A model generated the notes under the pieces. The model made no database searches and was not told the DNA's origin. It saw only the letters and a program-made list of their open reading frames with translations. The position numbers were made by a program, and so were the translations under genes. Positions 1 through 39,156 of a stretch of DNA of 39,156 nt are shown here, one piece after another. How positions within the stretch are numbered: the stretch's first letter is position 1; each line of letters begins with the position of its first letter. The stretch is from Myxococcales bacterium (lineage in GTDB: Bacteria; Myxococcota_A; Polyangia; Polyangiales; Polyangiaceae): assembly GCA_903642325.1 (NCBI GenBank), contig CAHJWM010000045.1:1-39156 (forward strand), in the 5' to 3' direction.

Positions 1-240
1 GGCACCAGCACTCGCGCCTGCCGCGCTGCTGCCCGCGCCTGCCGCGCTGCTGCTTGCGCCTGCCGCACCGCTTGCGCTGACGGCGCTACTCGAGCCACCC
101 GGCGAAACGGACCCGCTGGAGTCCCCGCAGGCGGTGACCGTGGACTGTTCGGTAACGGCGGGTGACTCAGAAGGGTCCGCGCTGCACGCCGCCAGTACGG
201 TCAACAGCGCGGCGGTGCTGGGGCGAAGAGTTGCTTTCAT
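1..240 (-). CDS. Ser/Ala/Gly-rich lipoprotein, 3' end beyond window
   Basis: The first 80 residues are visible and no stop is reached before the window edge. The N-terminus has a charged start, a hydrophobic stretch and a lipobox (LLTVLAAC, Cys at about residue 19), so the product should be an exported lipoprotein. The part after the Cys is almost all Ser, Ala, Gly, Thr and Pro, the flexible linker style common in large-genome deltaproteobacteria. Its 3' part contains a 21-bp tandem repeat encoding SSAAGAG-like units. It starts 8 bp after the stop of the esterase lipoprotein upstream, so the two are probably co-transcribed. The functional domain lies outside the window and no function can be assigned. 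Confidence 0.7.
   Translation of the reverse strand, partial: MKATLRPSTAALLTVLAACSADPSESPAVTEQSTVTACGDSSGSVSPGGSSSAVSASGAAGASSSAAGAGSSAAGASAGA
14..76. repeat. 21-bp tandem repeat, about three copies
   Basis: Copies begin at about 14, 35 and 56. The unit is about 21 bp and starts gcgcctgccgcgctgctgc; the third copy is diverged at its end. It lies inside the partial lipoprotein gene and keeps its frame, encoding a Ser-Ala-Ala-Gly linker, so length variation would be tolerated by the protein. Confidence 0.75.
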
Positions 241-248
241 GAGAAACC

Positions 249-1334
249 CTAGAACTGAGAGAAGAACTGCCAGATCGCGGCGGGCGCCAAGTTGTCCTGA
301 CGATCGTGCCCCTTGCCGGTGGTCTCGCACCACACGACGGGGAACCCCGCTTTGCAGCCTTGATAAGCTACGCACGGCGTAGGCCCCCAAGGCTGGGTGG
401 CGGAGTCGCAGCGATCGACACGCAGCAAGCGGTCGCGTGCGGCGATGCCGCCATTGATAGTGTTCGTCGGATCGGTGGCGTCGTGGATCAGCAAGGCGGG
501 CATGTTTCCGGTGCAATCTACGCCGGGCCGAATGAAGATCGGCAAGCCGCCCGAGACCTGCGCATGGGCGCGGACGACACTGGCGCGTTCACAACCCAGA
601 ATGATCGACATCCAGGACCCCGCGCTGTAACCCATCGCAAAGACCCGCGACTGGTCCACGCAGTAGTTCGCCTCGGCGTACTTCAGCGTATCGTCGAATA
701 GTGTGACGTCCGGTGAATTGCGGATTTGGTTTTCGTAGCAGTTTCCCTTCGATTGGGGCGAGATGATGATAGCTCGACCCTTCGACTCGTTCTGGATGGG
801 AACGTTGGTGCTGGGATTGCCCGAGCCACCGCAGGGTTCGAATGCGAAGATCGTGGGGTAAGCTTGTTTTGGGGCGTAGCCTACGGGCAAGTAGGTGAAG
901 AAATCGCGGCTCACGCCGGAGGACGTCAGCGAGTGCTTCACGAACTGGCCGGGTGTTTCCGTTGCCGTCTTCCCGCAGCCCGCGCTTGGCACCGCAACAC
1001 TTGGGCCAGGGGCCGCGCCGCCGCTCGCGGAACCAGCGTTGCCACTCAGGCCATTGCCGCCGGTGCCGCCATCGCGAGCAGGGTTACCAGGACTCCCGCC
1101 GTCTCCTCCGCTCGTGCCTCCTGTGCCGGCGCTCGACGTGCTCGTGACGCCGGCGCTTCCTGCCGACGCGCAGCTGGCGCCCGCAACGCCGTCGACGGGG
1201 ACGTTGGAAGACCCGCGACCGCCGGAGGCGGTGCCGGCTGCGCCAGCGGCGCCGCCTCCGGCGCTCGTGGAGCACGCGGCAGACATGAGCACGCCTGCGA
1301 CATAGACACCGAGCCAGGTTTGCTTCGATTGCAT
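249..1334 (-). CDS. PHB-depolymerase / LpqC-type esterase lipoprotein
   Basis: This is a predicted secreted alpha/beta-hydrolase of the polyhydroxybutyrate depolymerase/feruloyl esterase group (COG3509-like), 361 aa. I chose the ATG at 1334, although the frame is open further upstream, because it gives a signal peptide with lipobox LMSAAC (Cys21). Residues 22-118 are a Gly/Ser/Ala-rich linker and the catalytic domain follows from about 120. The nucleophile elbow is GYSAG (Ser237). Candidate Asp is in LLIHDATD (Asp285 or Asp288) and candidate His is His343 in GKGHD. Paired cysteines in the domain fit an exported enzyme. Substrate is uncertain: a short-chain polyester or an esterified plant polymer are both possible. 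It sits 8 bp upstream of the second lipoprotein gene. Confidence 0.8.
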   Translation of the reverse strand: MQSKQTWLGVYVAGVLMSAACSTSAGGGAAGAAGTASGGRGSSNVPVDGVAGASCASAGSAGVTSTSSAGTGGTSGGDGGSPGNPARDGGTGGNGLSGNAGSASGGAAPGPSVAVPSAGCGKTATETPGQFVKHSLTSSGVSRDFFTYLPVGYAPKQAYPTIFAFEPCGGSGNPSTNVPIQNESKGRAIIISPQSKGNCYENQIRNSPDVTLFDDTLKYAEANYCVDQSRVFAMGYSAGSWMSIILGCERASVVRAHAQVSGGLPIFIRPGVDCTGNMPALLIHDATDPTNTINGGIAARDRLLRVDRCDSATQPWGPTPCVAYQGCKAGFPVVWCETTGKGHDRQDNLAPAAIWQFFSQF

Positions 1335-1495
1335 GCGTTGCCCACGCCGGCCGAATGGCGACGCAGAAGGTAAGCATAGACGGAAAGCATGACGCCGGTT
1401 CGAAGGATTCCGGGGCGAGGCTCGGATTGTGCGAGCCACCCTCGTCAGACGCCACGCGGCGACATAAAATTGCGATAGTCTCGGAATTGCAGTGG
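1335..1495. other. Intergenic between RND operon and esterase gene
   Basis: This stretch has no gene. It contains a 6-bp GC-rich inverted repeat (ggctcg at 1419-1424, cgagcc at 1432-1437, 7-nt loop) downstream of mdtC on the minus strand. No T-run follows, so it is only a weak terminator candidate. Confidence 0.3.
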
Positions 1496-4400
1496 TTACT
1501 CAGCTGGAGCGGGGGCTTCGCGCAGAGTGGGTATGGCCGTGTCGTACCTGCTGCGGCGCGTGAAACGGTCGAGCGAGAGATAAGTGACTGGCGTCGTGAA
1601 GAGCGTCAACAACTGCGAAACGATCAAACCGCCGACGATTGATATGCCGAGCGGGCGACGTAATTCCGACCCTATGCCCGAACCGAAGGCAAGGGGCAGT
1701 GCGCCGAGCAGAGCGGCCAGAGTCGTCATCAAAATCGGTCGGAAACGCAGCAGGCAGGCTTCGCGGATCGCATCCCGTGCGGACAAGTCGCGCTCTCTTC
1801 GGGCTTCGATCGCGAAGTCGATCATCATGATCGCGTTCTTTTTCACGATGCCAATGAGCAGGATCACGCCCACAAGAGCGATCACGTTGAACTCGGCCTT
1901 GTATAGCAAGAGAGCGAGTAAAGCGCCCACGCCGGCCGAGGGGATCGTCGATAAGATCGTGATTGGGTGCACGTAGCTTTCGTACAGCACCCCGAGCACG
2001 ATATAGACGGCGAGCAGCGCGATCATCAAGAGCAGCGGCTGACTGGATAGCGATGCCGAGAATGCCTGCGCCGTGCCTTGAAATGCCGCGTGAATGCTGG
2101 GCGGCATGCCAATGTCGCGCTCCGCCAGATCGATCGCCTTCATTGCGTCGCTGAGCGATTTACCCGGCGTCAAATTGAAGGAAAGTGTAGTCGCGGGAAA
2201 CTGACCCTGATGGTTGATCGCCAAGGGCGTGAAGGTGACCGAGGAGCTCGTAACGGCGGGCAACGGAACCTGGCCGCCGCTCGGTGTGCCGACGAATAAA
2301 TCGTTTAGACTTTCCGGGCCAACCTGAAATTCCGGCTGAGTCTCGAGCACGACTCGGTATTGGTTCAACGGTCCGTAGGTCGTGGCGATTTGACGTTGCC
2401 CGTAAGCATCGTACAGGGCGTTGTCGATCGCCGCCGGGCTCAATCCCAGGCGTGCGGCCGTGTCGCGGTCGATGCCCAGGGCCAGCGTGAGGCCCGCAGT
2501 TTGCTGATCGGTGGCTACGTCGCGCAAGATGGGGATTTTCTTGAAGCGGTCCATCACCTTCGGGGCCCAATAGCGGAGCTCCTCGAGGTCCGCGTCCTGC
2601 AGCGTGTATTGATATTGTGTACGGGACGAACGCCCGCCCACGCGCACGTCTTGGACCGCTTGCATGAACAGGTTGACGCCTACGAGCTTGGCGAGCTTCG
2701 GCCGCAAGCGCGCGATCACGCCATCGGCCGGTGTAAGGCGCGGCGGCTTGGCTTTGAGATCCACGAACACCGTGCCCGTATTGCCGGTCGAGCCGTTGCC
2801 AGAGCCGATGAACGAGATCACGTTGGCAACGTCGGGATCGGCCTGTACGAGCCGGTTCAGCGACAGTTGCTTTTCGTACATGGCCTTGAACGACACGTCC
2901 TGCGACGCTTCGGAAAATCCCATTAGCTGTCCCAAATCCTGTTGTGGGAAGAGGCCTTTGGGCAAGGCGATGAACAAAAACACGGTCAACCCGATCGTGC
3001 CGAGCATGGTCAGCTGTACGAAACGCCGATGATCCAACACCCAATCCAAGGCATGCTCGTAGCCCTTGAGAATTGCCGCAAAGCCGCGCTCCGACCACTC
3101 GTACAGCTGCCCGTGATCGCGGGTCACCGGCCTCAGCAAACGCGCGCACATCATCGGCGTCAGCGTGAGCGAAACCAACGCCGAGAAGCCAATGGCAAGG
3201 CTGAGCGTGACGGCAAACTCCCGAAATAGGCGACCCACGATCCCGCCCATCAACAACAACGGGATGAAGACGGCGAGCAAGGAGGCGGTAATGGATAAGA
3301 TCGTGAAACCGATTTGCTTTGCGCCGTCGAGCGCGGCTTGGAGGGGGCGCTTGCCGTGTTCGATCAAGCGCATGATGTTCTCGGTCACGACGATGGCGTC
3401 ATCCACCACGAAGCCGGTAGAGATGGTGAGCGCCATCAGCGACAAATTATCCAAGCTGTAGCCGAGCAAGTACATGACGCCAAACGTGCCGATCAGAGAG
3501 AGCGGCACCGCAACGCTCGGGATCAGGGTCGCGCGCCAATTGCGCAGGAACACGAACACCACGCCGATCACGAGTAAGACGCTCAGCACGAGCGTCTTTT
3601 CGACGTCTCTCACCGACCCTTTGATCGACTTCGTGCGCTCAAGCGCCACGACCACGTCGATTGCAGGCGAGATGGACTTCACGAGCTCCGGGATGAGCTT
3701 CGTAACGCGTTCGGTCGTATCGATGATGTTGGACCCGGGCTCGCGCCGAATAATCAACAGGACCGCGCGTTTGCCGTTGTGCCAGGCGGCGACGCGGTTG
3801 TTCTCCACGTCGTCGAACACGTCCGCCACGTCGCCCAGTCGTACCGGCGCGCCAGCTCGGTAAGCGATCACGACCGAGCGGAAGGCGTCCGCGCCAAAGA
3901 GCTGATCGTTGGCACCGATGATCTGAGTCTGTCGGATGCCAGTGATGCTGCCCTTGGCCTCGTTGGCCGTGGCCGCAGAGACGGAGTTCCGAACGTCGGC
4001 CATGCTGAGCCCGATGCCAGCAAGCGATCTGGGGTTAGCCTGAATACGCACCGCGGGTTGTTGCCCGCCGCCGACGACGACTTGGCCGACACCGGGGACC
4101 TGCGCGATCTTTTGGGCCAGGATGCTGTTGGCAGCTTCGAAGACTTGCGCCAGCGGCACCGTCTCGGAGGTCATGGAAAGGATCATCACCGGGGTGTCGG
4201 CCGGGTTGACCTTGCGGTACGTGGGCCGGAACGGAAGATTGGTCGGCAGCTCGCCGCCGGCGGAGGCAATTGCTGCCTGCACATCACGGGCCGCGGAGTC
4301 GACGTCGCGATCTAGATCGAACTGTAATGTGACGTTGGTCGTGCCGAGCACATTCGTGGACGTGATCTCGGTCACCCCTGCGATGCGGCCGAAGCGGCGC

Positions 4401-4603
4401 TCGAGGGGCGTCGCGACGGAGGACGCCATCGTTTCCGGGCTCGCCCCGGGCAAGCTGGCCGTGATGGAGATTGTCGGGAAATCCACGCGCGGAAGCGGCG
4501 CAACCGGAAGCAGGGTGTACGCCCAAACTCCGGCGAGCAGGACGCCAATGGCCAGTAGCGTGGTCGCGACAGGGCGTCGGATGAATGGCCCCGCCAGGTT
4601 CAT
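1496..4603 (-). CDS. mdtC: RND multidrug efflux pump subunit, MdtC-like
   Basis: Inner-membrane RND (HAE1-type) proton-driven transporter, 1035 aa, which is normal for the family. The N-terminal FIRRPVATTLL and the PRVDFPTI region match MdtC closely, and TM4 has the proton-relay Asp pair in GFVVDDAIVV. The frame is open about 89 codons further upstream, but ATG 4603 gives the canonical family start and overlaps the stop of the upstream pump gene as ATGA. The upstream extension is a shadow of that gene. In enterobacteria MdtB and MdtC form a mixed trimer with adaptor MdtA and TolC. The tandem pair here implies the same arrangement. Substrates cannot be predicted; bile salts and novobiocin are known for the E. 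coli system. Confidence 0.9.
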   Translation of the reverse strand: MNLAGPFIRRPVATTLLAIGVLLAGVWAYTLLPVAPLPRVDFPTISITASLPGASPETMASSVATPLERRFGRIAGVTEITSTNVLGTTNVTLQFDLDRDVDSAARDVQAAIASAGGELPTNLPFRPTYRKVNPADTPVMILSMTSETVPLAQVFEAANSILAQKIAQVPGVGQVVVGGGQQPAVRIQANPRSLAGIGLSMADVRNSVSAATANEAKGSITGIRQTQIIGANDQLFGADAFRSVVIAYRAGAPVRLGDVADVFDDVENNRVAAWHNGKRAVLLIIRREPGSNIIDTTERVTKLIPELVKSISPAIDVVVALERTKSIKGSVRDVEKTLVLSVLLVIGVVFVFLRNWRATLIPSVAVPLSLIGTFGVMYLLGYSLDNLSLMALTISTGFVVDDAIVVTENIMRLIEHGKRPLQAALDGAKQIGFTILSITASLLAVFIPLLLMGGIVGRLFREFAVTLSLAIGFSALVSLTLTPMMCARLLRPVTRDHGQLYEWSERGFAAILKGYEHALDWVLDHRRFVQLTMLGTIGLTVFLFIALPKGLFPQQDLGQLMGFSEASQDVSFKAMYEKQLSLNRLVQADPDVANVISFIGSGNGSTGNTGTVFVDLKAKPPRLTPADGVIARLRPKLAKLVGVNLFMQAVQDVRVGGRSSRTQYQYTLQDADLEELRYWAPKVMDRFKKIPILRDVATDQQTAGLTLALGIDRDTAARLGLSPAAIDNALYDAYGQRQIATTYGPLNQYRVVLETQPEFQVGPESLNDLFVGTPSGGQVPLPAVTSSSVTFTPLAINHQGQFPATTLSFNLTPGKSLSDAMKAIDLAERDIGMPPSIHAAFQGTAQAFSASLSSQPLLLMIALLAVYIVLGVLYESYVHPITILSTIPSAGVGALLALLLYKAEFNVIALVGVILLIGIVKKNAIMMIDFAIEARRERDLSARDAIREACLLRFRPILMTTLAALLGALPLAFGSGIGSELRRPLGISIVGGLIVSQLLTLFTTPVTYLSLDRFTRRSRYDTAIPTLREAPAPAE

Positions 4604-7600
4604 GTCGTTTCCGGCGCGGGTAAGCTCCCGCTCGGAGCCGGAGCCTTCGGTTTGTTGCCGGTCAGGTAGCGGCCCAGGCGATCCATGTACAGGTAGACGA
4701 CGGGCGTCGTGTACAGCGTGAGAACCTGAGAGATCAAAAGTCCGCCGACGATCGAGATGCCGAGTGGGCGGCGCAGCTCCGACCCGGTGCCGGTGCCGAG
4801 TGCGAGGGGAAGCCCGCCCAGCAAGGCGGCGAGCGTCGTCATCATGATCGGCCTGAAGCGCAGCAAGCACGCCTGGTGGATCGACTCCTCGGGCGAGGCA
4901 TTGCGGTCGCGTTCTGCCTCGAGCGCAAAATCAATCATCATGATCGCGTTCTTCTTGACGATGCCAATCAAGAGAATGACTCCGATCAACGCAATCACGC
5001 TGAACTCACTGCCGCATACGATCAATGCGAGCAATGCGCCCACACCGGCTGATGGCAAAGTGGACAAAATCGTGATCGGATGAATGTAGCTTTCGTACAG
5101 GACGCCCAGCACGATGTAGACCGTGACCAGAGCCGCCAAGATCAGCATCGGTTCGCTTGCCAACGAATCGCTGAAGGCGCGCGCGGTACCGGCGAAGTCT
5201 GCGTGTATGCCCGGGGGTAAGCCAATCTCGTTCTCGGCCGCATGAATCGCTGCCACGGCATCACCCAAAGAGCCTTTGGCGAGATTGAACGACAGAGTGG
5301 TAGCGGGAAATTGGCCCTGATGGCTGAGGGCGAGGGGGGCCGTGGTGGTCGTCATTCGCACGAAAGTGGAGAGCGGGATTTGCGCGCCGGTGGTCGAGCG
5401 AACATAGATGCGGTCGAGAGCCCTCGGATCTTTGCGCGCTTCCGGTTTCACTTCCAAGATCACGCGATACAGATTCAGCTGGGTAAAAATAGTGGAAATC
5501 TGCCGTTGCCCGAAGGCGTCGTACAAAGTGTCGTCGATCACTTGCGGAGAAATGCCGAGCCGGGAGGCCGTGTCGCGGTCGATCTCGAGGCTCAATTGGG
5601 GCCCGGCCGCTTCTTGGTCGCTCGCCACGTCCGTGAGCTGGGGCAGCGCTTGGAGCTTGCTCAGCATTCTAGACGACCAGTCGCTGAGCTCGTCCCCGTC
5701 TGCGTCTTCCAGCGTGTATTGATATTGAGTGCGACCCACGCGGCTGTCGACCTGTAGGTCTTGAACGGCTTGCAGATGCGTGTCAACGCCGGTCACTTGC
5801 GCGAGCTGGGGCTTCAACCGCCGAATGATCTGCTCGCTCGAGGAATGCCGTTGGCTGCGCGCTTTCAAAGTGATGGAAAGCCGACCACTGTTGACGGTGG
5901 GATTCGTGCCGTCCGCGCCGATGAACGATATGACGTGCTCGACGTCTGGGTCTTTGCGCACGACATCGGCGATCTCTTGCTCGAGGTCCATCATGCGCGG
6001 AAACGAGACATCCGGTGCCGCGCCCGTCACGCCCACGATGAGCCCCGTATCTTGCTGCGGGAAGAACCCCTTCGGTACGAGCCAGGCGACGAACAGCGTG
6101 AGCAGTAGGGTGGCGATGGTGGCCAGCAACGTAATTCGCTGATGAGCCAATACCCACTTTAGCCCACGGTCGTAAAAAGCGACCATGTCGTCGAACGCCC
6201 GCTCCGACCAGCGATGGAATGCGCCGCGCTCGGCGATGGGCGGCTCGGGACGAAGCAGAAATGCACACATCATCGGGGTGAGCGTGAGCGACAACAGCGC
6301 CGAGACGGCGATCGCGACGCTCAGGGTGACGGCAAACTCGCGAAACAAGCGCCCGACGATGCCGCCCATGAACAAGAGCGGAATCAGCACGGCAATCAAG
6401 GACACGGTCAGCGATACGATCGTGAAGCCAATTTGTTTGCTGCCCTTCAATGCCGCCTCGAACGGCGAATCGCCCTCTTCGATGAAGCGCGCGATATTTT
6501 CAATCATCACGATTGCGTCATCGACCACGAAGCCGGTCGAAATCGTCAGCGCCATCAATGACAAGTTGTCCAAGCTGTAGTCGAGCAGGTACATCACGCC
6601 GAAGGTGCCGACCAAAGACAGCGGCACCACCAAGCTGGGAATGGCGGTGGCGCGGACGCTCCGCAGAAACACGTAGATGACCGCGACGACCAGCCCGATC
6701 GTGAGTAGCAAGGTGAATTCCACGTCCTCGACGGACGAACGCACTGTTTCGGTGCGGTCGCTCAGGACCTTGGTTTGAATGTTGGACGGCAGCGAGGCTT
6801 GTAGCTGCGGCAAGAGCGCCTTGACGCGGTCGGCGACCTCGATCACGTTCGCCCCCGGTTGGCGTTGCACATTCAAGATGATGGCTCGCTTCTGATCCGC
6901 CCAGCCGGCAAGCTCCGCATTCTCCACGCCGTCGGTGGCCTCGGCGACCTCGCGCAGCCGTATCGGCGAGCCGTTTTTATAAGCCAGGATCAGGGGTCGG
7001 AACGACTCGGCCTTGAACAGCTGATCATCGGTGGCAATCGTGTAACTTTGGCGTGGTCCGTCGAGAGTGCCCTTCGGCTGATTGACGTTGGCGGTCAACA
7101 CTGCCGCCCGCACGTCCTCGAGACTTAGTCCCGTCCCGGCGAGGGACTCGGGATCGACCTGCAAGCGAACGGCGGGCTTTTGTCCGCCGTTCAGCGTGAC
7201 CAACCCGACGCCCGACACCTGCGAAATTTTTTGACCGAGGATCGAGTCCGCGTAGTCGTCGACCTGACTCAGCGCGAGCGTGTCCGAGCTCACGCTGAGC
7301 GTCAAAATGGGCGTGTCGGCAGGGTTGCTCTTGCTGTAAGAAGGGGGGGTCGGCAGGGTCTTGGGCAGGAGATTGGCGGCGGTATTGATCGCCGCCTGCA
7401 CGTCCTGCTCTGCCGCATCGATCTGCCGATCGAGCGTAAATTGTAGCGTTATCTGCGAGCTGCCGAAGCTGCTGACCGAGGTCATGGACGACAGCGAGGG
7501 CATTTGGCCAAATTGCCTCTCGAGCGGCGTCGTCACCGTGGCGGACATGGTTTGACCGCTGGCCCCCGGCATGAAGGTCGAGACCACTATGGTCGGGTAG

Positions 7601-7722
7601 TCGACCTGAGGCAGCGCAGATACCGCCAGTGCGCGAAAGGCCACGATGCCAGCGATCAAGATACCAACCACGAGCAGCGTCGTCGCCACCGGACGACGCA
7701 CGAACGGTTCGGAGATGCTCAC
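4600..7722 (-). CDS. mdtB: RND multidrug efflux pump subunit, MdtB-like
   Basis: Second RND inner-membrane transporter, 1040 aa. It starts MSISEPFVRRPVATTLL and has the family features: TM1 followed by SALPQVDYPTI, the Asp pair GFVVDDAIVM in TM4, and a C-terminal TM block with KKNAIMMIDFALE. It is clearly homologous to its neighbour yet diverged throughout, so the pair is an old duplication and not a recent copy. It overlaps mdtA by 4 nt upstream and mdtC by 4 nt downstream, predicting one transcript with coupled translation. The likely complex is MdtA with an MdtB/MdtC heterotrimer and an outer-membrane channel encoded elsewhere. Confidence 0.9.
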   Translation of the reverse strand: MSISEPFVRRPVATTLLVVGILIAGIVAFRALAVSALPQVDYPTIVVSTFMPGASGQTMSATVTTPLERQFGQMPSLSSMTSVSSFGSSQITLQFTLDRQIDAAEQDVQAAINTAANLLPKTLPTPPSYSKSNPADTPILTLSVSSDTLALSQVDDYADSILGQKISQVSGVGLVTLNGGQKPAVRLQVDPESLAGTGLSLEDVRAAVLTANVNQPKGTLDGPRQSYTIATDDQLFKAESFRPLILAYKNGSPIRLREVAEATDGVENAELAGWADQKRAIILNVQRQPGANVIEVADRVKALLPQLQASLPSNIQTKVLSDRTETVRSSVEDVEFTLLLTIGLVVAVIYVFLRSVRATAIPSLVVPLSLVGTFGVMYLLDYSLDNLSLMALTISTGFVVDDAIVMIENIARFIEEGDSPFEAALKGSKQIGFTIVSLTVSLIAVLIPLLFMGGIVGRLFREFAVTLSVAIAVSALLSLTLTPMMCAFLLRPEPPIAERGAFHRWSERAFDDMVAFYDRGLKWVLAHQRITLLATIATLLLTLFVAWLVPKGFFPQQDTGLIVGVTGAAPDVSFPRMMDLEQEIADVVRKDPDVEHVISFIGADGTNPTVNSGRLSITLKARSQRHSSSEQIIRRLKPQLAQVTGVDTHLQAVQDLQVDSRVGRTQYQYTLEDADGDELSDWSSRMLSKLQALPQLTDVASDQEAAGPQLSLEIDRDTASRLGISPQVIDDTLYDAFGQRQISTIFTQLNLYRVILEVKPEARKDPRALDRIYVRSTTGAQIPLSTFVRMTTTTAPLALSHQGQFPATTLSFNLAKGSLGDAVAAIHAAENEIGLPPGIHADFAGTARAFSDSLASEPMLILAALVTVYIVLGVLYESYIHPITILSTLPSAGVGALLALIVCGSEFSVIALIGVILLIGIVKKNAIMMIDFALEAERDRNASPEESIHQACLLRFRPIMMTTLAALLGGLPLALGTGTGSELRRPLGISIVGGLLISQVLTLYTTPVVYLYMDRLGRYLTGNKPKAPAPSGSLPAPETT

Positions 7723-9005
7723 GGCGAAGCTCCGCCACGCTTTCCCTTTTTGACGGCACCCGTGTCGTCCACAGTATCTGAAGAGCCCGGCGCGCCTTCG
7801 TCCGAACGAACCGGCGTGCTCGTGCGGGGCGAAACTTTTGCGCCGGGCCGGAGCTGGTTTTGGCCTTCGACGACCACTCTATCGCCGGCCTTGAGGCCAT
7901 TGCCGATGATCGCCCACTGCTCCTGCACGGTGTCGACGACCACCGTGCGTAGGGCGGCGGTTTGATCGGGCATGGCGATGTACACGAAGCTCCCCTGAGG
8001 GCCTCGTTGCACGGCGGGCGCCGGGATGGCGAGCACGGCACTTCTGACGCTCAGCACCAAGCGCGCTCTTACGAATTCATTCGGCCAAAGCGCTTTGTCC
8101 GGGTTCGGCACGGTGCCCTTCAGGCGCACGGTGGCAGTGGCGGTGTTCACCTGGTTGTCGACTAGGGTGAGCTTGCCCTTGCCGAGCAGCCGGTCGCCGT
8201 CTCGGCTGTAGGCCTCGATGCTCAACCCGCCGTCGATCTCCTTGTTGATCAGCGGAAGGTCGTCTTGTGGCAGCGTGAAGACGATGGTCATCGGGTCGAG
8301 CTGCGTGACGACGACGATGCCGTTCGGGTCCGAGGCGTGGACGACATTGCCTTGATCGACCTGGCGTACCCCAGTCACACCGTCTACCGGAGAACGAACC
8401 TCCGTGTACGTCAGCTGGAGCTGCGCGTTTTCGATTTGGGCCTGGTCCGACTTCGTCGTGCCCGCGAATTGATCGGCGCTCGCTCGCTGATCGTCCAGTT
8501 GCTCTTGGGTGGCGAGGCCTTGATCGTGGAGGGCGGTGTAGCGCGCCAGGTTGAGCGTGGCGTTCTTCGCTTGCGCTTGGTCGCGCGCCAGGGCGGCTTG
8601 AGCTTGGTGAAGCGCGATCGTGAACGGCCGCGGGTCGATGCGCGCCAATAGGTCGCCCTTCTTGACGGCCTGCCCTTCCCGAAACGAGACCGCGGTGAGG
8701 GGGCCGTCCACTTGAGGCCGAACGGTGACCGTCACAAGCGGCACGGCGTTACCCAAGCCATCGAGGTACACGGGCACGTCACGCAGGGTGGCCGTGTCCA
8801 AGACCACTGGCACAGGCCGCGCCTCGCCGGCCTTGCCTGCCGGCGCGCCCGTGCTCGTTGTCGACTTCCGATGGCGAACGAACAACGTTGCGCCGGCGAC
8901 TCCCACGAGCAGCAGCGCTCCTAGTATCCAGCGCGCGGACCGGTGCGGCTCCACCCTCCCGGCCGTGAGTTCCGAAGTCATGATTTGCGTGTACGCTCTC
9001 CACAC
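7719..9005 (-). CDS. mdtA: RND periplasmic adaptor (membrane fusion protein), MdtA-like
   Basis: Membrane-fusion protein of 428 aa that links the RND pump to an outer-membrane channel. One N-terminal membrane anchor (WILGALLLVGVAGATLF, about residues 27-43) is followed by a barrel-sandwich/lipoyl half motif (VRPQVDGPLTAV and GDLLARIDPRPF), an alpha-helical hairpin rich in Gln/Ala, the second half motif (VRSPVDGVTGVRQVD) and the beta-barrel. The start is uncertain: GTG 9005 has GGGGA 7 nt upstream, whereas ATG 8981 (MTSELTAG) has no well-placed Shine-Dalgarno, so I prefer GTG. It is the first gene of the pump operon. The C-terminus is a charged tail (KKGKRGG). Confidence 0.9.
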   Translation of the reverse strand: MWRAYTQIMTSELTAGRVEPHRSARWILGALLLVGVAGATLFVRHRKSTTSTGAPAGKAGEARPVPVVLDTATLRDVPVYLDGLGNAVPLVTVTVRPQVDGPLTAVSFREGQAVKKGDLLARIDPRPFTIALHQAQAALARDQAQAKNATLNLARYTALHDQGLATQEQLDDQRASADQFAGTTKSDQAQIENAQLQLTYTEVRSPVDGVTGVRQVDQGNVVHASDPNGIVVVTQLDPMTIVFTLPQDDLPLINKEIDGGLSIEAYSRDGDRLLGKGKLTLVDNQVNTATATVRLKGTVPNPDKALWPNEFVRARLVLSVRSAVLAIPAPAVQRGPQGSFVYIAMPDQTAALRTVVVDTVQEQWAIIGNGLKAGDRVVVEGQNQLRPGAKVSPRTSTPVRSDEGAPGSSDTVDDTGAVKKGKRGGASP

Positions 9006-9455
9006 TGGTTCCCCGTGAACCGAGCTAGTTTCATGCCATCAACTAGGGCAGTCCGCTGTCTCCGGCAGTCCCCCTACAAATTCGGTTGCAGATGCCGCGC
9101 CGCCGCCGTCGGCATGTGCGCCTCACCGGGCTATCCGCCGGAGGTCATCGGGTAACACTAAAGTAACTTCAAGGGCTCAGCAGCCGCCGCAGCGCGGGAT
9201 TTCGCGTGCCGGCGGGCGCCCGCAACGCTTCGACGAGAAGCTTGCCGGACACCTGTTTGCAACAGACTTCGGCCGACCCTCAGGCGATGCGCCCCCTCAT
9301 GGATGACGCCGGCAACCCCTTCAGATCCGTCCCTATGAGCCACGAATCCAGGTCGAAGCCCTGAACGGTTTGATCAAGTTTAGCGGAGGGGACAACCGGT
9401 CGGTCACCCGTTCGAAACAATCGCGTACGCCCTACCTACCATGCGAGGTCAGAGA
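9006..9455. other. 450-bp divergent intergenic region
   Basis: This region separates the RND operon (leftward) from the nitrogen operon (rightward), so it must hold both promoters. Besides the repeat at 9025-9046 there is a small inverted repeat CTGTT-TGC-AACAG at 9253-9265 and a TTGATCAA palindrome at 9370-9377. I looked for a guanidine (ykkC-type) riboswitch and did not recognise one. No substrate-binding protein gene is present. Short open frames here (for example 9158-9343 minus) lack start signals or recognisable sequence. Confidence 0.5.
9025..9046. promoter_or_regulatory. Inverted repeat, candidate operator for RND operon
   Basis: CTAGTT at 9025-9030 and AACTAG at 9041-9046 form a perfect inverted repeat with 6-bp arms and a 10-bp spacer. 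It lies 20 bp upstream of the mdtA GTG start. The size and position suit a dimeric repressor such as those of the TetR family that often control efflux pumps. No regulator gene is adjacent, and no convincing -35/-10 pair could be placed, so the role is inferred from position only. Confidence 0.35.
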
Positions 9456-10544
9456 ATGACGTCACAATCCGAAACCTCGCGCCGTACCGCTCTGCCGAGC
9501 GAGCCATTGGCCCGTATGCTCGGCGTGCGCAAGCCGCTCGACGCGCAGGCTCGGTTTTGGATTGGGGTGCTGGCCTTTGCCCTGCCGTTTCTGTCTTGGT
9601 GCGCGATCAGCTACGTGCCGTTCATCTGGCATCCCCAAATTTTGGTCGAGGACGCGGGCGACAGCAAGATACCGGGTCAAAACAACTACATCGCCGTGGG
9701 TGACCGCGTGGACCTCGACGTCGTTATCTCACGCAATCGCGATCTCGACGCCGTGCACGCTCGGCGCGTGACGGGTCAGCGAGTCAATCCGATTTATCTA
9801 CAGTCCCCGCATGCGGTGGCTCGGGCCATGTACACCGCGTTCACCACCGCGCCCGAGCGGGATGGCGACGCCTGGCTGCACGAGAGCTTGCTGCAGAGTT
9901 GCAAGGTGATTTTTTGGGGTTTCTTTTGGTCCGCGGTCTTTGGGCTGCCGTTGGGCGTGCTGTGCGGCACATTTCCCTTCTTCGCTCGGCTGTTCGAGCC
10001 TTTCATCGACTTCGTGCGCTACATGCCGGCTCCGGTCTTCGGTGCGCTCGCGCTCACGGTGCTCGGTCTGAATGACGCGCCTAAAATCACGATCATTTTT
10101 ATTGGCACCTTTTTTCAGATGGTACTGATCGTATCCAATACCACCCGCTCGGTGGAAGTCTCGCTGCTGCAGGCCGCGCAGACGCTGGGCGCCAGCAAGC
10201 GCCAGTTAGTGTGGAACGTAGTAGTCCCCGGCGCAGTGCCCGGCTTGTATCGTGATATGCGCATCCTGCTCGGCTGGGCTTGGACGTACCTGGTCGTGGC
10301 GGAGCTCATCGGCGAAAAATCCGGTTTGAGCGCGTGGCTTTATCAACAGCAGCGTTACCGTCATTTCGACAACGTGTATGCCGCGATCGTGATCATTGGC
10401 CTGGTCGGGCTGATCACCGACCAATTTTTGGCCGTGGCCGGTCGCTACTTGTTTCCCTGGGAAACCGGTCAGACAAAGCTCGTGCGCGTAATACGGGCCA
10501 TGCGCCGCGCCCTGCCGCAACGCGCCCGCTTGGCCGGTACTTGA
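9456..10544 (+). CDS. ABC transporter permease, urea/guanidine-carboxylase-associated
   Basis: Inner-membrane permease of the NitT/TauT-type ABC family (TauC/SsuC-like), 362 aa. It has TM1 at about residues 35-55, a periplasmic insertion of roughly 80 residues, then a five-helix permease core. The core contains the EAA-type loop AAQTLGASKRQLVWNVVVPGA, which contacts the ATPase. ATG 9456 is preferred over ATG 9441 because GAGG lies just upstream of it. The long periplasmic insertion after TM1 is, as I recall, characteristic of the permeases in urea-carboxylase operons. The ATPase gene follows after 101 bp. The operon's usual periplasmic binding protein is missing here. Confidence 0.85.
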   Translation: MTSQSETSRRTALPSEPLARMLGVRKPLDAQARFWIGVLAFALPFLSWCAISYVPFIWHPQILVEDAGDSKIPGQNNYIAVGDRVDLDVVISRNRDLDAVHARRVTGQRVNPIYLQSPHAVARAMYTAFTTAPERDGDAWLHESLLQSCKVIFWGFFWSAVFGLPLGVLCGTFPFFARLFEPFIDFVRYMPAPVFGALALTVLGLNDAPKITIIFIGTFFQMVLIVSNTTRSVEVSLLQAAQTLGASKRQLVWNVVVPGAVPGLYRDMRILLGWAWTYLVVAELIGEKSGLSAWLYQQQRYRHFDNVYAAIVIIGLVGLITDQFLAVAGRYLFPWETGQTKLVRVIRAMRRALPQRARLAGT

Positions 10545-10645
10545 ACGTTTTCCCCGTGCCGGGCGCGCGGGATTGCTCCCCTACTTAAGGCGTTTCTTCT
10601 TCGAGCAGCGCCGGATGGGCTCCTGCGCGCCGAAAGTTACTGAAA

Positions 10646-11530
10646 ATGTCTGACGACCGCATTCAGCTCCCCAGCTACCTCGATCACGTTCCGGAAGTCC
10701 TCGAGTATTTCGCCGAGATCGACCAGCGCAAGGTGGTGCTCAGCATCGAGCACTTGTGCCGCGAATTCGACAGCCCAGACAGCCCCAATGGCAAGCTCGT
10801 CGCCCTTTCCGACATCAACTTCGAGGTCCGGCGCAATGAATTCATCAGCGTCATCGGTCCGTCGGGCTGCGGCAAGTCGACGCTCATCCGCGTCGTTGCG
10901 GGGCTGGAGGAACCGAGCGGCGGCATCGTTGCGGTCGACGGAGTGCCTGTGACCGGACCGGGCGCCGATCGCGGCATGGTGTTTCAGAACTACACGCTCT
11001 TCCCCTGGCTGACGGTGCGGAAAAACGTTTTGTTCGGGCCGAAGATGAAAGGCTTGCGAGACGACAAAGCGATGAAGGCGGCCGATGAGTGGCTGAAGCT
11101 CGTCGGCCTGACAGATTTCGCCGAGCTGTACCCAGCGCAGCTTTCCGGAGGCATGAAGCAGCGCGTTGCCATCGCGCGCGCCTTGGCCAACGACCCCCGC
11201 ATTCTACTGATGGACGAGCCCTTTGGAGCGCTCGACGCGCAGACTCGCGCCAGCATGCAAGCTCATCTTCTACGCATTTGGGCCGCGGCCGGGGTCACCG
11301 TGCTCTTCATCACTCATGATCTCGATGAAGCGATTTACCTGTCCGATCGCATCGTAGTGCTCGGCGCGCGGCCGGGTCGGATCTTGGAAGTCATCGAGGT
11401 CCCAGTCGCGCGGCCCCGCTCGCCGGAGCAGTTCCTTTCGGGTCATTTTCTGGCCACGAAAAAACGGCTAGAGGAGCTCATCCACCGGCGGGAGAACACG
11501 CCAAACTCGGGAGGATCGATGCATGATTGA
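10646..11530 (+). CDS. ABC transporter ATP-binding protein, NitT/TauT type
   Basis: Cytoplasmic ATPase, 294 aa, that should drive the adjacent permease. Walker A is GPSGCGKST, the signature is LSGGMKQR, Walker B is [12 protein letters not shown], and the switch His is in [10 protein letters not shown]. It has an N-terminal extension of about 35 residues before the ABC domain (it starts [15 protein letters not shown]), which is longer than the core TauB/SsuB proteins. It overlaps the next gene by 8 nt, so the transporter and the DUF1989 genes are one operon. The substrate is inferred from the operon to be guanidine, urea or a related compound. Confidence 0.9.
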
Positions 11531-12245
11531 ACACTCATCGGAATGGCTCGTCGACGAGGGCCTGCGCGGCGGAGCGATGTGGTCTCGTATCGTGAAGCGG
11601 GGCCAAGTACTGCGCCTGACGGACGTTGAAGGTGGCGCGTCAGTCGCTGGACTCTTGTTCAACGCGGACTTCCCGCTCGAGCGCTACAATATGCCGGACA
11701 CGCTCAAGGCTCAGCACATCGCCCGCCTGACGCAGGGCCACGTGCTTTATTCCGACATGGGGCGTGTGTTGTGCTCGATCGTCGCGGACACCTGCGGCTG
11801 GCATGACACGCTCACGGGCGTCGGCAACATGGCCTCGAGTGTCGAAAAATACGGCCCCGGTGACTATCAAGCGCTGCGCAATGACTGGCGCAGGAATAGC
11901 CGCGACAATTTGCTCGTCGAGCTCGCCAAGTATGGCCTCGGCAAGCGAGACTTCGGACCAAATCTAAATTTCTTCGTAAAGGTCGGAGCAGACGCAGAGG
12001 GCAAGCTTTCCTGGGTGCCAGGGAACTCAAAACCTGGCTCGTACATCGAGCTACGCACCGAAATGAATACGCTGGTCGTGCTTTCGAACACGCCGCACCC
12101 GCTCGACCCTACACCCTCGTACGCAGTGCGGCCGCTCAGAATCGGTATTCGCCTAGCTGGGCCCGTCACTGCCGACGACGCCTGCCGCACCTCGTGCCCG
12201 GAGAATGAGCGCGGGTTTGCGCTCACTGAAGCTTATTACCTTTAA
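11523..12245 (+). CDS. DUF1989 protein UAAP1-type, likely carboxyguanidine deiminase subunit
   Basis: Urea-carboxylase-associated protein (DUF1989 family), 240 aa. Conserved features are [12 protein letters not shown] (17-28), [40 protein letters not shown] and the metal/active-site-like DTCGWHD (Cys91, His94, Asp95). In characterised guanidine-degrading bacteria two such proteins (CgdA and CgdB) form carboxyguanidine deiminase, which converts carboxyguanidine to allophanate and ammonia. GGGAGG lies upstream of ATG 11523, inside the end of the ATPase gene. Which of the two Cgd subunits it is I cannot settle, as naming differs between databases. It is diverged from its neighbour but shares the same fold motifs. 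Confidence 0.85.
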
Positions 12246-12255
12246 TTGGAGCTCA

Positions 12256-12897
12256 ATGGCACTTTCCGAAAGCTCACTCGACCCCAAGCATGCCAAGTTC
12301 GACACCGTGCTCGGTTCTGGGCTCGGGTTCAGTCACGTCCTCCGGCGTGGGGAAACGTTTCGCATCGTCGACTTGGAGGGTAACCAAGCGGTCGACACAT
12401 TGTTTTACGACGCCCACGATCCGAGCGAGCGTTATAGTGCCGTCGATACGATTCGCAGTCAGGGAGGAATCTACCTGAGCGCGGGCTCCCCGCTGATGTC
12501 GACCGAAGGCCGGATCATGCTCGAGATCACCGCCGACACCTGTGGTCGGCACGACACCGTCGGCGGCGCGTGCGCGGCCGAGTCGAACCAAGTCCGTTAC
12601 GCGCTCGACAAGAAGTACATGCACAGCTGCCGGGACAATTTTTTGCTCGAGATTGCCAATCGCCGTCCCGAGCTCACCAAACGCGATCTCACGGCGAACA
12701 TCAATTTTTTCATGAATGTGCCGGTTAGCCCAGAGGGCGAGCTGCATTTCGACGACGGCATCTCGGCGCCAGGGCGCTACGTGGAGATGCGCGCGGAAAG
12801 CGATGTTATCGTGCTCATTTCGAATTGTCCGCAGCTGAACAATCCGTGCAACGGTTACGACCCGACGCCCGTCCGTCTCTTGGTCTGGCCGGCGTGA
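12256..12897 (+). CDS. DUF1989 protein UAAP2-type, likely carboxyguanidine deiminase subunit
   Basis: Second DUF1989 protein, 213 aa. Motifs are [17 protein letters not shown] (36-52), [10 protein letters not shown], the cysteine/histidine motif DTCGRHD (Cys96, His99, Asp100), [15 protein letters not shown] and [15 protein letters not shown] 12256 is chosen because GGAG sits 5 nt upstream and the family starts near here; an open frame extends upstream into the preceding gene without family similarity. It lies 10 bp after UAAP1 and 64 bp before the carboxylase. The obligate pairing with UAAP1 and a urea-carboxylase homologue is the signature of guanidine breakdown, where the pair acts as one hetero-oligomeric deiminase. 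The assignment to a specific subunit is open. Confidence 0.85.
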
Positions 12898-12961
12898 TTG
12901 GACGCTTCGCGCCGACTCCCCTCGGGCTCGGCGCACCGCAATTCTCGTAGCAGGAGGAAAC

Positions 12962-15900
12962 ATGTTCGAGAAAGTTCTGATCGCCAATCGGGGTGAGATC
13001 GCTTGTCGTGTCATTCGTACGCTGAGAAAGCTCGGCGTTGCCTCGGTCGCGGTTTATTCGGAGGCCGACCGCAACTCGCTTCACGTGCTGGAGGCCGACG
13101 AGAGCGTGTGTGTCGGTCCGGCGGCGGCTTCCGCCAGCTACCTGAACCGCGATGCAATCCTCGGCGCGGCGCAGCGGACGGGCGCGAAAGCGATCTTTCC
13201 GGGTTACGGCTTCCTCAGTGAGAATGCGCAGTTTGCCGAGGGGGTGGAGGCGGCAGGAATCGCTTTTGTCGGTCCTACTCCGGAACAGATGCGTCGCTTC
13301 GGCGTCAAGCACACCGCGCGCGAGCTGGTGCAGGAGCTCGGCGTTCCCCTGCTCTCGGGAACCCCGCTCTTGCCCAACGTGGGCGCGGCTATCGCCGCGG
13401 CGGAAAGCATCGGATATCCGGTGATGCTGAAGAGCACGGCGGGTGGGGGCGGAATCGGCATGCAAGTATGCCGAGACGCCACGAAAATTTCCGACGCTTT
13501 CGAGTCGGTGCGCTCGCTTGCTCAAAAGAATTTCGGCGAAGGTGGCGTCTTCTTGGAGCGCTTCGTCGAGCGCGCGCGACACATCGAGGTGCAGCTGTTC
13601 GGTGACGGCCACGGGCAAGTGATCGCACTCGGCGAGCGTGACTGCTCGGCCCAGCGCCGTCATCAAAAAGTGGTGGAAGAGACGCCCGCACCGCGGCTCC
13701 GACCAGAGGCACGAACGGCGCTGCTCGAGGCGGCGGTGCTCATCGGCTCCTCGGTGAATTACCGCTCCGCCGGCACCGTCGAGTTCGTATACGACGATGA
13801 TCGTGGAGAGTTCTACTTTCTGGAAGTCAACACGCGCCTGCAGGTCGAGCACGGGGTGACAGAGCTCGTCACGGGGGTGGATCTAGTGGAGTGGATGATT
13901 CGACTCGCCGCGGGGGAGACCCTGCCGCTCGAGCGCGCGCCCGAGCCACGTGGTCACGCGATTGAAGTCCGCGTGTACGCGGAAGATCCGGCGCGCGGTT
14001 TCAAGCCGAGCCCGGGGGTGCTGACCGAAGTCTCGTTCCCCGAGGGCGTGCGCGTCGACTCGTTCGTCGAGACGGGCACCGAGATCAGCGGCTTCTACGA
14101 CCCCATGATCGCCAAGCTGATGGCATTCGCAGAAGACCGCGAGCAAGCCATCTCCGCGCTTCGTCAAGCACTGGAGAAGACTCGGCTCGCAGGCACCGAG
14201 ACCAATCTCGCTTACCTGACCTATATCCTGGGTACGGACGTGTTTCGCGAGGGCCGCACGACGACGACCTACCTTGGCACATTGGCTTTTTCGAGCGCGA
14301 CGGTGGAGGTGATGAGCGCGGGAACGTTGAGCACGGTGCATGACTATCCGGGGCGCCTCGGCTATTGGGACGTGGGCATTCCGCCATCGGGTCCGTTCGA
14401 CGACCTCGGCTTTCGCTTGGCCAACCGCGTCGTGGGTAACGTGCCGGGCGCGCCAGCCCTCGAGCTCACCATCTCCGGCCCTACTCTGCGCTTCGCGACC
14501 GATACGGTGATCGCGCTCGCGGGCGCGGACATGGAGGCCGAGCTGGACGGCGTCGAGCTCCCGTACTTCGAGCCCGTTGCGGTGCGCGCGGGCCAGCAGC
14601 TCAGGCTCGGCGTCATTCGCGGCGCCGGCTGCCGAACGTACCTGGCCGTGCGGCATGGCTTCGACGTGCCCGAATACCTGGGCAGCCGTTCGACCTTCAC
14701 CCTGGGGGGCTTCGGGGGCCACGCCGGCCGCGCCCTACGGAAAGGGGACGTCTTGCGCTTACTGAGCACCGGTAATACCGAGGCGGATCCGATGGCGCTC
14801 GAAGTGAGCGCGAGGCCCGTGCTGAGCGAGACGTGGCAGATCGGCGTGCTGTACGGTCCGCACGGGGCGCCGGACTTCTTCACGCCCGCCGACATCGACA
14901 CGTTTTTCCGCAGTGACTTCGAGGTCCATTACAACTCGGCGCGCACGGGCATCCGGCTCATCGGGCCGCAGCCGGAGTGGGCTCGGGCGGACGGAGGCGA
15001 GGCCGGCCTCCATCCGTCGAACATTCACGACAACGCCTACGCGTTTGGCACCATCGACTTCACCGGCGACATGCCGATCATCCTTGGCCCGGACGGGCCG
15101 AGCCTCGGCGGTTTCGTCTGCCCCGCGACTATCGTACGCGCCGAGTTGTGGAAGGTTGGCCAGCTACGTCCCGGAAATCAAGTGCGTTTCATCCCCGTGG
15201 CCCGAGCTGCGGCGGAGCTAGCGCTGTCCGAGCAGGACCGCGCAGTCAGTGAGCGCAAGGCCCAACCGAATTCGCCACTCACTGCCGTGCCCACGGTGGA
15301 CGCGGTGCTTCGGCGCTTGCCAGCGCGGGGTGAGGCGCCACGAGTGGTCTATCGGCCCGCGGGGGACGAGTTTTTGCTCGTCGAGTACGGCGAGGCCGTG
15401 CTCGACCTCGAACTGCGCTTCCGCGTTCACGCGCTGATGGAGTGGCTGCGCCATGAAACACTGCCTGGGATCATCGATCTTACGCCGGGCATTCGTTCCC
15501 TGCAAATTCATTACGATAGTCAACGGTTGGGGTTTTCCCGACTCCTGGACGTGCTCGCGCGCGCTGAAAGCGAGCTGCCATCGGTCGACGCGATCGATGT
15601 GCCGACACGCGTCGTGCACATGCCGCTGTCTTGGGACGACCCAGAGACACGTTTGGCGATCGAGAAGTACACGCAAATCGTGCGCAAGGGCGCACCCTGG
15701 ACGCCAAGCAATATCGAGTTCATTCGGCGCATCAACGGCCTACCGGACGAGCAAGCGGTAAAAGACATCGTATTTGGTGCTCGTTACCTGGTGCTCGGGC
15801 TGGGCGATGTTTACCTGGGAGCGCCGGTCGCGACACCGCTCGATCCGCGACACCGCTTGGTGACGACGAAATACAATCCCGCGCGCACCTGGACGCCGGA

Positions 15901-16552
15901 GAACGCAGTGGGTATCGGCGGCGCGTACATGTGCGTCTACGGCATGGAAGGGCCTGGCGGCTATCAATTCGTGGGCCGCACCGTACAGGTTTACAACCGC
16001 TTCAAGACCACGAAACACTTTCAAGGCGCCACCCCATGGTTGCTGCGATTTTTCGATCAAATTCGGTTCTATCCAGTCGACGCCAAGGAGCTTTTGGAGA
16101 TGCGCGAGGCGTTTCCGCACGGTCGCTTGCCGCTCAAAATCGAGGATCAGCGCTTCCGCTTGGCGGACTATCGTCGGTTTCTGGCGCAAGAGTCAGAATC
16201 TATTGCCGCCTTTCGTGCGCTTCAGCGCGGTGCCTTCGCTGAAGAGCGCCAGCGCTGGATGGATTCGGGTCAGCTCAACTTCAGCGTCGAGCCGGCAGAG
16301 GCGGGGCCAGGCGCGAGCGGTCGTTCTTGGGATGGCGGGACCATCGTCGAGAGCGGGGTGCCGGGCAGCATCTGGAAGCTCTTGGTGAAGGCCGGGCAAC
16401 GCGTGGCGAAGGGCGAGGTCGTCGCCATCATCGAGTCGATGAAAATGGAGATCGCCATCGAAGCGCCCGTAGCTGGCTTGGTGCTGGAAGTCGTCGCCGC
16501 CGAGGGTAGACCCATCGCCCCCGGTCAGCCCGTGATCGTGATCAAAAATTAG
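12962..16552 (+). CDS. Biotin-dependent urea/guanidine carboxylase
   Basis: ATP- and biotin-dependent carboxylase, 1196 aa, the usual length for stand-alone bacterial urea/guanidine carboxylases. Domain order: biotin carboxylase 1-445 (ATP-grasp loop GGGGIGMQ, QRRHQKVVEE, EVNTRLQVEH); carboxyltransferase made of a KipA-like half from about 447 and a KipI-like half from about 792; BCCP domain from about 1125. Biotin attachment is Lys1161 in ESMKMEI, confirmed in the DNA at 16442. AGGAGG precedes ATG 12962. There is no fused allophanate hydrolase. The UAAP pair upstream suggests guanidine as the substrate, giving carboxyguanidine, rather than urea. Guanidine and urea carboxylases cannot be separated here on sequence alone. 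Confidence 0.92.
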   Translation: MFEKVLIANRGEIACRVIRTLRKLGVASVAVYSEADRNSLHVLEADESVCVGPAAASASYLNRDAILGAAQRTGAKAIFPGYGFLSENAQFAEGVEAAGIAFVGPTPEQMRRFGVKHTARELVQELGVPLLSGTPLLPNVGAAIAAAESIGYPVMLKSTAGGGGIGMQVCRDATKISDAFESVRSLAQKNFGEGGVFLERFVERARHIEVQLFGDGHGQVIALGERDCSAQRRHQKVVEETPAPRLRPEARTALLEAAVLIGSSVNYRSAGTVEFVYDDDRGEFYFLEVNTRLQVEHGVTELVTGVDLVEWMIRLAAGETLPLERAPEPRGHAIEVRVYAEDPARGFKPSPGVLTEVSFPEGVRVDSFVETGTEISGFYDPMIAKLMAFAEDREQAISALRQALEKTRLAGTETNLAYLTYILGTDVFREGRTTTTYLGTLAFSSATVEVMSAGTLSTVHDYPGRLGYWDVGIPPSGPFDDLGFRLANRVVGNVPGAPALELTISGPTLRFATDTVIALAGADMEAELDGVELPYFEPVAVRAGQQLRLGVIRGAGCRTYLAVRHGFDVPEYLGSRSTFTLGGFGGHAGRALRKGDVLRLLSTGNTEADPMALEVSARPVLSETWQIGVLYGPHGAPDFFTPADIDTFFRSDFEVHYNSARTGIRLIGPQPEWARADGGEAGLHPSNIHDNAYAFGTIDFTGDMPIILGPDGPSLGGFVCPATIVRAELWKVGQLRPGNQVRFIPVARAAAELALSEQDRAVSERKAQPNSPLTAVPTVDAVLRRLPARGEAPRVVYRPAGDEFLLVEYGEAVLDLELRFRVHALMEWLRHETLPGIIDLTPGIRSLQIHYDSQRLGFSRLLDVLARAESELPSVDAIDVPTRVVHMPLSWDDPETRLAIEKYTQIVRKGAPWTPSNIEFIRRINGLPDEQAVKDIVFGARYLVLGLGDVYLGAPVATPLDPRHRLVTTKYNPARTWTPENAVGIGGAYMCVYGMEGPGGYQFVGRTVQVYNRFKTTKHFQGATPWLLRFFDQIRFYPVDAKELLEMREAFPHGRLPLKIEDQRFRLADYRRFLAQESESIAAFRALQRGAFAEERQRWMDSGQLNFSVEPAEAGPGASGRSWDGGTIVESGVPGSIWKLLVKAGQRVAKGEVVAIIESMKMEIAIEAPVAGLVLEVVAAEGRPIAPGQPVIVIKN

Positions 16553-16579
16553 GTGATCGCGCGGCCAACGCGAACTTGC

Positions 16580-16606
16580 CACGGTGAGGCACGCCCGCAC
16601 ACCGTG
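16580..16606 (+). terminator. Hairpin after carboxylase gene, possible terminator
   Basis: CACGGTG at 16580-16586 pairs with CACCGTG at 16600-16606 (7-bp stem, 13-nt loop), 27 bp after the carboxylase stop. No T-run follows, so it may be a weak or factor-assisted end of the nitrogen operon, or chance. Confidence 0.25.
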
Positions 16607-16655
16607 CCGATGGGGAGCCGCCGTTGTATGCGCGATGGCGATCCGCTGGGCACTC

Positions 16656-16670
16656 GGCACAGTGGTTGCA
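16656..16670 (+). promoter_or_regulatory. Sigma-54-like -24/-12 element
   Basis: GGCAC at 16656-16660 and TTGCA at 16666-16670 have the exact GG-to-GC spacing of a sigma-54 promoter (consensus TGGCAC-N5-TTGCA); only the first base differs from the core. Predicted transcription would begin almost at ATG 16683, leaving nearly no leader, which argues against function. Its place after a nitrogen operon is why it is recorded. Confidence 0.25.
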
Positions 16671-16682
16671 AAAGTCGTTATT

Positions 16683-17213
16683 ATGAATCAAGTGCCCAGT
16701 AACATCGCGTCCGCCGGTACGGCCCCGAAAGCGGAGCATCACTTCTTCGAGATGCTGCGAGAGTTCGAGACTGCGACGGTCATCACGCGCGCCCGCGCCG
16801 GAAATCTGCATGGCCGGCCGATGGCGGTCGCCGATGTCGCGGCCGACGGCACACTGTGGTTCGTCACTGCTGTCGACTCGACCAAAGTACTGGAAATTAG
16901 AGATGATTCTCGGGCCATGGTCTCCCTACAAAGCGCTCATCGGTACGTGACGATCAACGGTCACTTCGAGCTCGTGGCCGACCGCGCCAAAATCGACGAG
17001 CTCTGGAAGGAGGCCTATCGCCTTTGGTTCGACGGCAAAGGGGATCCAGAGTTGGTTCTGTTGCGCTTTACTCCGTTCGACGCCGAGTACTGGGACAATT
17101 CGGGCATGCATGGCGTCAAGCGCGCATTCGAGGCCGCTAGCGCCTACTTACACGGTCAGAAACTAGAGCCTTCGGAATATGATCCCGAAGCGCACGCGCG
17201 AGTGGAGCTATAG
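16683..17213 (+). CDS. Pyridoxamine 5'-phosphate oxidase-family (general stress protein 26-like)
   Basis: Small split-barrel flavin-binding protein, 176 aa, similar in layout to general stress protein 26 (COG3871). The core runs from HHFFEMLREFETATVITRA through GRPMAVADV, LWFVTAVDSTKVLEI and ITINGH-like strands (YVTINGHFELV), ending in WKEAYRLWFDG and LLRFTPFDAEYWDN, all typical of the group. These proteins bind FMN, F420 or haem-type ligands; the true PdxH reaction is unlikely at this length. ATG 16683 is chosen because family similarity begins just after it; an open frame extends further upstream without similarity. No clear Shine-Dalgarno is visible. Its last 35 nt overlap the next gene's start. 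Confidence 0.8.
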   Translation: MNQVPSNIASAGTAPKAEHHFFEMLREFETATVITRARAGNLHGRPMAVADVAADGTLWFVTAVDSTKVLEIRDDSRAMVSLQSAHRYVTINGHFELVADRAKIDELWKEAYRLWFDGKGDPELVLLRFTPFDAEYWDNSGMHGVKRAFEAASAYLHGQKLEPSEYDPEAHARVEL

Positions 17214-18390
17214 GCGTAAGCTCGGGCTCTTGAGCGCCCGAACGCACCACGTGCTCTTGATCCCGGGTTTCTTCGGGTTCGGCAAATTCGGTGAGCTCAG
17301 TTACTTCAGCGGGGTGAAAGAAGCGATCGAAGCAAGCTTCGTTGCCCTTGGTCTGACCGTGACCGTAACTGAAGTCCCGACCTTGCCCATGGCTTCGATT
17401 CGCCTTCGTGCCGCCCGGGTGCGCGATACGTTGGCGGCTGTCTCGAAAAGTGCCCCGGGCCCAATTCACCTGATCGGGCACTCCACCGGCGGGCTCGACG
17501 CTCGCCTGGCCATCGCGCCGACGGCGTCGCTGCCGACTTCCGTTCCGTTCGAAGATTATGATCGCGTGCAGACACTGGTGACGGTGTGCGCGCCGCACTA
17601 TGGCACCCCGGTCGCAACCTACTTCACGCGGCCCACCGGGCGATTTTTGATTCGCACGCTAGGACGGTATCTGGTGTTCATGCTCGAGCGTGGGCGCGTC
17701 CCCCTAAAGCTAATGCTGCGTTTGGGCTACCTCGCTCTGCGCGTCCGCGACCCGTTCCGCAAGCATCGCAATGCATTCGACGAGCTGTACGAGAAACTTT
17801 TGTCCGATCTGTCCGAGGCGCGGCGCCTGGAGCTGGCCACGTTTTTGCGGGCCGTCGTCGATGATCAATCCCTGTTGTTTCAGCTGACCCCCGCGGGCTG
17901 CGACTTATTGAATGCCTGCACGGCGGAGCCCAAAATCGCCTACGCCTCGGTAGTGGCGCGCGCCACCCCACCCAGTTTGCGGAACGCGTGGCGCTCCTTG
18001 CGAGATTTATACGCGCAACTGATGTTCCCCGTGTACGCGTTCATGCACCGCATCGCGCGCCGCGACGCGCTTGGAAATCCGCCGCTCAGCGCTCTTCAGC
18101 AACTTCAGCTCGGGCAGAACCAACTTTCGCTCCCCCTCCGAGCTGACAGTGACGGCGTAGTCCCGACGCTGTCCCAAGTGTGGGGCCCGGTGTTGTACTT
18201 CGCGCAAGCGGATCATTTGGACGTCGTCGGGCAGTTCGGCCTTTCCAGTCAAGCGGCTGCCACTGGCGATTGGATCCCCAGCTATTCGCCCTTCGGGCCC
18301 GAGCAATTCTCGGAGCTGTGGAGCACGGTGGCGCGCTTCATCGCCGGCGTCGCGGCCGAGGCGTCACTTACCACGGGGGCTGAGGACTAG
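17179..18390 (+). CDS. Alpha/beta-hydrolase, triacylglycerol-lipase-like
   Basis: Serine hydrolase, 403 aa. The oxyanion region is VLLIPGFFGFGKFGELSYF (25-43), nucleophile elbow GHSTGG (Ser102), then TVCAPHYGTP, typical of bacterial lipases. Candidate Asp is in ADSDGVVPT (about residue 323) and candidate His in QADHLDVVGQFG (about 347). The central portion rich in Arg/Leu looks like a lid or insertion. No signal peptide is visible, so it is probably cytoplasmic or secreted by another route. ATG 17179 gives a 35-nt overlap with the previous gene. TTG 17230 is an alternative start, but it too lacks a good ribosome site. Substrate unknown; lipid ester is the best guess. Confidence 0.75.
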   Translation: MIPKRTREWSYRRKLGLLSARTHHVLLIPGFFGFGKFGELSYFSGVKEAIEASFVALGLTVTVTEVPTLPMASIRLRAARVRDTLAAVSKSAPGPIHLIGHSTGGLDARLAIAPTASLPTSVPFEDYDRVQTLVTVCAPHYGTPVATYFTRPTGRFLIRTLGRYLVFMLERGRVPLKLMLRLGYLALRVRDPFRKHRNAFDELYEKLLSDLSEARRLELATFLRAVVDDQSLLFQLTPAGCDLLNACTAEPKIAYASVVARATPPSLRNAWRSLRDLYAQLMFPVYAFMHRIARRDALGNPPLSALQQLQLGQNQLSLPLRADSDGVVPTLSQVWGPVLYFAQADHLDVVGQFGLSSQAAATGDWIPSYSPFGPEQFSELWSTVARFIAGVAAEASLTTGAED

Positions 18391-18435
18391 CCCCACGTCT
18401 CGCCAATCTGCTTCTACCATGCTAGGTCCCGGCCG

Positions 18436-20058
18436 GTGATTAGGCTGGATTCAGTCACCAAGCAGCACGGTCGGCGCGTCTTGTTCATGGACGCATCGTG
18501 CGCCGTATTCAAGGGCGACAAAGTGGGGCTAGTCGGGCCGAATGGCTCCGGCAAATCCACCATCTTTCGGCTCGTGGTCAAGGAAGAGGCGCCTGACGCA
18601 GGGCAAGTGGCCATCGATCGAGGCACGACCATCGGCTACTTCAGTCAGGACGTCGGAGAGATGAGTGGTCAAAGCGTGGTCGCGGCCACGCTGGACGGGG
18701 CCGGCCCGGTCTCCGCGGTCGGCGTCCGGCTGCGTCAGCTCGAAGAACAGCTCGCGGATCCGGCGCAGGCCGATCGGATGGAGGCACTGATCGAGGAATT
18801 TGGGGAAGTTCAGGGGCGCTTCGAGGAGCTGGGCGGCTACGCCCTGGACGCGAAAGCGCGCGAGATTTTAGCCGGTCTCGGCTTCTCCCAGGAAGTCATG
18901 GACGCGGACGTGGGCACGCTTTCGGGCGGCTGGAAAATGCGCGTAGCGCTCGCGCGCATCTTACTCATGCGCCCCGACGCCATGTTGCTCGACGAGCCGA
19001 CCAACCATCTCGACCTCGAGTCGATCTTGTGGCTCGAGACTTTTTTGAAGGCCTTCGAAGGGGCCTTGATCATGACCTCGCATGACCGTGAGTTCATGAA
19101 TCGCATCGTCACTAAGATCGTGGAAATCGAGGCTGGCGAGCTGACGAGCTTTACCGGGGACTACGAATTTTATCAGCGACAGCGAGCGATGCTCGATCTG
19201 CAAGCGGAAAGCGCCTTCGATCGCCAGCAGGCGATGTTAGCGAAAGAGGAGGCGTTCATTGCGCGCTTCAAAGCGCGCGCCAGCCATGCGGCGCAGGTGC
19301 AATCACGCGTCAAGAAGATCGACAAGATCGAGCGCGTGGAGCCGCCGCGGACGCGCGAAAAATTGAGCTTCGATTTCCAGAAGGCGCCACGCTCTGGGGA
19401 CGACGTGGCAAGTTTGGACGGCGTAAAGAAGGCCTACGGGTCGCGCGTGATTTACAGCGGCCTCGATCTTTTGATCCGGCGCTCGGAGCGCTGGTGCGTG
19501 ATGGGCATCAACGGCGCCGGCAAATCGACGCTACTCAAATTGATCGCCGGCGCAACGGCCGCCGATACCGGTCGGGTCACGGTGGGCGGAAGCGTGAAGA
19601 TGGCCTACTTTGCCCAGCACTCGATGGAGCTGCTGAAGCCCGACGACAGCGTCTGGGATACGTTGGTCGGTAAGTTTCCGCATGCTTCGATCGGCTCGCT
19701 CCGGACCCTAGCCGGCGTCTTCGGATTCTCCGGTGACGACATCGAAAAGCCCTGCAGAATCCTGTCTGGGGGCGAGAAAGCGCGTCTGGTGCTGGCGCAA
19801 ATGCTGTACGATCCGCCGAACTTCCTGGTGCTCGACGAGCCCACGAATCATCTCGACATAGGCACCAAAGAGATGTTGATCGAGGCCCTGGCGGACTACG
19901 AAGGGACGATGCTTTTCGTATCGCACGACCGCCATTTCCTGAAGGCGCTTTCCAACCGCGTGCTCGAGGTCAGCGTGAGCGGCGTGCGCAAGTATGGTGG
20001 CGGCTATGCCGAGTACGTTCATGAAACCGGCCAAGAAGCGCCCGGTGTACACACTTGA
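18436..20058 (+). CDS. ABC-F family ATPase (EttA/Uup/YbiT-like translation factor)
   Basis: Soluble protein, 540 aa, with two ABC cassettes and no membrane domain. First cassette: Walker A GPNGSGKST, signature LSGGWKMR, Walker B MLLDEPTNHLD. Second cassette: Walker A GINGAGKST, signature LSGGEKAR, Walker B LVLDEPTNHLD. The cassettes are joined by a charged helical linker (about 240-310, with FIARFKARASHAAQVQSR), the P-site tRNA interaction motif of ABC-F proteins. These factors act on the ribosome, either relieving stalls or protecting against antibiotics. The start is GTG 18436; the ATG at 18419 is out of frame. Its stop overlaps the next gene's TTG start, so the two are coupled. No antibiotic-resistance subtype can be assigned. 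Confidence 0.9.
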   Translation: MIRLDSVTKQHGRRVLFMDASCAVFKGDKVGLVGPNGSGKSTIFRLVVKEEAPDAGQVAIDRGTTIGYFSQDVGEMSGQSVVAATLDGAGPVSAVGVRLRQLEEQLADPAQADRMEALIEEFGEVQGRFEELGGYALDAKAREILAGLGFSQEVMDADVGTLSGGWKMRVALARILLMRPDAMLLDEPTNHLDLESILWLETFLKAFEGALIMTSHDREFMNRIVTKIVEIEAGELTSFTGDYEFYQRQRAMLDLQAESAFDRQQAMLAKEEAFIARFKARASHAAQVQSRVKKIDKIERVEPPRTREKLSFDFQKAPRSGDDVASLDGVKKAYGSRVIYSGLDLLIRRSERWCVMGINGAGKSTLLKLIAGATAADTGRVTVGGSVKMAYFAQHSMELLKPDDSVWDTLVGKFPHASIGSLRTLAGVFGFSGDDIEKPCRILSGGEKARLVLAQMLYDPPNFLVLDEPTNHLDIGTKEMLIEALADYEGTMLFVSHDRHFLKALSNRVLEVSVSGVRKYGGGYAEYVHETGQEAPGVHT

Positions 20059-21797
20059 GTGGCTACCGCCCGGCGCCGGCGGGGCTTACGCCGCGCTCGC
20101 GTTTCGTGCGCGGCGTAGAGCATCCGCGCGGGGTAGCTTGGTTTGGAGTGCGTTCGTTCTGGGGTCATCTCCGGCATTTTTTAGCGTCGGCGATCGCAAC
20201 GGAGGACGTCGACTCGCGCGACTGGATGACTGCCGACGAGCCGTTCGATCTCAACGCGCGTGTGGCAGAGGCCCTGGGCGGGGTCGGTGCTGACACGTTA
20301 CTGGAAAGCCTTGGGCGCGATCTGTGGCTCGACTTCGTCGCGGACACCGGCGACGACGTGGCCGTCAGTCGCGCCGTCGCGCGCTTGATTTTCGCCGATT
20401 ACGAACTGCCCGATCCGGACGAGGCGGGCGCCTTCTTGCACGCGCCGCGCGGCGATATCTTGTTGTTCGGCGGAGACACTGCCTATCCCGTGGCGACCGC
20501 CCAAGAGATCACGAATCGCGTGATCGTTCCGTTCAATCAAGTGCTCGAGACATTGCCGGTGGACCGGCCCCGGGTACTCTTAGGCATACCCGGTAACCAC
20601 GACTGGTACGACGGTCTAGACGGATTTGCGCGCATGTTCAGGCGCACGTCCGAAGACGAAGAAGGCGTCTTGCGCCCGAGCGTGGTCGGAATCTCACAAC
20701 GAATGATCGAACGCTATGCGGAGTGGGCGCGCGAGTTCGTACGGGGGGGCAAGATCGAAAAGCCCAAGGCGCTCGCCCTGCGAGGTTATCGCCCGGTGCA
20801 GAGCGCTAGTTACTTCGTGTTGCCGTTGACTAGGCGGCTTCACTTGTTCGCCGTCGACCGGCAATTGCGCAGACTCGATACGCGTCAAATCCTGTTCTTC
20901 GAATCTTGGCGCGCGCGACATCCGGAGCCGACGCCCTGGGTGATGCTCCCCGATCCCCTATTTGCGTTCGGCAAGCCGAGCGCCACCGGGACTGCCATGA
21001 TCGAAGCACTCAACTTGGACTTGGAGGCCAAGCCCCACTTTCTTTTATCGGGCGACGTGCATCATTACGAACGCCTGCAACAGGGCGCCGCGCTGCATGT
21101 GACGGCGGGTGGCGGCGGCGCATTCCTCCATCCCGCGCCGCTAGGGCCCCGCGCGCGCTCTGGCGTTGCCGTAGAGTGGCCGACCGGGCCTCAGAGTCGG
21201 GCCTTGCTCTGGCAGGTGCCATGGAAAGTGATGCGCGGTAAATCTGGTTTTTTGCCGCACTTTGCCCTCACCGCTCTGTTCTTGCCAGCCATGGATATCG
21301 GCGTAAATCAGTTCCATCGGCTTGGGTTCATCGTGTCGGCACCGATTCTGATTACCCTGCTGACAACCACCATTTATGCGTTGATTGGCAACGTACGCCG
21401 AGCCGGTTGGGTAGTGCTCGCTCTAGCATTCGGCGCGGGGCTGGCGACGGCTACGATTCCGATATTCGCATCTTACGTGCTCACGCGACTCGCGCTCAGT
21501 GTCCACGTGGTGCTTTCGGTTTGGGTCATTGCCGCGCTCACCTTTGCCGTCGCCGTGTTCTACGGCGCATTCGTGTTTGGGACCTTCTTGGCGCTGCTCA
21601 CGTTCCTGGGGCTCGAGGAAACCCAAGCTTTCACGGCTCTCGGTCATCCAGGGTACAAGCATTTCGTGCGGCTGCGCGTGCGGCGCGACGGCAGCGCCGT
21701 CGATCTCTGGTGCATCGGCTTGACTGACCCATTGCGGCCGGGCGCGATGCCGGAGTTGATCGATTCCACGAGCTTCGTGCCCGAGTCTACACCCTGA
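20055..21797 (+). CDS. Metallophosphoesterase with C-terminal membrane domain
   Basis: Calcineurin-like phosphoesterase, 580 aa. Metal-site motifs appear in order: DTGDD (about 95), GGDTAYP (about 138), GIPGNHDWYDG (about 178) and LLSGDVHHYER (about 333). From about 395 the chain carries roughly five hydrophobic helices (for example LGFIVSAPILITLLTTTIYALIG and VVLALAFGAGLATATIPIFA), then a soluble tail of about 60 residues. The catalytic part therefore probably faces the cytoplasm, tethered to the membrane. The substrate is unknown; phospholipid, nucleotide or protein phosphoesters are possible. The TTG start overlaps the ABC-F stop (TTGA); a GTG 17 codons further in is an alternative. Chromosomal pairing with an ABC-F factor is unusual. 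Confidence 0.8.
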   Translation: MSGYRPAPAGLTPRSRFVRGVEHPRGVAWFGVRSFWGHLRHFLASAIATEDVDSRDWMTADEPFDLNARVAEALGGVGADTLLESLGRDLWLDFVADTGDDVAVSRAVARLIFADYELPDPDEAGAFLHAPRGDILLFGGDTAYPVATAQEITNRVIVPFNQVLETLPVDRPRVLLGIPGNHDWYDGLDGFARMFRRTSEDEEGVLRPSVVGISQRMIERYAEWAREFVRGGKIEKPKALALRGYRPVQSASYFVLPLTRRLHLFAVDRQLRRLDTRQILFFESWRARHPEPTPWVMLPDPLFAFGKPSATGTAMIEALNLDLEAKPHFLLSGDVHHYERLQQGAALHVTAGGGGAFLHPAPLGPRARSGVAVEWPTGPQSRALLWQVPWKVMRGKSGFLPHFALTALFLPAMDIGVNQFHRLGFIVSAPILITLLTTTIYALIGNVRRAGWVVLALAFGAGLATATIPIFASYVLTRLALSVHVVLSVWVIAALTFAVAVFYGAFVFGTFLALLTFLGLEETQAFTALGHPGYKHFVRLRVRRDGSAVDLWCIGLTDPLRPGAMPELIDSTSFVPESTP

Positions 21798-22170
21798 GTT
21801 TTGCGCGAGACCTCCTCGCGGTCGGAGCTCGGTCTGTCGGAGATGATGGCGAGTCGCGCGAGCTGGTTTCGTCCGGGACGCCGAAGGCTTTGACGAGCTA
21901 CATGCGCCAGTTGACCATCAAAACCAAGCGACATCGTTCCTCGGCAATCGCGCGTGCGGTTTCATGGGCCATCCACGGTGGCCTTCGCCGACGAGCACCG
22001 GGGACTTATGCGCGGATCTGCTGCTTCCCCCTCTGCTTTATTCATGCCTCAACCGCAGCCTGCGAACGTCCTTCTGAATCCATTTCCAGGCGGTGCCGGA
22101 GCCTGGCGCTCGACGCCGAGTATGACTCGCGGCTGGCCGTTTGAGTGAGTGGCGCGGCCTCTTCGAACTT
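21798..22170. other. 373-bp convergent intergenic region, no gene seen
   Basis: This lies between the phosphoesterase and the convergent hybrid kinase. Open frames of 60-85 codons exist on both strands, but none has a ribosome site or recognisable family sequence. No hairpin with a T-run was found. It may contain decayed coding sequence, but I cannot identify any. Confidence 0.4.
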
Positions 22171-24123
22171 TCAGACCCTGAACGCTGTATCCCGAGCTGT
22201 GTCCAGGACCTCTCGCACTCGCGTGGCCAGCGTGCCGGGGGTGATGGGTTTTTGAAGGAATGCCATCCCACTGCCGCGGACGCCGTGGCTGACAATCCTC
22301 TCTTCCGTATACCCGGACATGCACAATATCTTCATGGTGGGGCGGATCGAGACGGCGCGTCGCGCTAAGTCTGGGCCGCTCATCTGCGGCATGATTACAT
22401 CGGTCAGCAGCAGGTCGATGACGCCCGCGTGGCGTTCGCAAATCAGCAGTGCCTCGACGCCATCGCGCGCGGGAAGCACCTCGTAGCCTCGGCGCTCCAA
22501 AGCGTTGAGCGCAACGGCGCGCACCTGGTCTTCGTCTTCGACTAATAAGATCGTTTCAGACCCGATCAATGTCGTGGGCGACACGGTGGATCGAACGGGG
22601 TCGACTTCGCGGTACACCCGCGGGACGTAGACCTTGAACGAGGATCCTTTGCCCGGCTCACTCTCGACCCACACCCCGCCGCCATTTTGACGCACGATTC
22701 CAAAAACGGTCGAGAGCCCAAGGCCGGTTCCCTTGCCCTTGTCCTTGGTCGTGAAAAAGGGCTCGAAAATCCGGGCCTGCGTGTCGCCGTCCATACCAGT
22801 GCCGGTGTCTCTGACGGCCAGCATCACGTAATGGCCGGCGGCAGCGGGCGTATGGCTTTCCGTAAAGTGGTCGTCGAGCCAGATTTCTTCGGTTTCGATG
22901 AACACTTTGCCGCCCCGCGGCATTGCGTCGCGCGCATTCACGACCAGGTTCATGATCACCTGCTCGATGTGCGTGGGGTCGATGCAAACCCGCCCAACCC
23001 GCGGTGAAAGCCCGATCGCAAGCTCGACGTCTTCACCGACGACGCGTCGCAACATCGCCTCCATGTTTCGGATGACGTCGTTCAAGTCCAAGACCAGGGC
23101 CTCGCTCGTTTGCTCGCGACTGAACAACAACAATTGACGAGTCAAGCCTGCGGCCCTGGTGGCCGCCTTCCGGATCTCCTCCACGTCTTGCCGGATGGTC
23201 TCGGCCGCATCTAGATCCGACAAAATGAGTTCGCTGTAACTCAATATTACTGACAACACGTTGTTGAAGTCGTGGGCGACGCCGCCGGCCAATCGCCCAA
23301 CCGCGTCCATCTTCTGGGCGTGACGCAGCTGTTGCTCGCTCTGTCGGAGCGCTTCTTCGGCGCGCTGGCGTGCTCTCTGTTCTAGCATCCGTTCAGAAAT
23401 GTCGCGAATGAATCCAAAAAATGCGTTCCGCTCGGCACCGACGTGCGTCAGCGCAATCTCGACCGGAAACGGCGTGCCATTCTCGCGGTTCGCCCATGCC
23501 TCGACGCGGATTCCCTGGACCGGTGAGTCATTTTCCAAGAGCTTCGTCAACAGGTCGCGGTTCGGTACGAACTCCCAGATCGACCTGCCCAACGCTGCGG
23601 CCTTGGTGCAGCCGAACATCATCTCGGCGGCGGGGTTGAAGTCCGTGAATCGTCCGTCGTCGTCGAAAGCGACGATGGCATCGAGGGCCATGTGCGTGAT
23701 CGCCGTGCGACGCAGCTCGCCTTCCCGGTGTCTGACCCGTTCCTGGCACTCTCGTAATTCTCGCTCGACGGCGGGGACCAACCGGCCGAGCCGGTCCTTC
23801 AGAACGTAGTCGTGCGCCCCCGCCCGCATTGCCTCGACGGCCGCCTCCTCCCCGACCGTTCCAGACACGATGATGAACGGCAAATCTAGCGCGAAGTCGT
23901 GCATGACGTCGAGCGCGCCTCGAGCACTGAACTCCGGCATCGACCAATCGCTGATGATCACGTCCCGAGGCGTTTGCGACAGCGATTGGCGCATCGCCGC
24001 TGCCGTCTGCACACGTTCGAAAGTGATTGGACAGACTAGTCGCCGAAGCTCGTGCATCACCAGCTTCGCGTCGCTGGGCGAATCTTCGACCAGGAGGATG
24101 CGCAAGGCTTCCTGCTTGATCAT
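22171..24123 (-). CDS. Hybrid histidine kinase, REC-PAS-HisKA-HATPase-REC
   Basis: Cytoplasmic hybrid sensor kinase, 650 aa, with no membrane segments. An N-terminal receiver (LLVEDSPSD; phospho-acceptor Asp59 in ISDWSMP; Lys109) is followed by a PAS domain (about 140-245), a coiled coil, the dimerisation helix with phospho-His284 (GGVAHDFNNVLS), and an HATPase domain with NLVVNARDAMP, DTGTGMD and GTGLGLSTVFGIV. A C-terminal receiver has Asp575 in LTDVIMP. Two receivers flank the kinase, so it can take phosphate from a partner and pass it on. It overlaps the upstream single-domain regulator by 4 nt (ATGA). It is the last gene of the minus-strand signalling operon. Confidence 0.9.
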   Translation of the reverse strand: MIKQEALRILLVEDSPSDAKLVMHELRRLVCPITFERVQTAAAMRQSLSQTPRDVIISDWSMPEFSARGALDVMHDFALDLPFIIVSGTVGEEAAVEAMRAGAHDYVLKDRLGRLVPAVERELRECQERVRHREGELRRTAITHMALDAIVAFDDDGRFTDFNPAAEMMFGCTKAAALGRSIWEFVPNRDLLTKLLENDSPVQGIRVEAWANRENGTPFPVEIALTHVGAERNAFFGFIRDISERMLEQRARQRAEEALRQSEQQLRHAQKMDAVGRLAGGVAHDFNNVLSVILSYSELILSDLDAAETIRQDVEEIRKAATRAAGLTRQLLLFSREQTSEALVLDLNDVIRNMEAMLRRVVGEDVELAIGLSPRVGRVCIDPTHIEQVIMNLVVNARDAMPRGGKVFIETEEIWLDDHFTESHTPAAAGHYVMLAVRDTGTGMDGDTQARIFEPFFTTKDKGKGTGLGLSTVFGIVRQNGGGVWVESEPGKGSSFKVYVPRVYREVDPVRSTVSPTTLIGSETILLVEDEDQVRAVALNALERRGYEVLPARDGVEALLICERHAGVIDLLLTDVIMPQMSGPDLARRAVSIRPTMKILCMSGYTEERIVSHGVRGSGMAFLQKPITPGTLATRVREVLDTARDTAFRV

Positions 24124-24569
24124 GGCAGCGCCGCTGGCGACTCGACAACCTCATTCAGCGACAGCCAAAACTGGCCCAGGGTACTCACCGCCGCGGCAAA
24201 GTCAGCAAATTCGACTGGCTTTCGGACGTAGGCGTTGGCTCCGAGCGCATAGCTCCGAAGTACGTCTTCGTCTTGCCGCGACGCGGTCATGACCACGACC
24301 GGGAGGATCTTAGTACGGGCGTCCTCCCGAATTCGGCGTAGCACCTCAAGACCGTCGATTTTGGGCAGCTTCAAGTCCAGAAGCACTAAGCGAGGGAGGA
24401 CCGAGACATTCCGATCCGTGTGCTCGCCCGTCCCGAACAGGTAAGCAAGGGCTGCCGCACCATCCCTTTCGACCAGTACGTTGCCGGCGATTTGCGCTTT
24501 TTTGAAGGCGAGTCGCATCAGCTTTTCATCGGTGGCATTGTCTTCGACGACGAGAATGGTCGGACTCAT
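24120..24569 (-). CDS. Single-domain response regulator, Rcp1/CheY-like
   Basis: Stand-alone receiver protein, 149 aa, with no output domain. Key residues are the acidic pair in VVEDNATD, phospho-acceptor Asp65 in LLDLKLPK, Thr in VMTAS and Lys117 in VRKPVEF. The long loop before the acceptor and the extended C-terminus resemble the Rcp1 class that partners with phytochrome-like kinases. The upstream kinase has exactly that architecture, and both junctions overlap by 4 nt. Its likely job is to shuttle phosphate from the GAF/PAS kinase to the hybrid kinase or another target. Confidence 0.9.
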   Translation of the reverse strand: MSPTILVVEDNATDEKLMRLAFKKAQIAGNVLVERDGAAALAYLFGTGEHTDRNVSVLPRLVLLDLKLPKIDGLEVLRRIREDARTKILPVVVMTASRQDEDVLRSYALGANAYVRKPVEFADFAAAVSTLGQFWLSLNEVVESPAALP

Positions 24570-27073
24570 GGTGAGGATCCCCGGCTCTTTTCTGGAAAAG
24601 AAAAATAGAACGTCGCCCCGCGTTCGACCTCACTTTCGGCCCAAATTCGACCGCCATGGCGAGTCACGATGCGTTGCACTGTCGCTAGGCCAATGCCGGT
24701 TCCCGGGTACTGAGTCGCCGCGTGCAGGCGTTGGAATGGCTTGAACAACTTGTCAGCAAAGGCCATGTCGAACCCAGCGCCGTTGTCCCGCACGAACAAG
24801 GAAGCGCCACGGCGGCCAAACTCGAGGCTCGCGGGAGTTTTTTTGCTCGTGAATTTCCAAGCGTTTCGCAGCAGATTCTCGAGCAGCACTCGTGCCAGCA
24901 CCGGATCGACGACGGCGGTCAAGCCGGGGGCGATGATCACATCGGCTCGGCGCGTCGGCTCCTCGGCCGCGAGATCCTCGAGCACGGAGCTTGCCACGGC
25001 CGACAGATCGACACGGGTTCGCTTGGGCTCGAGACGCGTGACGCGCGCCAGCTCCAAGAGAGCGTCGATCAGCGAGCCCATCTTTTGAGCGTTCGTGACG
25101 ATTTCGTGCAGCCAATCACGCCCTTCGTCGTCCAACTGATCGCCGTAGGTATCGAGCAGTAAGCTCGCGAACCCATTCATTCCGCGCAGGGGAGCGCGTA
25201 AGTCGTGCGCCACCGAATAACTGAATGCTTCGAGTTCGCCGCTAGCCGCCTCGGCGGCATCCTTGGCCCTGGCGAGCGCCTCTTCCGCGAGGTGACGTTC
25301 GGTGATGTCGCGCGCCACCTTGGAAGCACCGATCAAGTGGCCTTTCGAATTGTATAGAGGTGAGCTCGTCAGCGAGACGTGAATCTCTATTCCGTCCCGA
25401 CGACGCCTGATGGTGTCGAGGATCTCGACCCGCTCGCCACGCTTGAGCCGTTCGAGAATTCGCGGCTCCTCGTCCTCACGCCCCGGCGGGACCAGGACGG
25501 CGATGGGGCGGCCAATCATCTCTTCGGCCGTGTACCCAAAGATTCGTCGCGCGCCGTCGTTCCAAGTAGTGACGATGCCATCCAGCGTTTTGCTGATGAT
25601 TGCGTCGTCGGAGTAGGAGACGATCGACGCGAGGCGGGCTTGTTCCACTTCCACTTGCCTCCGATCACTGATGTCGCGGATGGCCCGCGAAATGAAGACC
25701 TCTTCCTCGGTTTCCAGGGAGCTGGAGGTGACTTCGCTGTAGAACTCGCTGCCGTCTTTGCGGCGACCCATCAGCTCGACGCTCGAAGGAGGCCGTGTGG
25801 CTCGCGCCCCCGACCTCGACCTTGATGGTGGCGCTTGACTAGGACGCGCCATGCAGTTGGGCACCAGCAGCTCGATGGATTTCCCGATTAGCTCCTCTCG
25901 AATGTAACCGAAAAGCTTTTCGGTCTGCGCGTTCACGAGCGCCATCGTCCCGTCCAGCGTCGTAATGACGACGGCGTCCGGAGCGGCCTCGACAAAGCCT
26001 TCGAACAGGCTCTCCGAAGAACGAGCACTTTCGAACACGCGTAAGGCTTCGTTAGCGCGGTCGATCACTGCGCGAGCGGCACGCTCGGCGGCATTTGACC
26101 TCGCGCTTTCGATGACCAGTGCGGCCCGCATCGCGAGCTGCTCGGCAAACTCCACATCGCCTGAATCGAAGGATTTGGCCTCGGCGCGGTAGCGCGCCAA
26201 TATCAGCACGCCGATAACACGAATTCCCGTTCCCAATGGCACGATGATGAGACTATGTATCCCGAGCGAAGCGCTGAATTGCTGATTGCACTCGCTCGTA
26301 AAGGCGAACGGGCCGTCGGGGCGCAGCACTGAAAATAGCACCGCTTCTCCGGTCTCATGCACGCGACGCACGAGCGGGTCGCGGAACAGATCATTGTGCC
26401 CGAACAGGCGCCCCTTGATTGTGTTCGAAGCGTACGGGTCTAGACCGTGAAACGCGATGGGGAAAGCCTCGGAGCCCCCCTCCGGCACCATCGAGACGAC
26501 GCAGAAAGCATCGCCGAGCTCGGCCATGCGCGTGGCAATCAGGTGCAACAAGCTCGGAAGATCATCGCTCACCTCGCAGAACTCCCGAGCGACCGCGGCC
26601 AGGCTCTGAGCTTGCTCGGCGCGTCCGATCCGCTCTAGGTGTTCTCGCGCGCTCGTGATCGCCAAAGCGGCATGGTCGGCAAGCGACTGCGCGATCGCGT
26701 GGTCCTGGGCATCGAACGGGGCGGCTGTACGCGCCCGGAAAGTGCGCATCTTCCCGATCGTACGACCCCGCGTCTGCATCGGCACAACGAGCGCGCTCCC
26801 TCGCGCCTCGCCTTCGGGCTGCGGTGCCGCGCTATCCAGAGCCGCGGCGCTGCCCGCCACGGGCGACGGGCCGGGCCGCGTGTCGAGCCAGAGCTCGAAG
26901 GTCGTGACCCCGCCCAGGCTCGCACCCACCTGGATCTCTAAAGCAGAAATGAGCGCGCCCTGGTCGCTGAGCCCGTCCGCAGCGATGCGCATCACCGCCA
27001 TCAGCGACCGCACCCCGCTGTCGACCGGTCGAACACGCAAGTCTGGGCTCGGTGCCCGATTTAGCTCATGCAT
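24566..27073 (-). CDS. Histidine kinase with two GAF and two PAS domains, phytochrome-like
   Basis: Soluble sensor kinase, 835 aa. From sequence I place two GAF-like domains (about 20-145 and 165-325), two PAS domains (about 355-475 and 480-600, with FGYIREELIGKS and FGYTAEEMIGRP), a phytochrome-type HisKA helix with phospho-His623 (YSVAHDLRAPLRGMNGF) and an HATPase domain (NLLRNAWKFTSK, DNGAGFDM, GTGIGLATVQRIVTRHGG). No conserved chromophore Cys is obvious in the GAF domains, so light sensing is not supported. GAF and PAS inputs suggest small-molecule or redox sensing. It starts 18 bp after the REC-EAL stop and overlaps the response regulator by 4 nt. Confidence 0.88.
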   Translation of the reverse strand: MHELNRAPSPDLRVRPVDSGVRSLMAVMRIAADGLSDQGALISALEIQVGASLGGVTTFELWLDTRPGPSPVAGSAAALDSAAPQPEGEARGSALVVPMQTRGRTIGKMRTFRARTAAPFDAQDHAIAQSLADHAALAITSAREHLERIGRAEQAQSLAAVAREFCEVSDDLPSLLHLIATRMAELGDAFCVVSMVPEGGSEAFPIAFHGLDPYASNTIKGRLFGHNDLFRDPLVRRVHETGEAVLFSVLRPDGPFAFTSECNQQFSASLGIHSLIIVPLGTGIRVIGVLILARYRAEAKSFDSGDVEFAEQLAMRAALVIESARSNAAERAARAVIDRANEALRVFESARSSESLFEGFVEAAPDAVVITTLDGTMALVNAQTEKLFGYIREELIGKSIELLVPNCMARPSQAPPSRSRSGARATRPPSSVELMGRRKDGSEFYSEVTSSSLETEEEVFISRAIRDISDRRQVEVEQARLASIVSYSDDAIISKTLDGIVTTWNDGARRIFGYTAEEMIGRPIAVLVPPGREDEEPRILERLKRGERVEILDTIRRRRDGIEIHVSLTSSPLYNSKGHLIGASKVARDITERHLAEEALARAKDAAEAASGELEAFSYSVAHDLRAPLRGMNGFASLLLDTYGDQLDDEGRDWLHEIVTNAQKMGSLIDALLELARVTRLEPKRTRVDLSAVASSVLEDLAAEEPTRRADVIIAPGLTAVVDPVLARVLLENLLRNAWKFTSKKTPASLEFGRRGASLFVRDNGAGFDMAFADKLFKPFQRLHAATQYPGTGIGLATVQRIVTRHGGRIWAESEVERGATFYFSFPEKSRGSSP

Positions 27074-27091
27074 TCAGCAAACCGATCAGCA

Positions 27092-28276
27092 CTAAGACAA
27101 TCGTTCATTGGGGCGCTCCAGTGCTGACAACGGCCGCGGATGCCCGAAAAGATAGCCCTGTAAGAAGTCACATCCGGCCTCGATCAGCGTGGCCCGTTCC
27201 AGCTCATTTTCTACGCCCTCCGCGACCGTCGCCTTGCCCATGTTGCGGCAAAGACGCGTGATCGAGCCAACGATCTTTTGTTTCGCGGAATCGCGGTCAA
27301 TGCCTCGTATCATTCTGATATCTAGTTTGACGAATTCCGGCTCGAGCCTGGAGAAAGTGGCCGGGTCCGCCTGACCCCCGCCCAAGTCATCGATGGCGAT
27401 GCGGAAGCCGAGGGCTCGAAGCTTCTCTAAGCGTGCCGGGACGTCGTTGACGCGCTCGAGCGAGGCCCGGTCATTGAGCTCGAGGATCACCTGGCCGGCG
27501 ACACGGCTCAGGCCAGCGCTCGGCAAATAGAGAGCTGGGTCCAGGAGGTCTTCAGAGTGCATATTCACGAAAACGAGGGCACCCCCGCGCGCAACTTCGG
27601 CGGCCTGCGCAGCGACCAGCGCACGGACGGCGCGGCCGACGTCGTGCAGTCGACCTACCTTTTCGGCCGCGATCAGCACCGCATTCGGGTTTGGCAGTGC
27701 CGGTTCATCGCTGCGCATCAGCGCTTCGTACCCAAAAGTTTCAGAATCAGCCGCGCGAACGATGGGCTGATACGCCATCCACAGTGACTGAAAGGCCAAG
27801 TTGAGCTTGGAATCGATGCCAGCACGATCGCCAACATAGAATGATCCGCTGCCAAACTCCTCGGCGCAGGCGCGTTTCAAGCGAGCCATTCGACCCACGT
27901 TTATCGCGCGGTCGACCACTGCTCGTAGCCGATCGATGGCTATGGGCTTGATCAGATACTGAAAGGCCCCGTATTCGACCGCGGCGGCTGCGCTCTTGAG
28001 GTCCGGGTCGGCGGTCATCAACACGACGGGCAAATCCAGGTCGTGCTGACGCACTGCGTGCAGCAATTTCAGGCCGTTCATGCCGGGCATGTTGATGTCG
28101 CTCACGACGACATCGAAAAAGCCCGCTGCCAGTTTGTGGAGAGCCGCTTCGCCGCTGCTGGCGCCGGTGACGGCGACGCCGGGCGCACTCAGCGCGCGCC
28201 CTAAGACCGCGAGCAGGGCCGCATCGTCATCGACCAGCAAAATTGCGGTGCCCTCTTTTTCCACGTCTTCCCGCAT
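27092..28276 (-). CDS. REC-EAL cyclic-di-GMP phosphodiesterase
   Basis: Response regulator with a c-di-GMP phosphodiesterase output, 394 aa. The receiver occupies 1-125 (LLVDDDAALL, acceptor Asp60 in VVSDINMP, Lys110). The EAL domain (about 155-390) keeps the catalytic set as I read it: Glu184 in YEALMR, Asn238, Glu266 in LELNDRA, Asp296/Asp297 in IDDLGGG, Lys318, Glu353 in AEGVEN and Gln373. Loop 6 reads DLGGG instead of the usual DFGTG, which may alter activity or regulation. It is first in the minus operon, divergent from the FIST operon across 155 bp. There is no GGDEF partner in the window. Confidence 0.88.
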   Translation of the reverse strand: MREDVEKEGTAILLVDDDAALLAVLGRALSAPGVAVTGASSGEAALHKLAAGFFDVVVSDINMPGMNGLKLLHAVRQHDLDLPVVLMTADPDLKSAAAAVEYGAFQYLIKPIAIDRLRAVVDRAINVGRMARLKRACAEEFGSGSFYVGDRAGIDSKLNLAFQSLWMAYQPIVRAADSETFGYEALMRSDEPALPNPNAVLIAAEKVGRLHDVGRAVRALVAAQAAEVARGGALVFVNMHSEDLLDPALYLPSAGLSRVAGQVILELNDRASLERVNDVPARLEKLRALGFRIAIDDLGGGQADPATFSRLEPEFVKLDIRMIRGIDRDSAKQKIVGSITRLCRNMGKATVAEGVENELERATLIEAGCDFLQGYLFGHPRPLSALERPNERLS

Positions 28277-28431
28277 TCAATGGACGAGGGTACCTGCACG
28301 CCAACGAAACATCTAATTTTTTAGCCGGCGTCTAAACGAGCCAGGTGTCGAGATTCGCCGGTGACAATCTGCCCCGCATTATGGCGGTTATATTGGATTA
28401 AGCCGGACCTGCCGCGTGCCGTTGTACCGGC
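28277..28431. promoter_or_regulatory. Divergent promoter region between two signalling operons
   Basis: These 155 bp must carry the promoters of both the REC-EAL operon (leftward) and the FIST operon (rightward). A TATATT box at 28389-28394 sits 37 bp before the FIST start, but no well-spaced -35 hexamer goes with it. The AT-rich CTAATTTTTTAG near 28314 contrasts with its GC-rich surroundings. A shared region would allow the two operons to be co-regulated. Confidence 0.5.
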
Positions 28432-29559
28432 GTGCACAGCGAGAAGCGACTCGTCGCGCGGCAGGCGCGCACGACCGACTCTAATATCGATCGAGCGCTA
28501 GCCGAGATTTGCGAGCAAGTCGATGCCCGCGGGGCGAGTGTCAATTTGCTGTTTTGTTCGCCAAAATACGAAGCAAAGGAGCTCGGTCGAAAAATCGAGC
28601 GTGCCTTTTCGACGCCAATCATCGCCTGCATGGCGGCAGGACAATTTGGCCGGGGCGGCTTCCAGTGCGATGGAATTACGGCGGTCAGTTTGAACAGTAG
28701 TGAGCTTCGTCTGACTTCTCACCTGATCACGCCTCTGGCGGAATGTCAGGCGCGCGCCTCCGAGGCGGCTTTTTCCGCGCTGAATCAGCTATCGGAGCGA
28801 GGGTCGGAGCGAGCCTTTGGTTTCGTCCTGTCGGATGGCCTGTCACGCGCCGAGGAACGCCTGGCTGCTTCTCTGTATCAATCACTGGGGGCTATCCCGC
28901 TCATTGGCGGCTCCGCCGGCGACGACATGGCAACCGAAGCGACCTATGTTTACCATGAGGGCAAGTTTCATCGGGACGCCGCCGTATTATCGTTGTTCGA
29001 GACCACCCTTCCGTTCGCGAGTTTCAAGGCGCAGCACGCGCGCCCGGGTCGGCACAAGTTGGTCGTGACCATGGCCGACCCAGAGCAACGAAGAGTTTAC
29101 GAATTCAACGGCGAACCGGCGGCGGACGCGTACGCGCAAACGTTGGGCTTCGACGTCGACGAGCTCGGCCCGCTATTTTTTTCGAAGCACCCGCTCATGC
29201 TGCGCAGCGGAGGCGACAGCTACATTCGGTCGGTCAAGACGATGAGGCCCGACCACAGCCTCGAATTCTTCTGTGCCATGGAAGAGGGGTTGGTCTTGAC
29301 GATCGGGGAGTGCGGCAGTCCGAGCGAAGCGCTCCAGCAAAGCTTGCTGGAGGTGCAAGGTAAAATTGGCGTACCCGAGATCGTCATCGGCTGCGATTGC
29401 GTCTTGCGTCGCCAAGAGTTCGAGCACGACGGCCTCGCCGGTAAAATGGGCGAGCTCATGGCACGTAACCAGATGGTCGGCTGCAGCACGCACGGCGAGC
29501 AATTCAACGCTATCTACGTCAACCAAACATTGAGCGCGGTGGCGCTGGCCGCGGGATGA
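28432..29559 (+). CDS. FIST domain sensory protein
   Basis: Stand-alone FIST protein (FIST N about 30-220, FIST C about 230-365), 375 aa, with no transmembrane segment or output domain. Characteristic stretches are VNLLFCSPKYEAKEL, ACMAAGQF, the IGGSAGDDM turn, YVYHEGKFHRDAAVLSLF, IRSVKTM, and VIGCDCVLRRQ with VGCSTHGEQFN at the end. FIST is a predicted ligand-binding input domain, proposed for amino acids or other small molecules, and is usually found with kinases or chemotaxis proteins. The GTG start at 28432 gives the family N-terminus. Its stop overlaps the histidine kinase by 4 nt (ATGA), so it probably serves as that kinase's detached sensor. Several conserved Cys residues (C66, C304 and C306 region) could bind metal or respond to redox. 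Confidence 0.88.
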   Translation: MHSEKRLVARQARTTDSNIDRALAEICEQVDARGASVNLLFCSPKYEAKELGRKIERAFSTPIIACMAAGQFGRGGFQCDGITAVSLNSSELRLTSHLITPLAECQARASEAAFSALNQLSERGSERAFGFVLSDGLSRAEERLAASLYQSLGAIPLIGGSAGDDMATEATYVYHEGKFHRDAAVLSLFETTLPFASFKAQHARPGRHKLVVTMADPEQRRVYEFNGEPAADAYAQTLGFDVDELGPLFFSKHPLMLRSGGDSYIRSVKTMRPDHSLEFFCAMEEGLVLTIGECGSPSEALQQSLLEVQGKIGVPEIVIGCDCVLRRQEFEHDGLAGKMGELMARNQMVGCSTHGEQFNAIYVNQTLSAVALAAG

Positions 29560-30689
29560 CCACGGGGACGGTGCTCGGAGAGCTGTCATTGCCGGAGCTG
29601 ACGCTCAAGGTCGATGCATTGGAGCGAAAACTTCGAGCCAAAGAGAAGACCATCCGCGTCTTGATTCAGCGGGTAGAGGGTAGCGCCAGTGAAGTGCACT
29701 CGGCGTTCTGGGTCTTGGAGCAAAACATCGCGCTGGAAAAAATGGTCGTCAAACGGACGGCCGAAATCAACGCGCAAAAGGAGCAGCTTGCGCAAGCTTT
29801 GGCAGAGCTTCAAGGGGCCCAAGCAAAGCTCCTTCAGGCGCAAAAGCTCGAGGCGATTGGACAGCTCGCCGCCGGCATCGCGCATGAGGTGAACACGCCG
29901 ACGCAGTACGTGTCGGACAACACCGCCTTCGCCAAGCGCGCGGTCGTGGGCTTAATCGAAACACTTCAGGCATCCTTGGCCGTGGTGCAGGCCGTCCAAG
30001 AGGGCCGCGACACCTCGACCCTGATCCCGTGCGTGGACAGTTTGCTGAAGACCGCCAAAATTCCATATCTATTGGTGCAACTTCCCCGCGCGCTCGACCA
30101 AGCGCAGGAAGGGCTTGGTCGCGTCGCGACGATCGTGCAGGCGATGAAAGAATTTTCTCATCCGAGCAGCGCCGAGAAGACGCCGGTGAACCTCCGGGAG
30201 GCCATCGAGACGACGATCGCCGTGGCCCGCCACGAATGGAAGTACCTGGCCGACGTGGACTTGGCCATGGACCCGGAGATGCCGCCGGTGCCCGTCCTGC
30301 GCAATGAGTTTAATCAGGTGATCCTCAACTTGATCGTCAATGCCGCGCATGCGATCGGCGGCGTCACGGCCGGAGGCTCGGAAGGCAGGGGCAAGATCAC
30401 CATTGCCGGGCGTACTGGCGTCGACAGCGTGGAGATCCGCATCACGGACACGGGCTCGGGCATCCCCCTGCATGCGCGGGCCAAGGTGTTCGAGCCGTTC
30501 TACACGACAAAGGCAGTAGGAAAAGGCACAGGTCAAGGCCTGGCCATTGCTTATTCGGTCATCGTGGATAAGCACCAGGGATCGATCTCGTTCGAGACGG
30601 AGCCTGGCCAAGGCACGACCTTCATCATTACCCTTCCTCTGCGCGACGCCGGCCTGGGTGCCGCCGCGCCTGCGAAGGATATCCCATGA
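29556..30689 (+). CDS. Histidine kinase with coiled-coil input, FIST operon
   Basis: Cytoplasmic kinase, 377 aa. It has no PAS, GAF or membrane sensor: the N-terminal 105 residues are two coiled coils (about 17-45 and 58-105, Leu/Glu/Lys/Gln-rich). Phospho-His110 lies in AAGIAHEVNTPTQYVSDN, followed by a long dimerisation region with insertion. The HATPase domain carries NLIVNAAHAIG, DTGSGIP, FEPFYTTK and GTGQGLAIAYSVIVDKHQG. The HEVNTPTQ box is the class seen in kinases that work with REC-HDOD or REC-HD-GYP proteins. The lack of its own sensor, with 4-nt overlaps on both sides, argues that FIST provides the signal and the next two proteins are targets. Confidence 0.9.
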   Translation: MTTGTVLGELSLPELTLKVDALERKLRAKEKTIRVLIQRVEGSASEVHSAFWVLEQNIALEKMVVKRTAEINAQKEQLAQALAELQGAQAKLLQAQKLEAIGQLAAGIAHEVNTPTQYVSDNTAFAKRAVVGLIETLQASLAVVQAVQEGRDTSTLIPCVDSLLKTAKIPYLLVQLPRALDQAQEGLGRVATIVQAMKEFSHPSSAEKTPVNLREAIETTIAVARHEWKYLADVDLAMDPEMPPVPVLRNEFNQVILNLIVNAAHAIGGVTAGGSEGRGKITIAGRTGVDSVEIRITDTGSGIPLHARAKVFEPFYTTKAVGKGTGQGLAIAYSVIVDKHQGSISFETEPGQGTTFIITLPLRDAGLGAAAPAKDIP

Positions 30690-31795
30690 AAGTCCTGTTC
30701 GTCGACGACGAGCCTCGCGTCTTGGAAGCACTCGAGCGCTCGCTCTTCCAGTTGGACGTGGACTGGAACGTGACCTTCGCCGAAGGCGGTCAGGCCGCGC
30801 TGCGCGAGCTGGCCGCGGCGCGCTTCGATGTGGTCGTGTCCGATATGCGCATGCCGGGCATGGACGGCGCCGCGTTGCTCAGCCAGGTGTGCAAAAAATA
30901 TCCGCATGTCGTGCGTATCGTCTTGTCCGGTCAAACCGACGAAGCCGAAGCGTTTCGCGCGGTTCGGGTAGCGCATCAATTTCTAGCAAAGCCATTTAGC
31001 TCCGAAGCACTTCGACAGGTGATCGAGCGGGCGCGTTTGCTCATGATGGGGCTCGGAGACGAGCGACTGCAGGCTATCGTCGGGCGCCTCGAACATCTGC
31101 CGTCAGCTCCGCAGTTGATGGATGACCTGACGCGCGCTCTCGAGGACGAGGCTACGACGGCCGAAACGTTGGCGGCTATCGTTCGGCAGGATCCAGCCAT
31201 GAGCAGCAAAGTGTTACAACTGGTCAACTCGTCCTTCTTTTCGAATGGGGCCAGCATCAGCGACATAAGAGCGGCGGTCGTGCGGCTCGGCACAAAAACC
31301 GTGCGCGCGTTGGCCACGAGGGGCGGCGCGTTTGCGGCTTCTACGAAGCCCGGTGAGCTCTCGTCAGCATCGGTGGCAACCGCGCAGCTCCGGTCGCTCG
31401 CCACCGCCCGTGTCGCCAGCCGTATCGCCAAGGATAAGGTCGATCCAGCCGCCGCCTTCGCAGCCGGACTGCTGTGCGACGTAGGCGAGCTAATCTTGAG
31501 CGGGCCCATGTCGCACGAAAGTGACGGATCTGAGGGGGAGCATCGCCAGCGCGACGCACTGAAGCATGCCGAGGTCGGAGCCTTTTTTCTGGGCCTTTGG
31601 GGGCTGCCGTTCCCCATCGTCGAGGCCGTCGCCAATCACCACGCGCCGTCTCGGACAGCGCTGCACGGCCCCGGCCTGCCTCAGGTCGTGTGGCTTGCGG
31701 CGTGCCTCGTGAATGGCAACGAGCCCGACACCAGCTATTTGCGCCACATCGGGTTCGAAGGCTCACTGTCCGACTACAGGGCAATGACCGAATGA
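30686..31795 (+). CDS. Response regulator with HDOD output (REC-HDOD)
   Basis: Receiver at 1-125 (VLFVDDEP, acceptor Asp53 in VVSDMRMP, Lys107 in LAKPF) joined to an HDOD domain at about 130-335, 369 aa. HDOD landmarks are LPSAPQLMDDLTRAL, AAIVRQDPAMSSKVLQLVNSSFF, ISDIRAAVVRLGTKTVRALA and the later ANHHAPS. HDOD domains are related to HD phosphohydrolases but usually lack catalytic metal ligands and act in protein-protein signalling. It is the presumed phosphorylation target of the preceding kinase and overlaps genes on both sides by 4 nt. Confidence 0.9.
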   Translation: MKVLFVDDEPRVLEALERSLFQLDVDWNVTFAEGGQAALRELAAARFDVVVSDMRMPGMDGAALLSQVCKKYPHVVRIVLSGQTDEAEAFRAVRVAHQFLAKPFSSEALRQVIERARLLMMGLGDERLQAIVGRLEHLPSAPQLMDDLTRALEDEATTAETLAAIVRQDPAMSSKVLQLVNSSFFSNGASISDIRAAVVRLGTKTVRALATRGGAFAASTKPGELSSASVATAQLRSLATARVASRIAKDKVDPAAAFAAGLLCDVGELILSGPMSHESDGSEGEHRQRDALKHAEVGAFFLGLWGLPFPIVEAVANHHAPSRTALHGPGLPQVVWLAACLVNGNEPDTSYLRHIGFEGSLSDYRAMTE

Positions 31796-32922
31796 TCCAG
31801 GCAAGTAATCGTCGTGTTCTGTGTGTGGACGACGAACCGCTGGTGCTCGAGGGCCTCGAACGCACCTTATTCGAGCATTTCGAAGTGACGACGGAGAGTA
31901 ATCCGCTCGCGGCCCTTTCCATCTTGGAAAGTAGTCCGGCGTTTGCAGTCGTCCTCTCCGACATGCGTATGCCCCAACTCGATGGCGCGAAACTACTGGC
32001 GCGCGCCCGAGCGATCGCGCCGCTCACTTCGAGAATACTCCTCACCGGCCAGGCGGAGGTCGATTCCGCCGTCGCGGCGGTGAACGAAGGCCAGATTTTG
32101 CGCTTTTTATGGAAGCCCTGCCCTCCCGCTCACTTGATTCAAGCACTCGAGTTGGGCGTTGAGCAATATCGACTGGTGACGGCGGAGCGGGAGCTCTTGG
32201 AACGAACCGTGACGGGTTGCGTCCGCCTGCTCAGTGAAGTCCTGTCCTTGGTCGCGCCTGCGCTTTTCAGCCGCACCCAGCGCATCAAGGGACTCGTCAC
32301 TCACATGACCAAGAAGCTTGCCCTCGACGACCCGTGGCGCTTCGAGGTGGCGGCTCTTTTCAGCATGATAGGTTGCGTCGGGTTGCCCGAATCGACACTG
32401 GAGCGGGCGCTGGCCCAGCGCCCGCTCGACGCGGCCGAAGAAAAGGCCTTCGCTGACCATCCGCTGATGGCACACCGGTTGCTGTCCGAGATCCCTCGCT
32501 TCGAAGAAATTGCGGCGATGATCAAGCTCCAGGCCAGCCCACCGCTCGCGCCGCCGAGCGTCGATGTCGAACGCGGCGGGACCATGCTACGTCTCGCATT
32601 GCAGGTGGAGCGCGCAACCGCCGGAGGCAAAACCCTCGCCGACGCCATTGCCACCTTGGCGCGCAAAGGTGACGCGGCCGAGCAGCCCTATCTGAGTGCG
32701 CTGAGCGACTTTCGAAACGCGGAAGGCTCCACCACCGTGCGTGCGTTGCCGGTCTCGCAGATGACGGCCGAGATGATCCTCGAGGAAGACGTGCGTACGA
32801 CCAACGGGGTCGTCGTAATTCCCAAGGGTCGGGAGCTATCGACTATCCTGATCGAACGGCTATTCAAGTTCACTCGCGCCGGAACGTTGGTCGAGCCCAT
32901 TCGCGTTCGTGTGCCGATGTAG
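31792..32922 (+). CDS. Response regulator with degenerate HD-GYP-like domain
   Basis: Receiver at 1-125 (VLCVDDEP, acceptor Asp57 in LSDMRMPQ, Lys108 in LWKPC), a short helical linker, then a domain aligned with HD-GYP (about 140-300) and a C-terminal segment (PVSQMTAEMILEEDVRT, PKGRELSTILIERLFKF); 376 aa. The fold landmarks remain (LPESTLERALAQRPLDAAEEKAFADHP), but the HD pair is replaced by Ser-Met (191-192) and the HHE/GYP motifs by KLQASP, so phosphodiesterase activity is unlikely. It may be a scaffold or c-di-GMP reader. The frame is open 65 codons further upstream; ATG 31792 is chosen because it overlaps the HDOD stop as ATGA and starts the receiver. Confidence 0.82.
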   Translation: MIQASNRRVLCVDDEPLVLEGLERTLFEHFEVTTESNPLAALSILESSPAFAVVLSDMRMPQLDGAKLLARARAIAPLTSRILLTGQAEVDSAVAAVNEGQILRFLWKPCPPAHLIQALELGVEQYRLVTAERELLERTVTGCVRLLSEVLSLVAPALFSRTQRIKGLVTHMTKKLALDDPWRFEVAALFSMIGCVGLPESTLERALAQRPLDAAEEKAFADHPLMAHRLLSEIPRFEEIAAMIKLQASPPLAPPSVDVERGGTMLRLALQVERATAGGKTLADAIATLARKGDAAEQPYLSALSDFRNAEGSTTVRALPVSQMTAEMILEEDVRTTNGVVVIPKGRELSTILIERLFKFTRAGTLVEPIRVRVPM

Positions 32923-33524
32923 TCGAGGCGCGGCGCTCGGCGAGAGCTTCACCACCGTCCACAGCCCATCTCGAAGGCCGGGCCAGTTGTCGGTCGACCA
33001 CTTCATGCTCGCTGACTGACGTCGCCTCGATGCCGTCGCCCGGGAGGTGGCGCTCCACGAGCGTGGGGCCGTCAATCGCTCGAACCTTTCGTTCGAACCC
33101 AGGCCTGTCTTGAAAAGAAGATTTTCGCGTCTCGCTCGGTCGGCGGGCGTCACCGGTAAGCCCCTTTACCTGTGCAAGTCAGACCAAAACGGTGCGACGC
33201 GATATCAGAGTCGGGTTTGCCCAGCAATGCAAACTCTATATCTCGTGAGTGATGGCAGAATCGAGCGAATCGGAACCGAAGGGCGTGAGCTATCGGATGA
33301 ACAGTCGAACCGCTCGCTTTCTCGCTATTTTCATAGGTCAGCCACGCATGTAGGCATTTGCGACACCGCATGAACGCAAAACTGCAACTGTTGCATCATG
33401 TGGCGTTATTTTCGCAGCGGCTCGTTGATCGTCACTCGAGCCTATCCGGGTCGTGATCCGGCCGTTGGTCGCGGCGGTGGTCGCTGATGGGTGTCCCTAT
33501 CGAGATGGCCCGACAAGAACGTTT
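32923..33524. other. About 600-bp region with no gene recognised
   Basis: This follows the signalling operon. Open frames of 60-108 codons are present (for example 33047-33373 plus), but none has a good start or recognisable sequence. Features seen: TGCAAC-T-GTTGCA, a perfect 13-bp inverted repeat at 33383-33395, and two copies of GGTTCGA close together near 33083-33107 on the minus strand. Base composition looks less GC-rich than the flanks from about 33160 on. Confidence 0.4.
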
Positions 33525-33740
33525 ATGAGCCAATCGAGAATGATTCGACGAAACCTCGTGCAACGCGCAAAAGCGCGTCGCTATGAGTTCGCTACCCTTG
33601 CCGCCATGTCGGCGGCGGCGCTTGCTCCAGTGCGGGTTCGGCCACGAGCAACGAGCGAACCTCGAGCTCGTCTTCCGCCGCTCAGGATAGTCAATTGAGC
33701 GCGGAATGTGATTTCAAGCCTGACACCGTGTTCAAAATCG
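33525..33740 (+). pseudogene. Frameshifted lipoprotein gene remnant
   Basis: From ATG 33525 the frame encodes a charged n-region (MSQSRMIRRNLVQRAKARR) and a hydrophobic stretch FATLAAMSAAALA, a typical signal peptide, but no lipobox follows in that frame. Shifting frame inside the GGC-rich stretch near 33610-33625 gives ACSSAGSATSNERTSSSSS and then AECDFKPDTVFKIG, a lipobox Cys plus Ser-rich linker exactly like the lipoproteins at the left end of the window. The reading therefore looks like one lipoprotein broken by a single-base change. It ends at about 33740, where transposase-like sequence begins in another frame. A sequencing error at the repeat could explain the frameshift but not the truncation. 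Confidence 0.5.
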
Positions 33741-33888
33741 GTGAACACCGTAGCCGATTACATAGACAACTACCCCAATCTCGTCAGACTCCACTCGCAC
33801 CTCGACGACGCGTCGCCCATCGAGTTCGAGACCAACGCAGCAACCTGATTAAGCAGTCAAATCTGTCCGCCAAATCGGGGCAACTTCA
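33741..33888 (+). mobile_element. 3' remnant of an IS3-family transposase with right end
   Basis: In frame 33741-33848 the translation reads VADYIDNYPNLVRLHSHL, then ASPIEFETNAAT and a stop, matching the C-terminal end of IS3-family (OrfB, DDE) transposases, where a YI-x-Y-N-x-x-RLHS-x-L-x-x-x-SP-x-EFE motif is standard. The catalytic DDE residues are absent, so it is inactive. After the stop, 33864-33888 (TGTCCGCC ... GGGGCAACTTCA) looks like an IS3-type right terminal repeat. No matching left end was found between 32923 and 33740. The element's left part has been lost, leaving the end fused to the lipoprotein remnant. Confidence 0.65.
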
Positions 33889-33897
33889 CTGTAGGTC

Positions 33898-34956
33898 TTA
33901 CGGGTCGTCCCAGACCATGCCTACTGCGCTGGTCGTGTCAGCCGCGGAGCGCATCGCTGAAAATGCGCCGCTGGGCAGAGCGTCAGGCCGGCGTACTTCT
34001 CCGCCGTCTTTCAGCGCGACCCAGATCGGCGGAGTCTTGCGTCGGCTCTGGGCGTAAAGAACGAGCACGTGAGGATGGCTGCGTGGGCTCGCCCACAAAT
34101 CGAAGGCGAAGGCCTCGTCGTGCTTGTAGAACCGTTCTAACGCAGCGCGCGCGTCCTCCAACGCGCGGCCCTGGACCTTGCCGTCGCCTTGTACGCCGCG
34201 CACCCTGACGAGATCGCGCCATGCTACTTCGACCGCAGCGCGTAACGCGTGGTGCGCAATTCTGCGCTGAGCTGCCGTGCGTAGCCGCACTCGTTCGCGG
34301 GTGAGGAAGGAGACGATTGGATCGCGGCGGTTGAGCACGCGAACGAGTGTGAAGCCAGTGGCTAGCGCACCCACCAGCAGCATCACGAGGAGCCTCTGGC
34401 GGCGGAAGCTCGAATGGTACCAGACGACCGTCGTCGCGATTGGCATCAGCAGCGAGAGCATCAGCAGCGTCTCCACCGCGAGCGAGATCAGCACCGCCGG
34501 CAGGAAAGCGCGAAACCCGAGCTCCGGCAGCCAGGCACTGTAAAACTGCCAAGCTAATGACGCGAGCAGGATCACGAAGCTTCCGACGGTGTAACCCCGG
34601 AATACCAAGAATTCCTTTCGTGCTTCGCGATTCCACAACCAGTACGGAAAGAGCAACGGGTAAGCTACGTAATACGCAAAGGGACGTGGTTTCCTGACGC
34701 GGTAATAGTCCTCGAAGGCCAACGCCTGCCGGAGCAGGTATGAAAGGGGTTTGAAGCGCGCCGCCGAGCGCCTGGGTGCCTCGCCCAAGATGAATACGAA
34801 CAATGCCAAGCCCACGTCGATGAGCGCCCCGCGCACCGGGAAGAGCTCAGCGGCCAACACGATCGCAAACGGGGCAAGCGCAAAGAAGGCGAGCCGCGCG
34901 ACGAAGTCAGCCAGCGACAACGGAGACGTAATCAGGGTCGAGCGGGCGTTGTTCAA
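33898..34956 (-). CDS. Unrecognised integral membrane protein
   Basis: 352 aa, not recognised. About five hydrophobic segments are visible: roughly 18-38, 43-60, 118-143, 150-180 and 188-208. A charged loop (62-115, with YYRVRKPRPFAYYVAYPLLFP) separates the second and third. The C-terminal 140 residues are soluble and basic, with WASPRSHPHVLVLYAQ and PIWVALKDGGEV. The start is TTG 34956, 5 bp after the RdgC stop, so the two share a transcript; a Shine-Dalgarno is not clear. Its stop lies 9 bp from the end of the IS remnant, so the original 3' end or terminator may have been altered. A helper role alongside RdgC is possible only by context. Confidence 0.7.
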   Translation of the reverse strand: MNNARSTLITSPLSLADFVARLAFFALAPFAIVLAAELFPVRGALIDVGLALFVFILGEAPRRSAARFKPLSYLLRQALAFEDYYRVRKPRPFAYYVAYPLLFPYWLWNREARKEFLVFRGYTVGSFVILLASLAWQFYSAWLPELGFRAFLPAVLISLAVETLLMLSLLMPIATTVVWYHSSFRRQRLLVMLLVGALATGFTLVRVLNRRDPIVSFLTRERVRLRTAAQRRIAHHALRAAVEVAWRDLVRVRGVQGDGKVQGRALEDARAALERFYKHDEAFAFDLWASPRSHPHVLVLYAQSRRKTPPIWVALKDGGEVRRPDALPSGAFSAMRSAADTTSAVGMVWDDP

Positions 34957-34961
34957 CGGGG

Positions 34962-36266
34962 CTACTTGCTACGAGCCTTTTTGTTCCGGCTACCCGAGGC
35001 TCCTCCAGCTACTTGGCGCGTGCCGTTCACGAGCCGCGCGAGCACGCCGCCGGGTATGGCGTCGCCGTCGGCCCAAGACACGATGGCCGGCTCCCAGCCG
35101 AGCGGCCAGACGTCGCTCAAGCGCTCGTCGAGGAACGCGCCGTACAGACGATCGACGGTCGAGAGCAAGCGCTCGACGAGATGCATGCGTTCGGTGAACG
35201 AGTCGTCCGTATCTTTTGCCAAGACCGCCGGGATAGCCCCGCTCGCGAGCGCGAAACGTGGCGCCACTAGCACGAAAGCAAACTCGTGCTCCGGGCTACG
35301 TACGGCCACCCGCGCGCGCACCGGGAATTTTTGCGCGCGCACCGCTTCGCGGGCCTCCGCGCTGCCGGACGGCGCAGCGCCCCGCACCGTGACTCGTTCG
35401 TTCGGATCGATATCGGACTCTAGCGTCAACTGATTGTCGAGCCAGACTTCCACGTCCCCGAGCTCCGACAACGAGATGGGCTTGTCGACGAGCTCGGCCC
35501 TCAGCCATAGCCAAAGCAAAAATTCGCTGCCCAAGAAGCGCGTGCTCTCCACGCGAGCGAGCGCATCTGCTTCGACACCGCCTGCAACCTCGGGCGCGGC
35601 GGGCTCTGGCTCGGGCCCGAGCTCGGCCGCCCGTTTGCCCAAACGCTTCCGGCCATTGCTGAAGCTCACCGGCTCGACATCGTTCAACGCCCGCTCGTGC
35701 TCCCGCCCAAGCCCGGCACGCAGCGCAGCGGCGTGCGGATTGTCTTCGAGCAAGCCGAGCCCGAAGCTTTTCTCGAAGAGCGCGGAAAAATCGGCAAGGA
35801 GACGTTTGGAATGCCCAAAGAACAACACGACGCCGCTGTCCAAATGCCAGCACAGATCGATGGCCTTGGAGGTCGGAGTGACGCGCTTGCGAAGCCGCAC
35901 GACAACGCGTTCTCTGATCTCCAACTTTTCGTTACGGCTGAGCTTGGTCTTCTTCGAACGTGCGAGCGCTCGTTGTTCTTCGTCCGCGACCTGGGATTTC
36001 AGTAGCGCCCCCGGAATGCGGTACCGGTCGACCCGGAAGCCGAGCAGCACGTAGCTGTCGTGGAACATCTTGCCGGCGTCGAGAGTCAAATCGAACGGGC
36101 GTTCCATGGCGCACCAGCCTGTCGCCTCCACCGCGTCGTCGTCCGGCTTCAGGGGCTGGAATACGCGAAGCCGGGCGGCTTCCAAAAAGCGCCGGCGTAA
36201 GTCCTTGGGCAAGGCGCCTTGCGTGTAAAAACGAGTAAAAGTGAGCGTACCGCTGCGGGCTCCCAA
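34962..36266 (-). CDS. rdgC: RdgC-like recombination-associated protein, C-terminally extended
   Basis: RdgC binds DNA as a ring-shaped dimer and limits RecA-promoted recombination. Recognisable stretches are TLTFTRFYTQGALP, RRRFLEAARLRVFQPL, GWCAMERPFD, YVLLGFRVDRYRIPGALLKSQ, KLSRNEKLEIRERVVVRLRKRV and SKAIDLCWHLDSGVVLFFGHSKRLLADFSALFEKSFGL (positions about 150-265). The frame is open far upstream, but TTG 36266 is chosen because AAAGGA lies 8 nt before it and family similarity begins immediately. At 434 aa it is about 130 longer than E. coli RdgC (303). The extra part starts with an Ala/Pro/Glu-rich linker (near GPEPEPAAPEVAGG). It is in an operon with the membrane protein and divergent from the CPXCG gene. 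Confidence 0.82.
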   Translation of the reverse strand: MGARSGTLTFTRFYTQGALPKDLRRRFLEAARLRVFQPLKPDDDAVEATGWCAMERPFDLTLDAGKMFHDSYVLLGFRVDRYRIPGALLKSQVADEEQRALARSKKTKLSRNEKLEIRERVVVRLRKRVTPTSKAIDLCWHLDSGVVLFFGHSKRLLADFSALFEKSFGLGLLEDNPHAAALRAGLGREHERALNDVEPVSFSNGRKRLGKRAAELGPEPEPAAPEVAGGVEADALARVESTRFLGSEFLLWLWLRAELVDKPISLSELGDVEVWLDNQLTLESDIDPNERVTVRGAAPSGSAEAREAVRAQKFPVRARVAVRSPEHEFAFVLVAPRFALASGAIPAVLAKDTDDSFTERMHLVERLLSTVDRLYGAFLDERLSDVWPLGWEPAIVSWADGDAIPGGVLARLVNGTRQVAGGASGSRNKKARSK

Positions 36267-36489
36267 CGAATGAGTCCTTTCTTTGGGCGGCCCCGGACGT
36301 AGCACCGAGTGCCGCGCGCGTCCGGGAGCATCGTGCTGAATCTCGCGAATGTGTCGGTCTTTCGCGGGATGCGAGGCCGCCGGCACGCCCCCCCGGCGCG
36401 GGCAACATTCGCCGCCCGTTCGCGTTCGCCGGTCTCGTTTCTTTTTCCGCTGAACAAGCGGGAGATTTGATCGCATTCTTACGCCCATC

Positions 36490-36690
36490 GTGAGGAAGCG
36501 AAACCGAGCCGCCGCCGGCGTCATCTGTCCGTTCTGCGGTGAGGCCGAGGAGCTCTACGTCGACCTGGGCGGCGGCGAGCACCAGAGTTACGTCGAGGAC
36601 TGCTCGGTGTGCTGTCGGCCGCGTTTAGTCACCGTCTCCCCGGGCGATTCCGAGGGAGAGGTGAGTGTGTCGCTCGAGCGCGATGAGTGA
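36490..36690 (+). CDS. CPXCG motif cysteine-rich protein
   Basis: Small zinc-ribbon-like protein, 66 aa, of the Cys-rich CPXCG family. Metal ligands are Cys13 and Cys16 (CPFCG) and Cys38 with Cys41/Cys42 in [11 protein letters not shown], a strongly conserved block of this family. The rest is acidic, ending LERDE. Function is unknown; family members are small cytoplasmic proteins of many proteobacteria. The start is GTG 36490. It is the first gene of the rightward group, and YaeQ begins 32 bp later. Confidence 0.85.
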
Positions 36691-36722
36691 GGCGAGGACT
36701 CGATGTGGAAGAATGGGCGCCC

Positions 36723-37274
36723 ATGGCGCTGACCGCGACGATATATCACTTTCAAATAACGCTCTCGGACGTGGACCGGAACGTGTACGAGGCGCTGGAT
36801 TTGCGCGTGGCCCGCCACCCGTCCGAGACGATGCGTTACCTCGTTACGCGAACGCTGGCTTATTCTCTGAGTTACGAAGAAGGGATCGCATTCAGCAAGG
36901 GTGGCCTTTCTACGGCAGAGGAAGCGCCGGTTTCCGTGCGCGATGCCAGCGGTGTTCTACGCGCCTGGATCGATGTCGGCTCGCCGTCCGCCGAGCGCTT
37001 GCACAAGGCGAGCAAGGCGGCGGGCCGGGTGGCGCTCTTTACGCACGTCGAGCACGCACTGCTCTTGCGCGAGGCATCGGCACGCGCGATTCATCGCCTC
37101 GAACAGATCGAAGTGTTCCGGGTCGAGCCCGAGCTCTTGGACAAGCTGGCCGCCCAGCTCGATAAAAACAGCAAGTTCGAGGTCGTACGCACGGACGGTC
37201 AACTGTACATCACGATTGGCGGACAGACGCTGAGCTCAACCTTGACTCAGTGCTCACTCGTCGCTGCCGGCTGA
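36723..37274 (+). CDS. yaeQ: YaeQ family protein
   Basis: 183 aa, the usual YaeQ length. Start and core match the family: MALTATIYHFQITLSDVDRN, LRVARHPSETMRYLVTRTLAY, EGIAFSKGGLS, WIDVGSPSAERLHKASKAAGRVALFTH. ATG 36723 is chosen for MALTATIY; an in-frame GTG at 36687 would overlap the CPXCG stop but adds residues not seen in the family. YaeQ has a PD-(D/E)XK nuclease-like fold; E. coli YaeQ was linked to suppression of an RfaH-deficient haemolysin defect, but its true role is unknown. In some genomes it neighbours small cysteine-rich or DEAD-box genes, as here. Confidence 0.88.
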   Translation: MALTATIYHFQITLSDVDRNVYEALDLRVARHPSETMRYLVTRTLAYSLSYEEGIAFSKGGLSTAEEAPVSVRDASGVLRAWIDVGSPSAERLHKASKAAGRVALFTHVEHALLLREASARAIHRLEQIEVFRVEPELLDKLAAQLDKNSKFEVVRTDGQLYITIGGQTLSSTLTQCSLVAAG

Positions 37275-37463
37275 GGCTAAAAGCAGGATTTCGTTGTCGA
37301 ACGCGTGGCGCCGCGGTGACGATTGGGAGCCACGCGCAAACGGTTGGGGCGGCGGGACGCGGAGCTCGCAGGCCAACAAATCGCCCCGAAATACGCGGGC
37401 TTTGCCGGTCTTTAGGCGATGGCCACGCACCGCCGTCGTACTAGTGCTAGGAGCGGCCGCAAT
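37275..37463. other. Intergenic leader before DEAD-box helicase
   Basis: 189 bp without a gene. AGGAG at 37450-37454 lies 9 nt before ATG 37464 and is the likely ribosome site. SpeI (ACTAGT) and NotI (GCGGCCGC) sites occur within 21 bp, but no vector sequence surrounds them. No promoter or terminator could be placed with confidence. Confidence 0.4.
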
Positions 37464-39156
37464 ATGGCTACGGTTGACTTCGCCGAATTGCTCGGCCCCG
37501 CACTAGGCTCGGCAATTTCGGAAAAGGGTTTCACGGAGCTGACGACGGTTCAGAAGGCGGTCCTGGACCCCGCGTTGGCCGGACGGGACCTGCGCGTCAC
37601 TTCTCAGACCGGGTCGGGCAAGACACTTGCGATTGGGTTCGCGGTCAGAGAATTGGCCGCGCAGCCAAGCACGGCTAAAGACAAGCTCGCGCATCCGCGG
37701 GCCTTGGTGATCGTGCCCACCCGCGAGCTCGCGAAGCAAGTGGTGCAGGAATTGACCTGGCTCTTCGCGCCATTAAACGTGAAGGTGGCGTCCGTCACGG
37801 GTGGCGCTGTTTATCGGGACGAACACCGTGCGCTCTCCGCCGGGCCATCGGTCGTCGTCGGCACACCGGGGCGCATGCTGGATCACCTGAATCGCGGCTC
37901 GATCGTGGCGAGCGAAGTGGGCGCGGTGGTCCTGGACGAGGCCGATCGCATGCTCGATCTCGGCTTTCGCGAGGAGCTCGAGGCAATTTTGGGCATGACG
38001 CCCAAAGAACGGCGCACTCACCTCGTCTCCGCGACCTTTCCACGCGACGTGGAAGCGCTCGCCAACAGCGTGCAGACGAACCCAGTGCGCGTGGAAGGCA
38101 CGCGGCTGGGTGTGGCGAACGTGGACATCGATCACGTCATGCACGTGCTCGAACCACGCCAGCGATTGGACGCGGTCATCAACTTGCTTTTGGCAAGCCC
38201 CGACGCGCAAACACTGATCTTCGCGCGCACACGTGCCGACGTTGCGGACGTCGCCGAACGACTCTCAGAAGCTGGATTCGCCGTCAACGCGCTGTCGGGC
38301 GAGATGGACCAGCGCGAGCGCGACCGCGCCCTCAGCTCCTTCCGCAATGCGCAGCAACGGGTTTTGGTGGCGACCGACGTGGCCGCGCGCGGCATCGATG
38401 TGCAGGACATCACGCTCGTGATTCATCTCGATCCGCCCACGGATCCGGATAGTTATACGCACCGTAGCGGGCGCACTGGGCGAGCGGGTCGAAAGGGTCG
38501 GAGCGTGCTACTGGTTGCACCATCGGCGGTGAATCGAACGACGATGCTGCTCAAGCGCGCCAAAGTGGTAGCGCGCACCGAGCAGGTGCCGAGCGCCGAG
38601 CAGATTCGCGCCCACAGCGACCAGAATTTTTTCGACGTGTTGACCGGCGAGCTAGGTGCCGATGTCACCGTCTCCGAACGCCACAAGGCCCTCGCCGAAC
38701 GGCTCGCGGCCCGGGACGACGCGGCCAGGATCATGGCCCGCTTACTTTCGATGGCGCGCGCTTCGGGACCGACGGAACCGCGCGAAATCCGACGGAGCGA
38801 TCGCGGCCCCGAACGGAAAGCGGCTCCTGGTCGGGACGAGCGGGGCCCGGCGGTGCGGCCGTCGCGCGGGCGGGAGCGGCCCGGGCCTGAACGCGCCGAA
38901 CCGGGTCGGGCGGCAACACCGTATCGCGGCGCTCAGCGTGACGGCGGCGACTGGGTCGCGTTCCGGGTCGGCTGGGGCGGTATCGAGGGGGCAGACGCGC
39001 GAAAGCTTTTGGCCATGGTCTGCCGTTGGGGCGAGATCCGTGGCTCGGACGTGGGTGCTATCGAAATAGAGCGCGATTATTCGCGCATCAGCGTCAAAGC
39101 GGAGGTCGCAAGTGGATTTGCAGACGCGACCTCGCGACCCGACGCGCGGAACCCGC
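37464..39156 (+). CDS. DEAD-box RNA helicase with DbpA-type RNA-binding domain, 3' end missing
   Basis: ATP-dependent RNA helicase; 564 residues visible and the frame is still open at the edge. Helicase motifs: TGSGKT (I), PTRELAKQ (Ia), TPGRML, DEAD in VVLDEADRML (II), SAT (III), LIFARTRAD (IV), VATDVAARGIDV (V) and HRSGRTGRAGR (VI). A Q-motif-like FTELTTVQ lies near residue 23. After the helicase core come a Ser/Arg/Pro/Gly-rich linker (about 435-490) and a DbpA-like RNA-recognition domain (VAFRVGWGGIEGADARKLLAMVCRWGEI, about 495-545). DbpA-type proteins act in large-subunit ribosome assembly by binding a 23S rRNA hairpin; this one may too, but the target is inferred. The gene runs off the right end. 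Confidence 0.9.
   Translation, partial: MATVDFAELLGPALGSAISEKGFTELTTVQKAVLDPALAGRDLRVTSQTGSGKTLAIGFAVRELAAQPSTAKDKLAHPRALVIVPTRELAKQVVQELTWLFAPLNVKVASVTGGAVYRDEHRALSAGPSVVVGTPGRMLDHLNRGSIVASEVGAVVLDEADRMLDLGFREELEAILGMTPKERRTHLVSATFPRDVEALANSVQTNPVRVEGTRLGVANVDIDHVMHVLEPRQRLDAVINLLLASPDAQTLIFARTRADVADVAERLSEAGFAVNALSGEMDQRERDRALSSFRNAQQRVLVATDVAARGIDVQDITLVIHLDPPTDPDSYTHRSGRTGRAGRKGRSVLLVAPSAVNRTTMLLKRAKVVARTEQVPSAEQIRAHSDQNFFDVLTGELGADVTVSERHKALAERLAARDDAARIMARLLSMARASGPTEPREIRRSDRGPERKAAPGRDERGPAVRPSRGRERPGPERAEPGRAATPYRGAQRDGGDWVAFRVGWGGIEGADARKLLAMVCRWGEIRGSDVGAIEIERDYSRISVKAEVASGFADATSRPDARNP

Follow-up and report, generated by a model that had tools for sequence, protein, structure and literature searches.

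A conserved operon combining a NosP-like FIST protein and a histidine kinase without sensor domain with REC-HDOD and REC-degenerate HD regulators in a Myxococcales bacterium

Among the described systems, the nosRPK operon of Burkholderia pseudomallei consists of NosP (FIST only), of NosK, which possesses about 130 N-terminal residues without recognised sensor, and of NosR, a REC domain joined to a degenerate HD-GYP domain with an HG-GTP motif; NosP binds NosK, and NosK phosphorylates NosR (PMC12570481). Further sensor-kinase pairs are NosP-NahK-NarR of Legionella and NosP-VpsS of Vibrio cholerae. In Shewanella oneidensis, two kinases branch to HnoC, to the EAL enzyme HnoB and to the degenerate HD-GYP protein HnoD, which suppresses HnoB (PMC6335343). 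Ligand binding and signal relay by FIST-FIST_C proteins in general are described as little known in a review (PMC8846402).

The locus studied here is situated in a stretch of 39,156 bp (contig CAHJWM010000045.1, hereafter the window) from the 5.83 Mb genome of a Myxococcales bacterium. It comprises four genes (Table 1), each of whose three junctions is a 4-nt ATGA start/stop overlap, so that the strict overlap reported in a first-pass annotation of this DNA holds; its description of the gene content (FIST protein, kinase without sensor, REC-HDOD protein, REC protein with a dead HD domain) is likewise confirmed by Pfam and by motif comparison. Scans for promoters and terminators gave matches at chance level only.

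Table 1. Features of the FIST operon and of the adjoining divergent gene pair (positions in the window)
Feature	Position	Strand	Basis
NosP-like FIST/FIST_C protein, 375 aa, soluble candidate heme/NO sensor	28432..29559	+	Pfam PF08495 1.3e-43, PF10442 5.8e-16
Histidine kinase without sensor domain, 377 aa	29556..30689	+	Pfam HATPase_c 5.9e-25 only; H-box HEVNT
Kinase residues 21-76: NosP-partner signature, candidate docking segment	29616..29783	+	HMM from 5 NahK-type kinases
Response regulator REC-HDOD, 369 aa	30686..31795	+	PF00072 2.8e-22, PF08668 3.5e-33; relatives in conserved neighbourhoods
Response regulator REC + degenerate HD-GYP-like domain, 376 aa	31792..32922	+	PF00072, PF13487 (HD_5) 1.9e-17
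Divergent REC-EAL response regulator, likely enzymatic partner (inferred)	27092..28276	-	PF00563 4.3e-46, PF00072 6.9e-28
GAF/PAS/PAS histidine kinase, possible second input (inferred)	24566..27073	-	Pfam

The organization of the operon resembles that of NosR-NosP-NosK in its detached FIST protein, its kinase without sensor and its REC protein with a degenerate HD-GYP domain, all encoded in one operon; the opinion of the first-pass annotation that a detached FIST-kinase pair was undescribed is thus superseded by this published core (PMC12570481). There are, however, differences: no REC-HDOD protein is reported for NosR-NosP-NosK, the gene order is another one, and the fourth protein of the operon studied here keeps no HD or GYP motif. 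With NosP-NahK(-NarR) of Pseudomonas, Legionella and Azospirillum it has in common a FIST gene beside a kinase gene and the N-terminal kinase signature treated below, whereas the kinase cores of those systems belong to another clade, many of them are larger or hybrid, and the outputs are GGDEF/EAL proteins or a phosphorelay. In its branching to EAL and degenerate HD-GYP regulators under an NO input, the Hno network of S. oneidensis resembles the pathway proposed below, but its sensor is an H-NOX protein and its third regulator a transcription factor, in place of which the present operon has an HDOD protein. In the open-access literature searched, no NosP joined with HDOD was found, nor was the four-gene combination of a NosP-like sensor with both regulators found described.

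Concerning the FIST protein, NosP (NF041558) is its sole NCBIfam match (E 6.9e-106, residues 14-372), with FIST and FIST_C covering the whole length as in NosP and with a histidine kinase gene encoded alongside, in a conserved 4-nt overlap. The score of 354 bits lies under the equivalog cut-off of 450, as do those of the relatives in L027, L028 and L032 (364-393 bits), and the protein is therefore named NosP-like here and not filed as NosP. Among its best plasmid matches are Azospirillum proteins annotated nosP and encoded beside a kinase of the NahK/ErcS family (38% identity). The AlphaFold (AF2) model of the protein (pLDDT 97) is closest, among solved folds, to the FIST domain of human FBXO22 (Z 20.9 over 253 residues, 3.1 A), followed by chorismatase and cyanuric acid hydrolase (Z about 11-13). 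A second, weak FIST match (1.9e-5) exists in the same genome on another contig (C57:18995-19543). Counting against the pathway proposed below, this genome yielded no H-NOX; a search of it for nitrous-oxide reductase (NosZ) gave no match either, the control queries of that search being silent as well.

The NosP homology makes the FIST protein a candidate heme/NO-binding sensor. It is unlikely, in our opinion, that within the same architecture it responds not to NO but to some other small molecule, be it a metabolite, an amino acid or heme as such. Such a reading would agree with the score under the NosP cut-off, with the fold common to enzymes that bind small cyclic ligands (chorismatase, cyanuric acid hydrolase) and with the reported heme response of the V. 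cholerae CdpA FIST (PMC8846402). It would also agree with the residue at position 362, where a near-invariant His is kept in 66 of 68 NosP-type proteins compared and where this FIST protein, alone among the 68, has Tyr; together with the low score, this exchange means that heme binding could differ in this protein. NosP is nevertheless the closest curated family, and His202, kept in 64 of the 68, is present here, whereas the four proteins without it are the most distant FISTs (L041, L042, L044, L045). The literature searched yielded no heme-ligating residue for NosP/FIST proteins.

Conserved synteny, for which the first-pass annotation had proposed to search, was indeed found. NosP loci were collected with an alignment query (80 named loci), a single-sequence FIST query of the genome contigs having matched nothing. 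The exact order FIST, kinase, REC-HDOD, REC-HD recurs in Rouxiella aceris (L055), Methyloversatilis (L056), Kosakonia sacchari (L058), Azoarcus indigens (L059), the deltaproteobacterial MAG Ga0077550 (L061) and Tahibacter soli (L072), as well as in a genome of the same family as the window (L032), and thus spans Enterobacterales, Betaproteobacteria, Xanthomonadales and Myxococcota. L160 has the four genes in another order, and in L028, from the same genus, and in L027/L050 they lie scattered inside about 11 kb. Since very many REC and kinase genes exist in the signalling-rich Myxococcota, a fortuitous grouping of unrelated signalling genes had to be considered; it is rejected as highly improbable, because the same four genes with the same order and overlaps are found in distant phyla (Rouxiella, Kosakonia, Azoarcus, Methyloversatilis, Tahibacter). 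In the NosP tree, the proteins from four-gene operons form one supported clade (98/92), which also takes in a FIST-kinase pair without regulators (L053) and a NosP for which no partner was called (L080), and which is nested in a clade (100/99) with FIST-kinase pairs of Desulfobulbaceae and Desulfocapsaceae; the NosPs of Legionella, Vibrio, Azospirillum and Bradyrhizobium fall elsewhere. In a Zoogloeaceae MAG (L096:360-3941), three tandem FIST genes, with a partial fourth where the contig begins, precede a single kinase gene.

The kinase exhibits the H-box GIAHEVNTP and, by eye, the N and G boxes; as in kinases of the NosK/NahK type, the core is without sensor domain and the sensor is encoded in trans. 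According to the first-pass annotation, its only input was a coiled coil. The lack of a sensor domain stands, but the N-terminal stretch is more than a generic coil, as it matches a signature of NosP partners: A profile trained on only five NahK-type kinases (L047, L083, L101, L107, L124), among which the kinase studied here was absent, and run over the 6,055 ORFs of all loci matches its residues 21-72 (E 3.9e-6). This profile recovered most FIST-adjacent kinases; several kinases of four-gene operons are marginal (0.07-0.14 for L055, L056 and L059), and among the 6,055 ORFs no kinase of the FIST-less cassettes described below passes 0.05. A profile including the present kinase and its relatives scores it at 8.5e-24 and, in 59 whole genomes, gave eight matches below 1e-5, all in FIST clusters and five of them from genomes outside the training set. 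A strict regular expression for the motif had proved too narrow (8/72), and profiles were used instead. In the kinase-core tree, this kinase and those of the other four-gene operons group with the kinases of FIST-less cassettes (100/99), apart from the NahK-type kinases, the deeper joins being unsure because of long branches. The best explanation for a signature common to kinases with such distant cores wherever NosP adjoins is that NosP docks there, and residues 21-76 (about 55 residues) are our candidate for this segment. In the same-genus relative (L028:3417-3509), the signature falls in a short frame of its own that immediately precedes the kinase ORF; a frameshift or a sequencing error is possible there.

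Concerning the two regulators, the third protein combines REC with PF08668 as HDOD response regulators do, and phospho-Asp and Lys are kept in 21 of 22 REC-HDOD proteins. The fourth protein lacks the HD, HHE and GYP motifs of active HD-GYP phosphodiesterases, as do its 26 relatives (27/27), whereas Asp13, Asp14, Asp57 (the phospho-acceptor), Thr85 and Lys108 of its REC domain are invariant in all 27. HDOD domains are usually non-catalytic. Invariant REC sites beside lost HD motifs indicate that selection maintains the receiver function and that the C-terminal domains probably serve for binding; judged by their sequences, both outputs look like pseudo-enzymes. The AF2 model of the REC-dead HD protein has a pLDDT of 88.5; a fold search with it returned matches filled by REC domains and says little on the HD part. 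The NosR model (NF053512, cut-off 400) gives 186 bits for the REC-dead HD and 121 bits for the REC-HDOD protein; it was dropped as a specific test for the outputs, since the REC part carries most of the match and matches occurred in 12 of 14 control genomes. No relatives of the REC-dead HD protein were found on plasmids at 1e-25.

The two regulators might not both be outputs: one could be a phosphate sink or a scaffold that tunes the kinase, while the other, or the REC-EAL protein, carries the signal. That a conserved cassette combines a single kinase with two REC proteins, one with a dead HD and one with a usually non-catalytic HDOD domain, would suit such a role, yet a bare sink needs no C-terminal domain, and both are conserved as domains across phyla; we regard this division of tasks as rather unlikely.

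The kinase and the two regulators also occur without FIST. Of 377 Myxococcota genomes searched with the dead-HD region, 38 gave matches, and among 20 neighbourhoods fetched at least 15, by our count, contain a REC-HDOD gene and the same kind of kinase nearby, mostly without FIST. In these cassettes (L162-L178) the kinase core and both regulators are the same as in the window, whereas the kinase has an input of its own (PAS, PAS with GAF, MASE3 with PAS, or REC), which the present kinase has not; in two of them there is only an N-terminal stretch without assigned domain. In a related genome, an H-NOX gene (PF07700, 5e-34; L161:9367-9948) adjoins the cassette, and the contigs of the other H-NOX places had no REC-HD protein among the matches listed; having been seen once, this arrangement is an anecdote only. 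No published name for the cassette was found. Tentatively, with slightly less than even confidence, we suggest that the trio represents an output cassette of general use, fed either by built-in inputs (PAS, GAF, MASE3, REC) or by separate ones (NosP, perhaps H-NOX). NosP would be attached via a portable N-terminal docking helix that recurs in the NahK kinases, which are distant in other respects, and the output would pass through two pseudo-enzymes and not through an enzyme or a DNA-binding protein.

Upstream of the operon, the REC-EAL gene starts at a distance of 155 bp in divergent orientation and is followed after 18 bp by the gene of the GAF/PAS/PAS kinase. This pair (24566-28276), absent from the first-pass annotation, probably belongs to the same signalling neighbourhood. 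In L027 and L028, the FIST cluster includes relatives of REC-EAL; none was seen beside the proteobacterial four-gene operons, and the linkage was observed only in the family of the window. By eye, the EAL residues seem for the most part preserved; in place of the ELTE-type motif there is ELND, and the next loop departs from the relatives.

With a probability of about two in three, we interpret the operon as a NosP-type two-component pathway leading from the NosP-like FIST protein via the kinase to the REC-HDOD and REC-dead HD proteins and from there, likely, onto c-di-GMP turnover. That FIST acts on the kinase as a separate sensor subunit, as the first-pass annotation had proposed, is well supported by the NosP homology and the conserved synteny. 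The FIST protein would bind heme and sense NO or heme itself; seated on the conserved helical segment at the N-terminus of the kinase, it might shift the balance of autokinase and phosphatase activity, and the kinase would phosphorylate the REC domains of both regulators. Since neither regulator is expected to be an enzyme, they presumably act by binding partners, with c-di-GMP turnover as the most likely target. In this genome the divergent REC-EAL phosphodiesterase would be the natural partner, in the manner of HnoD acting on HnoB in Shewanella; both this target and the direction of control are putative.

Compared with the literature searched, the recurring four-gene order with one NosP clade, the modular cassette, the kinase signature and a set with REC-EAL that resembles HnoB/HnoD are new. 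If the NosP-type pathway is correct, NO/heme sensing of this type would extend to a conserved clade in Enterobacterales, Betaproteobacteria, Xanthomonadales and Myxococcota. The candidate docking segment is open to test, as is an output cassette in which no enzyme is evident.

Elsewhere in the window, two adjacent RND (AcrB-type) transporter genes and a membrane-fusion protein gene are found (1496-9005), as well as ABC transporter genes, a DUF1989 gene and a large biotin-dependent carboxylase fusion (9441-16552), the latter stretch resembling a urea-carboxylase region.
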